This document shows, one piece after another, positions 1 through 64,000 of a DNA stretch of 64,000 bases; within the stretch, counting starts at the first letter, position 1, and every line of letters starts with the position of its first letter. Under the pieces are notes generated by a model. That model searched no databases. It saw only the letters and a program-made list of their open reading frames with translations, and was not told where the DNA came from. Location: positions 124,001 through 188,000 of the forward strand of contig JAMPUU010000010.1 of assembly GCA_030144965.1 (NCBI GenBank), read 5' to 3'. This stretch comes from Nitrospira sp. BO4 (GTDB taxonomy: Bacteria; Nitrospirota; Nitrospiria; Nitrospirales; Nitrospiraceae). A program made the translations under genes and the position numbers.

Positions 1-385
1 TCACCCGCTGTGCGATCTTGGCGATCGTAGTCGTTTTCCCGACACCATTCACCCCGACGACCAGAATGACAAACGGTCTAGGGCCTTCATTAATGAGCTG
101 TTCCAGTGTCGTTCCCGATACCGTCTTCAATATGCCGTAAAGCGACCGGCTCAGGACATTCTGAAGCCCTTCCGAGGTTTTCGCCTCTGCCCCGCGTGTT
201 TCCTCACTGACCTGCCGCATCACGCGATCGACGACCCGAGCGCCCAGATCTGCAGTGAGGAGGGCCGCTTCAAGATCCTCAAGAAGCTCTTGGTCCGGCG
301 CCCGTCCAAGAAAGCGATCCAGCGACTGCTGCACGATATGTCGTGTCTTGCCGAGTCCTTCGCTCAGTCGTTGAAACCATCCCAT
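1..385 (-). CDS. ftsY: Signal recognition particle receptor FtsY (N-terminal part; runs off the window)
   Basis: FtsY is the membrane-associated GTPase that docks SRP-ribosome complexes at the Sec translocon. Only the first ~128 codons lie in the window. The protein starts MGWFQRLSEGLGKTR, continues through a helical N domain, and reaches the G1 P-loop (VVGVNGVGKTTTIAKIA) just before the window edge. That P-loop is typical of SRP-family GTPases and distinguishes it from other P-loop proteins; a short N domain without a long acidic A domain fits FtsY better than Ffh. The ATG at 385 lies 2 bp after the ybeY stop, and an AAAGGA ribosome site sits inside the ybeY end, so it is translated with ybeY and phoH. 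The gene is truncated by the window only; nothing suggests it is broken. Confidence 0.93.
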   Translation of the reverse strand, partial: MGWFQRLSEGLGKTRHIVQQSLDRFLGRAPDQELLEDLEAALLTADLGARVVDRVMRQVSEETRGAEAKTSEGLQNVLSRSLYGILKTVSGTTLEQLINEGPRPFVILVVGVNGVGKTTTIAKIAQRV

Positions 386-387
386 TC

Positions 388-882
388 TTAGCGATCCTTT
401 GTGGGCCGTCCGGCACGACCAGTTACGAGGCAAGGCACGGGAGCGATCATTCCAAGAACGGCTCGTTCGCGACGCGACATTCGCGCCGCTTCGCGCGCAC
501 TCCGTTCATGATCGTATCCGCAAAGATGAAGCACTCCATGTACCAAGAGCATGGCGAGCTCCTCATCGATCGATCGTCCGCCTTCTTTGGCTTGGCGAAC
601 CGCAGTCGGTAAAGAAATCACGACATCGCCGAGCATGCCGCTCGCGGGGCGCACGCCTCCGGGCAAGACCGCCTCACGGGTAGAGAAAGCCAACACGTCC
701 GTGGTTCGATCCTGCTTGCGATACTCACGATTCAATCGGCGTATGCGTACGTCCCCTACCAACTCTAGGCTCAACTCCGACTTCGGCTCGCCGACAGCCT
801 TCAACACACGCTCGGCCAGATGTACCAAGGAAGCGTGCCGCACGGCAAGTCGCGTGAGGCTCACGCGAAGATAGACACCCAT
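388..882 (-). CDS. ybeY: Endoribonuclease YbeY (16S rRNA maturation)
   Basis: YbeY is a zinc-dependent endoribonuclease for 16S rRNA 3' processing and ribosome quality control. The 164-residue protein carries the family signature HGVLHLCGYDHE (about residues 115-126), giving the H-x3-H-x5-H zinc site. The TTDVLAFS segment near residue 60 is also typical. The ORF can be opened one codon earlier at a TTG (885), but the ATG at 882 overlaps the phoH stop as TGATG, so I prefer ATG-882. It lies between phoH and ftsY, the usual phoH-ybeY pairing. The C-terminus beyond the zinc motif is long and basic, with RAGRPTKDR at the end. Confidence 0.95.
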   Translation of the reverse strand: MGVYLRVSLTRLAVRHASLVHLAERVLKAVGEPKSELSLELVGDVRIRRLNREYRKQDRTTDVLAFSTREAVLPGGVRPASGMLGDVVISLPTAVRQAKEGGRSIDEELAMLLVHGVLHLCGYDHERSAREAARMSRRERAVLGMIAPVPCLVTGRAGRPTKDR

Positions 883-1946
883 CAATGAGAACTTCCGGGG
901 AGGTCGCGAGATGACGGGCTGGTGGCCGGAGACTTGCGTGGGTTCGAGGGTTGACGCTGCGAAGCGGTACCCGGCTCGCGAGTCGATCGAGGATCACCAC
1001 TCATTGACTGATGACGATCGTACGCCTTAATAATCTCTTGGACCAGTCGGTGTCTTACGACGTCTGTCTCATCGAAGTAGACGAAGGCGATCCCCTCAAC
1101 ATCGCGAAGTATCTCTTTAACCTGAATGAGGCCCGAGACTCGGTCGGTCGGCAGATCCACCTGCGTGATATCCCCGGTCACCACCACTTTCGAATGGAAG
1201 CCCAGCCGGGTGAGGAACATCTTCATCTGCTCAGCGGTTGCATTTTGCGCTTCATCCAGAATAACGAAGGAATCGTTCAGCGTTCTCCCACGCATGAAAG
1301 CCAGCGGCGCGATCTCAATATCCCCTCGCTCGATCAACCGGTTTGCCCGTTCCATGTCCATCATGTCGAACAGCGCGTCGTAGAGAGGCCGCAGATAGGG
1401 ATTTACTTTTTCATAGATGTCGCCCGGCAGGAAGCCGAGTTTCTCCCCTGCCTCGACCGCAGGCCGGGCAAGAATGATCCGACTCACCTCCTTGTTCATC
1501 AAGGCACTGACTGCCATAGCCATGGCCAGATAGGTCTTGCCTGTTCCGGCCGGCCCGATGCCAATGACAATATCGTGCTGCTCGATCGCTTCGATGTAGA
1601 CTTTTTGAGTCGGAGACTTGGGGCCGACGAAACGCTTTTTGGTCACAATCATCGCCGATTGGCCAAGCACGTCTCTGAGGGAAGCCTCGGGAGTTCGGCG
1701 CAATGCGCTGAGGGCGTGGGTGACATCTTCGGCTTGCAGAGTAATACCTTCGTTGGTCAGGGAGGCGAGTTCGAGGAGGATACGTTCTGCTTGACGGACA
1801 GCTTCAGGAAGGCCATCCAAAGTAAGTTCTTCGCCCCGTGCGGAAAGCCGTACACCCAGTTCGTCTTCAATTAGCTTGAGATGTCGGTCGTGATGACCGA
1901 ACAGGACGGCGGTATTGGTGCCTTCTCGTAATTTGAGCTTACGCAC
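882..1946 (-). CDS. PhoH/YbeZ family ATPase
   Basis: PhoH-like (YbeZ) proteins are P-loop NTPases that work with YbeY in RNA metabolism. The Walker A motif GPAGTGKTYLA is at residues 131-141, and a Walker B FVILDEAQNA lies near residue 228. Residues 1-110 form the family's usual N-terminal RNA-binding-like region. After the ATPase domain there is a ~35-residue low-complexity tail rich in Ser, Pro and Arg, probably disordered. The start is GTG, with a GGGAGGGAGA purine run about 15 bp upstream. It is the first gene of the phoH-ybeY-ftsY run in this window. The family is certain; the individual role is inferred from homologues. Confidence 0.93.
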   Translation of the reverse strand: MRKLKLREGTNTAVLFGHHDRHLKLIEDELGVRLSARGEELTLDGLPEAVRQAERILLELASLTNEGITLQAEDVTHALSALRRTPEASLRDVLGQSAMIVTKKRFVGPKSPTQKVYIEAIEQHDIVIGIGPAGTGKTYLAMAMAVSALMNKEVSRIILARPAVEAGEKLGFLPGDIYEKVNPYLRPLYDALFDMMDMERANRLIERGDIEIAPLAFMRGRTLNDSFVILDEAQNATAEQMKMFLTRLGFHSKVVVTGDITQVDLPTDRVSGLIQVKEILRDVEGIAFVYFDETDVVRHRLVQEIIKAYDRHQSMSGDPRSTREPGTASQRQPSNPRKSPATSPSSRDLPGSSH

Positions 1947-2040
1947 GAGCGCGGGGTGGTCTCCCTCCCACTGTCATTGATGCGATTGTAACAGACAGGA
2001 AAACACGGAGACAAGCAGATGTACTATCTTTGATGAAACT

Positions 2041-3042
2041 TCAGGCTCCGGAACGGCTAGGAGGGGTTGGGGCAGTCAGGGTCAAGTCGAATTCCTGTGA
2101 GGCTAGCCCGCCCTGCCCGTCCTTTGCCACTACCTTGACGTGGAATGTGCCTTGTTGATCGGTTGGGATCTGCCATCCAATGTGACCTGACTCCGAGGCG
2201 ATGGTCATCCCCGGCGGCGCCATTTCCAGATAATAGGTCAACTGATCGTTATCAGGATCCAACGCTTTCACCGCATAATCAAACCGTTCTTGACCGGTGG
2301 ATGGAGGAGGAGTCGATACGATCCGCGGAGCGCTGTTGCCGAGTACGAGGGGCCTGGATTTTAACGAATTGCCTGAACCTGCAGGATCAGAGGCCATCAC
2401 TTCGACCGCAATCATATCGCGAGCGGCAAATCCGGTGGTATCCAGAAATGGTTCCTCCCCCTCTTTGATCACAGAGTTATTGCGGAACCATTTAAAGGTC
2501 AAGTCTACTCGATCATGGTCTGGATCATGCGCCTCAACCTGTGCTTCAAGTTTGTCGCCGGCACGAGCCATCTGGGGCGATAGCGAGACAGTCGTCACTT
2601 TCGGGGCCGTGTTCCCCACCACCACGCTCTTCGTTCGATAAGGCTGACCTTTATTGGCACCGTCTGACGGAATAATTTCTACGAAAACCGTTTGGCCACG
2701 TCTCAACAATTCAGCCGGGAGAGTCGCGTTGGTTTGTCGAGAAACTTGGGCATTATCCACATACCATTGGTATTCGAATGAGACTGCTTCCCGTTCAGGA
2801 TCCTGTCCATCAACCTGGACCTCTACCGGTCCGGTCAGTGGAATGGGGTCATTCATGATCCTCGCAGAAGTGATCGCGGGTGGCAGATTTCCTTTGGCAG
2901 GAGCTGAACTAGTGACAGTGTTTGGAGGGGATTCGGTACAGGACACGTTGACGAATGCCGTACAGACACCCAGAGCGAAGAACCACGAATTGACAGGAGT
3001 TAAGTTGTACCTGCGCACATTGCTCAAAGCTGTTTCTTCCAA
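2041..3042 (-). CDS. Secreted Ig-like repeat protein, possible lipoprotein
   Basis: I do not recognise a named family member. The protein (333 aa from a TTG; a GTG at 3018 giving MRRYNLTP is an alternative) has an N-terminal hydrophobic segment ending in VNVSCTES. This resembles a lipobox, but Asn occupies the -3 position, so lipidation is uncertain. The rest consists of three or four repeated beta-sandwich-like units of ~85 residues with recurring DPDxDxxxxxxxW and GNxAPxI motifs. These are typical of putative Ig/cadherin-like (He_PIG-type) extracellular domains. It lies 70 bp downstream of pilY1 on the same strand, so an adhesive or pilus-associated role is plausible but inferred. Confidence 0.7.
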   Translation of the reverse strand: MEETALSNVRRYNLTPVNSWFFALGVCTAFVNVSCTESPPNTVTSSAPAKGNLPPAITSARIMNDPIPLTGPVEVQVDGQDPEREAVSFEYQWYVDNAQVSRQTNATLPAELLRRGQTVFVEIIPSDGANKGQPYRTKSVVVGNTAPKVTTVSLSPQMARAGDKLEAQVEAHDPDHDRVDLTFKWFRNNSVIKEGEEPFLDTTGFAARDMIAVEVMASDPAGSGNSLKSRPLVLGNSAPRIVSTPPPSTGQERFDYAVKALDPDNDQLTYYLEMAPPGMTIASESGHIGWQIPTDQQGTFHVKVVAKDGQGGLASQEFDLTLTAPTPPSRSGA

Positions 3043-3112
3043 TCGCGTGATTCAGCTCATAGCACGAATGGTCCGTGCCATGAGCTGACCAAGATATTTC
3101 CCTGAAGTCATT

Positions 3113-6100
3113 TTAGTCACGTTGATGTACCCAGTTCACATAGCGGCTGTAGTTGCCTTCGAGATTCGCGTCGCCTTGAGTGAACGCACCGGTAGACATT
3201 TGGATGTTAAAGCTACAACCTTGGCCGCAGTGAATCGTTCCGCTTGAGGCAAGACCAGTTCCTAGCGACATCTTAGCATTCACGTTGGTATTGCCGCCGG
3301 ATGTCGCCGTGCCAATAACAGGAGCTGTCGACGCCGTTCCGGTCTTATAGAAGAGCGCGTACAAATAGCTTGCGCCATCCGACGCACAAAAGTCGTTCGT
3401 CGGGGCAAATGTTGGAAAGAATATCGACCCCGCTACCAAGGTCGGGTTGACCACGGAACGTTCGGCCGAATAGTTCGTTGTCACGAAAGTTGTTGGATTT
3501 GTGATGCTGATCGGCCCAGGCAAAGTAACACGCCAGCCATCCTTCGAGGCAACTAAGCCCATCATTGACGTCGTTCCGGTGCCGTTGAAGGTCGTGACGC
3601 CTGTATTGGTCGGATCTGTCACCTCATTCGTGCTCCCGCTGCAGACAATACAAATAACAGCCTTGGTGACATCCACGAGATCATCATCCAGACAACTCAC
3701 TGTGGAAGTCTCGGTACAGGTGGCGCTCAACACAGAATCCTTGATTCCGAAAAGGCGCTGAAGGGTGTTGTCGACCTTGTCCGCATTACTGAAATACCGA
3801 CCAGTTCCAAAAAATACCCACATCTTGTCGGTATCGTCCAGGGTTACGGCCGGAGCCGACGCAGAGGGTCCGACCTCCACGGTCGTCCCAAGAGTGGTAT
3901 CGTAGAACGTGTCGATCACTTCCGTCGGAGTTCGGTTGACTCCATTGGCTATGCCCCATGTCGTTGGACTGCAAGGCGCAGCGCTACATCCCATAGTGAG
4001 ACGATGGAGTTTGCCTCGCCATGGGAGGGCTCCGTCGTTGGCGGTCCGCATCATGTACGCCACATCTGTCCTCCAGTCGGAATCCTTATCGACCGTAACT
4101 ATATGACCTAAGAACGATTGCCACGCGCCGACCGGCATGGTCGTCAAACTCCCGCCTGCGGCTACCTTAGGCCCTTTCTTCAGGTCTACAGTATAAAGCT
4201 TGGAAGTCTGTGGCGAAGCGGCAGTAAGATCCGCCTGATACCCGTTCGGTCCAGACCCAAATAGGACATACCACTTTTCATTGGTCGGATTGATAGGACT
4301 GTCGGTCTTCGGGTTCATGCGAGCAACCGCTGGATAACTTGTGGTCAGCCCAAGTCCACTGTCCGTAAATACCCAAAGCACCTTGGGGTCGACTTCAGGG
4401 TTGGTTACATCCAAAGCGAAGTATGCACTGTAGAATGTGCGCGGTACGCCTCCAATCGTGACCGTCATCGGTGGCGCTCCCGAGCCTGCGGCGCAGTTCC
4501 CACAGCTGCCACCCATCCGGAATCCTCCGATCAACACGGTTCCCCAACCACCCGGGTGATCAGCATCCGGCGTAAAGATTCTCGCTTCAGTAATCGTCGG
4601 CTTGAGATCGACGTAGTACACGTGCGTGTAATCCGTCCTGGCAAGCCACTGGAGATGAGGCAACAATTCCTGGGGAATGTAGGCCCAGAGCTCCGATCCA
4701 AGACTTAAGCCACTGGAATTGTCTGTTGGATTCTTCGTGTACCAGCCATGCTCCGTCACGGCCGCTGTCGTGGGATCATCACCCTTGTGGTAGTAGCCTC
4801 CGTTGAATGCGTGGAGCATCCCGTCATTCGCGCCGACATAGACCACCTGACGTCGGGTTCGATATTTTGCGTAAAAGGCTGTATAGGTAGGATCCCCAAA
4901 GGCCAAATCGTAGCGTGCCTTGGGGGCACCCACCACCGTCGGGGTTGAGTGAATCGGATCACCCAACTTCCAGACCTTGAAGTTTCCGCTTCCAACCGGA
5001 ACCTCGAGCATCCTGGTTCTCAATCCCGCAATCTCATCGCCGCGAATGAAGTTAATCAAATTCGTAGCGTTGGTGCTACCGGCGCAGGTATCGGCTGCGT
5101 ATCTCAAATAGCCCCGAAGCGCCACACAGTTAGCCGTACTGAAATCGATCTGTTCTGTGGGGTCGACAATCCCATCGTTATTAGTGTCTACCCACGTAAT
5201 CACCTTGCGTGAGGCCGAGGCCGTGTTCGCAAGTTCTTTGCCCGCCTCCCAAATGGGCTTGATCGACTTGAGATCGCCGGTGACCGTGGGTGTCGCACTG
5301 TCGGCTACTCCGTCAGCCGGACTCGTATCGGCGTACTTGTCGACGAGTACTTTCTGATACGTTGGACTTGCGGGATTATTGTCGTAGCGCGTCGTGACGA
5401 TTAGATCCGCATCGTAGGTCAACACGCCGTCCTGGTTTGTATCCTCTCTGAAATTACCGAAACCATCTACAAAGAGGGCGTGCGCGTACCCTGTCCACTT
5501 GACATTCGCGCCGCCCTGACCGACGTCACTCGTGTAGAAATAGGCCTGATAGATCGATCCTTCACCGGTGGCGGAAGTCGCAAGCACCGAAATGGATGTG
5601 CCTGATGCACTTTTCCTCAGAATCGCGGTAATGGTCGCCATCAGTCGATCCTGCAAGTCATCGACATTGGATGACTCAAAATAGTTGTCCGGAATTCCAT
5701 CCGTGCCTGGGGCACCCGTGGAATTGATGACCTTATCCCATTCCGAAACGAGATCTGGAAGATTATTGTTATTGGTATCCTCAAAGCCTCCGAGTCTCGC
5801 CGTGTGCATGAGAATCTCTCGGCCCGCGATGTTTCCGAAGGCAAAAAATGTGTAGACGGTGACATTCTGCAAGCCTGGCAGGCAGTGGCCGGTCACGCTT
5901 AAGACGGAAATGAGGCCATCGGCAGACCCATTACAAGGCCGGAGATCATTCGTATGAGCCCAAAAGGCCACATCATCCAAGTAATGGTTTCCACTGTCAT
6001 CATAATCTGTTTTATGCTCGCCGAGCAGAGTGGCCGTGGGAGTTGCACTATTGGTATTACAAGTCCCGTTCGGCGCATGAATCGTCGCGTTGCTTCCAGT

Positions 6101-7450
6101 ACAATGGAGTCCGTGTTGTCCGTGAGCATAGTCCCGCAATCCGGCCGGAATATTGGTGTCCTGCGTTGGCGCTCCGTCCGTGACGAGGATAACGAAAGTT
6201 TTACAACATGCGACTTGTGTAGAAGTTGTTGCCCAGGCCGGCGTGTGGTTGCTGCCGAAAAAGTAAGGATCCCGGCCGCACCCATTCGTAATGTAGCCGG
6301 CCGGGCACGCTTCTGTGCCAGTCAGAACCGAGATTTCTGAACCCCCAATCGAACCCACTCCTGTCCCCTGGAACGCGACGCCGTTCGAATTGCCTCCCGC
6401 ATAGGCAATCGGATATACATACGATCCGGCCAAGTATGTAGAGTTGATCTGTGCAACATAGCGGGTCGTTTCATAGAGCGATTCTGAAAGAGGTGTCCAG
6501 GTCGAGGGAAATGATTCCTGGACCGCGTCGATCATGGCAGCTGTATTCGTATTAAACGTCTCCACGCCTGATCCGGAAAAGTCGATCGATTGGCGGGACC
6601 CAACACCGACCAACATGCGGGCGCCATCCCCAGCCGGTTTGAATTCAAAGAGCCCGAATCGTGCTTGGGCCCCAATCTGTTGGATGGTACCGGTCGGCTC
6701 GGCGCTATAGCCGATCTTGAGTTCGTATTTTCGCTGGCTGAAGCCATCTCCGCAGTTGCCATCAAAATTATTGTCGTTATCTACGCAGAAATAGGCGGCG
6801 TCGGTGCCGATATAGATAGTGTTTGGATTACTCCCTCTGTCAGCCGAAGGAATCCTTCCAAGATAGGTGTTGGGGCCGGCGCCGGCATTGTAGCTCACTG
6901 CGGCAAGCTCCGTATTGATTCCGGAAGCCTGTGCTCTGACCGTCTTTAGTGCGGGAGTGCCGTTCGTAGGGCAGGTTCCATCAGCCGCACGAGCGACGAA
7001 ACAATCTCCCCCAATCATCGCCTTCTTCAGAGCATCGAACCGCCGAAACGTCGCCCAGTTTAAAAAGTTTCCATCCCATTCCGTGTTACTACACGCTGTT
7101 GCCAGCGTTGCCTTGACAGTCGCAGGTTCGAAGCGCGCATCAGCGCCGGTATCGTAGGTATAGCAACGAAGAGAATCGAAGTAGCCTGACCAGTTGGTCG
7201 TGTTCGTGAATGCCAGATCGGCTGCGTCGATACAGTCCCCATCATCATTGCGGTCACAGCCGAGCCCACTCATACTGCCGGAGTTGTCCAGCACCAAAAT
7301 GATGTTGGGTGCGACCTGGTCGCTGACGAACGGTGGCACGGCGAAGTATTGATCCATCGTTTGGGCTTGGCTGAAGTCGGTCCCTGCAAGACATCCCACT
7401 AACACGAACATCCTGATGGTCCCACGAAGTGCAATATCCCCGCGTTTCAT
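3113..7450 (-). CDS. pilY1: PilY1-type pilus tip adhesin / assembly protein
   Basis: PilY1 caps the type IV pilus, primes assembly with minor pilins, and acts in adhesion and surface sensing. This 1445-residue protein has a signal peptide (cleavage probably near SQAQ), then a von Willebrand A domain starting NIILVLDNSGSM (DxSxS metal site around residues 55-59). It ends in a C-terminal beta-propeller marked by VVYVGANDGMLHAFNGG. Several Asp/Asn-rich loops (DTNNDGIVD, DTNQDGVLT) look like calcium sites. The ORF opens at 7462, but the ATG at 7450 has a GGAGGG site at the correct distance, so I start there. The protein contains many Cys pairs. It follows PilX, PilW, PilV and FimT in the same orientation, the classical minor-pilin order. 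Confidence 0.93.
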   Translation of the reverse strand: MKRGDIALRGTIRMFVLVGCLAGTDFSQAQTMDQYFAVPPFVSDQVAPNIILVLDNSGSMSGLGCDRNDDGDCIDAADLAFTNTTNWSGYFDSLRCYTYDTGADARFEPATVKATLATACSNTEWDGNFLNWATFRRFDALKKAMIGGDCFVARAADGTCPTNGTPALKTVRAQASGINTELAAVSYNAGAGPNTYLGRIPSADRGSNPNTIYIGTDAAYFCVDNDNNFDGNCGDGFSQRKYELKIGYSAEPTGTIQQIGAQARFGLFEFKPAGDGARMLVGVGSRQSIDFSGSGVETFNTNTAAMIDAVQESFPSTWTPLSESLYETTRYVAQINSTYLAGSYVYPIAYAGGNSNGVAFQGTGVGSIGGSEISVLTGTEACPAGYITNGCGRDPYFFGSNHTPAWATTSTQVACCKTFVILVTDGAPTQDTNIPAGLRDYAHGQHGLHCTGSNATIHAPNGTCNTNSATPTATLLGEHKTDYDDSGNHYLDDVAFWAHTNDLRPCNGSADGLISVLSVTGHCLPGLQNVTVYTFFAFGNIAGREILMHTARLGGFEDTNNNNLPDLVSEWDKVINSTGAPGTDGIPDNYFESSNVDDLQDRLMATITAILRKSASGTSISVLATSATGEGSIYQAYFYTSDVGQGGANVKWTGYAHALFVDGFGNFREDTNQDGVLTYDADLIVTTRYDNNPASPTYQKVLVDKYADTSPADGVADSATPTVTGDLKSIKPIWEAGKELANTASASRKVITWVDTNNDGIVDPTEQIDFSTANCVALRGYLRYAADTCAGSTNATNLINFIRGDEIAGLRTRMLEVPVGSGNFKVWKLGDPIHSTPTVVGAPKARYDLAFGDPTYTAFYAKYRTRRQVVYVGANDGMLHAFNGGYYHKGDDPTTAAVTEHGWYTKNPTDNSSGLSLGSELWAYIPQELLPHLQWLARTDYTHVYYVDLKPTITEARIFTPDADHPGGWGTVLIGGFRMGGSCGNCAAGSGAPPMTVTIGGVPRTFYSAYFALDVTNPEVDPKVLWVFTDSGLGLTTSYPAVARMNPKTDSPINPTNEKWYVLFGSGPNGYQADLTAASPQTSKLYTVDLKKGPKVAAGGSLTTMPVGAWQSFLGHIVTVDKDSDWRTDVAYMMRTANDGALPWRGKLHRLTMGCSAAPCSPTTWGIANGVNRTPTEVIDTFYDTTLGTTVEVGPSASAPAVTLDDTDKMWVFFGTGRYFSNADKVDNTLQRLFGIKDSVLSATCTETSTVSCLDDDLVDVTKAVICIVCSGSTNEVTDPTNTGVTTFNGTGTTSMMGLVASKDGWRVTLPGPISITNPTTFVTTNYSAERSVVNPTLVAGSIFFPTFAPTNDFCASDGASYLYALFYKTGTASTAPVIGTATSGGNTNVNAKMSLGTGLASSGTIHCGQGCSFNIQMSTGAFTQGDANLEGNYSRYVNWVHQRD

Positions 7451-7501
7451 GGCACCCTCCATTGTCTCTCTTTCGGCGTACTGACTCGCATTGATCGCTG
7501 C

Positions 7502-7852
7502 TTACCGCGGCAAAAACAGTAACATCCAGTCGATCTTGTCTGTGGTCCCTTTTTGAATGCGGTATTTCACATTGATATCCACTCTAATGCTGGTTGGCAC
7601 CAATGGATCGCCATGTCGATCAACGAGCACCGCCTCCGGTACGAGGCTGAAGGTTCGCCCGTCAATTTGAAATGTTGTCTCATAGACTGCGGTGATTGTT
7701 CCCTTGGGATAACTGTCCATAGCGGCAGGAAGCGGCTCATCGGCACGACCTATTTGGGGTTCTCCCGTACTGGCGAAAACAATGACCGAACAAAGGATTA
7801 TCAGGTTGGGAAAGTTTAGCGATGAGTGACTACCCTGACTTTTGAGATTCAT
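7502..7852 (-). CDS. Small secreted protein of the pilY1 cluster, unknown function
   Basis: A 116-residue protein with an N-terminal hydrophobic segment (FPNLIILCSVIVFA) and a probable cleavage site before ADEPLPAAMD. The mature part has a short beta-rich stretch (GTITAVYETTFQIDGRTFSL), then VPTSIRVDINVKYRIQKG, and ends LLFLPR. I do not recognise the family. It lies between pilX and pilY1, 30 bp after pilX and 51 bp before the PilY1 start, so it is probably co-expressed and may be a periplasmic helper in pilus assembly. The ribosome site is weak. Confidence 0.6.
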   Translation of the reverse strand: MNLKSQGSHSSLNFPNLIILCSVIVFASTGEPQIGRADEPLPAAMDSYPKGTITAVYETTFQIDGRTFSLVPEAVLVDRHGDPLVPTSIRVDINVKYRIQKGTTDKIDWMLLFLPR

Positions 7853-7882
7853 AGTGATGCCAGGCCTCCCATCCGTCTCGTC

Positions 7883-8500
7883 TTAACCGTTGGTCGCTCG
7901 TTTCACGCAACCTTCCCCTGTGGTATTAAGACAATCAAACGTCACAATCACCCGACTGGTGGCCCCGGTCGCTGCATTGGCCGCCACACAGTCCACTCGA
8001 TAGAACTGATCATAGGTTGGCTTGTCTGGATCAGCAAAATCACTGCCGGTTCGTCGCTTCGAATAAAGGAAATCAATGTCCCCATTGACGATGTACCCAT
8101 TCACATTCATGGTTAGATTGGGCGCGTTTCCCGTTCCAACCGCAATGTCGGAATGATTCCGTAGCGTACCGTTGATTTCCTGAGTGAACACCCCTTGATT
8201 GAGAGCCGGGACCGGTCCCTGAGGTGCAATGAGTACAGCTGCCTGACCGGTCATTTGAGGATCTTCGATCGTCAATCGAATCGCTCGAACAGCCGTCCCC
8301 ACACATGCCTCGGCAGCGTCCGTTCCCTCTTCAACCATACGGACTGCTCCCGCCATTGAGTTTTCCATGCCCGTCATCGTCAGCGCTGCAACGCCGAGGG
8401 CGCCGATGATCAACATCAGCAGCATTACCGTCATGAATGCCGTGCCACGCTCATTGCTGAGCGGCCAGACTTCACTCGGAACCACACGAGAAATCCTCAT
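7883..8500 (-). CDS. pilX: PilX-type minor pilin / pilus assembly protein
   Basis: This 205-residue protein begins MRISRVVPSEVWPLSNERG, then has the PilX_N-type hydrophobic segment (TAFMTVMLLMLIIGALGVAA). The ATG at 8500 lies 2 bp after the pilW stop. The longer upstream reading frame runs inside pilW and is not used. PilX is a low-abundance pilin that helps prime the pilus with PilV, PilW, FimT and PilY1. The prepilin-type cleavage (after ERG) is of the divergent PilX kind, lacking the usual Glu at +5. The C-terminal part has four Cys that could form disulphides. Confidence 0.82.
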   Translation of the reverse strand: MRISRVVPSEVWPLSNERGTAFMTVMLLMLIIGALGVAALTMTGMENSMAGAVRMVEEGTDAAEACVGTAVRAIRLTIEDPQMTGQAAVLIAPQGPVPALNQGVFTQEINGTLRNHSDIAVGTGNAPNLTMNVNGYIVNGDIDFLYSKRRTGSDFADPDKPTYDQFYRVDCVAANAATGATSRVIVTFDCLNTTGEGCVKRATNG

Positions 8501-8502
8501 AG

Positions 8503-9732
8503 TTAGAGCCTTTGGTTGCGGAGTTCGATCGTTCGAGTCAGTATGCGCCGACGAAACTGAAAATAGTTCGCCTGCTGTGCCGGAGATGCGGTGTCGCCAG
8601 AAGCAAAGAGCCCATTCGCATGGTTGTGATCGCTGATGACAGGAAAGGTCGTCGTATGCAGGGGAGTCGATTGAGCCTCTCCCATACCTTGATCTGCTCT
8701 TGTCTGACGCGCGACGATATTGACCTGAGCTAACCGAATGGTGCTCGGTGTCATGCGGTTGCCATATGGCGCTGCAGTACCGAACCAATTTCGATTCGTG
8801 ATGAAGTCAGCCTGGTCGAACTGATTCGAAAGATTGAGATCGTCCGGCTGCAAATCAGGCCTACCACTATTGACGCGAGGGTCACAGCCATCACAAGCAT
8901 AGGCCAGTTGGAGGTCTTCAACCCCGTCCATGATAGGGATGCATCCTGAATTCACCTGATTGCAGTTGGGCGGCCCACCAAGACCTACGAGAGCGGCCGG
9001 GACCGCACCACGGACGAGACAGGGGGTAGTTCCCTGACAGAGGTTGAGGGCATCTGGGGGAGGAATCACCTGGTAGGTGATGCACTGTAGCAAATAGACT
9101 TGCGTCCCCGTCCCAAAGCCTGTGGGAGCGGGAATCGAGGGATTCAGGGTCAAGCTTCCGGGATTGACAGACTGAATCCTTGAACCAGCAACTCCGCCGA
9201 TCGAAACAGACATGCCAAGCAATGCCGCCGCACCCCCAGGAATGGCATTCCCCATCGCTGTGGTCACATTGGCCGGCAGGGGTATACTCGCGATCGGCAC
9301 ATCCATTCCGCCAATGGTACCTGGAGCCACCGGGACGAAGACCTGCCACAACGGCCCCACAGCGGCAATGGAGTTTGTCATTGGAACAACCATTGAGATG
9401 GTGTCCGGGCCGGTGTCCGCCCCAAGGGGGTTGTTGTCGCCTGGGATCAAGGCTGAAGGCGTCCCGTTGATGTGGCATCCACCGACCGCCGTTGAAAGAC
9501 CACGCATCCCAAATCCGGCCAACTTGAGATCGGCCGTGATCATGTCCAGAGCATTCCGCGCCGTTGCCTGTGTGCTTCCTATTTGTCCGGTAATACGCGT
9601 GGTCTTCTGACTGACGACCAGAGCTCCAAACCCGGCCGCAATGATGGCTGTCGTCATAGCCGTCGCGACCATGATCTCCGTCAGTGTAAAGCCTCTCTGG
9701 CTCTGGTCCCACGAATCGGATGATTGTCTCAT
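8503..9732 (-). CDS. pilW: PilW-type minor pilin
   Basis: A 409-residue prepilin with leader MRQSSDSWDQSQRG followed by the cleavage and methylation motif FTLTEIMVATAMT (Glu at +5). PilW is a minor pilin of the initiation complex at the pilus tip. The frame can be opened at 9771, but the ATG at 9732 has a GGGGGA site 6 bp upstream and gives a normal 14-residue leader, so it is preferred. The globular part has Cys pairs (ACDGCDPRV) typical of large PilW proteins. It lies 45 bp after pilV. Confidence 0.87.
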   Translation of the reverse strand: MRQSSDSWDQSQRGFTLTEIMVATAMTTAIIAAGFGALVVSQKTTRITGQIGSTQATARNALDMITADLKLAGFGMRGLSTAVGGCHINGTPSALIPGDNNPLGADTGPDTISMVVPMTNSIAAVGPLWQVFVPVAPGTIGGMDVPIASIPLPANVTTAMGNAIPGGAAALLGMSVSIGGVAGSRIQSVNPGSLTLNPSIPAPTGFGTGTQVYLLQCITYQVIPPPDALNLCQGTTPCLVRGAVPAALVGLGGPPNCNQVNSGCIPIMDGVEDLQLAYACDGCDPRVNSGRPDLQPDDLNLSNQFDQADFITNRNWFGTAAPYGNRMTPSTIRLAQVNIVARQTRADQGMGEAQSTPLHTTTFPVISDHNHANGLFASGDTASPAQQANYFQFRRRILTRTIELRNQRL

Positions 9733-9777
9733 TGCGAGTCCCCCGCGTATCCCCTTGGTGGTACTCATCAAGAAGTC

Positions 9778-10305
9778 TTATTCCGGCTCAATCAGCGTTT
9801 GGAATGCCACCGCTCTTGCCCGTTGTCCTGCTGCACGATCATTCCACTGAAGCCGTACTGTGACCTGTACTGCGCTTGAATCAGCTCTCAGTGGGATCAC
9901 AGGAGCAGCTTGGACCGTACCTCGTGCATTCAGCAGGTTTGTGGCTAAAACCAAAGTTCGCCACTGAGTACAATCACCTTGGATCGCTCTTGTCGCTGCT
10001 AGCGACGGCGTGACCGAGAAAAATGGCATGGCTGGCTGGGGGGCAGGAATCCCGCCCGCTAAACAGTTCCCCGGTCCAGTGGTATCCAAATTGTTATAGG
10101 CCCAAGCGAAGCGCCGATTACTTTGGATTCTCTCCACCATGTCGGCCGCGACATTGGTGACAATAGACAAGTCGTTGGCATCGACGTTCTTCGTAAATGA
10201 CACGCCTTGCATGGCGGCCATGCCCATGACTCCCACACCGAGGATGGCCGCGGAGATCATGACCTCAGCCAACGTAAATCCTTTTTCGTTGCGTACTTTC
10301 AACAT
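9778..10305 (-). CDS. pilV: PilV-type minor pilin
   Basis: A 175-residue prepilin, MLKVRNEKG then FTLAEVMISAAILGVGVMGM, the typical PilV N-terminal helix with Glu at +5. It belongs to the minor pilin initiation set (FimT-PilV-PilW-PilX-PilY1). The ATG at 10305 is preferred over the one at 10335 because it has AAGAAGG 7 bp upstream and avoids overlap with fimT. Two Cys (GNCLAGG, GDCTQW) probably form a disulphide loop. Confidence 0.87.
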   Translation of the reverse strand: MLKVRNEKGFTLAEVMISAAILGVGVMGMAAMQGVSFTKNVDANDLSIVTNVAADMVERIQSNRRFAWAYNNLDTTGPGNCLAGGIPAPQPAMPFFSVTPSLAATRAIQGDCTQWRTLVLATNLLNARGTVQAAPVIPLRADSSAVQVTVRLQWNDRAAGQRARAVAFQTLIEPE

Positions 10306-10321
10306 TCGCCTACCTTCTTGT

Positions 10322-10834
10322 TCACGATGTTTCATTGATGATGCACGGATTAATCGCTTGTCGACACCAGGTCACCTTTCCAGAGGGCATCAATGAAATT
10401 GTGTAAATGAGATTAGGGTCTCGCGTGCTCTGCAGCTGAACTGTTTGAACAGCGAGAGGAGCGGTACTCAACCCTCGAGGAGTAAAACCGAGTGGGTTCA
10501 CGGGTAAGGGCATTATGAATCTCACGTTCTGGGGGAGAGTTTCTGTGCCCAAGGGAGCGGTAAATGCCACTGTGTCAAGTCCCGCTGGAACACTCGCCGG
10601 GGTAGCTGCGATCAGGATATTGCGGCTGATTGCCGAAGAGCGTGCAAGGACCAACCGGTTATAGAGACTGGTCGTAGCTTGATAGAGCTCATGCTTTGCG
10701 TACATCTGAAGAAAATTCGGAACAGACACTGCAGCCGCGATGCCTATAATCGCCCCGACTATGGCGATTTCTACCAGAGTGAAACCACTTTCGTTTGAAC
10801 GGAGTTTGCTCATGGTTTTTGCTGTTTGCTTCAT
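10322..10834 (-). CDS. fimT: GspH/FimT-type minor pseudopilin
   Basis: A 170-residue prepilin. The leader ends ESG and is followed by FTLVEIAIVGAIIGIAAAVS, then the FimT/GspH feature of an early helix with repeated [10 protein letters not shown]. The ATG at 10834 has an AGGAG site 6-7 bp upstream; the upstream ATG at 10861 is less likely. It is the first gene of the minor-pilin operon running left to pilY1. A 267-bp region separates it from the divergent PilZ gene and probably holds both promoters. Confidence 0.85.
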   Translation of the reverse strand: MKQTAKTMSKLRSNESGFTLVEIAIVGAIIGIAAAVSVPNFLQMYAKHELYQATTSLYNRLVLARSSAISRNILIAATPASVPAGLDTVAFTAPLGTETLPQNVRFIMPLPVNPLGFTPRGLSTAPLAVQTVQLQSTRDPNLIYTISLMPSGKVTWCRQAINPCIINETS

Positions 10835-11101
10835 GGCGTCTCCTAATCGAGCAAGGGGCATGCCGTCCCGGACACGTCATTTCCTTCACCTAACTGCTTG
10901 ATTTGATGACAATCCTTATCCGGCGAGACCCATTGCTCGCGGCCATTTTTCGCGCGAATGCACGACAATTTTCGGCTGGGACGCTGTACTGTTTCGAACG
11001 GGAGAGCGGATATCGCTGGTTGACAGAATGCGCAATCACCACTAGGGTTCTTGTTGAGGCAACTGCGGATGAGCAACGCGAATCAAGCGCAGGGAATCTA
11101 A

Positions 11102-11443
11102 ATGCCGGCTCGTGAGCGGTGGATGACACAAGAGTCTCGTAAGGTCCCACGGTTCGCCATCCAACTTCCTTGCAAATTTGGCAATGTTCCTCACACGACG
11201 GAGGGAACTGCCCTCAACCTTTCGTCACAGGGATGTGCCATCACGGCGGAGCACCTTCCCGCCGTCTCGACCTATGTTTCTCTGGAGCTCGATTTTCTAA
11301 ACGGAGAGGCGCCGGCTGATATTGAACTGGCAGCCGTTCGTTGGGTTTCAGGGCATCGGTGCGGCCTGGAATTTATCAAGGTTTCGCCCGAGATGCTCTT
11401 GAAGCTGAAGACGTTCGTATCGATCTTGGAGCGGACCCCTTAA
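11102..11443 (+). CDS. PilZ-domain c-di-GMP-binding protein
   Basis: A 113-residue single-domain PilZ protein. Both halves of the c-di-GMP site are present: RKVPR (RxxxR) near residue 13 and NLSSQG ([D/N]xSxxG) near residue 39. PilZ proteins bind c-di-GMP and often control type IV pilus function. The ATG at 11102 has AGGGA 7 bp upstream; ATG-11123 is a weaker alternative. It lies divergent from the fimT-pilY1 operon and convergent with pilB, so a role in c-di-GMP control of these pili is likely but inferred from location. Confidence 0.88.
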   Translation: MPARERWMTQESRKVPRFAIQLPCKFGNVPHTTEGTALNLSSQGCAITAEHLPAVSTYVSLELDFLNGEAPADIELAAVRWVSGHRCGLEFIKVSPEMLLKLKTFVSILERTP

Positions 11444-11475
11444 CGGGCTCAGTGGTTTCGCATGTCCTGTTCGCG

Positions 11476-13302
11476 CTACTTTATCGCTACGGCGCGGACC
11501 TGCCGGTATGTCGTAACACCCTTCAGCACCTTTTGAATGCCATTCTGCAGCAGCGTGACCATTCCATCGCGCATGGCTACGCTCAGGATTTCAGCCGTTC
11601 TCGCCTTCCCTTGAATCAGGTTTTTGATATCTTCAGACCCAACCAGGAGTTCATGCAACGCGACCCGTCCCTTAAACCCACTGTGATTGCAAACCTCACA
11701 GCCCTTTCCACGATAGAGCGTGAAGTCGTCGGTATACGTGACACCGAGCTTATCCCAATAGCGCGCTCCGTAGCCTTGCATCAGCTCGTCGTATTCCTGT
11801 TGAGTCGGGTGATAGCTCTCTTTGCACTGGAGGCAAAGGCGCTTACAGAGACGCATTGCGAGGATTCCCAACATTGCATCGGCAAAATTGAAGGAATCGC
11901 ATCCCATATCCAATAATCGAGTGATGGTTTCGACCGCACTGTTGGTATGCAGCGTGCTCATCACCAAATGACCGGTGAGCGATGCTTCTATCGCAATGTC
12001 GGCCGTTTCTTTATCACGCATCTCTCCGATCATGATCACGTCCGGGTCGGCTCGAAGAAAGGCGCGCATTGCGGAGGCAAAGGTAAACCCGATCTTTGGA
12101 TGCACCTGCACTTGCCTGAGACCTTCCTGTGTGATCTCGATGGGGTCTTCGGCCGTCCAAATTTTTCGCTCATCGGTGTTGATGTGGTGCATGACCGCGT
12201 GCAGCGTGGTGGTTTTCCCGGAGCCGGTCGGTCCTACACAGAGAAAAATTCCATGTGGACGCTCGGAAAGTGCCTGGACGGTCTCCAAAACGTCCGGCGA
12301 AAAGTCCATCGCCTCCAACGGCATCGTTTCCTTGGCGCTCAGAAGACGCAGCACGACATCTTCATTGCTTCCTGCGGTCGGCAATGTGGCGACACGTAAT
12401 TCGATTTCCCGATCCTTCGCCAATTTATAGCGGATCTTTCCGTCTTGAGGTTTCCTCCGCTCGGCAATATCCAAGTTGGCCATGATCTTCAGACGCGAGA
12501 CAATGGCTCGTCGATAGACAGCCGGGATCCGCATGTACGTAAAACACGTCCCATCGACACGGAACCGCACGGCTGTTTCCTTGCGATCCGAATAGGGTTC
12601 GACGTGCACATCGGACGCCCCTAATCGATAGGCCTCGGCGATAATCTGGTTGGTCAGGCGCACAATGGCTGAATCGTTTTCATCGATTTCGCCGGATTCG
12701 GCATCACCGTTTCGCTCGATACCGGCTTCATCGACTAGTTCCCCAAGGATCTCAGTGATCGAGCCGCCATTGGCCTGCCCTGTTGCGACAAGGAGGTATT
12801 GCTCGATGTCCCTTCGAAGCCCGACAGAGAAGCGGACCGTCGTGCCGGGGAACGCGCGACGGATATCGAGACCTTTTTCTAAGTCGTGGGGATCGTTGAT
12901 GACGATATCAAGCACGGTTCCCTGTCGCTTCATGGGAATCCAGGAGTTCCTTCTGAGGTAATCGAAACTGAGGTTCTTTAACAGTTCCGGGTCGATGACG
13001 GTCCGCTCGTCATAGGGGACATAGGGACATTGATAGAATTCGCTGAGCGCCGATCCGAGTGCGGCTCTCGGCACGCGATACTTTTCGAGCAAGATGGTTT
13101 CCAGATCTACTTCCCTTGATAACGATTCCTCCACCGCCGATTCGAGTTCGGTCTGACTGATGAGGCCTCGATAAGCGATACAGTCCAAAAGACTGCGTGC
13201 CATCGTCATCTTGCGAGGTGGTTTGGCCATCTGGGGGTTTTTCAGACAGGCAGCAGAAAGAACGTGCCGTTTACCATGCGCTTCAGCACCGTGCGTGATC
13301 AT
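11476..13302 (-). CDS. pilB: PilB/GspE-type pilus extension ATPase
   Basis: A 608-residue secretion ATPase that powers pilin polymerisation at the inner membrane. An N-terminal GspE/MshEN-like region (about residues 30-180) precedes the ATPase core, which has Walker A VGPTGSGKTTTLHAV and Asp box TAEDPIEI. It also has Walker B DPDVIMIGEMRD, the His box STLHTNSAVETI, and a tetracysteine zinc site (CKRLCLQC ... CEVCNHSG). The zinc site argues for PilB/GspE rather than the retraction ATPase PilT. The start at 13302 has AAGGA about 11 bp upstream; a later Met at 13230 lacks a ribosome site. No PilC platform or PilM-Q gene is in this window, so those must be elsewhere. Confidence 0.93.
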   Translation of the reverse strand: MITHGAEAHGKRHVLSAACLKNPQMAKPPRKMTMARSLLDCIAYRGLISQTELESAVEESLSREVDLETILLEKYRVPRAALGSALSEFYQCPYVPYDERTVIDPELLKNLSFDYLRRNSWIPMKRQGTVLDIVINDPHDLEKGLDIRRAFPGTTVRFSVGLRRDIEQYLLVATGQANGGSITEILGELVDEAGIERNGDAESGEIDENDSAIVRLTNQIIAEAYRLGASDVHVEPYSDRKETAVRFRVDGTCFTYMRIPAVYRRAIVSRLKIMANLDIAERRKPQDGKIRYKLAKDREIELRVATLPTAGSNEDVVLRLLSAKETMPLEAMDFSPDVLETVQALSERPHGIFLCVGPTGSGKTTTLHAVMHHINTDERKIWTAEDPIEITQEGLRQVQVHPKIGFTFASAMRAFLRADPDVIMIGEMRDKETADIAIEASLTGHLVMSTLHTNSAVETITRLLDMGCDSFNFADAMLGILAMRLCKRLCLQCKESYHPTQQEYDELMQGYGARYWDKLGVTYTDDFTLYRGKGCEVCNHSGFKGRVALHELLVGSEDIKNLIQGKARTAEILSVAMRDGMVTLLQNGIQKVLKGVTTYRQVRAVAIK

Positions 13303-13402
13303 TCTATCTCATCCTTCGTCATCGACAATAAGAAGTTGCTTTTATGTCCTGTGTCGGTCGCCTTAATCGTTCGCCGAGACAACGACGGGCAGCGTAAGCA
13401 AT

Positions 13403-14872
13403 TCAGTAGCGTGCCATCCATGTGCCTGGGGCTCGATACACGACCGGCAATCCCCGGAACAGACCTTGTCCGAGTTCGTGCTCATACCACACTTCGAACG
13501 TGCCTCTTGAACTCGATTGCGCAATCGTCTCCCCGGCAACCACAGCTCCATACAGTCTCACTCTTCCCGCAACCGTGATGGTACCGCTGGCATACAGCAC
13601 TCCGTTGAAATGTATGCCCGAGAGTTGAACGAGTGTTCGGGCAGGATCATCGCCCTGGCCCGTCTTTGGAGGGCTGAGAGCCGGGACGGACGAACCAAGT
13701 CCATTTGGAGCAAGCACGACATGACCCTGCATCACCACGGTACCCTCTACGTATGAGGTCTGCAGTTTGAGGGTGCCGAGATTGTCGAGACGCGGCGCGG
13801 TTTGGTCGAGCGTGTCGATAAAAATCAGACCGCGATGATCCCCAGGTGCTTGGGACCGGAGTACCTCATCAGGAGATAACCCATGTCCAGGTTCTACGAC
13901 ACCTTGGGGATACAGAAGCCCATCGCGATCAATGCCGAAGTACCGACCAAACCGTTTTGCCAGTCGCTTCAGGTGTTCGTAGTTCCACTGATCGAGGCGA
14001 ACTTCGGGAATAGGATTCTGGGCCTCATGAAGATTGTGTGGGAGACTAGGGGTTTGACTCGACGGGGGTTGGGTTATTTGAACGTTTCCTCCTACCCAGG
14101 CTTGCATCCAACGATCCTCCCGTTGAGACGTCTCGTCGTATCCTTGCCCCGTCACAGGAGCGAACGAACTGAGTGTGGGGATGTCGCCGCCTTGCCTTAG
14201 AACAAGGTCTTCACCGACCCGTAAATCGCCCCAATGTACACTCACGGGCGACTCACTTCCCGGTCGGAACACGCCCAAGGACTTACGCACCTGGACAGCG
14301 GCTTTCAGGGGCGGCACGTCCAGCGCGCCAAGCTGAAGGGAAACGGATTGCCGGACAGGCGGATTGGTATGGGTTGCAATGGTGGCGTCGACGGTGCACA
14401 GAAGACCCGGATTCGAGGGCGCGTACACTTTGAGTTCTTCCACATGTCCAAGGTGTTGCATGACACGAAACATCCCGGCCTCAGGATCATTGAATACCTG
14501 ATTCTCCGAAGCGTTCTCTGCATGGAAGAGATAATCCGGCTGATTCGCTGTTCCCACAAATTGTGAGCGGCCGGTGGGGTCGAAAAATGAAGGAGCCCCT
14601 TCTGCATCACGATTTCTTTTTTCAAGCTGGGACGCAATCCTTGGTGTCACGGCAGTCGACCTCGGGTCGTGAAACCAGGCGACCACGAGTTCGCTGGCCG
14701 CATCGGCAAGTTGCTGGGCAACGGCTGCTTGGTTTCCGGCATTGGCACTGATGGCCTCCTGCCCGGCCAGATTCAGAAGTGTCGTGGCCAGTAGGGATAA
14801 GATCAGCACGATCACCATAGCTCCTAGAAGCGCAATCCCCTGCTGGCCTATGTTGGTGTCACTCGGCAACAT
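13403..14872 (-). CDS. Large PilX-like minor pilin of the second set
   Basis: A 489-residue protein starting with a short leader ending QQG, then a 25-residue hydrophobic helix (IALLGAMVIVLILSLLATTL). This layout is that of PilX or GspK-like pseudopilins, which lack Glu at +5. The long C-terminal domain (residues ~90-489) contains a right-handed beta-type stretch near the end (GTVVMQGHVVLAPNG, GVLYASGTITVAGRVRLYGAVV). This pattern resembles the polymer-forming or Ig-like repeats found in large PilX proteins. It follows a PilW-like gene by 13 bp, in a FimT-PilV-PilW-PilX order matching the first set. There is no PilY1 beside it. Confidence 0.72.
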   Translation of the reverse strand: MLPSDTNIGQQGIALLGAMVIVLILSLLATTLLNLAGQEAISANAGNQAAVAQQLADAASELVVAWFHDPRSTAVTPRIASQLEKRNRDAEGAPSFFDPTGRSQFVGTANQPDYLFHAENASENQVFNDPEAGMFRVMQHLGHVEELKVYAPSNPGLLCTVDATIATHTNPPVRQSVSLQLGALDVPPLKAAVQVRKSLGVFRPGSESPVSVHWGDLRVGEDLVLRQGGDIPTLSSFAPVTGQGYDETSQREDRWMQAWVGGNVQITQPPSSQTPSLPHNLHEAQNPIPEVRLDQWNYEHLKRLAKRFGRYFGIDRDGLLYPQGVVEPGHGLSPDEVLRSQAPGDHRGLIFIDTLDQTAPRLDNLGTLKLQTSYVEGTVVMQGHVVLAPNGLGSSVPALSPPKTGQGDDPARTLVQLSGIHFNGVLYASGTITVAGRVRLYGAVVAGETIAQSSSRGTFEVWYEHELGQGLFRGLPVVYRAPGTWMARY

Positions 14873-14885
14873 GTCTCGTCTCCTC

Positions 14886-15644
14886 CTATGATCGAATGCT
14901 CACTTCGCGGACCATTCTATGCAGGAACTGGTTGGACTGAATTTCCAGAACAACCCGCCTTACCAGTTGCGGTTGATTCGTTTTCTGTCCCATCTCGTCC
15001 CAGTACGAAAACCTAAGATCATCGAGTTCCCCAATGAGCTCACTCGCGCCTCCATCGACCATGCGCATGAGGTTCGACGTGTCTTCCTTCTCGTGCTTCA
15101 CGTAATAGAGAACTCGATTGTGTACTTCAATGGCGGCTCCAGCCGGAAATGACGCCCCAACCGGCTCTGCCAGGGTCAACTGATATCGTTGTCCACCGCG
15201 AGAGAGTCGATGCGATTCGCAGGTGCGCGGGCTACACACAATGACTGTCTTTCCTTCACCCCATCCGCGCCCATCCTGCACCGGAATGACGGATTGGCCG
15301 GGATGAATGGCGCCGGTCGTGGTCGTCCGATAGGCGCTGAGATTGGCTTGAAACGCAAACTCATCGGGAGCCGCCTTGACGATCGAGTCAGCCGTCGCTA
15401 ATCGAGCTTCCTGCTCAAATACTTCCAGCCCCAATCGTAGATCCTGCTGATGTTTCAATGTCCGGTGCTGCTTCTCTGCATGGGCATGGACCACATTGAA
15501 AACACTCAGCGCTGCGGCCAGCACAGCCGCCCCCACGGCCAAACTGATCATCAACTCGGTCAGACAGACTCCGTGCACGTTGACCAGGGCATGGAAGCAA
15601 GCCTGACGTCTCAGGTCAGAAGTGATAGCGCCGTAACGGCTCAT
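14886..15644 (-). CDS. PilW-like minor pilin of the second set
   Basis: A 252-residue prepilin-like protein. The ATG at 15644 overlaps the stop of the upstream PilV-like gene as ATGA, so the longer frame to 15794 is not used. The leader is unusually long (about 28 residues, ending NVHG) before VCLTELMISLAVGAAVLAAA with Glu at +5. After the helix come QDLRLGLEVFEQEARLA and a beta-rich domain ending in FSYWDEMGQ and LEIQSNQFLHRMVREVSIR, which fits PilW/GspJ. It is tightly coupled to its neighbours. Confidence 0.78.
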   Translation of the reverse strand: MSRYGAITSDLRRQACFHALVNVHGVCLTELMISLAVGAAVLAAALSVFNVVHAHAEKQHRTLKHQQDLRLGLEVFEQEARLATADSIVKAAPDEFAFQANLSAYRTTTTGAIHPGQSVIPVQDGRGWGEGKTVIVCSPRTCESHRLSRGGQRYQLTLAEPVGASFPAGAAIEVHNRVLYYVKHEKEDTSNLMRMVDGGASELIGELDDLRFSYWDEMGQKTNQPQLVRRVVLEIQSNQFLHRMVREVSIRS

Positions 15645-16126
15645 TGTTGCCCCACATATCCGGGATTGGCTCGAATAGTCGCCACATAGATTTCTCTCGG
15701 TTGCCCTCTTAGCCCAGGATAGGAAGCGACCGCTCGGATCGTCACCATTCCAGAGCCGCTGAGTGGTCCAGGACGCTGACTTTCGATGGTCCACACTACC
15801 GTCACTCCGTCGCGCTCATGCATGGCCGTATAGATCCCATCGCCCGCAGTGACATCGTAACCCCGGCCGTCATCGACCATGAACGTTTCGGGAACGCCAT
15901 CACGATCCAGGTCATCTTCCAGAAGAGACTGCCAGCGAACAGAACGCTTCACTTCCAATCTGGCCTGGGCTAGTTCCAACGCCTTATTGCTCAGGCCGCC
16001 CTGTTGCAGATGTTTCGACGAAACCTCCACCGCACCCAGAGCCCCCATTAATGCGATTCCGGAGATCATCATCGCGACCATCACCTCGACGAGACTGAAG
16101 CCATTCTGCTGAAGTGAGTCGCTCAT
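15641..16126 (-). CDS. PilV-like minor pilin of the second set
   Basis: A 161-residue prepilin, MSDSLQQNG then FSLVEVMVAMMISGIALMGA, with Glu at +5; PilV/GspI type. It overlaps both neighbours by 4 bp, showing translational coupling. The mature domain contains DDLDRDGVPETFMVDDGRG and TAGDGIYTAMHERDG, two acidic loops that could bind calcium. The role is inferred as part of a second tip complex. Confidence 0.8.
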   Translation of the reverse strand: MSDSLQQNGFSLVEVMVAMMISGIALMGALGAVEVSSKHLQQGGLSNKALELAQARLEVKRSVRWQSLLEDDLDRDGVPETFMVDDGRGYDVTAGDGIYTAMHERDGVTVVWTIESQRPGPLSGSGMVTIRAVASYPGLRGQPREIYVATIRANPGYVGQQ

Positions 16127-16554
16127 AGGATTGATACCCGACCCGTGAGGCTCACGGTGAGTGATTGGGTCTGGCCTTCATGGCTGCGGAGTTGGATCGT
16201 CGTGGCAGTGGCCGAGCGTCCGCTTGGATGAAACTGGATCTCGAGTCCGGAGCTTGGCTCCTCGATCACAAGACCCTTCCCCCCATAGCGATACACATGG
16301 TGAATGGTGCCGCCATTGACAAACTGCGTGATCAGTTCCTGTTGCTCCATATCGATGAGAATCCGAACCCGATCGCGATAGGTCAACGCAAGCTGCTTCG
16401 CAAGACGGAGTTCAGAGGCAACCTCTTCCGTGGTGCAGCGGACCTGCGTACGGGAGTTGAGGCCCAAGAAGCTGTGAATCGCCGTGATCGAGACCATTCC
16501 GATGATTCCCACAACGACCATCAGCTCCGTCAATGTCTTGCCTTCTTCCTTCAT
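16123..16554 (-). CDS. GspH/FimT-like minor pilin of the second set
   Basis: A 143-residue prepilin with a very short leader (MKEEG) followed by KTLTELMVVVGIIGMVSITA; the residue after the cleavage site is Lys instead of the usual Phe or Met. EVASELRLAKQLALTYRDRV is the GspH/FimT second helix. It is the first gene of the second minor-pilin operon (FimT, PilV, PilW-like, PilX-like). An AGGAAG purine run precedes the ATG. Confidence 0.8.
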   Translation of the reverse strand: MKEEGKTLTELMVVVGIIGMVSITAIHSFLGLNSRTQVRCTTEEVASELRLAKQLALTYRDRVRILIDMEQQELITQFVNGGTIHHVYRYGGKGLVIEEPSSGLEIQFHPSGRSATATTIQLRSHEGQTQSLTVSLTGRVSIL

Positions 16555-16842
16555 ATCTTCCTCACTGTGACCGCTCCGGTGAGCTTGGCCGATCGCTATG
16601 TCAAGAGTCGTGCCGCTCAGGGATAGATCGTTCGCGGGTCATGTCCTGACAACGATTGGGGGGATCGGAATGCTCTAAACCATGGAATCAAGGAAAGAAA
16701 ACGGAGAAGGCGTGGAATAACGAAGAAGGGACAGTGTCAGAAGAGAAAGAGATCGCGGAAGAGCACAACTATACACCAATAGATACAGTTCCTTACGGAA
16801 GAGATACAGTGACTAAACGCTCAGAAGTGGCCATGGGAGCCA
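16555..16842. other. Intergenic region upstream of the second pilin operon
   Basis: This 288-bp stretch between pilD (ending at 16843) and the FimT-like gene is purine-rich on the plus strand. It contains an open frame of 99 codons (16656-16955), but that frame runs into pilD on the opposite strand, has no recognisable domain and is probably not a gene. The promoter of the second pilin operon should be here; I see no clear sigma-70 or sigma-54 consensus. Confidence 0.4.
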
Positions 16843-17628
16843 TTAGCCAGCCAGCACCCCTTGATACCAGTCGAGAAGAGATTGCCCAAAGAAGAGCGCC
16901 ACCAAGGCGCCGCACACAAGAAACGGCCCGAATGGAATGTAGTCTTCTCGCCTGATTACTCGTGCGACGATGAGCGTCACGCCGACGAGCGACCCTAAGA
17001 AAGACCCCACCATGATCGTCATCAGCGCGGGTTTCCACCCAAGAAACGCCCCGATCATAGCGAGCAGCTTGATGTCTCCCCCTCCCATGCCCTCTTTTCC
17101 AAAGACATAAGGGCTGGCCCACGCTAAGAGCCATAGAATTCCTCCTCCGACGAGAACTCCCAATAACCCGTTCAGAAAGCCGAGCGGAAGAATTGTCGCT
17201 GCACTGATGAGACCTACAATGATTCCGGGGAACGTAACGGCATTGGGAATCATCTTATGAGAAAGATCCGTTCCGGCTACGACGAGGAGAGCCGAATAGA
17301 GCAATCCATACGCCATGGCAGCCCAGCTAAGACCGAAGAACCAAAGGACCCCGACATAACCCAAAGCATTCAGAATCTCCACCAACGGATAGCGGAAGGG
17401 AATCGGCACTGAACACTGTCGACATCGGCCGGCCAGAACCAGATAACTCACAACGGGAATGTTATCGTACCAAGCGATCGAGTGGGAGCAGGTCGGGCAA
17501 TGAGATCCCGGCCACACAATCGACTCCTGCCGTGGAAGACGGTAAATACACACATTTAAAAAGCTGCCGATGAGGCCGCCGAAAAGGCCGGCACTCACCA
17601 ACGGCAGTAGAGTTTGGCTCTCATGCAT
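16843..17628 (-). CDS. pilD: Prepilin peptidase / N-methyltransferase PilD
   Basis: PilD cleaves prepilin leaders at the Gly and methylates the new N-terminus in the inner membrane. This 261-residue protein has the N-terminal methyltransferase zinc site CPTC ... CRQC (Cys 44, 47, 69, 72). It also has the two aspartates of the bilobed aspartyl protease: GTDLSHKMIPN (Asp 121) and GMGGGDIKLL (Asp 185). About eight membrane segments are apparent. Length and motif spacing are normal. It can process all eight prepilins encoded next to it. Confidence 0.96.
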   Translation of the reverse strand: MHESQTLLPLVSAGLFGGLIGSFLNVCIYRLPRQESIVWPGSHCPTCSHSIAWYDNIPVVSYLVLAGRCRQCSVPIPFRYPLVEILNALGYVGVLWFFGLSWAAMAYGLLYSALLVVAGTDLSHKMIPNAVTFPGIIVGLISAATILPLGFLNGLLGVLVGGGILWLLAWASPYVFGKEGMGGGDIKLLAMIGAFLGWKPALMTIMVGSFLGSLVGVTLIVARVIRREDYIPFGPFLVCGALVALFFGQSLLDWYQGVLAG

Positions 17629-17808
17629 AATTGCTCAGAGTGCTTTCCTTACCCAGCAACCCTACTAGGGCCGAAGGCCCTGCATTTACAATCGCAATCG
17701 ATCATTTCATAATGACTGCATTGTGCTTTGTTTGGTCCATGTCGAGTATACCTGAAATGTATCCCTATCAAAGGAGAACTCATCCTTATGAAAGGAGAAC
17801 TCATCATC

Positions 17809-18087
17809 ATGGCTAAAGCGACTGCGAAGCCTAGGCCTCGAAAATCTCTTGCCGACCTTGAACCTCCTCCTCGCGTAAAGCGTCCTGAATCGCTCACGTC
17901 ACGGGAACAGGAAATCCTGGAATTGATATGGGCAGGATTTAAGAACAAGGAGATCGGTCAACGCTTGAAGATCAGCGTCAAGACCGTCGAGGCACACCGC
18001 GCCAATATGATGAAGAAAATGCGGGTATCGAATACGGCTCAATTACTGAAGACCGCCATCCAGGGGGGCGCGCTCAGAGTTCGGTAG
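17809..18087 (+). CDS. HTH-only LuxR/NarL-type transcriptional regulator
   Basis: A 92-residue protein with a Pro/Arg/Lys-rich N-terminus, then a complete LuxR C-terminal DNA-binding domain (LTSREQEILELIWAGFKNKEIG, then ISVKTVEAHRANMMKKM). No receiver or ligand domain is present, unlike two-component NarL regulators. Two possible starts exist, ATG-17788 and ATG-17809. Each is preceded by the same AAAGGAGAACTCATC segment 11 bp upstream, because a 21-bp unit is tandemly duplicated here. I chose 17809. The gene lies divergent from pilD, so it may control the pilus genes (inference). It converges on rlmB with a 14-bp overlap. Confidence 0.82.
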   Translation: MAKATAKPRPRKSLADLEPPPRVKRPESLTSREQEILELIWAGFKNKEIGQRLKISVKTVEAHRANMMKKMRVSNTAQLLKTAIQGGALRVR

Positions 18088-18865
18088 CATCGTCCCGGTT
18101 CTGGTTACCGGAACGGCGCTGACGAACCGTTTCGAACAGGACTACCGCGGCGGCTGCCGACACATTCAACGATTGGACCTGGCCTCTCAAAGGAATTCGG
18201 ATACATTCGTCGCAATGCTGCAAAACTCCCGGCCGAATGCCTGTTCCCTCACCTCCCAAGACTAGCCCGATGGGTCCTCGCAGATCGACGTCGGTGAATA
18301 CCTTGTTTGCCGACGGCGTGACTCCGTAGATCCAGACTCCAGCCGTCTTCAATGACTCGAGCAATCTGCTCAGATTCGTCACACGCGCCACAGGAATGTG
18401 ATCGATCGCTCCGGCTGAAGCTTTCGCAACTACCGACGTGAGCCCGGCGGCTCTTCGTTCGGGAACAAATACGCCGTGAGCACCGGCTCCCTCCGCCGTC
18501 CGAAGCACCGCTCCAAGGTTGTGTGGGTCTTCTACCCCGTCCAAGATGACCAAGAGCGGCTGCTCATGGCGTTGCGCTGCGCGAGCCAGAATTGAATCCT
18601 CCGTCTGATAGGCTTTTGCCGCGGCAAATGCCACGACGCCTTGGTGCTTGCCATTGGGTATGAGGCGGTCAAGAGCGGTCAGAGGCTGGACATGAATTGG
18701 AACATGACGAGATCGAGCCAGTTGCACCAGATCGGCAAACTGTTTATTGGTCCGAAGAACCAGCACGCGCTGCAATGGCCGGTGACCGGCCTTCAGGGCT
18801 TCGCGTACGGCATGGAGGCCATAGAGAATCTCCTGTCCGTCAGCGTTTCCAGCGGCTGGTGCCAT
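18074..18865 (-). CDS. rlmB: 23S rRNA (guanosine-2'-O-)-methyltransferase RlmB / TrmH family
   Basis: A SpoU-family SAM-dependent 2'-O-methyltransferase of 263 residues. The N-terminal substrate-binding domain (EILYGLHAVREALKAG) is followed by the knotted catalytic domain. Motif 1 is NLGAVLRTAEGAGAHG, motif 2 IGLVLGGEGTGIRP, and motif 3 IPLRGQVQSLNVSAAAAVVL. This layout fits RlmB, which methylates a guanosine of 23S rRNA; TrmH-like specificity cannot be excluded. The start overlaps the cysS end by 26 bp, and cysS-rlmB is a common pair. Confidence 0.9.
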   Translation of the reverse strand: MAPAAGNADGQEILYGLHAVREALKAGHRPLQRVLVLRTNKQFADLVQLARSRHVPIHVQPLTALDRLIPNGKHQGVVAFAAAKAYQTEDSILARAAQRHEQPLLVILDGVEDPHNLGAVLRTAEGAGAHGVFVPERRAAGLTSVVAKASAGAIDHIPVARVTNLSRLLESLKTAGVWIYGVTPSANKVFTDVDLRGPIGLVLGGEGTGIRPGVLQHCDECIRIPLRGQVQSLNVSAAAAVVLFETVRQRRSGNQNRDDATEL

Positions 18866-20306
18866 CCGGTTTGTCCTCGATGATGATTCCTTGAGCTGCG
18901 AGCAATTTCCTGATCTCGTCTGCCCGCATAAAATCTTTCCGACTGCGAGCCTGTTTCCGTTCTATCAGCAGCATTTCAATGTCCGTTTCAGATAGGACCG
19001 TTCGAACCGTTGCGGTCTCCATGGCATTGGCCGACAACGCGTCAGAAGCTGAGTCGTGAAACTGCCACTTGTCCAACCGAAACAACCCCAACAGATTGCC
19101 CATGGCGCGAAATTCATCTCTGGCAATCTGTCGCGCTTTCGTGGAAATCCCCCGATCCAGGAGTTTATTGATGTCGCTTCGCAGTTTCTGAAACTCAGCA
19201 ACGGCCATCGGTGTATTCATGTCGTCATCCATTGCTGCTCTGAAAGAGTTCTTAAAGCGCTGGACCGACTGTTCCAGGTCTCGGTCCGCAACCGAATTCT
19301 CATCGGACTCGCCGAGACGTCCAAAGAGGTCATAGAAACCATTCAGGGCGTTTTTGGCCTCTTTCAATGCTTGATCAGAAAAATCGAGCGGCCCATGGTA
19401 ATGGGTTGAAAGAAGAAAGTACCGGAGAATTTCCCCAGTCACCTCTTCCGACCATTCAGATTTCTCGAAGATCTCACGAACCGTGAAGAAATTGCCGAGC
19501 GAATTGGACATCTTTTCCTGATTAATCTGCACGAAGCCGTTGTGCACCCAATAGCGCGCGAATGTTTTCCCCGTTGCGCCGCAAGACTGAGCCATTTCGT
19601 TTTCATGGTGGGGGAAAATCAGGTCCATTCCGCCGCCATGGATGTCGAAGGTTTCACCGAGATGTTTGATCGACATCGCCGAACACTCGATATGCCAGCC
19701 CGGCCGGCCAAGTCCCCACGGGCTCGCCCATGCCGGCTCGCCCGGCTTGCTGCTCTTCCACAACGCAAAGTCCATCGGGTGATGTTTTCGTGCATCGACA
19801 TCCACACGCGCACCGGCTTGCATGTCTTCGAGTCGTCGTTTTGACAAACGTCCGTATTCGGGATATTTCGAGACTTCAAAATACACATCGCCGTCCACGA
19901 CGTAGGCCAAACCCTTCCTAACCAGCGCTTCCGTCAATTGAATGATGTCGGCCATATGCTCAGTGGCCTTCGGCTCTTCCGTCGCCGGCCTGATACCCAA
20001 CTTTCGCATATCTTCCTGGTATGCCCGTATGTACTTCGCGGTAACCACATCACAGGAAATACCTTGTTCGTTCGCGCGCTTGATGATCTTGTCGTCCACA
20101 TCTGTGAAGTTTTTCACGAAGGTCACGGCATAGCCGCTATATTCCAAGTAACGTCGCAGCACATCAAACACCAATGCACTCCGCGCATGGCCGATATGGC
20201 AATAGTCGTAGACCGTTACGCCGCAGACATACATGCGGACTTTCTTTGGCTCGATGGGTTCGAAAGGTTCTCGCTTCCGGGTGAGGGTATTGAACAACTT
20301 GAGCAT
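18840..20306 (-). CDS. cysS: Cysteinyl-tRNA synthetase
   Basis: Class I aminoacyl-tRNA synthetase that charges tRNA-Cys. The 488-residue protein has [17 protein letters not shown] (HIGH motif plus first zinc Cys) and WHIECSAMS and [15 protein letters not shown] (zinc ligands). It also has KMSNSLGN (KMSKS variant) and the C-terminal DALR-like region ([17 protein letters not shown]). Length is normal. A 5-bp gap separates it from dedA upstream, and rlmB follows. Confidence 0.97.
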
Positions 20307-20311
20307 ACGGC

Positions 20312-20956
20312 TTAGGCCTCTGGATTCATACGCCGCCGCTTGGGCCAGTGAGACCAGAGGAAGTACCCTACGGCCAAAGCAAGCACGAGTCCAATTACGA
20401 TGTCGAATTGATGAAAATAGTCACGCAGATGCTCCCACTGTTCCCCCATGCGGAGGCCGATGTAGGCCAGCAGATAGCACCAGGGCAGAGCGCCGACAAA
20501 GGTGAAGAGGACGAACCGGGGGAAATTCATCCTCGCAATGCCCGCCGGAAGCGAAATGAACGTGCGCACAACCGGAAGCATGCGGCTAAAAAAGACAGCG
20601 GCCTCGCCGTATTTGGCGAACCAGCGATCGGCAACATCGAGATCATGATGCGATAGGAGGAAATAGGGCCCATAGCGCTCCGCAAACGGCCTCCCTCCCC
20701 ACACACCCGCATAGTACGCCACGATCGAACCAAGAACATTGCCGACCGCGCCGGCCAGCGTTACTCCCAGCATGGTGAATTCCCCGGTCATCACAAGGTA
20801 ACCGGAGAAGGGCATGATGATCTCGCTCGGCAAGGGAATGCACGCACTCTCGACAGCCATGGTAAAGATGATGCCCGCATAGCCGAATTTCGAAATACAG
20901 GCAATGATGAATCGGCTCAGCTCACTGATGACAGCTTCGATCAATCCTCCTATCAC
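20312..20956 (-). CDS. DedA-family (SNARE-associated) membrane protein
   Basis: DedA proteins are inner-membrane proteins of the undecaprenyl-phosphate and phospholipid transporter superfamily. The 214-residue protein has the family signature (AVESACIPLPSEIIMPFSG), then YYAGVWGGRPFAERYG and FFSRMLPVVRTFISLPAGIARM, with several membrane helices. The longest frame (to 21037) runs into surE. I prefer the GTG at 20956, which overlaps the surE stop as GTGA and has a GGAGGAG ribosome site 6-7 bp upstream. This implies coupling to surE. The individual substrate is unknown. Confidence 0.88.
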   Translation of the reverse strand: MIGGLIEAVISELSRFIIACISKFGYAGIIFTMAVESACIPLPSEIIMPFSGYLVMTGEFTMLGVTLAGAVGNVLGSIVAYYAGVWGGRPFAERYGPYFLLSHHDLDVADRWFAKYGEAAVFFSRMLPVVRTFISLPAGIARMNFPRFVLFTFVGALPWCYLLAYIGLRMGEQWEHLRDYFHQFDIVIGLVLALAVGYFLWSHWPKRRRMNPEA

Positions 20957-21765
20957 ACACCCGACTCCTCCGTAGGGCCAATGGCAAACCGCGATGCGGA
21001 TGACCGTGTGACATCGCGTTTGATCATCGGCTCCCACGCACGGAACTGATCAAGTACTCCATGGTGAGTACTATCCAAACGGATCGGCGTGATGGAGACA
21101 AACCCCTCTTCGATCGCCTCGTGATCGGCGTCCTTACTGCGACTCCATGATATGCGCTTGCCGGCAATCCAATAATACTTGCGTCCGTGTGGATCAAGCT
21201 TCTCGATAATCGGATTATCGAATCGCCTGCGGCTGAGGCAGGTGACCCGCACCCCCCTGACTCCCCGTCTCGACCGATCCGGGATATTGACGTTCAGCAG
21301 CGTCTCTTGGGGAAGGCCGCGAGCAAGGATGAGCCGCGCGACACGTACGGCATAGGTGGCACCCACTTCAAAACGGAATTTCTCAGCCCCTTCTTGGGAT
21401 ACCGCCAGGGATGGCACGCCCAGAATAGTCCCTTCCACTGCCGCGGAAACGGTCCCCGAATACATCACATCATCACCGAGGTTGACACCTTTATTGATGC
21501 CGGACACTACGAGGTGAGGCCGTTTGGGCATGACTTTGAGCAGTGCTAGATTCACACAATCCACCGGTGTCCCATTGACGGAGAAGATACGCGCCGCGAC
21601 TCGATGGAGTCGCAAGGGTTTGTGCAGTGTAACCGCATGCGCGACGGCGGTCCGTTCGCGATCCGGAGCCACAACCCACACCTCACCGATCGCGGCAAGA
21701 GACTTGGCCAGAACGGCGATTCCCGGTGAGTGGATCCCGTCATCGTTGGTCACAAGGATGCGCAT
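20953..21765 (-). CDS. surE: 5'/3'-nucleotidase SurE
   Basis: SurE is a metal-dependent phosphatase that dephosphorylates nucleoside monophosphates. The 270-residue protein starts MRILVTNDDGIHSPG with the metal-binding Asp pair at residues 8-9. It continues with VVAPDRERTAVAHAVT, VNGTPVDCVNLAL, VSGINKGVNLGDDVMYSGTV and LNVNIP, all conserved SurE blocks. It is followed by dedA with a 4-bp overlap. Confidence 0.96.
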   Translation of the reverse strand: MRILVTNDDGIHSPGIAVLAKSLAAIGEVWVVAPDRERTAVAHAVTLHKPLRLHRVAARIFSVNGTPVDCVNLALLKVMPKRPHLVVSGINKGVNLGDDVMYSGTVSAAVEGTILGVPSLAVSQEGAEKFRFEVGATYAVRVARLILARGLPQETLLNVNIPDRSRRGVRGVRVTCLSRRRFDNPIIEKLDPHGRKYYWIAGKRISWSRSKDADHEAIEEGFVSITPIRLDSTHHGVLDQFRAWEPMIKRDVTRSSASRFAIGPTEESGV

Positions 21766-21778
21766 GGTCCGCTTTCAA

Positions 21779-21803
21779 CAAAAAGAGCTGCCTGAGGCAG
21801 CTC
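21779..21803 (-). terminator. Rho-independent terminator after tRNA-Pro
   Basis: Perfect hairpin GAGCTGCC-TGA-GGCAGCTC (21785-21803). On the minus strand it is followed by a run of five T. It lies 66 bp downstream of tRNA-Pro, so it would end the merR/tRNA transcript before surE. Confidence 0.88.
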
Positions 21804-21868
21804 CGGGGTTGGAACTGAGTGATACGAGTCGATCACTCAGTTCTCCGCACGCTCAATAGTGGGTAAAC

Positions 21869-21945
21869 TGGTCGGGGCGGCGGGATTTGAACCCACGACC
21901 ACTCGCACCCCAAGCGAGTGCGCTACCGGGCTGCGCTACGCCCCG
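21869..21945 (-). tRNA. tRNA-Pro (anticodon GGG), CCA encoded
   Basis: A complete cloverleaf can be folded on the minus strand. Acceptor stem CGGGGCG pairs with CGCCCCG. The D arm contains AGCGCAGCCCGGTAGCGC, the anticodon stem CTCGC/GCGAG encloses TTGGGGT (anticodon GGG), and the T arm contains GTTCAAATC. The discriminator A is followed by a genomic CCA. GGG reads CCC/CCU proline codons. The 77-nt length includes CCA. The gene is intact and is not the attachment site of the nearby element. Confidence 0.96.
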
Positions 21946-22020
21946 ACATGTTTCTATCTCCGTTGGTTCTCATCCTCGCCTATGATCTCGGATCTCGGCA
22001 ACCATCGCCGATGACACGCA

Positions 22021-22368
22021 TCATGGATGCGATTCGATGATCTTGAGAATAACTTGCAGGTCTCCTCTCAACTTTTTCGCGACGTCCTTGGTACTCAGTT
22101 TTCGAGAGGCAGCCCGTCCGCGACGGACCCAATACCGCTTTACTCCCTCCAAGGTGTGCCCCTCGTCATAAAGCATCCGCTTGATTTGCAGCACGGTTTC
22201 GACGTCCCGTTGAACATAGAGACGTTGATTGCCTCGACTCTTCTTGGGTTTCAAAAAGGTGAATTGTGATTCCCAGAAACGGAGCACATACGCGGGAAGC
22301 TTCGTTAGCTGACTCACCTCTCCGATTTTATAGAAAACCTTACTCCCCAGCCTGGGCTCAGTTCCCAT
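22021..22368 (-). CDS. MerR-family transcriptional regulator
   Basis: A 115-residue protein with an N-terminal MerR-type winged helix (YKIGEVSQLTKLPAYVLRFW), the conserved RGNQRLYVQRDVETVLQIKRML, and a short C-terminal coiled region. It has no effector domain or Cys cluster. It belongs to the small MerR group usually located after ihfA. The ATG at 22368 has GAGG 6 bp upstream; a GTG at 22380 is the alternative. Here ihfA is 15.6 kb away because of an inserted element. tRNA-Pro follows. Confidence 0.9.
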   Translation of the reverse strand: MGTEPRLGSKVFYKIGEVSQLTKLPAYVLRFWESQFTFLKPKKSRGNQRLYVQRDVETVLQIKRMLYDEGHTLEGVKRYWVRRGRAASRKLSTKDVAKKLRGDLQVILKIIESHP

Positions 22369-22376
22369 GACCGGCC

Positions 22377-22559
22377 TCACGGTGCGCGTTGTGGTTGTTC
22401 AGTGGAGCTGAGCTGATCGTCGATCTGTCTGTTATTTTTACGCAGGATGATCAAAAAGATCGCCATTGAGGCCGCAACGAACGAGAAGCCGAGTCGTACC
22501 GTGCATCGTACGGTGAGACCTTGAGTGACGCAAACACGAAGCGGGCGGTCTTTTTCAGC
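22377..22559 (-). pseudogene. Possible small membrane protein, frame-broken or without a usable start
   Basis: Between the original ihfA stop and merR, one minus-strand frame stays open for ~60 codons. It reads LGFSFVAASMAIFLIILRKN, then NRQIDDQLSSTEQPQRAP. This is a convincing membrane helix followed by a polar tail, and its stop overlaps the GTG of merR as GTGA. No ATG, GTG or TTG precedes the helix in this frame; the first Met is inside it (22466). A different frame upstream opens with MLKKTARFVFASLKV, so a single-base indel could have split one gene. It could also be chance; confidence is low. Confidence 0.3.
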
Positions 22560-22571
22560 ATCCTGCTATGA

Positions 22572-22580
22572 ATTGACGTA
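22572..22580. repeat. Left attachment-site core (9 bp)
   Basis: ATTGACGTA here (minus strand TACGTCAAT) is identical to 37962-37970 in the 3' end of ihfA. Read on the minus strand it continues TCATAG, so joining it to the ihfA body gives Tyr-Val-Asn-Ser-stop, the same C-terminus ihfA has today. It lies within an inverted repeat (CTGCTATGAA / TTCATAGCAG, 22563-22600) that could be recombinase-binding arms. Confidence 0.6.
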
Positions 22581-22684
22581 GACGTTGACTTCATAGCAGT
22601 TCCCTTCGGTTAGACGGTCTGTCCACAGGTTCAACGAATGGATTCACATTTACAATCAACCCGCTCATGCGGAAGGAAAATACC

Positions 22685-23056
22685 ATGATGATGACACAGT
22701 TGGCCAGCACAAAAACTATACTGGTGATGGCAGTGGCGGCGTTGTTATGGGTCTGCACCGTTGTCGCTTCAGCGGACGATGGACCGTTTTACTTCGACGA
22801 ATCAGGGAAGATGCAACAGCATGGGTACTGGTCGCCCAACTCTCGAAGCAAGTCGGACTTTGAGACTGACCGGCGTATGTACAACGAATGGACCAACGCC
22901 GAGACGCTTCGTAAGAACAGGGAACTGATCGATGAATACTACAGCCCAAAGCCTTCCGCTCCTCCTTCAAGCTCGTCAGACTACTGGATTTCTGGGCCAG
23001 ATGGTCAGAGCCAATGGTGTCGGCCAATCGCTCCGCGACAGGTAATCTGTCAGTAG
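22685..23056 (+). CDS. Small secreted protein of unknown function
   Basis: A 123-residue protein with a clear signal peptide (ILVMAVAALLWVCTVVASA, cleavage before DDG). The mature part is hydrophilic with many Tyr, Ser and Trp (FYFDESGKMQQHGYWSPNS, SSSSDYWISGPDGQSQWC) and two Cys near the end. The ATG at 22685 has GGAAGGA 8 bp upstream and is better than ATG-22667. I do not recognise the family. If the left boundary is right, this is the first gene inside the element and the only one that looks exported. Confidence 0.6.
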   Translation: MMMTQLASTKTILVMAVAALLWVCTVVASADDGPFYFDESGKMQQHGYWSPNSRSKSDFETDRRMYNEWTNAETLRKNRELIDEYYSPKPSAPPSSSSDYWISGPDGQSQWCRPIAPRQVICQ

Positions 23057-23685
23057 GATCTATCCTCTGGAAATTGCTAAAAAATGTGTCAGGGTAGCCA
23101 CATATCGTGGCGGGTCAGTTTCCCCCGGTGCCGGTGGCCGACTCCCATGGTGCGCCGGACCATTGGAACGAGGCAGGCGGGGTGGGTACAACCGCCCAAA
23201 CGCCAATCACCAGCCAGCTCGAATACTCTATCCTATTGATATTGCTATGATGTCAATGAATAGGTGAGACGTTGAGCCTCCGCCAGGAGGCGTCGAGCCT
23301 TCAGGCCAGACGCTCCGAGCACTCTGGACGAGTCTCCGAGGAGTCTTGTGCGAGTGCCGAGCACTGCAGCCAGAGCCGATCTAGTCAGCATATCGGCTTA
23401 TCGGGGTGAGGGTTGAAAGCTGGCCGGTGACACCTGCTTGCTACGATCTCCCGCGTAAGTCGTTGAATCACAGGCGTGTCCGAGGGATTATAAATCCCTC
23501 TGAGTGATTGTGCGCGGCTTGGCTGCTACGGTTCTTTCTTCTACGGTAATGGTCGCAGATTACTTCGACTCGCGCCTCACCAGTATCCACATCCAATTCG
23601 ATCCGAGCACCAAGCGACCACATGAACGCCGCCAAGTGCGCGTGTGCTCGTGTTTATCATTTACCTCAAAGGAGTCTGTGCGGGT
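23057..23685. other. 629-bp region without a convincing gene
   Basis: Three things are visible. At 23090-23190 there is a GC-rich stretch with repeated GTGGC/GGTGGCC words that resembles the terminal-repeat region of an IS (perhaps IS21-like); this is a weak impression. At 23273-23284 lies TGAGCCTCCGCC, repeated exactly at 24325-24336, followed by a GCCTCC/GGAGGC hairpin. At 23482-23500 there is a perfect dyad. No ORF here has coding character. Confidence 0.4.
23482..23500. promoter_or_regulatory. Perfect 19-bp dyad GAGGGATT-ATA-AATCCCTC
   Basis: An 8-bp perfect inverted repeat with a 3-bp centre, ~185 bp upstream of the next gene. It could be an operator or a small hairpin. There is no T-run after it, so a terminator is unlikely. 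Confidence 0.4.
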
Positions 23686-24324
23686 ATGGAGCCAATGCTG
23701 CATTCAAAACTATCAAGGCCGCGACTACGGCCTGCCGGTGGTTTCGCCATCTGCGAAGGTGGTCCCGGTTTCAAGCTGGTCAAGCGCCGGACCATGCAGA
23801 AGTGGCGCAAGGCCGTTAAGAGAGTACTGCTTAGTAAAAGGATCAGGAAGAAAGATCCAGCGGTTGAAAAGATGATTATGGATTGTGCTGCCGAGTGGGA
23901 AACCTATGCGTGTCCTGAATATCAAGCTTGGCCGTCGCTCACGCCACTAGAGAAACAGCAAGCACTTTTTGCATGGATCTTACGGCAGAAGGGACGGAAG
24001 GCTCTTGATATTCTCGTGGCTGGCATCGCAGGTCATTTACACTTCGTCTTCACACCGCAAAAACGGAGAGACTCATATGCACGAGCAGTCACTGTAGGCC
24101 GATCAATCTGGTTTCTCTTGCGTCAGGAATATCGAACCTATGAACGAGACTCAGGACACGGCAGCATCACCCTTCAACACGTCTGCATCACCAAGAAAGT
24201 CCGGTTGCGCTCACGGAACGCTGCCCAACGTATCGAAGCTGCCATCAGAAAGCAGGCGGGGTGGTTCATGGAGGAGTACCACGGACGGTTGGTAGAGGAG
24301 TTGCGGAAAGCACAGTTGATTTGA
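23686..24324 (+). CDS. Unknown protein with a His-x-His motif, flanked by 12-bp direct repeats
   Basis: A 212-residue basic protein. The frame opens with GTG at 23644, but the ATG at 23686 has AAAGGAG 11 bp upstream. A helical N-terminal half (KLVKRRTMQKWRKAVKRVLL) leads to LVAGIAGHLHFVFTPQKRR, then GRSIWFLLRQEY and a Lys/Arg-rich C-terminus ending EEYHGRLVEELRKAQLI. The GHLHFVF segment recalls the His-hydrophobic-His motif of IS200-like/REP-associated tyrosine transposases. The rest does not match that family well, so I leave it unassigned. The 12-bp repeat TGAGCCTCCGCC lies 400 bp upstream and immediately after the stop, suggesting a mobile unit. Confidence 0.5.
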   Translation: MEPMLHSKLSRPRLRPAGGFAICEGGPGFKLVKRRTMQKWRKAVKRVLLSKRIRKKDPAVEKMIMDCAAEWETYACPEYQAWPSLTPLEKQQALFAWILRQKGRKALDILVAGIAGHLHFVFTPQKRRDSYARAVTVGRSIWFLLRQEYRTYERDSGHGSITLQHVCITKKVRLRSRNAAQRIEAAIRKQAGWFMEEYHGRLVEELRKAQLI

Positions 24325-24814
24325 TGAGCCTCCGCCGAGGGAGTATGAGTGCATCCTCAATAATACTGCGGTGTTCGAGATTACTTAGTACCTGTTACAA
24401 GACGATTAGGACACCATAATCACTGCTCTGGTAGCTACGATTCACATTCATACGGTCTGTGGATACGTTTCTAAGGCATACGTAGCGGTACAACTAATAG
24501 TGGAGCCAAATATGAGAGGCACAACTATCTACGTAGTTTCCACATACGGATCGTATTGATTTACATAAGGAATAATTACCCCTCCGTTAATAGAGGGAAA
24601 ACGTGACGAGATTATGACTTCCCTTATAGCCCAGATAAACGTCATGTGCTCTTCGGTCTCCATTCCATTACGGCCTGCTTTATGACCCGATAAACGCCTG
24701 CTGGGTCTCTACCTGGCAGGCTTGAATGTCCAATTCTGCATAACAATCGTGCCCTCACCCTTTCCCCGTTTCATGGCCGAAGTGCCTGAGCGGAGCAGTC
24801 AAAATAGGTGCCCA
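24325..24814. other. 490-bp AT-richer non-coding region
   Basis: No ORF with coding character. It contains related words CATACGTAGC, CTACGTAG and CACATACGGATCG, a CCCTC/GAGGG hairpin (24580-24597), and two GATAAACG motifs ~57 bp apart. It precedes the long plus-strand run that starts at 24815 and probably contains its promoter; no clear -35/-10 pair was identified. Confidence 0.35.
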
Positions 24815-25078
24815 ATGTCCAACAAGAAACTGTACAGCGTCCGTACCGGCACATCCAGGCGAGTAACCATGAGCCTGTCTGAATCCACCGTGGAGGGACT
24901 GACAGAACTCCAAGAGCTATTCCAAAGCCGGTGGCCGAAGGAAGCATATCCCAGCCTGTCTTGCATCTTGAACAGTGTACTGGCCGAACGGCTGGCTGCT
25001 TACGAGGAAGATCCAGAATTATTGGTGGAGGACTTAAGAGATTTTCGAGTTCGATACCATCGTAAGGAGAAGGTGTAA
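24815..25078 (+). CDS. Small protein, ribbon-helix-helix-like, unknown function
   Basis: An 87-residue protein (MSNKKLYSVRTG...). Residues 15-50 (RRVTMSLSESTVEGLTELQE then an Ala/Leu-rich helix ILNSVLAERLAAY) have the strand-helix-helix spacing of CopG-like DNA-binding proteins. The match is weak. It ends 2 bp before the gp14-like gene, so the two are co-transcribed. An earlier ATG (24722 or 24773) is possible but gives a Cys/Pro-rich N-terminus without a ribosome site. Confidence 0.5.
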   Translation: MSNKKLYSVRTGTSRRVTMSLSESTVEGLTELQELFQSRWPKEAYPSLSCILNSVLAERLAAYEEDPELLVEDLRDFRVRYHRKEKV

Positions 25079-25080
25079 CC

Positions 25081-25812
25081 ATGAACTTACTAGATCAACT
25101 CATCAACGGCAGCAGTTCTCCACTACAGAAGTTCAATCTCACCTGCGAGCCAGTAACAATGGCAATGGGCGGAATGTCACTCGCGTCTGCTGGAATGAAC
25201 ATCTACGGTCAATTTCAAGCGAGAGACACGCACAACCAGACCGAGGAATACCGCAGGCTGGAGCAAGAGAACGTCATCGAAGAGAATCGTCGGCGAGCAA
25301 CCCACGATTACCTCACGAACACACGGCTAGAGCAACAGCAGGAGGATCAAGAGAAGGCTGCACTCGCTCAGAAGGTTGTCGATCTTCAGATGCAGGCGGA
25401 CAGGTCGATTGCAACCGGCATCGCGTCTGCTGCTGAACGTGGTGTGGCGGGTCGGACAGTCGATCAGATTGTTTCCGACTTTGACTTCATGGCCAACGAG
25501 GAAAGCGGACGACTGAAAGAGAATCAGAAGCTCGCCAGCCTGCAACACGGCGAAAACATCCGAAGCCTCGGCACTGAGTACTCGAACCGAATCGCCGCCG
25601 TGAAACCATACGTGAAACAGCCAGCGAAGCCCATCGACTTCTTTGGTCCGATCTTCCAGGCAGGCGCACAGACATTGAGCACCGATGTTGCCGTCAGCCG
25701 AGCAAACCCAACCGCGAATACCTTCACGAACTGGGCTAGCAAGCCATCAACACCAACAGCAGGAACGCAGCGATACAACCCGCTGTCTGGCTTCCCAAGC
25801 GTAGGTGTGTAA
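25081..25812 (+). CDS. T7 gp14-like internal virion (ejection core) protein
   Basis: Podovirus internal virion proteins of the gp14 type are ejected into the host to form part of the DNA translocation channel. This 243-residue protein has the family hallmarks: a CEPVT motif (residues 22-26) followed by a small-residue hydrophobic segment (MAMGGMSLASAGMNIYGQFQ). A long Gln/Glu/Arg/Ala coiled stretch follows, then AAERGVAGRTVDQIVSDFD and KENQKLASLQHGENI. A GGAGAAGG site precedes the ATG. The 20 residues before CEPVT are an extra N-terminus relative to many homologues. No other virion gene is recognisable nearby, which is odd for a prophage. Confidence 0.72.
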   Translation: MNLLDQLINGSSSPLQKFNLTCEPVTMAMGGMSLASAGMNIYGQFQARDTHNQTEEYRRLEQENVIEENRRRATHDYLTNTRLEQQQEDQEKAALAQKVVDLQMQADRSIATGIASAAERGVAGRTVDQIVSDFDFMANEESGRLKENQKLASLQHGENIRSLGTEYSNRIAAVKPYVKQPAKPIDFFGPIFQAGAQTLSTDVAVSRANPTANTFTNWASKPSTPTAGTQRYNPLSGFPSVGV

Positions 25813-26026
25813 GCCTTCCACCAGCTCACCAGTGTCTCGTCTTGAGACTCGACCTAAGAGCCGTTCCTACGGAGAGGCTCCAGGGAACATGACCCCACCA
25901 TCGAACTCTCTGTAGAGTGCCAAAATCGACCCTCAATAAGATCAATCGTTTCAATGGTTTATAAAATGCTTCCGGCCTGGTGAGCCTGGGTCGGAGGTTT
26001 CCCTTGGAGGAGAGAAAGAGTGCACC

Positions 26027-26341
26027 ATGACCAGTACATTTCCAGAACGTCTGAAGCCCTTGGCTGAGAAGTTCTATCAGCAAGCCTTATCCCATCCTGC
26101 CTATTTGCTCATGTCTCCCAGTGAGGTCAGGCAGTCCGTTGAGAACCGGCTGTTCTCTTTCGTGAAGAAGTCACCCTGGTGGTTCGGTCAACTGGCGAGT
26201 GACCGGCCCAAGCGAGCCATGACTGAAGCTCAACTTCAAGCATTGAAGAAAGCGAGACTGGCGAAAGCCGCTCTAACCGAAGAGGAACTGCTTCGTGAAC
26301 GGAGAATCAACGAAAGAATCGAAGCGTCTTCAGCAGCGTGA
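26027..26341 (+). CDS. Small phage-like protein, unknown function
   Basis: A 104-residue Lys/Arg/Ala-rich protein, mostly helical (LQALKKARLAKAALTEEELL). A TTGGAGGAGAG purine run lies ~12 bp upstream of the ATG. A Trp-rich segment (VKKSPWWFGQLASDRPKR) sits mid-protein. I do not recognise a family. It is followed by an overlapping gene in another frame, an arrangement common in phage early or middle regions. Confidence 0.5.
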   Translation: MTSTFPERLKPLAEKFYQQALSHPAYLLMSPSEVRQSVENRLFSFVKKSPWWFGQLASDRPKRAMTEAQLQALKKARLAKAALTEEELLRERRINERIEASSAA

Positions 26342-26555
26342 CGCCGTGAAGGCGTGGTTCGCCAAACGTCCAAACTATGCACGTGAGTACCGAGAACGAC
26401 AGAAGCAACTCAGAGCAGAACTCGGGTGCTCACTCAATGGAACTCTGTCAGTTAAGACAGTTCACAAACACAAACAAGAGAACAGGAGGAAACATGAACC
26501 ACAATCCCTTTCAAGTTCCAATCACGAAACCTTCGAACCCACCGACACCTGGTAA
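26295..26555 (+). CDS. Small basic protein overlapping its neighbours, unknown function
   Basis: An 86-residue ORF from a GTG at 26295, overlapping the previous gene by 47 bp and the next by 62 bp. The N-terminal part contains QRDAVKAWFAKRPNYAREYR, resembling the RPxYxxEYxxR words in short phage and plasmid proteins. The C-terminal half is Asn/His/Ser-rich and less gene-like. Without homology this remains tentative. Confidence 0.38.
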   Translation: MNGESTKESKRLQQRDAVKAWFAKRPNYAREYRERQKQLRAELGCSLNGTLSVKTVHKHKQENRRKHEPQSLSSSNHETFEPTDTW

Positions 26556-26727
26556 CACTCTCCCCTGTCCAGTTTGTGGGAAGGATCAGTTCATTCCCTC
26601 TCAGTGGAGAGTTTGCCTTTCGTGCGACGAATCACTGGGCGTTCCTCTGCACGATGCTTCGCCACAAACGATGAGGCAATGGACCGGAGTTGGCGTGTGG
26701 CCGAGTGCCGTCGCCGGTCGTGCCTGA
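26494..26727 (+). CDS. Small zinc-ribbon protein
   Basis: A 77-residue protein with CPVCGK and CLSCDE, giving a four-Cys zinc ribbon (spacing ~17). AGGAGG lies 4-5 bp before the ATG at 26494, which decides this start over an upstream ATG at 26377. N-terminal Pro-rich tail (VPITKPSNPPTPGN). Possible nucleic-acid binding; specific role unknown. Confidence 0.6.
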   Translation: MNHNPFQVPITKPSNPPTPGNTLPCPVCGKDQFIPSQWRVCLSCDESLGVPLHDASPQTMRQWTGVGVWPSAVAGRA

Positions 26728-26780
26728 AGAGAAGAGAAGAGGAATGATGAAACGGAAAACTACCAGACCAAGGAGACACC

Positions 26781-27038
26781 ATGTCCGCACGATTTCAACT
26801 CGGCGCAACGACGCCAAAACACAATCGACCTCTGACTGCATCCGAGTTAGAACGGTTGCGCACTGAAGAGAAGCAGTTTCACCGACTCCAATACCGGCCA
26901 GGCTCAACCTGTGCCTATTGTCGGTGTGGTTTCCTACTGCGTGATGTGACCAAGCGAGACGTTCAGATCCGACATGACATGCATGTTCACGAAGTCATGG
27001 AAGTATTCGAGGAACGGTGGTCGTCGTATGGCAACTAG
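26781..27038 (+). CDS. Small putative zinc-finger protein
   Basis: An 85-residue protein with CAYCRCGF and, ~20 residues on, IRHDMHVHEVME, so a Cys/His zinc site is possible. GGAGACACC precedes the ATG. It overlaps the next gene by 11 bp, and its N-terminal half is a basic helix (SELERLRTEEKQFHRLQYRP). Family not recognised. Confidence 0.55.
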   Translation: MSARFQLGATTPKHNRPLTASELERLRTEEKQFHRLQYRPGSTCAYCRCGFLLRDVTKRDVQIRHDMHVHEVMEVFEERWSSYGN

Positions 27039-27528
27039 AAAACAGGAGCCGTCCAAAGTCGTCTTGACGACGACCAGGCGACGGCACAAAACAGTTCCCA
27101 CCTATCCAGGCCCTTCACAGGCTGAAGTCGAGGCGCTGAGTGATGAGAAGGTGTCAGAAGAATTGCTACGACTTAAGATTGAGCCGCACACGCTCTCCCA
27201 TGTGGAGGATGACGAGCTGCTCATTGCGGCCCACGGCGAGAAGGACTACGGCCATAAGTGGACGAAGCACGATCTCAAGGAGCTACGCCAGCAGGTCTAC
27301 GATTGGCACCATCGCTGTCTGAAAGATCAACTGCTCTCTGGCTACATGGCTGAATGGATCACTTCACTGAGTGAAGACGCCTGCTGGATGATCGTTGAGG
27401 AGTTCGAGCAAAAGAAGATCGCACTCAGCGAGAGACGGTACACCAGCCGTGACCAACTGAGGAGACGAGCTGGGTGGGCAGTCTACGCGAGTGAGTGCCA
27501 AAACAATCAACCGAGGGAGATTCAATGA
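27028..27528 (+). CDS. Unknown phage-like protein
   Basis: A 166-residue protein starting MATRKQEPSKVVLTTTRRRH with a basic N-terminus. Acidic and mixed helices follow (LSDEKVSEELLRLKIEP, WTKHDLKELRQQVYDWHHR, DQLLSGYMAEWITSLSEDA) and a basic C-terminus. The ATG lies within the end of the previous gene, a typical coupled start. No domain is recognised. Confidence 0.5.
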   Translation: MATRKQEPSKVVLTTTRRRHKTVPTYPGPSQAEVEALSDEKVSEELLRLKIEPHTLSHVEDDELLIAAHGEKDYGHKWTKHDLKELRQQVYDWHHRCLKDQLLSGYMAEWITSLSEDACWMIVEEFEQKKIALSERRYTSRDQLRRRAGWAVYASECQNNQPREIQ

Positions 27529-27727
27529 ATTGAAATTGAACAAACACAACTTGCCAGTACTACCAACTCCACCAAAGAAACCACAGCGCGGAGGCTGTGA
27601 CTTCAACTTCGAGGGCAACCGCGCCTACGCCTTTCTTGCAGTGCAGGCGTTCCAATCTGAGCTGCGCACCAAAGGCCGTATAGAGCGACGATGCCAGAAG
27701 CATCCTCAGTCGAATGATCTATGGTGA
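27491..27727 (+). CDS. Small unknown protein, overlaps previous gene
   Basis: A 78-residue ORF from GTG at 27491, overlapping the previous gene by 38 bp. Pro/Lys-rich N-terminus (HNLPVLPTPPKKPQRGG), then a short helix with AYAFLAVQAFQSEL and a basic tail. Plausible because of the compact gene order, but it has no clear ribosome site. Confidence 0.35.
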   Translation: MSAKTINRGRFNELKLNKHNLPVLPTPPKKPQRGGCDFNFEGNRAYAFLAVQAFQSELRTKGRIERRCQKHPQSNDLW

Positions 27728-27799
27728 GCGCTCGATACGAGGCTCTAGCGAGCTTGGTGAGCAGCAATAACCTTTTACTTAGGCAACAGGAGACGCACA

Positions 27800-28486
27800 A
27801 TGACGTATCTTCAGAAATTTATCAGTGACGCAATGAACAATGGCTATTCCTACGAAGACGCTGTGAGCGATCCACGCGCCAAAGAAGCCGCACGGCGCGA
27901 TGATGCCGCCGCTCGCAACGCACATCTCCATGCAAGTAAGGCTCAGTACCTCGCAGCTTTCCAGGCCGCGCGTCAGCAGCAGGGCAGTAACCACAAGGGA
28001 TTCATTGACCAAGAGGAGATGCTCCTGGCAATGCAGGATGAGGCGTACGACAAGAATCCTGAGTATCGTGCTGCCGTAGAGGCAATCCTTGCACAGACCC
28101 CCGGTGAAGTACTGGGCGTGAGTGCGACGGCGACGGCAGCGGATGGGACCGTGGTTCGACTCGGTCAGCCCTATTCGACGGAACGCGCAACACCAGAGAG
28201 CATGATGGAGAATGCCTACCGGGAAATGGTGATGGAGCAACTCGCAAACATCGATCACAGCACGGCCAGGGGTCGGTATGAGTATTTGCAGTTCCTCACC
28301 GATCCAAAGAACGCGTTCCTTATCGAGCACACGGAAGGCTTGGTCACTTCTCAGGACCAGCGAACACACCAAGCGATGTTGGATTCTCAGGCCGCTGGGC
28401 AGAATGATCGGATTGAGATTGTGAGTGAAGCAAATGATGGATCAGTTCCACAAGGTTCATTTGGACAAGGGGAGGGAAATCAATAA
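27800..28486 (+). CDS. Unknown acidic helical protein of the element
   Basis: A 228-residue protein, MTYLQKFISDAMNNGYSYED, with Ala/Gln-rich helices (AAFQAARQQQGSN, LLAMQDEAYDKNPEYRAAVE). A middle Thr/Ala segment (GVSATATAADGTVVRLGQPY) and a Gly/Gln-rich tail follow. The composition would fit a structural or scaffold-like phage protein, but I recognise no family. AACAGGAGACG precedes the ATG. Its stop overlaps the next ATG as TAATG. Confidence 0.5.
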   Translation: MTYLQKFISDAMNNGYSYEDAVSDPRAKEAARRDDAAARNAHLHASKAQYLAAFQAARQQQGSNHKGFIDQEEMLLAMQDEAYDKNPEYRAAVEAILAQTPGEVLGVSATATAADGTVVRLGQPYSTERATPESMMENAYREMVMEQLANIDHSTARGRYEYLQFLTDPKNAFLIEHTEGLVTSQDQRTHQAMLDSQAAGQNDRIEIVSEANDGSVPQGSFGQGEGNQ

Positions 28487-28845
28487 TGGCACCACGTAGA
28501 TTCCAGAAGGTGGAGGTCGATGAGCATGAGCCTCACCAAGAGGCAATGCCAGAAGCACCCACCACCGAGGTAAATAATACCGATACGCCCAAGGCGATGA
28601 AGTTCGGTGAGCGTTCAGAGATCGTGAATGTCCCGTACCACGACAGCCCAAGGCATTTCCCATCGGTGAATGTCACGGTCAACCCTGCGGAGCTGCAGCG
28701 AGGAATCGCCAAGCAGAAGCAGGACGTGGCAAAGATGGTTGCTCAGCATGAGGATTACAAACGCGTTCCCAAGGGAGAACGCACACTGACGCACAAAGTT
28801 GATGAAGATCTGGATATCACCACCACGACACGACTGGAGCACTGA
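28486..28845 (+). CDS. Unknown small hydrophilic protein
   Basis: A 119-residue protein with an acidic Pro/Glu/Thr-rich N-terminal third (VEVDEHEPHQEAMPEAP), then NVTVNPAELQRGIAKQKQDV and a C-terminal Thr/Asp-rich end (DEDLDITTTTRLEH). The start overlaps the previous stop (TAATG), so they are coupled. Not recognised. Confidence 0.48.
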   Translation: MAPRRFQKVEVDEHEPHQEAMPEAPTTEVNNTDTPKAMKFGERSEIVNVPYHDSPRHFPSVNVTVNPAELQRGIAKQKQDVAKMVAQHEDYKRVPKGERTLTHKVDEDLDITTTTRLEH

Positions 28846-28847
28846 CC

Positions 28848-29024
28848 ATGTTTGAACAAGATGTGACATTCGCCAATGCACACGAGAAGATGACAGCACT
28901 CGGCCAAGCCTTTGGGATTGACACTCGTACTGTGGATGAGATCCAAAGGCAGGAGTTACAAGAGGCACGTGCAGCCGCGTATCTAGCTGCAGGCCGTCCG
29001 TTCAATCCAGTGAACATCGGATAG
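28848..29024 (+). CDS. Very small Ala-rich protein, last of the coupled run
   Basis: A 58-residue ORF starting 2 bp after the previous stop: MFEQDVTFANAHEKMTALG, then VDEIQRQELQEARAAAYLA and GRPFNPVNIG. It is helical with a short Pro/Asn tail. The tight spacing supports it as a real gene although it is short. Function unknown. It is followed by a CCTGCC/GGCAGG hairpin at 29051-29068 without a T-run. Confidence 0.5.
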   Translation: MFEQDVTFANAHEKMTALGQAFGIDTRTVDEIQRQELQEARAAAYLAAGRPFNPVNIG

Positions 29025-29385
29025 GTGCGTTCAGTCTCTTTGCTCTCTCCCCTGCCGACCTTGGCAGGTCTCCTCACCCGCCCAAATCGTATTTCAAGGC
29101 AGCCCGAAGGAGTGGTTTGCGAACTGCTCCGGTTGGATAACTACATTTGAAATCTGAACGAGTGGCTGAAGGTATCCTTCCAGGTGCGGAAGGACTTGGA
29201 GGAGAGGTTTGCTTTGAGGGTGACGGTAAGGAAGGGAATCAACGTAGCCACGGATAACCCCTTCCCGAGCGTCATGCCTCAAAGCAATCCTCACCCTTGA
29301 GTATAGAGTACACCGTGACCACGTCAATGAAACTAACAACTTCGTTCAAACGAACGACAGAATGTGAAGCAATAGGAGTGTCGTT
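29025..29385. other. 361-bp intergenic region
   Basis: A hairpin (CCTGCC-GACCTT-GGCAGG, 29051-29068) near its start may end the preceding transcript. An 81-codon minus-strand frame (29094-29339) is open, but has no ribosome site or recognisable motif. An AGGAG site near 29375 belongs to the next gene. Confidence 0.35.
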
Positions 29386-29601
29386 GTGAATCCATCAGTA
29401 TCAGATTTCGAAGGCAAGCCGTTGAGCATGGGTGACTCAGTGGTGTTTATCAGTGCGCCCAACACTCTTCAAAAGGGAATCGTCACCGGGTTCAAGCAGC
29501 TCAGCAAGATCCTGACTGTCGTTGAGATTGTGGTGACACTCGACAACGGCACCAGTCACAGCCTGACGGCGGCTCCATTCGTGTGTGCCAGGCTTTCTTA
29601 A
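29386..29601 (+). CDS. Small beta-rich protein, unknown function
   Basis: A 71-residue protein from GTG with AGGAG 8 bp upstream. The sequence (GKPLSMGDSVVFISAPNTLQ, KGIVTGFKQL, VVEIVVTLDNGTSHSL) looks like a small SH3/KOW-type barrel of the kind found in short phage proteins. This is a fold impression only. Not recognised. Confidence 0.5.
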   Translation: MNPSVSDFEGKPLSMGDSVVFISAPNTLQKGIVTGFKQLSKILTVVEIVVTLDNGTSHSLTAAPFVCARLS

Positions 29602-29635
29602 GCCATGCCAAGGTGCTAGCAAGCTGACACTGGTC

Positions 29636-29649
29636 ATCCACTAGTGGAT
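29636..29649. promoter_or_regulatory. 14-bp perfect palindrome ATCCACTAGTGGAT
   Basis: Perfect palindrome in the gap between two small genes, ~130 bp upstream of the 45-codon gene that precedes the polymerase-like gene. A repressor or integrase-like binding site is possible; no function is shown. Confidence 0.4.
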
Positions 29650-29781
29650 ACCTTGCGGCATATCTAAGTTGCGGTACAGGCTCACCTAATAATTAATGGC
29701 ACCCACTTGTGCATGAGCTGCTCCATTCAAGATTTATGGTGGTATTCTCCGTTGCATCATTCAACTAAGGAGGACCACACC

Positions 29782-29919
29782 ATGGACCAAGCAGCGTTTG
29801 TGAAGCTGATGAACGAGTGCCGAGCGGAGCAAGGACTACCGCTGATGACGAAGCAAGAAGAGAAGGACGACTACGCGGAGTTCATAAGGGAAGAAGAACA
29901 AGCCAGCAGACATAGGTAG
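29782..29919 (+). CDS. 45-residue charged protein
   Basis: Starts at ATG-29782 with AAGGAGG 9 bp upstream, a strong ribosome site that supports translation. Sequence MDQAAFVKLMNECRAEQG, then MTKQEEKDDYAEFIREEEQA: acidic and helical. It lies 103 bp before the polymerase-like gene. Function unknown. Confidence 0.5.
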   Translation: MDQAAFVKLMNECRAEQGLPLMTKQEEKDDYAEFIREEEQASRHR

Positions 29920-30022
29920 ACAACAATGCCAGGGCGGATGGGTCAGCTAGAAATACTGACCAGTGGCCTCCACCACCTTTGAACATCCTCACCCTGGCAC
30001 CCTTTTCAAAGAGGATTGGAAT

Positions 30023-31570
30023 ATGACACTCACACCAGCAGAAAAACTAAGAGCATGGAATAACTTCCATAAGATGAAATCGGACGCAGTACGTGACGGT
30101 GACTTTGCGAAGAAGAACTTCGCAGAGAAACGCATTGCTGAACTGAAGCCGTTCTACTCACAGTTCTGTGACGCCAATAAGTCAACACCTGCACCCGCAG
30201 TAACCCAGAAGGCAACAACGGCAGAACACACTAGCCACACGGTAGCCGAAGAAGACCACACAGCCTTCCACTTCTACGCAGTCTCAGGCAGTCAACGCGC
30301 AGCAGTTCTTGTTGACCGAGTCTTCCAACTCTGGAAGTCGAAGTCATTCAAGCGGGTGCCAGCCGAGACCAAGCTGAGGGATCACTACCAGATTATTGAG
30401 ACCATCGTATCCAACCTTCTCTACTGCGAAGCAATGGATCATGAAGGCGTGAGGTTCAGTCGATCAGAAGAAACCTTCGCTGCGACCTCTCGGTATCGTC
30501 CGGCAGTGTTCAATAAGAGATTTCTCACCATCATGGACGATCTGCACGATCTCGGAATCGTTCATCAGGTAAAGGGTGATCGATGGAAAGCGAGTCAGGT
30601 AAGGAAACACTTCCCTGACCAAAAGACAGTGAAGGTGTATGGCATGAAACAGTCCTACATCACCACAGGGAAAGCACTCACAAGCTTAATGGAGGTATTA
30701 AGCATGACACCAGCAATGTCTGACGTGAACTTCATCAATGAAGGTCGAGAAGTCATCATCCTGAAAAAGGGCGAAGGATCTGCACTCTTGGAATATGCGG
30801 ACGCAGAGTTCCCCGAAGCTGATAAGTACCGCAAGCAGATGGTCATCATCAATGAGATGCTCAACAATGCAGGTGACATACTGACTGGTGAAGCACAGGC
30901 TATCCACGATCAACGTAAGAGACACCTTGTCAGACGGTTCACACATTCCAGCCTGGAATCTGGTGGAAGGTTATGGGAGGGATTTTGGCTGAACGGTATG
31001 AAGCGAGAAGAACGGCCTACGATGCTTAGGCTCAAGGGCGAATCTACAGTGGAACTGGACTTCTCGAATATGATCGTCCGACTTTGCTACCTCGTGGCAG
31101 AGAAACCTGCACCGGCTGGCGATCAGTACATCATCCCTGGCTTAGATCCAGCGAGTCGGGATGGAGTCAAGCGGGTGATATCCACCTTACTGTTCGATAA
31201 CAACCGCAAGCGGGATCGATTCCCGAAGGAGGTTGCACAACTGTTCACACCAGCCGACCGGCAAAAGGGATGGGCCTATGTGTATAAGGCTATCCGAACG
31301 CACCACTACGAACTAAGGGCATACCTCGACTGTGGCTTAGGCCATTACCTCCAGTTCTTGGAAAGTCAGATTCTCATCAACTGTCTTATCCGGTGTGCTC
31401 AGAAGGGTCTGGTAGCCTTGCCGATACATGATTGTCTTGTGGTACCTCGATCCCTGGCTTTCAGGATCAAAGGGATAATGGGACAGACGGTCAGATATAT
31501 GTTTGGAATGGATGCCTGGTTGCCGGTTGAAGAGAAGTGTAAGGGTCAGAAGGATGAGGTAGCAGCATAG
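30023..31570 (+). CDS. Stand-alone family-A DNA-polymerase-like protein (putative element replicase)
   Basis: A 515-residue protein; the ATG at 30023 has AGAGGA ~8 bp upstream and is preferred over GTG-29963. The C-terminal half has family-A-like polymerase motifs: motif A ELDFSNMIVRLCYLV (about residue 343), motif B-like RDGVKRVISTLLFDNN (about 378), and motif C IHDCLVV (about 467), with likely catalytic Asp in A and C. No 3'-5' or 5' nuclease domain is visible. The N-terminal half (residues 1-290) is helical and may bind DNA or primers. Similar unannotated proteins occur on plasmids and islands, as far as I recall. I infer a replication role for this element; it is the largest element-specific protein. 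Confidence 0.6.
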   Translation: MTLTPAEKLRAWNNFHKMKSDAVRDGDFAKKNFAEKRIAELKPFYSQFCDANKSTPAPAVTQKATTAEHTSHTVAEEDHTAFHFYAVSGSQRAAVLVDRVFQLWKSKSFKRVPAETKLRDHYQIIETIVSNLLYCEAMDHEGVRFSRSEETFAATSRYRPAVFNKRFLTIMDDLHDLGIVHQVKGDRWKASQVRKHFPDQKTVKVYGMKQSYITTGKALTSLMEVLSMTPAMSDVNFINEGREVIILKKGEGSALLEYADAEFPEADKYRKQMVIINEMLNNAGDILTGEAQAIHDQRKRHLVRRFTHSSLESGGRLWEGFWLNGMKREERPTMLRLKGESTVELDFSNMIVRLCYLVAEKPAPAGDQYIIPGLDPASRDGVKRVISTLLFDNNRKRDRFPKEVAQLFTPADRQKGWAYVYKAIRTHHYELRAYLDCGLGHYLQFLESQILINCLIRCAQKGLVALPIHDCLVVPRSLAFRIKGIMGQTVRYMFGMDAWLPVEEKCKGQKDEVAA

Positions 31571-31599
31571 GTACCGCGCCTAAGACCTGGCTCCCTATG

Positions 31600-31880
31600 T
31601 AGCACTGTTAAGGAATAAAGAAAAACAATGACTTAGTAAAACTGACCTCAGAATCCTTAACGGTGCCGCAGAGCTACATGACCAATCCTTAATGGTGCTA
31701 GCGAGATACAGGAGATGGTCATAGGAAGAGAGATTCCTTGTGAAGTGAAGACGCAGGGAAAGAGGAAATGGAGGACCGAGACAAGCAGGAGGAACCTGAA
31801 TAACCCCAGTTCCCCATGTAAGCCACCTAAGGAAATTCCAAGTCATTGTAATTATTCAGTTCGCCCATTTCCTTAGGTGG
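31600..31880. repeat. Iteron-like repeats and 14-bp inverted repeat; candidate origin/control region
   Basis: AATCCTTAACGGTGC (31652-31666) and AATCCTTAATGGTGC (31684-31698) are near-identical direct repeats. A third, inverted copy (TAGCACTGTTAAGGAAT) lies at 31599-31615. Further on, CCACCTAAGGAAAT (31823-31836) and ATTTCCTTAGGTGG (31867-31880) form a perfect 14-bp inverted repeat with a 30-bp centre. All contain a CCTTA core. The region lies between the polymerase-like gene and a small basic protein gene, and contains no convincing ORF; this fits a replication origin or an operator array. Confidence 0.5.
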
Positions 31881-31955
31881 GTTGGAGTCTGCCGGAAGCT
31901 AGAAACCGCCAAACCGTTACACCGTTTCAGTAACAATGAAACCAGGAGACTCACG

Positions 31956-32246
31956 ATGACATCCGTAGAACGTGTCCGTGCTCACCGTGCCAGGAAGAAA
32001 GCCGCAGGCGTTACATCCATTTCAGTAACAAGTGAAACGCTCAGAACCGCAGTCGAGGAGTTCAACAAGTTGAATACTGACCTGAAGGCCAAGCTGGCCG
32101 ATCTGGAGTCTTCTGGCCAAGCTACCGCCCTTGGTCAGCAGGTGTTATCCGATTCCGATCTGAAGTACCTTGTGGAGTCAGTCTGGTTTCAAAGCGAGAT
32201 GTACCGAGAGAAGTTCCGATCCTACCGCAGGTCTTTGAAGTCCTAA
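31956..32246 (+). CDS. Small basic protein, possible DNA-binding
   Basis: A 96-residue protein with a strongly basic N-terminus (TSVERVRAHRARKKAAGVTS), a short strand-like segment (VTSISVTSETLRTAVEEF), then a coiled helix. The arrangement recalls plasmid/phage ribbon-helix-helix proteins, in which a basic strand precedes two helices. CAGGAG is ~10 bp upstream of the ATG. It lies immediately after the repeat array, so it might bind those repeats (inference). Confidence 0.5.
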   Translation: MTSVERVRAHRARKKAAGVTSISVTSETLRTAVEEFNKLNTDLKAKLADLESSGQATALGQQVLSDSDLKYLVESVWFQSEMYREKFRSYRRSLKS

Positions 32247-32369
32247 ATCCAGTTGGGATAAAGGGGCCGGTTTCTCTTTACCGGCCTTGGCCTTTCTCTA
32301 TCACGTATTCCTTTGGTATCCTACCTGCCTGCACCAGCCTATGGCGAACAGCAACAGGGTGCCACAAAG

Positions 32370-33041
32370 ATGTCTTCTCCCACTTCGAAAGTAAGGGAAC
32401 TGATTCAAGCAGTATTCATACAGTCCTTTATTTCGCACCCTGAACTTCGAGCAGTATGGCTTACCGCTTCAGTCCAAATTGGTGGCCTATTACGATCTTC
32501 CTCCTTAGACATATCTGTTCACCGAGCAGGAGAGTTGGATCTGGTCCTAAGATGTATGGAGGATGAATTACTATCTGACACTCGTGACACGAAAGCTCCC
32601 GATCCAGCCTACAGTTACCAACTGATGATATCGGAGCTTTGGGTGGGTCATGTTTATGAAATCTTCAGACTGCTCAAGATTCGTGACCTTGTGTCTCAGA
32701 GCGATGAGTTTCAGAGCCTCGCACATCTGTTGGAATTATTGCGCATGACTATCGACAAGCATGAGATTGCGAAGGACAAGAAGCTAGAAGCCCCAGTCCA
32801 AATGAAAAGGTGCCCACCACGAAATGACGATAGCGATTTCTATGAGTACTCGAAACGTGACCTCCAGCGTGGGCACATTATGCCCACCCGGACTTCTCAT
32901 CGCGGTTCTGTGATGTGGCAGGTATTAGATATCGTGTCAGATGAAACATTCTGGATTGAGCGGAGACAACTGTCTGAGAGAATCATCGCACTCTTCAAGA
33001 GCACAACCGCCAGCGGGAGACATCACAAGCCGGGGCCATGA
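32370..33041 (+). CDS. Unknown helical protein of the element
   Basis: A 223-residue protein, MSSPTSKVRELIQAVFIQS. The frame opens at a TTG 57 bp earlier, but ATG-32370 with a weak AGGGTG site is more likely. Mostly helical (LMISELWVGHVYEIFRLLKI, LAHLLELLRMTIDKHEI) with a Cys/Pro/Arg and Asp-rich linker (KRCPPRNDDSDFYEY). No motif recognised. It lies between the basic protein and the methyltransferase. Confidence 0.5.
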   Translation: MSSPTSKVRELIQAVFIQSFISHPELRAVWLTASVQIGGLLRSSSLDISVHRAGELDLVLRCMEDELLSDTRDTKAPDPAYSYQLMISELWVGHVYEIFRLLKIRDLVSQSDEFQSLAHLLELLRMTIDKHEIAKDKKLEAPVQMKRCPPRNDDSDFYEYSKRDLQRGHIMPTRTSHRGSVMWQVLDIVSDETFWIERRQLSERIIALFKSTTASGRHHKPGP

Positions 33042-33126
33042 TTATTTCCATTACCTAAGACACATAACAGCTTCCCTATGTGGCAAAGATGGAGGATAAT
33101 ATGATAACCTAAAACAGGTTTTCAAA

Positions 33127-34008
33127 ATGAAACGCAAAGAAGTGACAAAACCTAACAAGCACACCTCTAAATGGCTTACTCCGTTGCTAAAGGACGGAAC
33201 GCCCTCTCCCGATTTCACTACTGAGCTTGGTACGCTTTTCTTTGGCGATTGTCTCAAGCTTCTTCCTACCTTAAAGCCATCCGTCATAGATACTATCTTT
33301 GCCGATCCTCCCTTCAACATTGGCAAACGGTACGGGAAGAACACAGACGATCTTCGACCTGAAAATGAGTATCTGTCCTGGTGTAGGCAATGGCTTTCTG
33401 AATGTGTTCGTGTTTTAAAACCAGGTGGGGCCTTGTTCCTTTACAACCTTCCAAAATGGAATATTTCCCTCGGCGCATTTCTCTCTGAACAAGGGTTGAG
33501 TTTTCGCCATTGGATTGCCATTGAAATCAGCGCGTGTCTTCCAATCCCTGGCAGACTTCATCCAAGTCATTACAGTCTTCTCTATTTCACTAAGGGGAAA
33601 GCCAACACGTTTCGGAAGATTCGAACACCGGTGGCATTATGTCGGCACTGTGGTGGCGAAGTGAAGGACTATGGCGGACACCGAGGCGCTTTAAATCCAA
33701 AAGGAATAAATCTTAAGGACGTATGGACAGACATCCCGCCGGTTCGTCACCGCAAATTCAAATCCAGCACTCGAACGGCAAATGCGCTTTCAACTAAGAT
33801 TCTCGACCGAGTAATCGAAATATCAACTGATCGTGGAGAGGTCGTCCTTGATCCGTTTGGTGGTAGCGGCACAACCTTTGTAGTTTGCGAGGCAAGAGGC
33901 CGAAGATGGATTGGGATGGAGATTGACCATGGTCATGAGATTGTTGATCGGATAACAAACGGCGAGATCAAAGCCCATAGCAACACTGATTATATTGACG
34001 ACGACTAA
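33127..34008 (+). CDS. DNA methyltransferase (beta-class N4-C/N6-A type) of an R-M system
   Basis: A 293-residue SAM-dependent DNA methyltransferase. Motif IV DPPFN (residues 60-64) comes before motif I DPFGGSGTT (about residue 245), the order of the beta class that methylates exocyclic amino groups. Between them are a target-recognition region and a Cys/His segment (ALCRHCGGEVKDYGGHRG) that might bind zinc. The DPPF variant is common in N4-cytosine and some N6-adenine enzymes. It converges on the restriction gene, overlapping its end by 4 bp. Confidence 0.87.
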   Translation: MKRKEVTKPNKHTSKWLTPLLKDGTPSPDFTTELGTLFFGDCLKLLPTLKPSVIDTIFADPPFNIGKRYGKNTDDLRPENEYLSWCRQWLSECVRVLKPGGALFLYNLPKWNISLGAFLSEQGLSFRHWIAIEISACLPIPGRLHPSHYSLLYFTKGKANTFRKIRTPVALCRHCGGEVKDYGGHRGALNPKGINLKDVWTDIPPVRHRKFKSSTRTANALSTKILDRVIEISTDRGEVVLDPFGGSGTTFVVCEARGRRWIGMEIDHGHEIVDRITNGEIKAHSNTDYIDDD

Positions 34009-34616
34009 CCTTTCGCTCGGCCATCAGTCCCCTTAGGAATTCTTGGCACATCGGTACTCGTAGCATCTTGCTCAATCACAACAATCTCAAAAATGCCTAA
34101 TTCGCATGGCAAACACCGCCAGAAGTCAAGATAGGGTTCAAGCTCCGCATAGTTTCCAATTCTGTCTGTCAGGTAGCGGTAAAGCTCCCGTGAGGGAACA
34201 ATCAACAGGGCGGCGGCGAGATAGCCTTTGATCAAGCCCAATGCCATTTTATTCAGCGCACGGTGGCTCGAAGAAACATTGCCAGTTTCCCATTCAACCG
34301 CCACGATGCTTCCTGATGCCGTCTTGTAAACAATATCTATCTCGCCTGGCTTCTTGCGCACAGCGATTGGCAATGCATACTCATCTATCCAATCTTGCGC
34401 CTTCAGTTCCGCGATGAAGCCATTTTTTATTGGTTCTACTCCGTTGCCCATTCCACGCTTTTTCCCCGATTCTGGGTATATGGTGAATTGGCCGCTTCCG
34501 GGAGGCCATTCCACATTTCTGACGGCAGTGAGCACAGCACTCCTTAACTTTGCCCATTCTTCCGACGTAGAGAATGATCCCCTTGATATGAGAGTTTCGA
34601 TGTGGGCAATCTTCAT
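34005..34616 (-). CDS. BglII/BamHI-like type II restriction endonuclease
   Basis: A 203-residue protein. The N-terminus (MKIAHIETLISRGSFS... with a following WxxxR helix) and the catalytic stretch PGEIDIVY ... VAVEWETGNVSSSHRALNKM fit the BglII/BamHI PD-(D/E)xK group. Likely catalytic residues are Asp 94, Glu 108 and Glu 110. GMGNGVEPIKNGFIAEL precedes the core. Length matches BglII/BamHI (about 210-220). Its target is unknown; if it is BglII-like, a GATC-centred site is possible but unproven. It overlaps the upstream HTH gene as ATGA, so it is coupled to a controller. Confidence 0.72.
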   Translation of the reverse strand: MKIAHIETLISRGSFSTSEEWAKLRSAVLTAVRNVEWPPGSGQFTIYPESGKKRGMGNGVEPIKNGFIAELKAQDWIDEYALPIAVRKKPGEIDIVYKTASGSIVAVEWETGNVSSSHRALNKMALGLIKGYLAAALLIVPSRELYRYLTDRIGNYAELEPYLDFWRCLPCELGIFEIVVIEQDATSTDVPRIPKGTDGRAKG

Positions 34617-34858
34617 TGACTAGATCTTTTTGAGATCTGACGGAGAAGCATTTGAGGATCTTTACCAATGGCCTTCGCAACTTCTAAGAACTCAATTACA
34701 TCTAACCTTCGTTCTCCACGCTCATATTTTGAGACGAATGATTGTGGGCGTGAGAGCCTGGAAGAAAGCTCTGTTTGCGACAGACCAGCACTCTTCCTGG
34801 CCTCAATCAGGATATTGCGAAAGCTTTCGTAAGCCTTTGTGAAAGCTGATTTTGGCAT
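34613..34858 (-). CDS. XRE-type HTH regulator, probable restriction controller (C) protein
   Basis: An 81-residue HTH_3 protein (NILIEARKSAGLSQTELSSR, PQSFVSKYERGERRLDVIE), the size and shape of C proteins that time restriction after methylation. It precedes the endonuclease with a 4-bp overlap. The ATG at 34858 gives a typical length; GTG-34885 is also possible. The dyad-repeat region upstream (34887-34919) could be its operator. Confidence 0.75.
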   Translation of the reverse strand: MPKSAFTKAYESFRNILIEARKSAGLSQTELSSRLSRPQSFVSKYERGERRLDVIEFLEVAKAIGKDPQMLLRQISKRSSQ

Positions 34859-34886
34859 ATCGCCAGCAAGTGACCGAGCGCACACT

Positions 34887-34919
34887 AAACCTTTTTTGGA
34901 ATAAACCCAAAATCGGTTT
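34887..34919 (-). promoter_or_regulatory. Putative controller-protein operator
   Basis: Just upstream of the HTH gene are AAACC (34887-34891), AAACC (34903-34907) and GGTTT (34915-34919). The last two form a 5-bp inverted repeat with a 7-bp centre, and the two AAACC copies are 16 bp apart. Tandem dyads of this layout are typical C-boxes, but the sequence does not match the classical GACT/AGTC type. Confidence 0.4.
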
Positions 34920-35051
34920 GCTGCTGCCGCGAAACCCGAGATGGGGCAAGAGAAAGGTGGTTCACGGAACTTCTCTTAGATTGCTCCTTGCGATTTGGAC
35001 GGTTCGTTTCCTACAATGCGACTGCCTACATGAATTAGGCTCACATCACGC

Positions 35052-35972
35052 ATGGACATCTTGCTAAGAGCCTGGACCGAAGACAACCTATTGTCCCTGA
35101 TTCGTGATGCAGTGGAAGAACGCCTTGACTTGGAATACAAGAGATGTGGAGCCCTTCAACGTGACGATAAGAAGATACAGGAACTCAGCAAGGACGTGTC
35201 TGCGCTTGCCAACTCTACAGGTGGCACCATTGTGTATGGAATGGTCGAGGATGGTCATCTTCCAAAAACCATCGATGAAGGTTTCGATCCGGCAGATATT
35301 AGTAAGGAATGGTTGGCGCAGGTGATCCTTGGCAATATCAGCCCACCACTTCAAGGCGTGACGATTCATCCGGTTCATCTTAGATCTCATTCACGTGGAA
35401 GATATGCGTATGTGGTTTCTGTTCCGCAGAGTACTACAGCTCACCAGGCGAAGGATAAGAGGTACTATAGGCGATATAACACCATTAACGTACCAATGGG
35501 AGATCATGAGATTCGCGATATCATGAACCGCCAGAAGCACCCGGCCTTGGTTCCTCGGTTCAACGTTACGCGGATGACGGATCGCTACAAGTTGACCGTA
35601 AGCCTCGTGAACAAAGGGCAGGTAAGAGCCCAGCACGTGAAGTTGGTATTCTCACTGCCAAAAACTTGTACAACAAGGTCTATTGGGTTCTTAGGTAAAG
35701 TCGTTCACCGGGAAGATGGGTCGTTTGGGAATGATTGGAATGAGTACGTCTTCAAGGGAAATAGTCAGGTCGTTTTTCCAGATGACGAGTTTCCTTTGGA
35801 GGATGTTGGTCACTTCTTATTTGTAAGCTTAGATTCGAGCACGTCCAAGGGAAGTAAATGGGAGTCAGTTGTCCTACACTGGAAAGTGTATGCCGATGAC
35901 ATGCCAGCTACTACTGGTCATCTACTCTTGAAAGACCTTTTCAATCCGGAAGAGTTTGGAGGTCAGAGGTAG
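35052..35972 (+). CDS. Schlafen/AlbA_2-domain protein
   Basis: A 306-residue protein. Residues ~15-145 match the AlbA_2/Schlafen-like ATP-binding domain: EERLDLEYKRCG, DVSALANSTGGTIVYGMVED, then RYYRRYNTINVPMGDHEI. C-terminal residues 170-306 form a beta-rich domain (KLTVSLVNKGQVRAQHVKLV) that I do not recognise. Such proteins are often found in defence or regulatory gene sets; here it lies beside a restriction-modification module, divergent from the controller. Its specific function is unknown. Confidence 0.75.
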   Translation: MDILLRAWTEDNLLSLIRDAVEERLDLEYKRCGALQRDDKKIQELSKDVSALANSTGGTIVYGMVEDGHLPKTIDEGFDPADISKEWLAQVILGNISPPLQGVTIHPVHLRSHSRGRYAYVVSVPQSTTAHQAKDKRYYRRYNTINVPMGDHEIRDIMNRQKHPALVPRFNVTRMTDRYKLTVSLVNKGQVRAQHVKLVFSLPKTCTTRSIGFLGKVVHREDGSFGNDWNEYVFKGNSQVVFPDDEFPLEDVGHFLFVSLDSSTSKGSKWESVVLHWKVYADDMPATTGHLLLKDLFNPEEFGGQR

Positions 35973-36230
35973 TTCCGGTCACGACCACTAGCCGCTTCCG
36001 TACTTCCGGGTATCTCAGCTTCTCCAATCCCTCTTGCAACAGTTTCATCGGCACTCTGTCCCTCTGATCGTACACTTTCCCATGAATCCCTTGTGATGCC
36101 TATCCGTCCAACAACCCCATTGACAGACCCTGCAAGTAAGCATACCCTCACAAACCTACAATCCAACCACAACCTGCCGTCGGGTCGAGGAAGGCCCACC
36201 GCCGACACCTTGTGCGAAAGGCGGTGTCTC

Positions 36231-36422
36231 ATGGCGACCTCTCCTATTCCTTGCTCCGATTTGCGCAAAGAACTGAAGGATTACATTCGTTCCTGCGAAC
36301 GGCTCCTGTACTCTGCAATGCCTTCTGCCAATGCGCCGTTATCAGCGGATGAACGGGAGATGTTGGAGTACTATCAGCAGGAGTTGAGATCGCAGCTCCT
36401 GACGCCAGAGAAGATACACTGA
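36231..36422 (+). CDS. Small protein, first of a tandem paralogous pair
   Basis: A 63-residue protein from ATG-36231 with AAAGGCGG 7 bp upstream; the longer frame to 36093 is not needed. Core: DLRKELKDYIRSCERLLYSA, ADEREMLEYYQQELRSQLL. It shares its pattern (xYRxxIxDYIxSxRRLL, then xDExExLxxxxxxL) with the gene 44 bp downstream. Function unknown; two helices. Confidence 0.55.
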   Translation: MATSPIPCSDLRKELKDYIRSCERLLYSAMPSANAPLSADEREMLEYYQQELRSQLLTPEKIH

Positions 36423-36465
36423 CCTGTTCCCCTGGTTCGGTCAATGTCTAAGGAAGGAACCTGCT

Positions 36466-36630
36466 ATGTCAGATTACCGGCAGAGCATCCGAGACTACAT
36501 TCTTGCCAGCAGAAGACTGTTGGAACTCGGCGAACTCACGGATGATGAATTGGAAGTCCTTCAGGACATGGACGCGCGCCTGGCAGTTCTGTTCGGCGAT
36601 AAGCGGGACCATCCCGCCACCATCACGTGA
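36466..36630 (+). CDS. Small protein, second of a tandem paralogous pair
   Basis: A 54-residue ORF with AAGGAAGGA 8 bp before its ATG. Sequence MSDYRQSIRDYILASRRLLE, ELTDDELEVLQDMDARLAVL. It resembles the preceding gene, suggesting tandem duplication. It ends 13 bp before the integrase stop (convergent). Unknown; perhaps a small regulator. Confidence 0.5.
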   Translation: MSDYRQSIRDYILASRRLLELGELTDDELEVLQDMDARLAVLFGDKRDHPATIT

Positions 36631-36643
36631 CCGCTTCGTTCCT

Positions 36644-37864
36644 TCATACTGGGATTTGTGGCAAGAAGATAGCCTCCACCGCCTCTTGTAGTTCCTTCGG
36701 AGTGTAGGCCAAGGAACCCAGGTACACTCTCTCTTCGACACTCTTACCAACAGCATGCCCAAGCAGCCGCCTCATAAGGGAATAGTGAACCTTCGCCTTC
36801 TCCAGCTTCACCGTTACCGTATGCCTGAGTGAATGTTGCGTGAGTGAAGGCTTTCGTATCCCCAACTGCTTCAACATCCTTGTGAACCAACCAGACGACT
36901 TGGTGACGCCATACGGGTGCAAGAGCGGGAACAGTGAACCTGATAGCTGAGCCTCCTGACGACCCTGGCAGGTCTCCACCCATTCGAGGAAACCGGCCTT
37001 GATGACCGCCGAGTGTATCGGAACAACTCGTTTAGACATTCTGTTCTTCAGTCTCTGTTTCTTCCCTTGATCATCAGAGATCCCCATGCACCAGATCCCT
37101 TCATCCTGGAACACATCGGATTTGTGAAGCTGCGTGATTTCCATTGCTCTGCATCCAGAGTGAGCCAGCACCAGTGTCAGCCAGTACCATTCCACTCTCA
37201 TAGGATCGGTGTGGTTTCTGTACTGCCCCAGTTCCTTGAAGATCATCACGAGATGCTCATCCGTGAAGGCTTCCTTGATGACTTTCGAATTTGAGATCAT
37301 CTTCGGAGGAAGCACCACACCGGCCATCGTGTCCCGGTCCAGGTGATCGTTGGCGACCAACCATTTCACGAAGTGATGGATCGCAGCTAGTTTTCGCGCA
37401 ATCGTGACCGGCCCTGGTTTTCGTTTCCTTGGAGCCTGGGCAGTACCATTTAACAGCATGGTCTTGTAGACCTTGAAGCGTCCTTTATCGAGACCTGTGA
37501 CTGGGAAAGATTCATCCAGGTTGTTGACTGCGAGAAACTGTGTGAGTGCTTCGGTGATGTTGTAGACCCACTCTTTCCGTCGGTGGTTGTGCTCAGCGTT
37601 GTATTGATCGAAGCATTCACCAATGGACGGTCCACACTCAGGCCACGGCCACGGACCAGAATCCTTAAGACGCATAGCTTCAACTCTGGCAGGGTCATAG
37701 GCTGGTGTGCTGATGACTCCTCTTCGTCGTCGTTGTCGTTCGTCAGAGGTAATCTGCGGCGAAGGACCAGAACGAACTTGTCGTTCGTCAGTATGAACTT
37801 GAGGTTGTTTTTGTGTTGCAGCCTTCATGGAAAGCAAGCGTACCAGATCCTCGACGCTTGTCAC
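36644..37864 (-). CDS. int: Tyrosine site-specific integrase of the element
   Basis: A 406-residue tyrosine recombinase. The catalytic domain has Arg in AHSGCRAMEI, a Lys in the beta-hairpin region, HxxR in QHSLRHTVTV, His in RRLLGHAVGKS, and the nucleophile in ERVYLGS. An N-terminal SAM-like core-binding domain (about residues 80-200) precedes it, and the first ~60 residues are basic and may bind arm sites. The start is GTG-37864, or an ATG at 37828. The gene start is ~100 bp from the right att core in ihfA. No excisionase is identified; the small neighbours are candidates. Confidence 0.93.
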   Translation of the reverse strand: MTSVEDLVRLLSMKAATQKQPQVHTDERQVRSGPSPQITSDERQRRRRGVISTPAYDPARVEAMRLKDSGPWPWPECGPSIGECFDQYNAEHNHRRKEWVYNITEALTQFLAVNNLDESFPVTGLDKGRFKVYKTMLLNGTAQAPRKRKPGPVTIARKLAAIHHFVKWLVANDHLDRDTMAGVVLPPKMISNSKVIKEAFTDEHLVMIFKELGQYRNHTDPMRVEWYWLTLVLAHSGCRAMEITQLHKSDVFQDEGIWCMGISDDQGKKQRLKNRMSKRVVPIHSAVIKAGFLEWVETCQGRQEAQLSGSLFPLLHPYGVTKSSGWFTRMLKQLGIRKPSLTQHSLRHTVTVKLEKAKVHYSLMRRLLGHAVGKSVEERVYLGSLAYTPKELQEAVEAIFLPQIPV

Positions 37865-37955
37865 GCCTAAGGATCTGATAGCTTGTAAAATGGCTCTGGT
37901 GGCGGTTTCGCCTGAATTGGCACTTGACTGATCGAGAGCGGATGTTACACTGTCA

Positions 37956-38231
37956 CTAGCTATTGACGTATTTCTTGAACACTTGGCTTGGCCGAAATGT
38001 CACGACGCGACGAGGGGTAATCCCGATTTCTTCTCCAGTCCTCGGGTTTCGTCCCTTACGGGCACCCTTGCTCCGCACAACAAAATTTCCAAACCCGGCA
38101 ATTTTGACCGATTCTCCCTTCTGCAGGACAGACTTGAGCAGATTCAGCACAAACTCCACAATATCAGCCGCTTCATTCTTCGAAATGCCGACCTGCTTGA
38201 AAATTTCGTCAGCGATATCCGCCTTTCTCAT
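37956..38231 (-). CDS. ihfA: Integration host factor alpha subunit / HU-family protein
   Basis: A 91-residue HU/IHF-family DNA-bending protein: MRKADIADEIFKQVGISKNE, SVKIAGFGNFVVRSKGARKG, RNPRTGEEIGITPRRVVTFR. IHF-alpha is favoured because of the neighbouring MerR and tRNA-Pro arrangement. GGGGGG lies ~5 bp before the ATG. The last codons (Tyr-Val-Asn-Ser, stop) were probably supplied by the integrated element, which leaves the protein unchanged. A 140-bp upstream region likely holds the promoter. Confidence 0.9.
   Translation of the reverse strand: MRKADIADEIFKQVGISKNEAADIVEFVLNLLKSVLQKGESVKIAGFGNFVVRSKGARKGRNPRTGEEIGITPRRVVTFRPSQVFKKYVNS
37962..37970. repeat. Right attachment-site core (9 bp) in the ihfA 3' end
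   Basis: ATTGACGTA, identical to 22572-22580. It covers the Tyr-Val-Asn codons of ihfA (TAC GTC AAT on the minus strand), after which the element supplies AGC TAG. The short length of the identical core makes the call moderate; the agreement of the two C-termini is the stronger argument. Confidence 0.6.
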
Positions 38232-38371
38232 GCCACCCCCCTACGTGACCACTGCAACTCACCGCGCTTCAATCTTGCGGACCAACCCCGCAATGCGATG
38301 AGTTTTGCTTAAGTTACGTGAGGTTACACAACCTGTCAAGAATAAATTTGGCGAATGCTTACGAAAATCAT

Positions 38372-40021
38372 CTAGTCCTTGGCAAGAAGTTTGTACTCGA
38401 TGCTATCCGCCAGAGCCTGCCAGGTGGCTTCGATGATGTTCTCCGAGACCCCAACCGTCCCCCATTTATCTTTGTGGTCTCCGGATTCGATCAATACGCG
38501 TACCTTTGACTCAGTCCCTCTATTGGCCGCCAACACACGTACCTTGTAGTCGAGAAGTTTCACCTCTCGAAGTTGCGGGTAGAATTTTTCCAACGCCTTG
38601 CGTAATGCATGGTCGAGGGCGTTTACCGGTCCAGCACCGATGGCTGCCGTATGTTCAACCACTTCACCGACCTTAACCATCACTGTCGCCTCGGAAAGGG
38701 GCGTTCCATCTTCCTGCTTCTTCTCGACGATGACGCGAAACCCAAGCAATTGAAACGAAGGTCTGTGGCTCCCCATCGCCTTCCGCATCAACAGCTCAAA
38801 CGATCCTTCAGCGCCTTCGAATTGATAGCCTTGGTTCTCTCGATCCTTCAACGTATGGATCAGCTCATCGACTTTGGCGTGGTTCTTTGAAAGCTTGATG
38901 CCGTAAGTTTCGATTTTGTCGAGCAGACCGCTCCGTCCTCCGTAGTCAGAAATGAGCATCCGCTGCCGATTACCGACTCGGACCGGATCGACATGTTCAT
39001 AGGTGGCCGAATTCTTGAGCACGGCATGAATGTGCACTCCGCCTTTATGTGCAAACGCGGCATCACCGACATAGGGTTGATGTTTGTTCGGCATCAGATT
39101 CGCGATCTCGGTGACGAAACCTGCAACATCCTTCAGATGGCTCAATCGATCGGTCAGGACAGGATGTTTCATCTTCAACTCTAAATTGGGAATAATCGAA
39201 CAGAGATTTGCATTCCCGCACCGTTCCCCAATCCCATTGATCGTTCCCTGTACCTGCACGATACCGGTCTCGATCGCGACGAGCGAGTTCGCCACCGCCA
39301 TTTCGCAGTCGTTATGCGCGTGAATCCCGAGCGGGACCCGACATTCGCGTTGAACCACACGGCAGATCTCTCGGATTTCCCACGGCATCGATCCACCGTT
39401 GGTATCGCAGAGAATCACCCGTTCTGCCCCGGCCTCCACCGCTTTTCTGAGGGTGGTGAGCGCATACTCGGGGTTGGTCTTGTATCCATCGAAGAAATGC
39501 TCTGCATCATAGAACACCCGGCGCCCCTTCCCGCGCAAGTACGCAATGGAATCTGCGATCAATTCTAAGTTCTTTGTCAGCGAGATTCCGAGCGCATCGG
39601 TCACGTGCAGCGACCAGGTTTTCCCAAAGAGCGTGATCGTTTTTGTCTCGGCGGCAAGCAACGCCTGGAGGTTGGGATCTTTTCGAGCGGTATTGCTGGC
39701 TTTCCTGGTCGATCCGAACGCGATGACGTCCGCGTGCTTGAGCGGAATGGTCTTGATGATTCTGAAAAACTCAATGTCTTTTGGATTCGCCCCGGGCCAG
39801 CCACCCTCGATAAAATGAACGCCCAGATCATCCAATTTTTGCGCAATGCGGACCTTGTCGTCGGCTGAGAAACTGACGTCCTCCGCCTGGGCTCCGTCGC
39901 GCAAGGTGGTGTCATAGATTTCCAGTAATGCTGTGTGATCCGCAGCCGGTTTTTGCTCAAAAATCGGCTGGTGCTCACGAGAAGCTCGGGGGAAGCGAGG
40001 CTGAGATGTTTTTCGAGCCAT
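38372..40021 (-). CDS. cimA: (R)-citramalate synthase CimA
   Basis: CimA condenses pyruvate and acetyl-CoA to citramalate for threonine-independent isoleucine synthesis. The 549-residue protein has the DRE-TIM family start (IYDTTLRDGAQAEDVSFS), FIEGGWPGANPKD, CDTNGGSMPWEI, GIHAHNDCEMAVANS and NGIGERCGNANL. A LeuA-type C-terminal regulatory domain (VMVKVGEVVEHTAAIGAGPV) follows. GGWPGANPKD and the length distinguish it from LeuA. An extra ~30 N-terminal residues precede the core; the true start may be internal. It lies downstream of lysC in the aspartate-family cluster. Confidence 0.93.
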   Translation of the reverse strand: MARKTSQPRFPRASREHQPIFEQKPAADHTALLEIYDTTLRDGAQAEDVSFSADDKVRIAQKLDDLGVHFIEGGWPGANPKDIEFFRIIKTIPLKHADVIAFGSTRKASNTARKDPNLQALLAAETKTITLFGKTWSLHVTDALGISLTKNLELIADSIAYLRGKGRRVFYDAEHFFDGYKTNPEYALTTLRKAVEAGAERVILCDTNGGSMPWEIREICRVVQRECRVPLGIHAHNDCEMAVANSLVAIETGIVQVQGTINGIGERCGNANLCSIIPNLELKMKHPVLTDRLSHLKDVAGFVTEIANLMPNKHQPYVGDAAFAHKGGVHIHAVLKNSATYEHVDPVRVGNRQRMLISDYGGRSGLLDKIETYGIKLSKNHAKVDELIHTLKDRENQGYQFEGAEGSFELLMRKAMGSHRPSFQLLGFRVIVEKKQEDGTPLSEATVMVKVGEVVEHTAAIGAGPVNALDHALRKALEKFYPQLREVKLLDYKVRVLAANRGTESKVRVLIESGDHKDKWGTVGVSENIIEATWQALADSIEYKLLAKD

Positions 40022-40138
40022 GGGAAGAAAGGGTATCAGGTCGTCAGGTGGTCTGTCGAGACTGGAACGGATGAGTCTTCCGTGCCTCCCATCAGATAGA
40101 ATCCTTACGACTATAAGCGCCCCATGACGACAAAAGAA

Positions 40139-41356
40139 CTATGCCGCATCGAGATCGAATGCCGAGTGGAGAGATCGCATAGCCAATTCGAGATACTTTT
40201 CATCGATGACACAAGAAATTTTGATCTCAGAGGTGCTGATCATCATAATGTTGATCCCTTCTCGAGAGAGGACCTCGAACATCTTGGCCGCAACCCCCGA
40301 GTGGGACCGCATCCCCACTCCGATGAGCGAGACTTTGGCGATTGTTTCGATCACCGATACTGACTTGGCCTCAATGTCCTTCGCCACTGCCTGAATGATC
40401 GGCACAGCGTTCTTCAGATCGGCACGCGGGACGGTAAAGGAGAGGTCCGTCATGGCTGCCTGGCTGATGTTCTGAATGATCATATCGACATTGATGTGGG
40501 CCTCCGCGACAGGTCCAAAAATCCTGGCGGCAATCCCCGGTTTGTCCGGTACTCCAATGATCGTAATCTTCGCCTGATTGCGATCTCCGGTGACACCGGC
40601 GATAGCTGCCGCTTCCATGTCCACATCTTCCTTCGTCACGAGCGTTCCCTTTCCTTCTTTGAAGCTGGAATTCACCTCGACCGGGACATTGAATTTGGCC
40701 GCGAACTCGACCGATCTCGTTTGGAGAACTTTTGCCCCGAGACTGGCCATTTCCAGCATTTCTTCGTAGGCGATCCTCTCGATCCGTCTCGCCGCAGGGA
40801 CGATGTTGGGATCCGCCGTGTAGACGCCATCCACATCGGTAAAGATAATACACCGGTCGGCTTTCAGAGCCGCTGCCAATGCGACCGCTGAGAGATCAGA
40901 ACCCCCACGTCCGAGCGTCGTGACATCCGAGCGCTCATTGATCCCCTGGAATCCAGCCACAATGGGGATCACCCCTTGTTCCAGAGCCTCACGGATGCGA
41001 TCTGCCGTCACGCGCGCGATCCGCGCCTTCGTATGTGCGCTATCGGTAATGATCCCGACCTGCCGACCGGTAAAGGACCGGGCATTGATGTCTCGTCCTC
41101 GTAATTCCATCGCCAACAGTGCGATGGTGACTCGTTCTCCCGTTGAAAGCAGCATGTCCAATTCGCGTTCATCGGGAGCGGCCGTCACCGCGTGTGCCAG
41201 CTTGATGAGTCGATCTGTCTCACCGCTCATCGCGGAGAGCACGACCACGACTCGATTTCCATCCCGCTGTGTCTGAGCCACGCGGTCGGCGACACGATGG
41301 ATTCGCTCAATCGTCCCGACCGAAGTCCCGCCGTATTTTTGGACGATCAGCGCCAC
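40139..41356 (-). CDS. lysC: Aspartate kinase
   Basis: Aspartokinase makes aspartyl-phosphate for lysine, threonine and methionine. The 405-residue protein has [46 protein letters not shown] and [12 protein letters not shown]. Two ACT domains (about residues 260-405) indicate feedback control by end products. Length matches single-chain LysC. It begins 5 bp after the ApgM homologue stop. Confidence 0.95.
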
Positions 41357-41361
41357 GGTCG

Positions 41362-42579
41362 TCAGTGCTTTACGAAGAACTTGTTTATAAACTTGGTGGC
41401 GTCGCGAGCAGGCATGTTTGCGGCAAACGCATCGGCTTCTGTGAAGCGGCGGCCGACGGCCTCCGAACCTTTTCCACCTCCCTCACCAAACGCATAAAAC
41501 GCCTGATCTTCGGCTGCTGCAGCCTGATCGCACAGCACGAGGAACCGATAGGGGCCTTGACTGGCCAACCCTTCCACTAACGGAGCGACAAGGTTGCGAT
41601 CGAAGTCTTCGATCCCGCGAACTTTGGCCTTCATATCCGTACCATGTGTGATCTCGTCCGTTAACTCGGCATGAACATAGACGAAATCCTTCTTGACGAA
41701 CTCCTCCAGGGCCACCGTCGCCATGTTGCGGAGATCATCGACGGGCAGCCTATCGGGATCCACCGCGTCGAGACCGGCGCAAATCCCTACACCGCGATAG
41801 ACATCACTCGTCGCCACAACCGTCCCTGAAATGCCATGCTTTTCGACCAAACTCGGCCACATGACGGCTCGTCCTTCACCCCACAACCAGACACAGTTGG
41901 CCGGTTTCTTCCCTGCTGCCATCCGTTCCTCATTCACGGGATGATCCCGCAAGATAAAATGCGCGGTGTCCATGAGCTTCCGCAGAATGTCTGCGCCGTC
42001 TCCCGTGGGCAACGCATCGGCGAGAGATTGACCAAGTATGGTCTGCGGATCATTGCAGATGGCTCGCGGCTTTCCATTGACCCATACCATCAGATGACGA
42101 TGCCCCGCGCCCGGATAGAACTGAATGGTTTCAGAACCGACTTGCTCGTTGAGAGCCTCGATCAATTCGCGAGCCTCCTCGGTCTCGATCAACCCGGCCG
42201 TGGCATCGTCCATAATCACGTGCGGCCCTAATTTCTTGATTTCGACGCCTTTCCCACCCTCCGGCCGCAAGGTGACCATCGTACAGCGATACACCACATC
42301 GTGTTCTGTCACGGACACGCCTAAACTCGCTGCTTCGAGCGGCCCCGGCCCTTGATAAAACTTTCGTGGATCGTACCCGAGAATCGCCGAACCGACCAAG
42401 CCGCTTCCATGTCGAATCCCCTCGGTAGATATCAGGAGCCGACCGAGTTCTCCGCTCTGCGCGAGTTGATCGAGATAGGGCGTCGCGGCCGCTTGCAGCG
42501 GTGTCCTCCCACCCAGTTCCGAGTATGGACGGTCCGCCATCCCCCCGGCGTGCACGATCACATACTTCATGAGATCCAC
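41362..42579 (-). CDS. ApgM-family (archaeal phosphoglycerate mutase-like) protein, possible homoserine kinase analogue
   Basis: A 405-residue alkaline-phosphatase-superfamily protein of the ApgM type: [55 protein letters not shown]-like core, and [14 protein letters not shown]. Compared with archaeal ApgM as I remember it, several metal-ligand positions differ: the Asp of the N-terminal DG motif is Gly (VHAGGMAD), GSD is GSG, and the DH pair is DQ. Metal-dependent mutase activity is therefore doubtful. It lies between lysC and thrC in an operon without ThrB, and members in this context have been proposed as functional homoserine kinase analogues; that role is inferred. Confidence 0.7.
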
Positions 42580-42586
42580 ACGCGTT

Positions 42587-43645
42587 TCAGACCTTCAACA
42601 GACGGGCAACGTCGTCGCGCGTCGCCTTGACAGTTTGTGGTTGCCTCGACACCCCGATTGCCGTGTCGGCATCCTTCAGACCATGCCCTGTAAGCGTACA
42701 TACGACCGTCTCTCCTTCTCGCAGAACCTTGGCTCGATGCAGCTTCGCCACGCCGGCGACGGACGCGGCTGAGGCCGGTTCACAAAAGACCCCTTCGGTG
42801 GCCGCCACCGTCGTGTAGGCTTGGAGAATCTCTTCATCCGTCACCATATCGATCGCGCCGGCTGATTCCTCCACGGCCTTCAACGCCGAAGACCAGCTGG
42901 CGGGGTTACCGATTCGTATCGCGGTCGCGACAGTTTGCGGTTGTTCGACGACTCTGCCCAACACAATCGGAGCAGCCCCAGCAGCTTGAAATCCCATCAT
43001 GCGGGGCACTCTCATGGTCTGGTTCGCCGCGCGATATTCTTTGTACCCCTGCCAATAGGCCGTGATATTCCCGGCGTTCCCGACCGGGAGCACATGAACG
43101 GCCGGCGCATCGCCGAGTTGATCACAGACCTCAAAGGCGGCAGTCTTCTGACCCTCGATTCTGAACGGATTCACCGAGTTCACCAATTCGATATGCAGCG
43201 AGGCCGAAAAATCCTTGACGAGGGCCAGGGCTTGATCAAAGTTGCCCTCGATCTGAATGACCGTCGCCTGATGCATCATCGCCTGGGACAGCTTGCCCAT
43301 GGCGATCTTTCCGGCAGGAATCAATACGTACACGGATAACCCGGCTCGAGCCCCGTACGCCGCGGCCGAGGCGGACGTGTTACCGGTTGACGCGCATATG
43401 ACGGCCCGAGCGCCGCCTTCCGCTGCCTTCGAGATGGCCAAGGTCATCCCGCGGTCTTTGAACGACCCGGTTGGGTTGACGCCCTCAAACTTTAGGTAGA
43501 GTTCGACTCCCGGTGCGATTGCCTTGGCCAATCTCGTGGCACGAATCAGAGGCGTGTTGCCCTCTCCGAGACTGATCACAGGGGTTTTTTCGGTCACGGG
43601 GAGGAACTTGCGATACTCTTCAATGACTCCGCGCCAACGATTCAT
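42587..43645 (-). CDS. thrC: Threonine synthase
   Basis: PLP-dependent conversion of O-phosphohomoserine to threonine. The 352-residue protein has the PLP-lysine motif [36 protein letters not shown], and [20 protein letters not shown]. Short class II-type ThrC length. It needs phosphohomoserine, yet no canonical homoserine kinase is present in the cluster. Seven base pairs separate it from the ApgM homologue and 3 bp from hom. Confidence 0.94.
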
Positions 43646-43648
43646 CGG

Positions 43649-44962
43649 TCACTCGTCCTTGCCTTCGACACGAATGAGCGTCGTCGGTTCGGAGACGAAC
43701 GCCTTTCGGTTGATTTCACGGAGCGCGGTTTGCACATCACGCTCCTTTGCGGTATGCGTCTTGATGACAACCGGCACCGTTTGCCCTTCACGGCGTCCCT
43801 GTTGCATCATCGAGGATATACTGATCCCACAACGCCCCAACTCACCGGCGATCTGTGCCAATACGCCGGGTCGGTCCACAACGGTAAACCGCAGGTAATA
43901 GAGCGAACTGATCTCTTCCATCGATTTCAGCCGAAGGGGTCGCCGTTGATCCTGCTGGAACGACGCGACCGGCACTCGACCAACGGCACCTTTGAGCAGA
44001 TTCCGCCCGATTGCGATCACGTCACTCACGACGGCGCTCCCGGTCGGCATGGATCCAGCACCTCGTCCATACAGTACGACATCACCGACGGCATCACCGA
44101 CCAGTTGGATTGCATTGTACACGTCTTCAACTTGAGCGATGGGCGAGTTGGAAGGGAGCATCGTGGGATGAACCCGAGCCTCAATTTCTCCGTCCACGAA
44201 TTTCGCGATCCCCAGCAATTTGATCGTATACCCGAACTGTTTGGCGTACGCGATATCGGTCGGCGTGAGGTTCGTAATCCCTTCCGTATAAATGTCCTTA
44301 AAGTTGACCGGTGTTCCATAGGCGAGACTGACGAGAATGGCGAGCTTGTGCGCCGAATCGATCCCGGCGACATCAAACGTCGGGTCGGCCTCGGCATAAC
44401 CGGCTCGTTGGGCATCTTGAAGGATCTCCTTGAAACTGTGCCCTTCATGGGTCATTTTCGACAAAATATAGTTGGAGGTTCCATTGATGATGCCGTAGAT
44501 GGATTCGATCCTATTGCCGGCGAGCCCCTCGGTCAACGCCCGGACGATAGGAATACCGCCGCCGACGCTGGCCTCAAACCCCACCTCCACATTCTTGCGT
44601 GTGGCGGCCTCAAAAATTTCCTCGCCGTGGAGGGCTAAGAGCGCTTTGTTCGCCGTGACCACATGCTTCCCGGCGGCAATCGCATCCAGGATGACTCGCT
44701 TGGCCGTATCGTATCCGCCGATGAGTTCGATCACGATATCGATGTTGGGATCAGAGAGGACTTGCCTGACATCGGTGGTCAACAGACCGGAGCCTAATGA
44801 CACTCCGCGATCCTTCACAATGTCCAGATCCGCCACACGAACAAGTTCCACAGGCACACCGACGCGACGGGTGATGAGTGACGCATTGTTTAAGAGGATC
44901 CTGGCGACACCGGTACCGACCGTGCCGAACCCCACAATCCCGACTCCGATGCGCGCGGTCAT
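43649..44962 (-). CDS. hom: Homoserine dehydrogenase
   Basis: NAD(P)-dependent reduction of aspartate semialdehyde to homoserine. The 437-residue protein has the Rossmann motif [43 protein letters not shown], and [22 protein letters not shown]-terminal ACT domain ([18 protein letters not shown]) suggests threonine feedback. It overlaps the aminotransferase gene by 4 bp (ATGA) and is part of the operon. Confidence 0.95.
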
Positions 44963-46155
44963 TCTTTGCCCCCATCGAGTTTGAGGGCTTTGCGGATTCC
45001 TCTGACGGCTTGCCTGGTACGATGTTCGTTTTCCACCAGGCCGAATCGCACATACTCATCGCCGCCTTCGCCGAACCCGATCCCCGGCGAGACCGCCACT
45101 TTTGCCTCCTTGAGCAAGAGCTTTGAAAACTCCAACGATCCCATATGGCGATAGGGCAAGGGGATGCGCGCCCATACAAACATCGTTGCGAGTGGCTTCG
45201 CGACCTGCCAGCCGATCCGATTCAGCCCGCCGACCAGCACATCTCTCCGTTTCTGATACCGCAGAACCGTCTCCTTGACGCAGTCCTGAGGGCCATTCAA
45301 CGCGATCACGCTGGCGATTTGAAGAGGCTGAAAAATGCCATAGTCGAGGTAGCTTTTGATTTTCGCCAAAGCTCCGACGACTTCTCGATTACCCACGCAA
45401 AACCCCACCCTCCAGCCCGGCATGTTGTAGGCCTTGGATAAGGTATAGAACTCCACCCCGCAGTCTTTCGCACCTGGGATCTGAAGAAAGCTCGGCGCCT
45501 TATAGCCGTCGAACACGAGATCAGCATACGCCAGGTCATGGATGACGATGACGTTGTGCTCTTTGGCAAAGGCCACGATCTTCTTGAAAAACTCCAGATC
45601 CACGACTGCCGTGGTTGGATTATGCGGGAAATTGATGACGAGAATTTTTGGACGCGGAAAGGTCTGCCGATAGACGTGCGTCAGATCTTCGAAAAAGTCG
45701 CTGTCCTGGCGGAGTTCGATTCCACGGACCTCGCCGCCCGCAATGATAAAACTGTACATATGGATAGGATAGGTAGGGGTCGGAGTCAGGACCACATCGC
45801 CGGGACCAATCATGGCCAGGGCAAGATGCGCGAGACCTTCTTTTGATCCAATGGTGACGATCGCTTCCGTATCCGGATCCAGATCGACATCATAATTTCG
45901 CTTGTACCATCCACAAATGGCATGCCGCAGTTTCGTGATTCCTCGTGACGCCGAATAGCGATGATTCTTTCCTTTGCGCGCTGCCTCGATCATCTTTTCG
46001 ACGATATGAGGCGGCGTCGGTTGATCCGGGTTGCCCATCCCAAAATCGATAATGTCCTCGCCGCGCTGTCGAGCCTCAAGCTTGAGGGATTGAACCTGCG
46101 CGAAGACATACGGCGGGAGTCGCTTGATTCGATAAAAACCGTCGCCCAACCCCAT
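44959..46155 (-). CDS. alaC: AlaC-like pyridoxal-phosphate aminotransferase
   Basis: A 398-residue class I/II aminotransferase: [54 protein letters not shown], and [13 protein letters not shown] with the PLP lysine. The sequence fits the AlaC/AlaA glutamate-pyruvate group; in this operon an aspartate or alanine transaminase supplying aspartate is equally plausible. It is the first gene of the operon alaC-hom-thrC-apgM-lysC, with its promoter in the 289-bp gap before the divergent pdxJ. Confidence 0.82.
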
Positions 46156-46444
46156 GAACTTCCTTTGCCTGTTTTTAGATAATTCTCAACCGCCTCATCA
46201 CAATGAACGAGTGAGGGGAGGAGAGAAGGGCCTATTTTAATGGAGGGCTCGGAACGAGTCAATTTACCTCATGTTCTACGGACTTCCAAAATTGCCCTGT
46301 AGGTCTGCGCTTCTACGAATCCTAGACGCATCGAAAAACCCGTTCTTGCCCCCTCTCGTTCCTTTCTGTTACTAATACCGTTGGATTTTAAATGCTCGTC
46401 CGTCTCGCATCGCGGCTCTCAGCAGACTGGATGAAGGAAAGTGC

Positions 46445-47158
46445 ATGGCTCGACTAGGCGTGAACATCGATCACGTGGCGACCTTAAGACAGGCACGCGG
46501 AGGAACCGATCCGGATCCGTTGGCAGCGGCGGTACTCGTCGAGCTGGCAGGAGCAGACGGCCTAGTCGTCCATCTGCGGGAAGACCGACGTCATATCCAA
46601 GACCGTGATCTTCAACTCCTTCGGGAAATAGTCCGCACAAAACTCGATCTTGAGATGGCCGCGGATGCGGAGATGGCAAAGATCGCACTGGCCATCAAGC
46701 CGGCTCTCGTGACCTTAGTGCCCGAGAAACGACAAGAACTCACGACTGAAGGAGGCCTTGACGTTGCGGGACAGCGGGACCGAATCCAGGGCATTGTGAC
46801 TCTTTTACATGATGGCGGGATTCCGGTCAGCGTTTTTATCGAGCCTGATCTGAATCAAGTCAAGGCCGCGCACAAAATTGCGGCCGATTTCGTGGAATTG
46901 CACACGGGCCGATACGCGAATGCCACACGTTCAAAAGAGGCCGATGCGGAATTCGAAGCTATCACCCATGCTGCGAAGCTGGCCTACAAGCTCGGAATCG
47001 GCGTCAACGCCGGGCATGGACTGAACTACCGCAATATCAAACGCCTGACACATATTCCCGAAATCGTTGAATACAACATCGGGCATAGTATCATCGCGCG
47101 CGCGGTCCTCGTCGGTCTCGAACAGGCCGTGAAAGAAATGAAGGCCTTGCTTAGTTAA
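46445..47158 (+). CDS. pdxJ: Pyridoxine 5'-phosphate synthase PdxJ
   Basis: PdxJ joins deoxyxylulose-5-phosphate and aminoacetone phosphate to pyridoxine phosphate. The 237-residue protein has [56 protein letters not shown] and [19 protein letters not shown] precedes the ATG. It begins a plus-strand operon and makes the cofactor used by the divergent aminotransferase and threonine synthase. Confidence 0.97.
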
Positions 47159-47209
47159 TCCGATGTCGTCGGCCCACTGGGTCCGTCCGTTCACCACCCT
47201 CGGTTCCTC

Positions 47210-48796
47210 ATGACCAAGATCATCACCGCTGCACAGATGCAGGAGCTCGACCACCGAACGATCTCAGAAGCTTACATCCCTGCGACCACATTGATGGAAC
47301 GCGCCGGGTCGGGTGTCGTCTCCTGCCTTGAAGCACGGTTGGGACCCGTTCGCGGCAAGCATATCACCGTTATCTGCGGCAAAGGGAACAATGGCGGTGA
47401 TGGATTCGTCGCGGCTCGACTACTCCGTCGGCGCCATGCGAACGTGCATGTTCTTGTCATGACACCCGTCTCCGAGCTGAGCCGCGATGCCGCCACCATG
47501 TATAGGCAATTCGTTCGCGTCGCAGGCAAGTCTCCTGTTCATGCCTATACGTCCAAAGCTCAGGCACAAGCGCTTTTTCAGGACAGCGACATCCTCGTTG
47601 ATGCGCTTCTTGGGACAGGTCTTTCCTCTGCTGTAACAGGGCGCTATGCCGATGCCATTGATAGCATCAATGAGGCACATCGTCCCGTGGTGGCTGTTGA
47701 CCTTCCATCCGGACTCCATGCTGATACGGGGGCCATCCTCGGCCGGGCGGTTGGCGCTGCCCTCACCGTGACCTTCGGACTTCCGAAGCTCGGCCTCTAT
47801 CAGAGCCATGGAATCGACCTTTCCGGGGAGGTCATCATAGTCGATATCGGAATTCCACCAGCCTACATCGAGGCTGTGGGGAGCCGAACCATCTTGATCA
47901 CAGAAAAAGAGGTACAGGCGTACCTCCCTCGACGACAACCATCGAGTCACAAAGGGACATTCGGCCATGCAGGCATCATAGCCGGGTCGGTCGGAAAGAC
48001 CGGTGCGGCAGCTATGGCTGCACAAGCCGCTCTTCGCATCGGCGCCGGTTTGGTGACCGTCGCCACCCCTTCGAGTGTCAACGATGTCTTGGAAGCAAAG
48101 CTATTGGAAGCGATGACCGTACCGATGCCCGAAACCAAGGCACGGACTTTTGCGCGGACTGCGTTGGAACGGCTCGTCTCGTTCATGACGGCCAGAACTG
48201 CCATCGCCATCGGGCCAGGACTCTCAACTCATCCTGAGACAGTTGAACTCGTCCAGGCCTTGACGAAACAGCTCGACCGACCCACCGTTCTGGACGCGGA
48301 TGCACTGAATGCGTTGACTGGGCGTACCTCGCACCTGGCAGCCTGCAAGACACCGCCGATCATTACACCCCACCCCGGTGAAATGGCGCGACTGGAGGCA
48401 GACTCCACGACTCAGACCGTCAACAGCGATCGGATCGGTACCGCCACCCGCTTCGCACGAGAGCGGGGACTGTTCGTCGTCCTAAAAGGAGCACGGACGA
48501 TTGTCGCGCGACCTGATGGGACCGCTGCCATCTGTCCAACCGGCAACTCGGGCATGGCGACCGCAGGAACGGGCGATGTGTTGACCGGCATGATGGTCGG
48601 ACTCCTGGCCCAAGGCCTGCCCTCATGGGAGGCTGCCTGTGCGGCGACCTACCTGCATGGAGCAGCCGGCGATTTGGCCGCGGCCAGCAAGGGGCAAGCG
48701 GGGATGATTGCGGGAGACGTGATCGAGCAGATCCCCTATGCCCTCAAGCTCATTCAGGAGGCTCCACCGATCCAATCCAGTTCGACCATGGAATGA
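47210..48796 (+). CDS. nnr: Bifunctional NAD(P)H-hydrate epimerase / ADP-dependent dehydratase
   Basis: Repairs hydrated NAD(P)H. The 528-residue fusion has an N-terminal YjeF_N (epimerase) domain (ICGKGNNGGDGFVAARLLRR, VDLPSGLHADTGA) and a C-terminal ribokinase-like dehydratase domain (AGSVGKTGAAAMAAQAAL, IITPHPGEMARLEADS, MATAGTGDVLTGMMVGL). Normal length for the fused form. Its end overlaps the next start as ATGA (48793-48796). Confidence 0.95.
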   Translation: MTKIITAAQMQELDHRTISEAYIPATTLMERAGSGVVSCLEARLGPVRGKHITVICGKGNNGGDGFVAARLLRRRHANVHVLVMTPVSELSRDAATMYRQFVRVAGKSPVHAYTSKAQAQALFQDSDILVDALLGTGLSSAVTGRYADAIDSINEAHRPVVAVDLPSGLHADTGAILGRAVGAALTVTFGLPKLGLYQSHGIDLSGEVIIVDIGIPPAYIEAVGSRTILITEKEVQAYLPRRQPSSHKGTFGHAGIIAGSVGKTGAAAMAAQAALRIGAGLVTVATPSSVNDVLEAKLLEAMTVPMPETKARTFARTALERLVSFMTARTAIAIGPGLSTHPETVELVQALTKQLDRPTVLDADALNALTGRTSHLAACKTPPIITPHPGEMARLEADSTTQTVNSDRIGTATRFARERGLFVVLKGARTIVARPDGTAAICPTGNSGMATAGTGDVLTGMMVGLLAQGLPSWEAACAATYLHGAAGDLAAASKGQAGMIAGDVIEQIPYALKLIQEAPPIQSSSTME

Positions 48797-49368
48797 TCCT
48801 GTGTGACGGCCTACCTATGACTAGATCTGTTGGCTCCCTGGATCTCATCCTCTCGTCTGCTGGTGAGATGGAACGGTTGGGGTATACCATCGGTCAGCTG
48901 CTCCGTGGAGGAGAAACGTTTGCATTGATCGGCGAATTGGGTGCGGGCAAGACTGCATTGGTCCGCGGGATTGTCGCTGGACTCGGAGTACCTTCCGCCT
49001 CCGTGACAAGCCCGACTTTCGTCCTGGTGCACCAATACCAGGGACGGCTTCCGTTGATACATATCGATCTCTATCGGTTGCGAACACCTGAGGAGACCGA
49101 ATCGATGGGACTGTCGGATTACTTCACGGAGGAAGCGGTGACCGCCATTGAATGGGCCGATCGATTTCCTGGCTTACTTCCTGAGGACCGGCTCGAGGTG
49201 CGATTGACTCACCGGACCCCTACCAGCAGAAAAGCGCAGCTGGAGGCGAGAGGATCACGATCTCGTTCACTCCTAGCCCGGATCAAGAAAGCGATCCCTC
49301 GGGTCCGGCGCTCGGCTCGATCAATCCAGACGAGCCTCGCTGTCAGCAGAAAGGCTTCGCAGCGATGA
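48793..49368 (+). CDS. tsaE: tRNA threonylcarbamoyladenosine biosynthesis ATPase TsaE
   Basis: TsaE energises the TsaBD complex for t6A in ANN-reading tRNAs. The Walker [15 protein letters not shown] is at ~residues 46-59; [10 protein letters not shown] and IHIDLYRL follow. The C-terminus (after residue 150) is an unusual basic extension rich in Arg/Ser/Lys. The start at 48793 overlaps the nnr stop (ATGA); ATG-48817 is an alternative 8 codons later. It also overlaps the next start by 4 bp. Confidence 0.93.
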
Positions 49369-49709
49369 CACGACTGATTCTAGTCGGCATTCTCTTGCTC
49401 CTCTCGCTGGCCTTTTTTCTTCAAAACCAAGAGCAGGAAGTCACACTCCGCTATTTCTTTGGGTTGCTCGAAGCTTCGACTCCGATTTATAAGCCCATCA
49501 TGGCCGGGTTCGTCGTCGGCCTGTTGGTCGCCGCCATCCTGCTCTTCCCTCCCTGGGTGCGAGGGCGAATCGAACTGCGACGGAAGACCAAGGCACTACA
49601 AGAAGCCGAGGTCGACTTGGAACGGCTCCGTCAATCGCTTGAGAAGATGTCCGGACGAACCCCGGCAACCGCACAGATAGACCCTTCCAGGAATCTCGAC
49701 GATGAGTGA
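49365..49709 (+). CDS. LapA-domain membrane protein
   Basis: A 114-residue inner-membrane protein of the LapA (DUF1049) type: two membrane helices (LILVGILLLLSLAFFLQN and IMAGFVVGLLVAAILLF), QEQEVTLRYFFGL between them, and a cytoplasmic coiled tail (LQEAEVDLERLRQSLEKM). Homologues such as E. coli LapA act with LapB in LPS control; no LapB is present here. It overlaps mutS by 8 bp. Confidence 0.82.
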   Translation: MTRLILVGILLLLSLAFFLQNQEQEVTLRYFFGLLEASTPIYKPIMAGFVVGLLVAAILLFPPWVRGRIELRRKTKALQEAEVDLERLRQSLEKMSGRTPATAQIDPSRNLDDE

Positions 49710-52356
49710 GATGAATCTCAGCCCGCTCATGCGGCAGTATCGTGACATCAAGCGAGGATATCCCGAAGCGATCTTATTTTTTCGCGTCGGAGATTTTTAT
49801 GAGATGTTCTACGAGGACGCACAAGAGGCGTCACGGCTGTTGTCTATTGCGCTGACCTCACGTGACAAGAACTGCCCTGATCCGGTTCCGCTGTGCGGTG
49901 TCCCCTATCACGCGGCAACCAACTATATCGCGAAGTTGTTGAAGGCTGGACGGATCGTGGCCTTGTGCGAGCAAGTGGAAGACCCTAAGGCTGCCAAAGG
50001 TCTCGTTCGCCGCGAAGTCATCAGACTCTATACTCCTGGCACATTGGTTGATACCGAGTTTCTTTCCCCCGGCGAGCTTAACTACCTCGTCGCGCTTGTC
50101 AGTCGACCAGATTCCGCCCACGGAACACGAATCGGTCTGGCGGTCCTGGAGGTGTCGACCGGTGAGTTCTGGCTGATGGAATTTCATGGCCCTCATGCCG
50201 TGACGGATGTGGTGAACGAGCTCGCTCGATTGGACCCCCGAGAAGTGCTTATCCCCACAGAACTCAGTAGTCAGGACTCGGTTTGGATGAAGGAGATCAC
50301 CGGCGCGCGCCAATGCGAACGTCCACTCGCTTCGTTCGACCATCACATTGCTGCGCGGGTGTTGAGTGAACACTTCCAAGTGCAGTCTCTGGATGACTTT
50401 GGGTGTCACGGCTTGACCGCTGCCATAGGAGCGGCAGGCGCAGTGTTCGAATATTTTCGTGAGACGCAACCGGCAGTGGCTTTGAATCATATCCGCCGGC
50501 TCTCTGTCCATGGTCTTGATCAGGTGATGGACCTGGACAGTACCACCATCCGTAACCTGGAACTGCTGAAACCGCTGGTGTCGAGCGAGAGCGCCTCTGG
50601 CTCGAAACCGGCAACCCTGCTGACCGTGTTGGATCGGACGGTCACGGCTATTGGCAGCCGACTTATTCGTCAGTGGCTGGTGAGACCATTACTCCACTGT
50701 GACCAGATCCGCTTGCGGCTGGATTCGGTGGAAGAACTCAAGAACCAGCTACAAGTACGGACTGCGTTACGGACAGCCTTGCGGGAGGTTCAGGACATCG
50801 CTCGACTGGGAAGTCGTATCGCGCTGGGTTTAGCTGGTCCTCGTGAGCTTCTTGGCCTGAAACAGTCTCTCTCAGCTTTCCCTGAAATATTTAGTCAGTT
50901 AAGCTCCCTTCGGAGCCGCCTGCTCTGTGAGGCCGGTGCATCCTGGGACAACGGCCACGATCTCTACGAGCTGATCGAACAGGCAATTCGACCCGATGCC
51001 CCACTCTCCATTCGCGATGGAAATCTTATCAAGGATGGGTACGACCCGGGCATCGACGAGTTGCGTAAAGCCAGCAAGGAGGGGAAAACCTGGATTGCGT
51101 CACTTGAAGCACAGGAGCGTGAGCGAACGGGGATCGATTCATTGAAGGTCCGCTACAATCACGTGTTCGGCTACTACATTGAGATCACCAAAGCCAATCT
51201 GAACCGGGTGCCGCTCGATTACGTCCGCAAGCAAACGCTGGTCAATGCAGAACGGTTTATGACCGCAGAGTTGAAGGAGTTGGAAGACCGTGTGATCGGG
51301 GCCGACATCAAGCTTCTTGCCCGTGAGCAGGAGGCTTTTGTCATGCTTCGCTCACGCTTGGCCAAGGAAGCCCATCGATTGGATGCGATGGCCAATACGC
51401 TCTCACTCATTGATGTTTTGGCGGGATTGGCGGAGATCGCCGCTCTGCACCGGTACACGAAGCCGACGGTCACAGAGGGGGGCCAGATCACCATCCGAGA
51501 AGGTCGCCATCCTGTAGTCGAGCGGCTCTGTACGGACTCTGGGTTTGTCCCGAATGATACGGTGTTGGACCTTGGAATGAACCGGCTCTTGATCATAACC
51601 GGACCAAACATGGCGGGGAAAAGCACGTACCTCCGGCAAGTTGCGCTGATTGTTCTGATGGCTCAGATCGGGAGCTTTGTTCCGGCAGCAGATGCGGAGA
51701 TCGGGCTGGCCGACCGTATCTTCACGCGAGTGGGGGCTTCGGACAATCTTGCCGGAGGCCAGAGCACATTCATGGTGGAAATGGTGGAGACTGCCAATAT
51801 CCTCCGAAATGCCACTCAACGCAGTCTGATTTTATTGGATGAACTCGGACGTGGCACAAGCACTTACGATGGACTCAGCATCGCCTGGGCGATAGCGGAG
51901 CACCTCCATGACTGCACACGATTGGGCGCTCGTACACTATTCGCTACTCACTACCATGAGATGACCCAGTTGGAGCAGCAGCGGATAGGGATCAAGAATT
52001 ATCGCGTTGCCGTCCAGGAACGCGGTGGAGACGTTGTCTTTCTGAGAAAAATCGTGGCCGGCAAGGCAGATCGAAGTTACGGCATTCATGTGGCCAAGCT
52101 AGCCGGACTCCCACCCGACGTCATTGATCGAGCGGGCGCGGTGTTGCTACAACTGGAGCAGCCGGAGTCCGTTTGTTTCGTGAGGAGTCAGGAACAGCCC
52201 CTACCGACATCTCAACCACTTCCCCAACCTCATCCCATTATCGAAGAAGTCAAGCAGATCGACCTGTTCTCAATGACACCGCTCGATGCCCTGAATCGGC
52301 TTGCCGAGTTGCAGCGGATGGTTGGACCCGATAGCAACCCTCCAGCTGATCAATAA
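49702..52356 (+). CDS. mutS: DNA mismatch repair protein MutS
   Basis: MutS recognises mismatches and recruits MutL. The 884-residue protein has the N-terminal mismatch-binding motif (FFRVGDFYEMFYEDA; the Phe-x-Glu), the core and clamp regions, and the ATPase: ITGPNMAGKSTYLRQVALI, LLDELGRGTSTYDGLS and ATHYHEM. A short linker and C-terminal tail end at 52356. Length is standard for MutS1. Confidence 0.97.
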   Translation: MSEMNLSPLMRQYRDIKRGYPEAILFFRVGDFYEMFYEDAQEASRLLSIALTSRDKNCPDPVPLCGVPYHAATNYIAKLLKAGRIVALCEQVEDPKAAKGLVRREVIRLYTPGTLVDTEFLSPGELNYLVALVSRPDSAHGTRIGLAVLEVSTGEFWLMEFHGPHAVTDVVNELARLDPREVLIPTELSSQDSVWMKEITGARQCERPLASFDHHIAARVLSEHFQVQSLDDFGCHGLTAAIGAAGAVFEYFRETQPAVALNHIRRLSVHGLDQVMDLDSTTIRNLELLKPLVSSESASGSKPATLLTVLDRTVTAIGSRLIRQWLVRPLLHCDQIRLRLDSVEELKNQLQVRTALRTALREVQDIARLGSRIALGLAGPRELLGLKQSLSAFPEIFSQLSSLRSRLLCEAGASWDNGHDLYELIEQAIRPDAPLSIRDGNLIKDGYDPGIDELRKASKEGKTWIASLEAQERERTGIDSLKVRYNHVFGYYIEITKANLNRVPLDYVRKQTLVNAERFMTAELKELEDRVIGADIKLLAREQEAFVMLRSRLAKEAHRLDAMANTLSLIDVLAGLAEIAALHRYTKPTVTEGGQITIREGRHPVVERLCTDSGFVPNDTVLDLGMNRLLIITGPNMAGKSTYLRQVALIVLMAQIGSFVPAADAEIGLADRIFTRVGASDNLAGGQSTFMVEMVETANILRNATQRSLILLDELGRGTSTYDGLSIAWAIAEHLHDCTRLGARTLFATHYHEMTQLEQQRIGIKNYRVAVQERGGDVVFLRKIVAGKADRSYGIHVAKLAGLPPDVIDRAGAVLLQLEQPESVCFVRSQEQPLPTSQPLPQPHPIIEEVKQIDLFSMTPLDALNRLAELQRMVGPDSNPPADQ

Positions 52357-52384
52357 CGCCCGTCGGTTGACAATCGCAAAATAA

Positions 52385-52420
52385 AAAGGGCGGCATTCCC
52401 TTCAGGAACACCGCCCCTTT
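52385..52420 (-). terminator. Terminator of the minus-strand gene; may also end mutS transcript
   Basis: GGGCGG (52388-52393) and CCGCCC (52411-52416) form a stem with an inner TTCC/GGAA helix. On the minus strand the stem is followed by five T, so it mainly serves the secreted-protein gene ending at 52442. On the plus strand it is 30 bp after mutS with only CTTT. Confidence 0.75.
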
Positions 52421-52441
52421 CCCATGGTCTCGAATGGTCTT

Positions 52442-53104
52442 TTAGTGGGCCTGATTGTACTGCGCCGTCCAGGGAATCAAACCACCCACCGTTTTCCCAC
52501 CAGGAAGCATCACATCATATTGCATACCGACATTGCTCCCATCCGGTGTGACCGGAGAGGTATTAAGGCCCGTTTTGGCCTTTGAGCAACCTGACTCGAA
52601 TTCATTCTTCCCGGCGCACTCCTTGAGGCGTAGCGCGGACATGCTCAGCGGCTTGCCCATGGTCCCAGCCACCTCCGGAATCTTCTTCACCGAAGAAATC
52701 ACTCGATGATTCTGCTCAGTTTCCGTGACGACAAATTCGATCAGATCCGTCGTGCTGCCCGGAGGAACTTCCTTCGCCGCCGCCGGTCCAGCATGAGTCC
52801 GACCCATCTTCTTCAGATCCTGCCAGGCAGACTTATCGGCGTAGAACTTCAGCGTCTTACCTGGATGCACCTTTTGCCAATACAACCCGCTCTCGGCGTT
52901 GCCGCCAAAAACGGCAACGTTGACCCACACGGCTTCATCGTATGGATCGAGCACGATCACCCGACCTTGGATAGTGGTCGGTTTACTCATATCACCCCAC
53001 TCGAATCGTTCCTGAAATGACTCAATGGCCAAGGCGGTCGACGCCATACCGACTACCAGCGCAACGGCTGCCAGAATGGCTCCCCCCTGCTTCTGCAACA
53101 TCAT
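52442..53104 (-). CDS. Secreted protein of unknown function (1)
   Basis: A 220-residue protein with a signal peptide (LAAVALVVGMASTALA, cleavage before IES). ATG-53104 has AAGGAGG 9 bp upstream; the upstream start at 53134 is not needed. The mature part contains TIQGRVIVLDPYDEAVWVNV, GLYWQKVHPGKTLKFYAD, and two Cys near the end (LKECAGKNEFESGCSKAK). Not recognised. It is followed by a strong terminator and lies 44 bp downstream of another secreted protein gene. Confidence 0.6.
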   Translation of the reverse strand: MMLQKQGGAILAAVALVVGMASTALAIESFQERFEWGDMSKPTTIQGRVIVLDPYDEAVWVNVAVFGGNAESGLYWQKVHPGKTLKFYADKSAWQDLKKMGRTHAGPAAAKEVPPGSTTDLIEFVVTETEQNHRVISSVKKIPEVAGTMGKPLSMSALRLKECAGKNEFESGCSKAKTGLNTSPVTPDGSNVGMQYDVMLPGGKTVGGLIPWTAQYNQAH

Positions 53105-53148
53105 AATCAAGTCCTCCTTCAACAACGTCTTCAAAAACTAACGTGTAT

Positions 53149-53667
53149 CTAGTCCGCCTTCAGCACCTTGAAGTCAGTGATGGTTCTACCATCCAGAGTA
53201 ACCTCCATGGCGACCAATTCTTGGGAGGCCTTAATGATCTTATCCATGAGAGTCTTATCCTTGACCGCAAGACGAACCGTGGTTGCTGCATGGTACCAAC
53301 CCGAATAGGCGGAATTCTTTTCAGTACCGCCCATAAAGCCCCACGCACAACAACTGAACAAGGGATCCGGCGGCTTCACGTCAAGCATCGTGGAAGATCG
53401 ACCGCCGGGCATACCGGAACCCGGCTCTCCGCTATTCCAATATTGAATCCCGAACAAAAGTTCTCCGTCCGGGTTATCCGCCCACTGCGACCAAACTCGG
53501 CCTTGCAACGTCTTGGTCGCGGCTTCAGCTTTCAGCGGTTTCCCTCCGACGACGGCGTCAGCGATGCCTAGCTTTTCTATACCACCGTCAGCGAGTGAAA
53601 ACTCGGCCGCTAGCAAGCCGAATCCTGAAAAAACTGCCACGGCAGCTAGAACGACAGCCCTCTTCAT
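53149..53667 (-). CDS. Secreted protein of unknown function (2)
   Basis: A 172-residue protein with a signal peptide (VVLAAVAVFSGFGLLAAEFS, cleavage near SLADGG). It contains TLQGRVWSQWADNPDGELLF, a CCAWGFMGGTEKN segment, and VRLAVKDKTLMDKIIKASQE. GGAGGGACT precedes the ATG. The TLQGRVW stretch resembles TIQGRVI in the downstream protein, so the two may be distant paralogues or partners. Function not recognised. Confidence 0.6.
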   Translation of the reverse strand: MKRAVVLAAVAVFSGFGLLAAEFSLADGGIEKLGIADAVVGGKPLKAEAATKTLQGRVWSQWADNPDGELLFGIQYWNSGEPGSGMPGGRSSTMLDVKPPDPLFSCCAWGFMGGTEKNSAYSGWYHAATTVRLAVKDKTLMDKIIKASQELVAMEVTLDGRTITDFKVLKAD

Positions 53668-53970
53668 ACCTAGTCCCTCCTTCTCAAATTGAACCCGATA
53701 GCCCTAATGAAAGACATCTCTCGTATCCAAATGTATGTCACGTAGTGAGATCTTCAGAAAGTTTAGTGGTCTTCGGAAATCCTACATACTCATGCAAAAA
53801 TTTGGTATGAAACCGACACAATCGTACCCGAACGGTACTGAAACTGCGATGTCCTGTCAAGGGAATGTTTGGTGGATTTGAAGCAGGAAGCATTGAGCCT
53901 TAAATGCTCATAAAAAACAATCTGTTAAGAGAGCCTCCCTGAACGGAATGGCATATCCGAATAGGAGCAG
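53668..53970. other. 303-bp intergenic region, no gene seen
   Basis: Between the M16 peptidase stop and the secreted-protein gene. It is AT-richer than its surroundings and contains a weak GTACC/GGTAC hairpin at 53824-53838. The promoter for the two secreted proteins should be here, but I cannot assign a clear -35/-10 pair. Confidence 0.35.
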
Positions 53971-55236
53971 CTAAGAAATTCCCGTACTCAACTCACTCAC
54001 CTGTCGCGAAGAGAGAGGACCCAAGCCTGTTAATGCCATACGTTCCGGGATAAATAAGTCCTGGGCGACTCGACATACTTGTTCTTCCGTGACCGCGTCG
54101 ATCTCTTGAATCATATCTTCCAAGGTCGTGTGTGCTCCGGCAATCAATTCATCCTTGGCAAGTTTATTCATGCGGCTATGCGAACTTTCCAAGCTCAGCA
54201 TGAGCCCGCCTTTCATTTGATCCTTGGTCCGTTTCAGCTCACCGCGATCGATCCCCTGTCTGCCCAATTTCCGGACCTCGCGACCGACCAGATTAAGGAC
54301 CCGCTCAACTTCCCGCGCTTGAGTTCCCGCATACACGGTGATCGTCCCGCCATCGGAATAGCCTGACAAAAATGAATAGATTGAATAGGACAAACCGCGT
54401 TTTTCTCGGACCTCTTGAAACAGCCGCGAACTGACGCTGCCCCCCAGCACACTATTCAACGCATAGACCGCATACCTGTCTTTATGACCGGCCGCAACAC
54501 CCTTGAGTCCCACGCAGAGGTGCACCTGCTCCAATGGCTTTCGTTTCAAGATCACTCCGCCACATAGTTCCGGAGGCCAACGTTTGCGAGGGGCAACACG
54601 GGGTGAAGGACGATAGCCCCCAAAGGTGCGCACCATGGTCTTTTCGAGCTGCTGTTGATCGAAATTCCCGGCTACCGCAAGTACGATCTCTTCGGAACGG
54701 TAGTGCGTGTCGATGTACTCAAGGAGCTTCTGCCGCCCGATCCTGGCGATCGTCGACTCCCGCCCAAGGATGGGACGACTCAAGGGATGTCGTCCCATCA
54801 CTAACTTGGTATGCAGCTCCTGAACCAAATCCTCGGGGTCGTCTTGGACCATGCGAATCTCTTCGAGCACCACTTGCTTTTCTTTTTCAATTTCCTTCTT
54901 CCCCAGCCGAGACCGGAGAAACAGATCCGAAAGAAGATTCAGCGCTTTGGGTAAGTGTTGATCCAACACCTTGACATAGAATGTCGTCGTTTCACGCGTG
55001 GTGAACGCGTTCATTTCCCCCCCCAGCGCGTCTATTTCTCGAGAGATGTCCGTCGCAGAGCGCGCGGTCGTCCCCTTAAAAAACATGTGTTCGATGAAGT
55101 GCGAGTATCCGGCCTCTGCGGGGCCCTCATCACGAGAGCCCGCATTCACCCAGATACCGACCGTCACGGATTTAAGTGTCGGAATACGCTCGGTGACCAA
55201 GCGAATTCCATTATCGAGGATGAGCTTGCGGTACAA
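53971..55236 (-). CDS. M16-family zinc peptidase (insulinase-like)
   Basis: A 421-residue inverzincin: the HxxEH zinc motif is in AGYSHFIEHMFFKGT, with the downstream Glu in NAFTTRETTTFYVKVL. It includes the M16 C-terminal domain (YRPSPRVAPRKRWP, LSYSIYSFLSGYSDGGTITV). Members after pnp (YmxG-like) process peptides in the cytoplasm. The start is a TTG 3 bp after pnp, giving MYRKLILDNGIRLVTE; a weak ribosome site is noted. Substrate unknown. Confidence 0.88.
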   Translation of the reverse strand: MYRKLILDNGIRLVTERIPTLKSVTVGIWVNAGSRDEGPAEAGYSHFIEHMFFKGTTARSATDISREIDALGGEMNAFTTRETTTFYVKVLDQHLPKALNLLSDLFLRSRLGKKEIEKEKQVVLEEIRMVQDDPEDLVQELHTKLVMGRHPLSRPILGRESTIARIGRQKLLEYIDTHYRSEEIVLAVAGNFDQQQLEKTMVRTFGGYRPSPRVAPRKRWPPELCGGVILKRKPLEQVHLCVGLKGVAAGHKDRYAVYALNSVLGGSVSSRLFQEVREKRGLSYSIYSFLSGYSDGGTITVYAGTQAREVERVLNLVGREVRKLGRQGIDRGELKRTKDQMKGGLMLSLESSHSRMNKLAKDELIAGAHTTLEDMIQEIDAVTEEQVCRVAQDLFIPERMALTGLGPLSSRQVSELSTGIS

Positions 55237-55239
55237 GTG

Positions 55240-57354
55240 TTATTCGCTCGATGAATCTTTTGGGCTGTTGCCTGGCGCGGGCATGGTCTCTTTTCGACTC
55301 AGCCTGATCTTCCCCTGCTTATCGATTTCCAACACTTTCACGAGAATTTGGTCGCCTTCGGCCACTTCGTCGGACACGGCTTTCACACGGTGATGTGCCA
55401 GCTGGGAGATGTGGACTAACCCATCGGTGCCCGGCAACACTTCCACAAATGCGCCGAAGTCCATGATCTTTCTCACCGTACCCAGATAGACTTTTCCGAC
55501 TTCGACTTCCTCAGTCAAACGGCTGATGATGTCTTTTGCCTTTTGTAGCGACGCGCCGTCCGCGGAGGCAATGGTCACTATACCGGTATCCTCCACGCTG
55601 ATCTTGACTCCGCAATCGGATTGAATTCCGCGAATCGTTTTGCCACCCTGCCCGATAATGTCTCTGATCTTATCTTGCTTGACCTTCATCGTATGGATGC
55701 GCGGCGCAAACGGCGACAGGTCGGCGCGGGGACCGGCCAGAGCCTTCGTCATGTGGCTGAGAATGTGGAGACGTCCCAAGCGGGCTTGCTCCAATGCCTG
55801 TTGCATCAGTGCAGTGGTAATCCCTCCGATCTTGATGTCCATTTGCAACGCCGTGACTCCGTTCTTCGTTCCGCAGACCTTGAAGTCCATATCGCCTAAA
55901 TGATCTTCAAGACCCAGGATGTCCGACAGGATGATGACGTCGTTGTCTTCCTTGATCAACCCCATGGCGATCCCGGCAACCGGCTCCTTGATAGGAACAC
56001 CGGCATCCATCATGGCCAGCGTTCCGCCGCACACCGTCGCCATCGAGGATGACCCATTTGATTCCAGAATTTCAGAAACGATCCGTAACGTATACGGGAA
56101 CACGTCCTTGTTCGGAATGACGGGTTTCAACGCCCGCTCGGCCAATGCTCCGTGCCCGACTTCCCGTCTGCCCGGCGAACGTAGCGGCCGCGCTTCGCCG
56201 ACGCTGAACGGCGGAAAGTTATAATGCAGCATGAACGTGCGAGTATATTCCCCTTCCAAGGCATCGATGCGCTGCTCATCGTCGGTCGTCCCCAACGTCA
56301 CGACCGCCAAGCTCTGGGTTTCGCCCCGGGTAAAGATCGCCGAGCCATGAGCACGCGGCAGAGCACCGACTTCGCAGCTGATCGGCCGGATATCGGCAGG
56401 ACCGCGCCCATCGGCGCGTGATTGTTTCTCCAAAATCATTTTCCGGACTTCTGTGTATTCCAATTGATGGAACACTATCTTGATGTGCCGTTCGCTCGAG
56501 GACTCTTCCGGGTTCTTCAGTTTTGTGATCGCGCCGGCCAGGATTTCGTCCAACCGTTCTTGGCGGGCCGTCTTGTTGGAAATCATAATGGCATCACGAA
56601 TGGGTTGCGCAACCAACGTCTTGACGTCTGCCTGCAATGCAGGTGCGATTGATTCCGCCACAACTTCCCGTTTCACTCGGCCGACCTTCTTGGCCAATTC
56701 GTCGATCTTCTGTACGATTTTCTTAATTTCAGCGTGCGCCAACTCCAGGGCCTCGAGCATCGTCTGCTCGGATAATTCATTGGCTCCCGCCTCCACCATC
56801 ATCACCGCATCCGCCGTGCCCGCGACAACCAGATGGAGTTCGCTCTGCTCCATGGCTTCGAGATCGGGGTTGACGACGAGCTGGCCCTTGACTCGGCCGA
56901 TCTTCACTCCCGCAACGGGGCCGTTGAAGGGAATATTCGACACCGCGAGGGCGGCCGATGCGGCGGTAATCCCGATGACATCGGAAGAACCCGTCTTGTC
57001 CGCCGACAGCACTGACGCAATGACTTGCGTTTCGAAGTAGTAGCCTTCTGGAAAGAGGGGACGGAGCGGACGGTCAATCAAGCGGCTTGTCAGCACTTCC
57101 TTCTCAGCCGGTCGACCTTCTCGTTTGAAGTAGCCACCGGGGATTTTGCCGGCGGCATAGGCTTTCTCTTGATAGTCGACGGTCAATGGAAGAAAGTCTA
57201 TGCCCGGCTTGGCCGTTTGCGCGGCCACGGCTGTCGCAAGGACAACCGTGTCACCGTACGAGGCCCAAATCGATCCGTCGGCCTGCTTTGCGACCCGGCC
57301 AGTTTCTAGGCGGAGAGTCCGACCTGCAATCTCGACTTCTACGACGTGTACCAT
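55240..57354 (-). CDS. pnp: Polyribonucleotide nucleotidyltransferase (PNPase)
   Basis: 3'-5' phosphorolytic exoribonuclease of RNA turnover. The 704-residue protein has two RNase PH domains ([20 protein letters not shown] ...; [20 protein letters not shown] ... [20 protein letters not shown]), then a KH domain ([20 protein letters not shown]) and an S1 domain ([20 protein letters not shown]). Length is standard. It follows rpsO and precedes the M16 peptidase by 3 bp. Confidence 0.97.
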
Positions 57355-57575
57355 CTATGGTCTCCTCTGGTTAGATCCACAGATGCCCACTGAGATACGC
57401 TCGGATCGGCAACGCTCAATACGCAGCCGGGAATGTTGGGTCGGCGGTACGCCTTCCACCGAATCGCACACGTTCATCAGTGAACAGTGCATGGTCAGAG
57501 CGCATGTCGGTGTTCATCTGTGGGACATTTGAACTACACCATGGCGCGGGTAAGCGCCGTTTTGGACACGACTGG

Positions 57576-57845
57576 TTACTTGCGAATGCCAAGTCGATCG
57601 ATAACGGCTCGATAGCGCACATCATCCACGCCGCGGAGATAGTCCAACAAACGCCGTCTCCGTCCGACCAGCTGTAACAATCCACGCCGCGAGTGGTGAT
57701 CTTTCTTATGGCTTTTGAAATGCTCGGTGAGGTACGTGATTCGGTTGGTCAACACAGCAATCTGAACTTCCGGGGATCCGGAATCCTTGTCATGTTGCTG
57801 ATATTGCTTGATGAGTTCCGTCTTTGCTTCTTTCAAAAGTGCCAT
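57576..57845 (-). CDS. rpsO: 30S ribosomal protein S15
   Basis: An 89-residue S15: [59 protein letters not shown]. It binds 16S rRNA early in 30S assembly. ATG-57845 has AAGGAG 6 bp upstream and gives the standard length; the longer frame from 57860 is not used. It lies 16 bp after truB, with pnp downstream, the usual order. Confidence 0.97.
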
Positions 57846-57861
57846 CGCTGCTCCTTCCACC

Positions 57862-58812
57862 TTAATGACTCGAGAGACTCAGTACCTTACGAATTCTAAT
57901 CGCCCCCACTCCGCCTCTATCGTGCGTTCCAATCGCCAACAGCTGACCAGCCTCGTTCTTCAACCGCACAGAAACCGGGCAGGGCGTTGACGACAGTTGC
58001 CCGATTCCCTTGGGAGACACAGGAGATCCATGCAAAACACGTTGGGCCTGCTCATCGTTCACGACCACGGCTGGGAGCTGGAACAAGAGTTGGTCCAACG
58101 AAATGAACTGCGTTCGGAGAGTTTCCGCCGTCAGATGGCTTGTGATCTGATCGATCGTCAATGCATGTTCGATCAAGAGGGGTCCAACACGACGCCGCTC
58201 AAGCGCGTAGAGATGACCACCGACTCCCAGAGTATGGCCGATATCGGCACACAATGTGCGCACATACGTTCCCTTTGAACACACGATACGCAAGGTCACG
58301 TCACGTCCGTCAACGGCCACGATCTCCAGTTGATGAATCGTGATCGACCGCTCCGATCTGTCAATCGTCTTGCCCGCTCTGGCTGCCTTATAAAGCGGCT
58401 GCCCACCGACTTTGACGGCTGAATACATCGGTGGGAGTTGTCGTTGTACTCCTCGAAAGCCAGCGAGGACCGTCTGAATCGCATCCACACTGATGTCGCA
58501 TGGATCGGCCTTCGTTAACACTCGGCCTGACGCATCCTGGGTATCAGTCGTTTCCCCAAGGCGCAGGACGGCACGGTATTCCTTATCCCAATCAACTAGA
58601 TACTCAGCAATTCTGGTGGCACGCCCGACAAGGATGGGGAGGACACCCGTGGCACCGGGATCCAACGTCCCGGCATGGCCGACCTTGCTTTCTCCCAGCA
58701 GCCTCCGTACCTTGGCTACCACGTCGTGTGAAGTCCAGCCGGCTTCTTTATTGAGAATGAGGACTCCCTCAATAGCGTCCTCTTGGTCGATCTTAACTCC
58801 TGCCGTGTTCAT
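57862..58812 (-). CDS. truB: tRNA pseudouridine-55 synthase TruB
   Basis: Makes pseudouridine-55 in the T arm of tRNAs. The 316-residue protein has the catalytic Asp motif [17 protein letters not shown], with [14 protein letters not shown] before it, and [17 protein letters not shown]-type binding segment, plus a C-terminal PUA-like region. It lies between rbfA and rpsO with short gaps (3 and 16 bp). Confidence 0.96.
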
Positions 58813-58815
58813 ACC

Positions 58816-59226
58816 TTATGAGTCTGCTGTCCTCTCCTTGTCGCTCGGCAATTCAGGTGTCTGCTGCTGCTCGGAGTCCCCGTGTAAACCTTCCAATAAC
58901 TGCATGATGCGATCACCGCGTGGTCCACTGACATCCCTCTTAAAGATCACATCCGGAAGGTAGCGGAGAGAAAGTCGCCGACCTAACACCGCCCGCACAA
59001 ATCCACTGGCTTTTGAGAGTCCGGCGAAGATCTCTCGCTCAGCGCCACCCGTTTCCATAGTCGTGACAAAGACATACGCAATGCGCAAATCCCCTGTCAG
59101 TTCGACGTCGGTCACGGTCACATCATGCACCCGGGGATCCTTGATTTTTCGCATGAGAATGTCGGCCACTTCCATTCGGATCTGATCGGCGACCCGATCT
59201 GCCCGCTTGTATGTTGCCTTTGACAT
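58816..59226 (-). CDS. rbfA: Ribosome-binding factor A
   Basis: RbfA assists 30S maturation at low temperature. The 136-residue protein starts MSKATYKRADRVADQIRMEV, with a KH-like fold (KDPRVHDVTVTDVELTGDL) and a C-terminal acidic tail. The frame opens 11 codons earlier (59259), but Met at 59226 gives the standard N-terminus. It is 3 bp from truB. Confidence 0.94.
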   Translation of the reverse strand: MSKATYKRADRVADQIRMEVADILMRKIKDPRVHDVTVTDVELTGDLRIAYVFVTTMETGGAEREIFAGLSKASGFVRAVLGRRLSLRYLPDVIFKRDVSGPRGDRIMQLLEGLHGDSEQQQTPELPSDKERTADS

Positions 59227-59269
59227 CTTATCTATTCCGGCCGAGACCATTGCGATCATCGTGAGGGAT

Positions 59270-59551
59270 TTAGAGCAATTCCCGTTGGGTTCGCACCACT
59301 TCGACCGCCGGCATGCTCTTGATCACATTCAACGCTTGTTCGAGGACTTGGTTCACGTAACTCCCGTCATTGGCGACACACGCCATTCCCAGGATCGCCT
59401 TCTGCCAGAGGTCCTGACCGTCGACTTCAGCGATGGAAAGGTTAAACTTCCCCCGAAGTCGATCTTTCAGCCCGTGAATCACCTGCCGTTTATCTTTCAG
59501 CGATTGGCTTCCTGCGATGAATAATTCGACCGTACAGAGCCCCACGACCAT
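59270..59551 (-). CDS. DUF503 family protein
   Basis: A 93-residue protein typical of the conserved family between infB and rbfA: GLCTVELFIAGSQSLKDKRQ, VIHGLKDRLRGKFNLSIAEV, ILGMACVANDGSYVNQVLEQ. Its function is not established; association with ribosome maturation genes suggests a role there. It lies 111 bp downstream of infB and 10 bp before rbfA. Confidence 0.92.
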   Translation of the reverse strand: MVVGLCTVELFIAGSQSLKDKRQVIHGLKDRLRGKFNLSIAEVDGQDLWQKAILGMACVANDGSYVNQVLEQALNVIKSMPAVEVVRTQRELL

Positions 59552-59662
59552 ATCAACCGCTCATTCACACCCGGCACTTCATTACGCTCACCGATTTCGT
59601 CTTAGGAGCTGTTCCGGCTTTGGATCGAAGGATACTCTCATCATGAACGTCTTGAGATCCCG

Positions 59663-62230
59663 CTAGAGCTTCGCAGCGATTTTATCGATGGCATAGGCCT
59701 CGACGATATCACCGGATTTGATATCATTGAAGTTTTCGATGCTCAAACCGCATTCATATCCTTGTTGAACTTCACGCACGTCGTCCTTGAACCGCCGTAA
59801 GGAGGCAAGCTTGCCCTGATACACCACGACGTTGTCCCGTATCACCCGGACCCCGGCGCTTGAGCGGGAGATCGTCCCATCGACGACGTATGATCCCGCG
59901 ACAGGACCCACCTTCGGAATCGTAAACACCTGCCGGACTTCGGCTCTTCCGAGGACGCGCTCTTTCAGCGTGGGTTCGAGCAAGCCTTCCATCGCAGCCT
60001 TAATATCGGCAATGGCGTCATAGATGATCGTGTAGAGCCTGATGTCAACGCCCTGCTGCTCAGCCAAGGCGGTTGCCTTGGGCTCGGGCCTGATGTTGAA
60101 GCCGATGATGATGGCTCGCGACGCAGCGGCCAGCAGCACATCGGATTCCATGACTCCTCCAACTCCGTTATGAATCACACGGAGTTTGACGGCGTCTGTT
60201 GACAGCTTTTCGACGGCGCCGGCCAACGCTTCCGACGATCCTTGTACGTCGGCCTTGATGACGATGGCCAATTCTTTCACCGACCCCTCTTGAATCTTCG
60301 CGAAGAGATCATCCAGGGTGACTTTGGCCGGGCCGGTCAGCTCTGCAGCCCGTCTCTTTTGAGCTCGCTCTTCAGCAATCTCTCGGGCGACTCTCTCGTT
60401 GGAGACGACATGGAACACATCTCCCGCAGATGGCACCCCTGGCAATCCAATCATTTCCACTGGAATGGATGGTCCCGCCTCCTGCGTTTTCTCGCCACGA
60501 TCATTAATGAGAGCCCGGACACGCCCGCTGAACGATCCCACGACATAGGCGTCTCCCACCCTGAGAGTCCCGCTCTGGACCAGTACCGTCGCCACCGGTC
60601 CTCGCCCGCGTTCAATCTTGGCTTCGATGACGGTGCCTTTCGCCTGTCGGTGTGGATCCGCTTTGAGTTCCAGCACCTCGGCCTGAAGGAGAATCATCTC
60701 GAGGAGCGTATCGAGTCCCGTTTTCTGCTTGGCGGACACCTCCACCATGATGGTATCACCGCCCCATGCTTCCGAGATCAAACCATGCTCCGAGAGGGCA
60801 TTTCTGACACGGTCAGGGTTCGCGGTGGGTTTGTCGATCTTATTCATCGCCACGATCAGTGAAACGCCGGCCGCCTTGGCATGATGGATCGCTTCGATCG
60901 TTTGCGGCATGACTCCATCGTCGGCTGCGACAACCAAAATGACGATATCCGTGATCTTGGCTCCGCGCGCTCGCATCGAGGTAAAGGCTTCATGGCCGGG
61001 AGTGTCCAGAAACGTGACTTGTTTCCCGCGGACTGAGACCGTGTAGGCTCCGATATGTTGGGTAATGCCGCCGGCCTCACCTTCGGCCACTTTTGTTTGT
61101 CGAATCGCATCCAGCAAGGACGTCTTCCCGTGATCGACGTGGCCCATGATGGTGACGACGGGCGGTCGAGGTTCAGCCCGTTCCTCACCAGTTGCTTCAA
61201 CCACATCTTGCAGCAACTCCTCGCCCACCTTCTCGACTGCTATTTCAATCTTCACACCACTTTCCTCGGCAAAAATTGATGCGGCGTCCAGATTCATCGG
61301 CTGATGGAATGTCAGCATTTGGCCCATATCCATCAGCTTTCGAACGATGTCCGCCGGCCGCTGACCGATCAACTCGGCAAATTCCTTCACCGTCGTCCGC
61401 GGGGTGACCTTGACACTTTTCCGACGTGGCTTGGTGATTTCTGCCGGCGTGCTATGGTGCACATGTTTGGACCGGTCATCGCGTCGCTGTAAAGGAATCG
61501 CGCGAAGATCCTGCCAGCGGGCGGCGTCCTCGCGAAATTTCACATCCTGCTGCTCGTCTCGTGGACGAGTCGGCTTTCGTACTTTCTTGAGTTTGTCCTT
61601 TTGCCCCTCGGCCTGGATGGCCTCGAAAGCCATACTCTTCTTTTTGCCCGTCACCGGCTCTACAGTCGCCGCCACGACAGTGGGTGGGGCTAGCGTCGGC
61701 TTCGGCGGCATCTCTTCCGGCTTGGAAACGACCGGAGCGGGAGCCGGTGGTACGATCTCATCTGGAACTTCCTCTGTTCGAGAGCCATGATCGACCGCTC
61801 CGCCGAGAACGGGATGCTCAGGAGACACGGATGGAACAGGTGTCGCGGTTACCACCGCGGACTGCACCGAACGGTCGCCTTCAAAAACCGTAGCGGGGGA
61901 AACGACCTCGAGCGGTTCATCCTCTTTCTTTCGCTTGATCAGAATACGGCGCTTGTCAGGCTTCGGCGGTTCTTCTGCGGGCTGGCTCCTGGCCGTCACG
62001 GCTTTGCCGTGAGCCGCATCCTGAATGGATCTGACACCAGACTCCCCCTCGGCCCCTGTTCCCTGACCTTTCAATTTCGGGGCAAGCTTATCCAACACTT
62101 TTTGAACGATGTCATCGTCCAGAGTGCTGCTATGAGACGTGACTGATACCCCGATCTTTTTGAGCTCGGGGATGAGCACACGATTCTCCATTCCTAACTT
62201 CTTCGCGAGTTCGTATACACGCATGGTCAT
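59663..62230 (-). CDS. infB: Translation initiation factor IF-2
   Basis: IF-2 brings fMet-tRNA to the 30S subunit. The 855-residue protein ([23 protein letters not shown] at 62224 is also possible) has the IF2_N segment, a long Lys/Pro/Glu-rich linker, and a second IF2_N-like helix bundle ([17 protein letters not shown]). The G domain has G1 [17 protein letters not shown]3 [15 protein letters not shown] and G4 NKIDKP, followed by the C-terminal domains. The ORF to 62326 overlaps nusA, so the start after the nusA stop is used. Confidence 0.97.
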
Positions 62231-62246
62231 CAGACAGTCCCGTGCT

Positions 62247-63398
62247 CTATCCGCTCGTCGCTTCCTCGGCTCTGGCGGCTTGCCGAGCTTCTTCTTGCAG
62301 CCGTTGCGCCTCGGCTTCCTCTGCAAGCGCCGCTTTGATTTCCTTATCTCGTTCGACTTTTTCCTTTTCGTATTCGGTTGCGCTGATGATATCGATTTTC
62401 CAGCCGGTTAAGCGCGCCGCCAATCGGACGTTCTGGCCGTTCTTGCCGATCGCCAGCGACAGTTGCGAGTCTGCTGCGACGACGAGCGCCGATTTTTTTT
62501 CTTCGTCAATACCGACTTTTTCGATCGTCGCGGGGTTCAACGCTTCGGCAATGAAGACTCGCGGGTCCTGCGTCCAGGTAATGATGTCGATCTTCTCGCC
62601 ACGTAACTCACGGACCACGGCCTGCACGCGGGATCCCTTGATGCCGACGCACGCTCCCACCGGATCCACGGCTTTTTCCCGTGAGGTCACAGCGATCTTC
62701 GTTCGATCTCCCGGCTCTCGAACCACCGATTTAATCTCGATGATTTTTTCCATGACTTCCGGCACTTCGAGTTCAAACAGCTTGGCCACGAATTGGGGGT
62801 GGCTGCGAGACAAAATAACCTGAACATCCTTCGGAGTACGACGGACTTCCAATAACATGGCCTTCACACGATCGCCGCGCCGATAGGTTTCGCGCGGAAT
62901 CTGCTCTTGAATCGGCAGGATGGCCTCCGTTTTCCCCAGATCGACCAGGTAGTTTCGGCGCTCCATACCGAGAATAATGCCGGTGACCAGATCCCCTTGA
63001 CGCGTTGAGTATTCTTTTTGTACGGCCTCCCATTCCGCCTCGCGAACCTTTTGAAAAATGACTTGTTTCGCGGTTTGGGCGGCAATTCTCCCCAGTTCAT
63101 TCATTTCGATCAGCGATCCGATTTCATCGCCCACTTCGGCTTCACTGTCGTACTGACGAGCTTCCTGGAGCGAGATCTCCGCTTTGGGATTGCTGACGGT
63201 TTCCACGATCGTCTTTTTGGAGACGACAGAAATTTCTCCGGTCTTGGGATCGATCTCCACCTGAATATTTTCGGCCTGGCCGAAACGCTTCTTGGCGGCG
63301 GTCTGCAGGGCGGACTCGATGGCCCCGATGACGCGGGCCTTGTCGATTCCTTTCTGGCGCCCGATTTCGTCGATCACTGAAATCAGTTCTCGGTTCAT
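62247..63398 (-). CDS. nusA: Transcription termination/antitermination protein NusA
   Basis: NusA modulates pausing, termination and antitermination. The 383-residue protein has the N-terminal RNAP-binding domain ([20 protein letters not shown]), an S1 domain ([20 protein letters not shown]), and two KH domains ([40 protein letters not shown]). It lacks the acidic C-terminal repeats seen in enterobacteria. It is followed by infB with a 16-bp gap. Confidence 0.97.
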
Positions 63399-63448
63399 AC
63401 CTTACGCTCCTGCATCCGGTGACCACACACGATGACCTACCTCGCGCA

Positions 63449-63967
63449 CTAAATCTTCACGACCAGCTTTGTCTCCGCAATCATCTCTCGGTCTAATTCG
63501 ATCGTCTGAGGGTTCCGTGTTGTGGCGACAGCCAGCACGATCACCTGCTCATCCGCCCGTATCAGCTGCCCGGCGATCTTCCATTGGCCTTCGAGTGGTT
63601 GTCGAAGCTTGACACTGACCTCTTTTCCGATTGCTCGCTGATAGTCCTGTAGCCGTTTAAAGGGCCGATCCAAACCTGGCGAAGAGATTTCAAGGGTATA
63701 TGCGTGAGGGAACGGATCGGCCACGTCGAGTGCCGGCCCTAAGGTTTTATGTGCCTGCTCACAGTCTGTTATGGTGACTCCGCCCGGCTTATCGATGAGC
63801 ACACGAACGACCGAGCGAGGACCTCGTCCCACACACACCACGTCAATCAACTCTAGTCCGAGCGTCCATAAGATCGGTGCAATGATCCCGTGCAACCGGT
63901 CGGCAACCGGTTGCAGACCACCACCCGGTATGCTCAACCTATTTTCCCTTGACATGTGTCCAAACAA
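63449..63967 (-). CDS. rimP: Ribosome maturation factor RimP
   Basis: RimP is needed for 30S maturation. The 172-residue protein has RPFKRLQDYQRAIGKEVSVK and the conserved YTLEISSPGLDRP, with an N-terminal alpha/beta domain (LIDVVCVGRGPRSVVRVLID) and a C-terminal SH3-like domain. The frame opens at a TTG (63967); ATG-63955 gives MSRENRLSIPGGG and is equally likely. It is the first gene of the rimP-nusA-infB operon, 50 bp before nusA. Confidence 0.93.
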   Translation of the reverse strand: MFGHMSRENRLSIPGGGLQPVADRLHGIIAPILWTLGLELIDVVCVGRGPRSVVRVLIDKPGGVTITDCEQAHKTLGPALDVADPFPHAYTLEISSPGLDRPFKRLQDYQRAIGKEVSVKLRQPLEGQWKIAGQLIRADEQVIVLAVATTRNPQTIELDREMIAETKLVVKI

Positions 63968-63989
63968 AAAAGTGGGCTTGAGCCCACTT
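63966..63989 (-). terminator. Rho-independent terminator just upstream of rimP
   Basis: Inverted repeat AAGTGGGCT / AGCCCACTT (63970-63989). On the minus strand it is followed by a T-rich tract. It would end a transcript from beyond the right edge before the rimP operon begins. Confidence 0.8.
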
Positions 63990-64000
63990 ACAGAGGGAGC

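Follow-up and report, generated by a model that had tools for sequence, protein, structure and literature searches.

Boundaries and gene content of the element

The window, which is the whole stretch of 64,000 nucleotides of Nitrospira sp. BO4 analysed here, contains a mobile element of 15,390 bp (15.4 kb) at positions 22572-37961. These limits were fixed by comparison with G116, a genome of the same species in which the two flanks of the window join with a 9-bp overlap, ATTGACGTA. G116 has no gp14 gene, and its empty site holds one copy of the 9-bp core. The left end of the element is marked by the core as attL (22572-22580), and the left flank is 100% identical to G116 up to this point. The second copy, attR (37962-37970), lies within the 3' end of an HU-type gene on the minus strand (37956-38231), the last codons of which (FKKYVNS*) are restored by element sequence. 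A tyrosine integrase gene (36644-37864, minus strand; PF00589, 2e-11) adjoins attR. On these comparisons, the segment is an integrated, site-specific, and strain-variable mobile element.

We compared its genes with those of related elements on contigs C20, C26, and C27 of the same genome and in a further Nitrospira genome, G003. The window-type core order is a secreted-looking protein, the 23644 protein, a putative DNA-binding protein, gp14, small ORFs, a scaffold mimic, its overlapping partner, and further small ORFs, all on the plus strand. The first protein (22667-23056), which is small and has a signal-like N-terminus, is conserved in four elements (blastp, 51-73% to the C20, C26, and G003 copies) and has no Pfam match. 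The conserved core protein of 226 aa at 23644-24324 shows 46-68% identity to the same three copies, with a dN/dS of about 0.2; its start is possibly internal, and no family match was found. Directly upstream of gp14 lies a small putative DNA-binding protein (24815-25078). Its homology is clear among the four window-type copies, and homology to the ORF in the same position of the distant G056 element could not be demonstrated. The gp14 gene is followed by a conserved small ORF (26027-26341, 55% to the G003 copy), by the small ORFs 26295-26555, 26377-26727, and 26781-27038, conserved in C20, G003, and C27, and by a conserved core protein (26974-27528) with 35-82% identity to the other elements. 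The ORFs 26377-26727 and 26781-27038 contain Cys residues and are Zn-ribbon-like. Downstream of the scaffold mimic (27800-28486), a small protein conserved in C20, C27, and G003 (28486-28845) has a start overlapping the scaffold-mimic stop. It is followed by a conserved 58-aa ORF (28848-29024) and the small conserved ORFs 29386-29601 and 29707-29919.

A putative replication protein of 535 aa is encoded at 29963-31570 (plus strand; PHROG 4756, 5e-22; 33% to the G056 element protein). The PHROG 4756 proteins (window 29963-31570 and L013 13183-14520) show family-A-polymerase-like palm motifs by eye, and their relatives belong to large Vibrio, Aeromonas, and Rheinheimera phages. The next genes encode a BamHI-type restriction-modification (R-M) system, with a methylase of 293 aa (33127-34008, plus strand; PF01555, 1e-40), a BamHI-like endonuclease (34005-34616, minus strand; PF02923, 2e-52), and an HTH regulator (34613-34885, minus strand; PF01381, 4e-10). 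PADLOC identified 33127-34885 as type II R-M. Here, a BamHI-family restriction endonuclease and the accompanying methylase and HTH control protein are carried as cargo by a Nitrospira element. A Schlafen AlbA_2 domain protein of 306 aa (35052-35972, plus strand; PF04326, 2e-14) is further cargo. The longest ORFs of the element are those for the replication protein (535 aa), the integrase (406 aa), the Schlafen AlbA_2 protein, and the methylase.

The preliminary description saw no recognisable capsid or terminase genes in the element and no resemblance of the other ORFs to gp15/gp16, portal, or capsid genes. Profile searches and an ORF survey of the element bore this out: no portal, capsid, terminase, or tail gene was recognised, nor were gp15 and gp16, which adjoin gp14 in phage genomes. 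One of these ORFs, 27800-28486, nevertheless has similarity to a virion-assembly gene, as it contains the C-terminal segment of a T7-type scaffold gp9. A complete capsid set, sought by re-annotation, was not recognised in the element, nor was a terminase small subunit or a packaging site. Scans for sigma-70 promoters and terminators stayed at chance level, and no convincing family of helper-type late promoters emerged from a search for repeats.

The gp14-type gene

The ORF 25081-25812 (plus strand, 243 aa), preceded by a Shine-Dalgarno-like AAGGAG, had been assigned to the gp14-type internal virion family. The Pfam profile search bore this out: PF24072 (T7_gp14) was matched with E = 5e-18 and 66 bits (curated cut-off, 27) over profile positions 2-171 of 187. 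For reference, the same model gives 160 bits for T7 gp14 and 161 bits for the gp14 of a Pseudomonas phage. PHROGs 805 and 4295, both "internal virion protein", were also matched. All six readable gp14 homologues exceed the PF24072 cut-off, the five from related elements with 68-76 bits. The features from which the family had been recognised, namely the (M)CEP start, the small-residue N-terminal helix, and the ERGVAGRTVDQI segment, all line up with phage gp14s, and the N-terminal, central, and C-terminal hydropathy peaks coincide with the T7 gp14 pattern. By profile and alignment, 25081-25812 encodes a true T7 gp14-family protein. The family was reached by profile searches only. A tblastn search at E 0.01 against 50,697 phage records and against plasmids gave no match, and IMG/VR pattern scans with gp14, the 23644 core protein, and the replication gene gave no relative.

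Structure prediction, proposed along with the profile check, was less informative. The AlphaFold model of the gp14 protein consists of two long helices at low confidence (mean pLDDT 57), and a PDB fold search with it returned nothing informative. The model of the scaffold mimic is of similarly low confidence (mean pLDDT 56), and structure was left out of the evidence for both proteins.

The gp14 gene is maintained under strong purifying selection. Between the window and C20 copies, dN is 0.19 and dS about 2 (near saturation), resulting in a dN/dS of 0.095; dS was saturated in most other gp14 pairs. No other core protein of the elements is as well conserved as gp14. In the C26 copy, the gene carries a one-base frameshift (L011 19253-19320) close to the end of the contig; this may reflect misassembly or a genuine break. 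An N-terminal extension of 20-25 residues of the LLDQLINGSSSPL type precedes the MCEP start in the window (25081-25145) and in G003 (L012 10611-10685), and is missing from the gp14 of C20 and G306.

The scaffold mimic

The product of 27800-28486 matched PHROG 1052 ("head assembly") with E = 4e-7 over profile positions 213-289 of 293; the E-values in four elements were 4e-7, 1.2e-6, 1.4e-7, and 2e-7. Its PF05396 score of 24.2 bits is just below the cut-off of 27.1, and the match covers profile positions 149-185 of 188 only. Full-length similarity to gp9 was not found. Its residues 63-97 correspond to the C-terminus of T7-type scaffold gp9, about the last 37 residues of which sit inside an otherwise unrelated protein. 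Judged by its sequence, 27800-28486 is not itself a gp9 but contains a gp9-like segment. The C-terminal gp9 motif GF..q.EM..AM.D.rY..dp.YR..V was found in it both by alignment and by a motif HMM; it reads GFIDQEEMLLAMQDEAYDKNPEYRAAVEAIL in the window protein and GFASQREMIAAMSDKRYQDDPAYRATVEARV in a phage scaffold example.

A tblastn search of 27800-28486 against the 50,697 phage records yielded individually weak matches. Among the 20 matches listed, every functionally annotated one was a capsid-assembly or scaffold gene of T7-like phages, and in all four phage records that we opened the match lay at the end of the scaffold gene. For the C27 copy, nine of 12 matches belonged to T7-like phages, and all of these that had an annotation lay on the scaffold gene. 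The same kind of phage search with two other core proteins gave no coherent target.

The motif HMM was built solely from five phage scaffold C-termini and searched against 1315 six-frame segments. The four orthologues ranked 1-4 (1.7e-10, 2.7e-9, 0.019, and 0.03), the window protein scoring 1.7e-10. Elsewhere in the window, the best control scored 0.046, close to the C20 and G003 scores (E 0.02-0.03). The assignment of these two copies therefore rests on orthology and not on the motif score alone. The HMM did not find the motif in G056, the most distant element. In the sister genus, the counterparts (L063 13561-14268 and L065 422-1168) carry two motif copies per chain (4.8e-12 and 6.6e-11) and pass the PF05396 cut-off with 35.4 and 30.9 bits. 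The counterpart is located one small ORF downstream of gp14. The scaffold mimic is the strongest functional clue in the element.

Related elements and the search for a helper

Two more copies reside in the genome of the window: the second is on contig C20, and the third extends over C26 and the short contig C27. G116 has neither the C20 nor the C26 insertion. The C20 copy is bordered on each side by the core CTGGTGTCCCCAACGGG, the two occurrences lying about 15.2 kb from each other, and the C26 copy begins at the 3' end of a tRNA-Ser gene. Beyond this genome, related elements were found in two other Nitrospira genomes and two genomes of the sister genus. The gene order of the window element, sought in other bacterial genomes, recurs in G003 of the same genus, where the gp14 homologue lies on a Nitrospira sp. 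ACE_NIT12 contig. G056 carries a distant but complete copy of 12.7 kb bounded by tRNA-Leu repeats. Of the two sister-genus genomes, G294 and G306, the former is a single-contig chromosome in which the element, beside tRNA-Leu, is flanked by a 940-bp repeat whose copies lie about 15 kb apart. The delimited elements measure 12.7-15.4 kb, as opposed to 40-45 kb for the T7-like phages that were read.

The replication genes vary among the elements. The PHROG 4756 protein occurs in the window and G056, while C20, G003, and G294 have another, helicase-like replication family, with a weak helicase match in C20 only. The cargo also varies and is mostly defensive, with BamHI-type R-M in the window and TIR proteins in C20 and G056. 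An 836-bp stretch of the window (29101-29936), which includes the ORFs 29386-29601 and 29707-29919, is identical to L053 on C27, the elements being otherwise 80-87% similar. The window copy and the third copy also share several shorter identical stretches, which suggests recent recombination between these co-resident copies. Beside the C20 copy, about 40 kb (C20:18001-58000; L037 and L038) have no match at the corresponding G116 site and are possibly a larger variable island.

A T7-type portal over the cut-off was found neither in the element-carrying genomes nor in 78 of the 79 genomes of the genus. A T7-type portal in G020 was rejected as a sign of a helper: it lies on two short contigs of a 67%-complete bin, one of which also has an S4-like ribosomal protein and further cellular genes, and it is probably foreign. 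No helper prophage was recognised by eye beside the C20 copy, and no helper phage of Nitrospira was found.

Discussion

The element is probably a satellite, of the phage-inducible-island type, of a T7-like podovirus (an autographivirus-like helper) infecting Nitrospira. It is integrated and mobile, has an integrase and att sites, and has no complete set of virion genes; at the sequence level, the gp9-like motif supplies a candidate gene acting on helper assembly. The reading is based on the family membership and hydropathy pattern of gp14 and the purifying selection on it, the scaffold motif, the att sites with the empty site, the related elements at different sites, and the defence cargo, together with the element size relative to T7-like phages, the lack of T7-type portals over the cut-off in the element-carrying genomes, and the precedent of SaPI1 CpmB. 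It is weakened by the failure to find a helper or phage relatives, a terminase small subunit or packaging site, or gp15/gp16, by the motif missing from G056 and scoring weakly in C20 and G003, and by the low confidence of the fold models. Of the three explanations offered in the preliminary description, a satellite borrowing a helper capsid is the best supported, on the empty site, the related elements, the selection, the cargo, and the scaffold mimic.

The best reading of the gene content is that these elements are satellites that redirect T7-like capsid assembly and supply their own ejection protein. When a T7-like helper infects the cell, the element would excise and replicate. The scaffold mimic would rival helper gp9 in binding the helper coat protein and drive the formation of smaller heads, fitting about 13-15 kb, and the element DNA would be packaged by the helper terminase. 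The element gp14 would enter the internal core, replacing or joining helper gp14, and let the particle make an opening in the outer membrane of its next host. In T7, gp14 exits the virion first and forms an outer-membrane pore (PMC8954989). Since gp15 and gp16 are absent from the element, its gp14 could work only together with helper proteins.

The same genes could belong to an anti-phage decoy island, spread by its integrase and some other route, in which the scaffold mimic and gp14 only poison T7-like assembly alongside R-M and TIR. A scaffold mimic and defence cargo are indeed present, no helper was seen, and the small-capsid redirection of known satellites inhibits the phage too (PMC10945586). 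Poisoning alone, however, hardly explains a gp14 accompanied by a phage-type replication gene, nor gp14 being the best-conserved core protein, and the delimited elements are alike in size, at 13-15 kb. We regard a decoy island as unlikely. A decayed podoviral prophage, left by a temperate T7-like phage after loss of the head and tail genes, would retain two T7-type genes without the rest. This explanation, also raised in the preliminary description, lost ground and is very unlikely: gp14 has a dN/dS of about 0.1, and the same capsid-less set is conserved in several elements, in two genera and at different sites. In addition, the T7 order is reversed, with gp14 upstream of the scaffold-like gene, the scaffold motif has moved into another protein and is duplicated in the sister genus, and nearly all genomes of the genus (78/79) are without a T7-type portal. 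Reuse of gp14 elsewhere, e.g., for DNA entry or as a membrane pore unconnected with phage particles, would fit the absence of the gp15/gp16 partners and the N-terminal extension of the window and G003 copies. It is likewise very unlikely: all element lineages read, G056 excepted, also carry a T7-type scaffold segment, for which no role other than in capsid assembly is obvious. A complete, unusual minimal virus with capsid genes too divergent for recognition would accommodate the several conserved core ORFs that lack a known function, but it can hardly be entertained, as no window-element ORF without an assigned function exceeds 242 aa, which falls short of a usual portal or large terminase, and the scaffold segment implies a T7-type coat that should be recognisable.

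Taken as a satellite, the element would be of the SaPI type by its mode of action, here read from the genes. SaPI1, a Staphylococcus aureus pathogenicity island, is likewise an integrated satellite without a capsid gene set, and it is similar in size to the element. An element of 13-15 kb fits a smaller head than that of helpers of about 40-45 kb, as in SaPI1. To our knowledge, SaPI1 carries no ejection protein. SaPI1 CpmB, like 27800-28486, is a small protein bearing the C-terminal segment of a scaffold; CpmB and the 80alpha scaffold bind the coat protein through this same segment, and CpmB leads to small capsids (PMC5644958). Unlike in CpmB, the motif is internal in the element, and it is duplicated in the sister genus. 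The SaPI1 helper, 80alpha, is a siphovirus, whereas a T7-like podovirus is proposed here. No genes shared by SaPI1 and the element were seen, and the PICI gene names (alpA, pri-rep, terS, regulators) were absent from the general Pfam/PHROG profile matches. By descent, the two morphogenesis proteins are related to those of T7-like phages (Autographiviridae), which have the gp9 (PF05396 C-terminus) and gp14 (PF24072) families in common with the element; all other recognisable virion genes are missing from it.

The helpers of P4 and PLE are contractile-tailed phages. These satellites remodel the helper capsid to a small size (PMC7552001, PMC10945586), as proposed for the element; unlike the element, they use external scaffolds, Sid and TcaP (PMC10945586), and have no gp14. 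Defence cargo, as carried by the element, is reported for P4-like satellites (PMC9122126). PICMI, cfPICI, tycheposons, and VEIMEs are, like the satellite proposed here, integrative phage-borne elements, some of which depend on virulent phages (PMC11389934). PICMIs reportedly encode no capsid remodelling (PMC10803314), unlike what is proposed for the element. In the literature searched, none of these four groups was found described with T7-type scaffold or ejection proteins.

We know of no phage satellites in this bacterial group and of no satellite that brings its own ejection protein. The literature searched, with partial journal coverage, describes no satellite of T7-like podoviruses and contains no paper linking satellites with T7-like helpers or with satellite-encoded ejection proteins. 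There is a somewhat better than even chance that the elements form a previously undescribed satellite family, combining a T7-type scaffold-tail decoy with its own ejection protein and hence a satellite-encoded DNA-entry pore in its particles. If so, capsid-size redirection by scaffold-tail mimicry arose independently of SaPI1, and parasites would have, in an ejection protein of their own, a new means of controlling particle entry into cells. T7-like podoviruses are among the best-understood phages, and the T7 system would provide ready assembly assays. Nitrospira are key nitrifiers with almost no isolated phages, and the satellite reading, if true, would mean that T7-like phages attack them.

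Follow-up and report, generated by a model that had tools for sequence, protein, structure and literature searches.

A predicted TV-Pol-type polymerase and candidate primase in an integrated mobile island of Nitrospira

Introduction

The TV-Pols were set out as a group by Iyer, Abhiman and Aravind in 2008, and the parts of that paper that treat them (PMC2579912) list as their features two Asp residues, a hairpin Arg, a fingers Asp together with an RxxxK motif, the absence of a nuclease and, in a subset, an extra N-terminal domain. Their setting is given there as mobile elements with a lambda-type integrase, a gamma-delta resolvase or a D5 helicase, often near restriction-modification genes, and the proposal was made that they are prim-pols. 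The same authors counted the CcPol protein of SCCmec among the TV-Pols, and experiments established that CcPol, together with its partner MP, acts as a primase, according to the sections of PMC7581432 that concern it. In the corresponding passages of PMC7581432 and PMC10061031, CcPol–MP priming is lost in both D169A and D324A, and CcPol requires a small OB-fold partner and adjoins a helicase gene; CcPol is further described as a dNTP user that keeps E710 and F762, the ribonucleotide-discriminating residues of Pol I (PMC7581432).

A separately described group, divPolA2, has a globular N-terminal domain where a thumb would otherwise be and no exonuclease, as presented in the relevant passages of PMC11348598; those passages name TV-Pol once, for small viruses, and draw no link between it and divPolA2. 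Here we describe a protein that, judged by its sequence and predicted structure, appears to belong to both groups. It is encoded in a 64,000-nucleotide stretch (hereafter the window) that is part of contig C10 in the 4.7-Mb genome of Nitrospira sp. BO4. The kind of polymerase is thus already described, if little studied, and it is the island setting that is new.

The polymerase and its conserved residues

Positions 30023–31570 of the window (plus strand) form a stop-free frame of 515 amino acids, with a longer alternative frame possible from a GTG start at 29963. The original prediction, working by eye, had recognized three ordered motifs with Asp in motifs A and C, and these assignments were right. 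The motifs run in the order A, ELDFSNMIVRL with the putative catalytic Asp346 (31058–31060); the Arg/Lys motif B, SRDGVKRVISTLLF, with the fingers RxxxK Arg379-x3-Lys383 (31157–31171); and C, IHDCLVV with His469-Asp470 (31427–31432), all on the plus strand. Every one of these residues is invariant in alignment A3 (70 sequences chosen out of 103 profile hits), as is the beta-hairpin Arg316 of the GGRL motif (30968–30970, plus strand); the 11 invariant columns in full are Asn277, Arg316, Arg331, Asp346, Asp367, Tyr369, Arg379, Lys383, Leu466, His469 and Asp470.

Standard family libraries are blind to the protein. Zero Pfam or NCBIfam families, nuclease domains included, match it at E <= 10, none of the 70 relatives matches a Pfam DNA polymerase family (E <= 0.1), and searching the PDB with the family profile returned no sequences. 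PHROGs returned phrog_4756, of function unknown, at E 4.5e-22 over residues 103–493. Matches to influenza PA from phmmer, at E 0.3–1, were uninformative and were discarded. We ruled out that the protein is a Pol I or T7 polymerase of the canonical kind, there being no Pfam match at E <= 10, DNA_pol_A (PF00476) included; the host Pol I is a separate frame of 888 amino acids.

Structure prediction is more informative. The AF2 model (67 rows) has a mean pLDDT of 86.2 and a pTM of 0.80, and a Foldseek search of the PDB with it ranked Pol I structures first (best E 1.2e-5), with 87 family-A-type matches at E <= 0.001. Over model residues ~241–509, VIA gave Z scores of 12.7–14.0 among the 50 rows shown, with the apicoplast polymerase at 14.0, yeast mitochondrial RNA polymerase at 13.8, Mycobacterium smegmatis Pol I at 13.6, T7 DNA polymerase at 13.3 and T7 RNA polymerase at 13.1. 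The aligned range of most VIA rows, residues 241–509 (30743–31549, plus strand), delimits a predicted thumb-like/palm/fingers core. On the strength of the model, we predict that the 515-aa protein has a family-A polymerase palm and fingers in this region. Thus the claim of a family-A-like palm without nuclease domains, which would not go together with a fold lacking a polymerase palm, survives: the predicted model contains such a palm, and AF2, Foldseek and VIA agree.

A profile–profile comparison, one of the checks that had been proposed, paired the motif residues exactly with their Pol I counterparts, but its score was weak (E 0.0038, probability 8.8%, in one comparison with a profile of ten bacterial Pol I sequences). 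That profile used 10 of 14 fetched loci, since L001, L115, L119 and L120 failed the motif filter. In the pairing, Arg316 corresponds to the Arg of TGRL, Asp346 to the motif A Asp, Arg379/Lys383 to the RxxxK of helix O, and Asp470 to the motif C Asp; in the AF2 model, Arg316 lies in a predicted strand (314–318) that follows another at 303–306. Running hhalign with the family against single T7 RNA and T7 DNA polymerases aligned unrelated stretches and was uninformative.

The original prediction had also described a novel N-terminus of ~290 residues, and this part did not hold. The core begins near residue 241 and residues ~79–240 align throughout the family, and so the N-terminal domain (residues 79–256; 30257–30790, plus strand) is common to the family rather than novel in this protein. 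Residues 1–78 are helical in the AF2 model, much of them at low confidence. Modelled alone, the N-terminal domain is of mixed alpha/beta type (pLDDT 87.9), and Foldseek found nothing for it at E <= 0.001. VIA gave Z scores of 5–6.2, which are below the tool's stated noise level, to winged-helix proteins and the N-terminal region of T7 RNA polymerase; the best row (6.2) is a Pol III subunit and the second (6.0) is that T7 region. The winged-helix-like arrangement lacks significance in both searches, and a DNA-binding winged helix in this domain is a guess.

Relation to described polymerases

The placement among the TV-Pols is by published feature description and that among divPolA2 by homology. 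The protein has, in 70/70 rows of the alignment, the two Asp of motifs A and C (Asp346, Asp470), the absolutely conserved beta-hairpin Arg (Arg316), and the fingers Asp367 with the RxxxK of Arg379/Lys383; the predicted model, Foldseek and VIA indicate the RRM-like palm of superfamily A; and a nuclease domain is absent (Pfam/NCBIfam, E <= 10). The mobile-element setting also agrees, with an integrase and an empty site here and a recombinase in 75/92 of the relatives' loci. There are differences as well: the N-terminal domain of TV-Pols is called all-helical in the parts of PMC2579912 that describe it, whereas the domain modelled here mixes alpha and beta elements in a weakly winged-helix-like arrangement, and no D5 helicase of the kind found in TV-Pol settings was recognized among the scanned island ORFs. 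The TV-Pol-bearing Microcystis phage Ma-LMM01 gave no match to the family profile at E <= 1.

With divPolA2 the connection is a direct one. Profile A3 matched AUR84708, given as the divPolA2 representative in the passages at hand of PMC11348598, at E 2.5e-29 as a single hmmsearch target and at E 4.7e-27 when searched together with the other ORFs of a 50-kb stretch. The predicted full-length fold is common to phage proteins, including the barbavirus protein annotated as 'DNA polymerase' in Rheinheimera phage Barba31A (BFVD E 5.5e-19; best row 3.2e-21), and the protein shares with divPolA2, as there described, an N-terminal globular domain and the absence of an exonuclease. In the same passages, divPolA2 is reported in tailed phages beside another DNA polymerase, whereas the present protein lies in a bacterial island, and no second polymerase was recognized among the scanned island ORFs by Pfam or PHROGs. 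By these sequence comparisons, we class the 515-aa protein as TV-Pol-type (divPolA2-type), and it seems that TV-Pol and divPolA2, though described separately, are a single family.

The comparison with the biochemically studied enzymes is more qualified. Like the CcPol–MP/PolA-SSB primases of SCC, as far as the published passages at hand describe them, the protein has a family-A polymerase domain and resides in a recombinase-bearing island with defence cargo. It departs from them in nucleotide-selection residues, N-terminal domain and neighbours. CcPol, in its partial description, keeps E710 and F762, whereas Ile351 and Ser387 stand at the aligned positions here. Across the family, Glu occurs at the former position in 0/70 rows (Gly 20, Ala 13, Asn 8, Phe 7, Ser 6, others 16) and Phe at the latter in 0/70 (Asn 32, Ser 18, Ala 6, Gln 6, Leu 5, Val 2, Gly 1), and the position of the helix O Tyr is Phe in 44/70 rows and Tyr in 1/70. 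T7 RNA polymerase, like Pol I, uses Tyr at this helix O position. The loss of E710 and F762 argues that sugar selection in the family differs from that of CcPol, and is not proof of RNA synthesis; because the residues by which Pol I excludes ribose are lost, ribonucleotide use by the family is plausible. The N-terminal domain of CcPol, in the passages that cover it, differs from the one here, and PolA-SSB primases are there given an adjacent COG3378 or DUF927 helicase, whereas no helicase family was found in the scanned island ORFs. Membership in the PolA-SSB primases was therefore ruled out, with no neighbouring helicase recognized and the Pol I gate residues absent.

Relatives and their surroundings

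Within the genus, TV-Pol is present in 6/79 genomes, at 7 loci. A gp14-like gene was found near it by tblastn in 2/7 of these loci, those of the window and of genome G327; three others are on stretches of <=10 kb. The G327 locus (L140, 554–13391) is an element between duplicated tRNA-Leu copies 12,748 bp apart that holds a resolvase, the gp14-like gene, TV-Pol and a TIR-domain protein. Beyond the genus, 299/375 stretches of the genome collection were confirmed, the best 80 of the 299 being mostly from Pseudomonadota by their titles, and 9/44 stretches from viral contigs were confirmed. Searching viral contigs with P0001 alone led nowhere, and a methylobacterial relative searched against plasmids gave the same 3 records and nothing further.

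Phages carry relatives too. With a query from Vibrio phage qdvp001 (L005, 5146–6690), 170 phage records were found, many of them from the ICP1 group and other large Vibrio and Aeromonas phages; in the rows shown, they are 'hypothetical proteins'. Phage qdvp001 itself has two TV-Pol copies. On the Thioclava plasmid pTElox9 (L007, 5833–8912), a shortened TV-Pol is immediately preceded by an IS21-type insertion, which may have removed the N-terminal domain of the protein.

The surroundings of TV-Pol were surveyed at 92 of 109 loci (TV-Pol matches >150 bits, 5 duplicates omitted, window not counted), with neighbour clusters named by eye from one representative sequence each. Serine recombinases were found in 55/92 loci, tyrosine recombinases in 61/92 and either in 75/92; among the loci with both flanks > 4.5 kb, 49/56 had one or the other. 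An HsdR-like gene occurs in 13/92, and a crude motif test placed a large ORF with Walker A and DExx within 5 kb of TV-Pol in 4/92. In 43/92 loci there is a Cys/His-rich neighbour of ~236 amino acids (e.g. L032, 11280–11990), usually directly 3' of TV-Pol at a median distance of 62 bp, which makes it a possible partner; none was seen in the window.

The island and its sister islands

The polymerase gene lies in an integrated island of 15,390 bp (22581–37970), delimited by comparison with an empty site and by core repeats. Copies of the 9-bp core ATTGACGTA lie at 22572–22580 on the left and 37962–37970 on the right; in genome G276, of the same species, the two flanks abut at the empty site and have one copy of these 9 bp in common. 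The insertion point is the 3' end of an HU-type gene (named by eye; 37956–38231, minus strand), the last codons and stop of which are restored by the island. G+C content is 0.509 in the island and 0.547 and 0.556 in the flanks. Next to the right end is a tyrosine integrase (36644–37864, minus strand; Phage_integrase E 1.7e-11).

Plus-strand genes to the left of the polymerase include one for a small backbone protein (24722–25078), RHH-like by eye only, with a homologue in sister island L137 and weakly in L138; a homologue of the T7 gp14 internal virion protein (25081–25812; PF24072 E 5.4e-18); a frame with a weak head-assembly family match (27800–28486; phrog_1052 E 4.1e-7, over the C-terminal 77 profile positions only); and a 70-aa backbone frame (29707–29919) immediately upstream of the polymerase slot. 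The neighbouring ORF downstream of the polymerase is at 31956–32246. Cargo follows, with a compact BamHI-like restriction-modification set and regulator (33127–34885) made up of a type II DNA methyltransferase (33127–34008, plus strand; N6_N4_Mtase E 1e-40), a BamHI-like restriction endonuclease (34005–34616, minus strand; PF02923 E 2.3e-52) and an HTH_3 protein (34613–34885, minus strand; E 3.8e-10) that is probably the regulator of the pair, and then with a Schlafen AlbA_2 domain protein (35052–35972, plus strand; E 1.8e-14). Among the scanned island ORFs, Pfam and PHROGs recognized no helicase, and the family scans no portal, capsid or terminase; no PADLOC family matches the polymerase.

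Phage satellites (PICI, P4-like and PICMI), in the portions of their descriptions available, likewise have an integrase, an exchangeable replication gene and defence cargo, and they share with these islands site-specific integration, a near-constant size (15.39, 15.23 and 14.94 kb here) and the lack of a recognized capsid/terminase set. Unlike them, the present island carries a T7-gp14-like internal virion protein. The islands resemble phage satellites, judging by their integrase, defence cargo, gene of virion type and nearly uniform size, and by the absence of recognized capsid genes among the scanned ORFs. Against 50,697 phage records, the gp14-like protein had no match at E <= 1e-3; in viral contigs, its profile was confirmed in 0/600 stretches and that of a 226-aa backbone protein in 0/57. 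The backbone profile matched only 2 of 295 genomes of the phylum, both of the genus Nitrospira. Our literature searches found no matching work on satellites in Nitrospira or on satellites with ejection proteins.

The window genome has a second, sister island, L137 (contig C20, 3742–18989), bounded by 19-bp direct repeats 15,229 bp apart, and genome G208 of the genus has another, L139/L151 (contig C24), whose 18-bp repeats are separated by 14,936 bp. Both are colinear with the island of the window: L137 holds homologues of eleven of its plus-strand backbone genes and L139 of nine, in the same order (Kendall tau 1.0 for each). There is also a third island in the window genome, L138 (7322–10501), cut off at the end of contig C26, that matches the others in its left half; here the gp14-like gene is broken into two frames. 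The cargo of L137 differs from that of the window island and includes a TIR protein and endonuclease VII.

No TV-Pol is found in the sister islands; the gene is single-copy in the window genome and absent from G208. What fills the polymerase slot instead? Directly after the homologue of the 29707–29919 frame, L137 has a 624-aa ORF (11607–13481) with GTGKT and YDES motifs (by eye), and L139 has a homologue of it, 672 aa long (15217–17235), following the last of its matched backbone genes; the two are 27% identical (E 7e-57). Helicase support from families is limited to a ResIII match of the L137 ORF at E 0.0067, under the cut-off; the L139 ORF has none. That polymerase and helicase-like gene replace each other at this position suggests that both serve the initiation of replication, or at the least that the position is the replication slot. 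It also follows from sister islands with a helicase-like gene in place of TV-Pol that the polymerase is not essential to this type of island.

Proposed role and alternatives

What the computation shows is the fold, the presence of every catalytic and fingers residue, the location in an island that looks excisable, and the exchange of this one gene for a helicase-like ATPase gene. The reading that we favour, at a probability of about 0.58, is that the protein is a TV-Pol-type primase-polymerase, carried by an integrated mobile island, that primes island DNA after excision. The integrase would excise the island, and the polymerase would bind single-stranded or melted island DNA, presumably via its N-terminal domain. 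The palm site, using two metals at Asp346 and Asp470, would then lay down a short primer de novo, perhaps elongating it as well, with bulk synthesis left to replication enzymes of the host or of a helper phage. Primase activity is suggested here by analogy with the SCCmec CcPol and TV-Pol literature, and replication of the island after excision is likewise our supposition.

The original prediction had called the protein the likely replicase of the element. As the main replicase it would work alone, elongating primers and duplicating the entire island independently of the host replicase. A complete family-A active site, the predicted fold and the location in a mobile element would all suit such an enzyme, yet we consider this role unlikely: the relative CcPol, in the passages describing it, is a primase that needs its partner MP to start, the protein has no exonuclease domain, no recognized helicase or clamp-type partner was found in scanned island ORFs, the host has its own Pol I, and two sister islands of near-equal size have a helicase-like gene in place of TV-Pol. 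Primase-polymerase, which had been offered as an alternative, is the likelier function by analogy because CcPol, itself counted among the TV-Pols, proved in experiments to prime together with a partner protein; it also matches the 2008 proposal (PMC2579912). Could the enzyme instead be a single-subunit RNA polymerase of the T7/mitochondrial type, transcribing island genes or making long RNA primers? The absence of Pol I E710 and F762 from 70/70 rows would allow for this, as would Z scores to mitochondrial and T7 RNA polymerases (12.8–13.8) that tie with those to DNA polymerases (12.7–14.0) in the rows shown, and the divPolA2 authors considered it too, in the part of PMC11348598 that discusses function. 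Such ties do not discriminate, however, the N-terminal resemblance to T7 RNA polymerase (Z 6.0) is below the stated noise level, the helix O Tyr is kept in only 1/70 rows, and 515 amino acids is far below the 883 of T7 RNA polymerase; we regard this role as quite unlikely.

Two further explanations take the gene out of island replication altogether. Repair, bypass or defence-related work as cargo would fit islands that bear defence genes and has a precedent in the divPolA2 phages, which also have a regular polymerase and for which repair was proposed (PMC11348598, in the relevant passages). It is very unlikely here, since the gene sits in a backbone slot rather than the cargo stretch, with a homologue of its upstream neighbour (29707–29919) immediately preceding the helicase-like gene of L137, and matches no PADLOC family. 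That the gene is an inactive relic might be thought from its single copy and its absence from the same-species genome G276, but the open 515-aa frame, the retention of all invariant residues of the 70-row alignment and the precise island ends make decay a most improbable account.

A broader picture can be drawn around the favoured primase-polymerase, and we offer it tentatively, as unlikely in its entirety. The islands would be Nitrospira-specific satellites of T7-like phages, ~15 kb in size and with their own gp14-like ejection protein, and their replication-start modules would be interchangeable, either a helicase-like ATPase or a self-contained A-family primase with a template-binding domain in the same chain, no SSB partner, an RNA-polymerase-like site and ribonucleotide priming.

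Outlook

Only recently have A-family primases emerged as a departure from the DnaG/AEP rule; among them, only the SCC enzymes have been biochemically tested in the literature covered. The polymerase described here and its relatives, in 299 confirmed stretches of genome contigs, form a large Pfam-invisible set in which the N-terminal domain and the nucleotide-selection site are different from those of the SCC enzymes. These differences make further questions testable: did A-family priming arise once with RNA or with DNA, and is a single chain enough? In the sister islands, nature has exchanged this one gene while the background stays colinear, a pointer to what the gene does. Finally, a link between TV-Pol and divPolA2 would unite two groups of polymerases that have been described separately.
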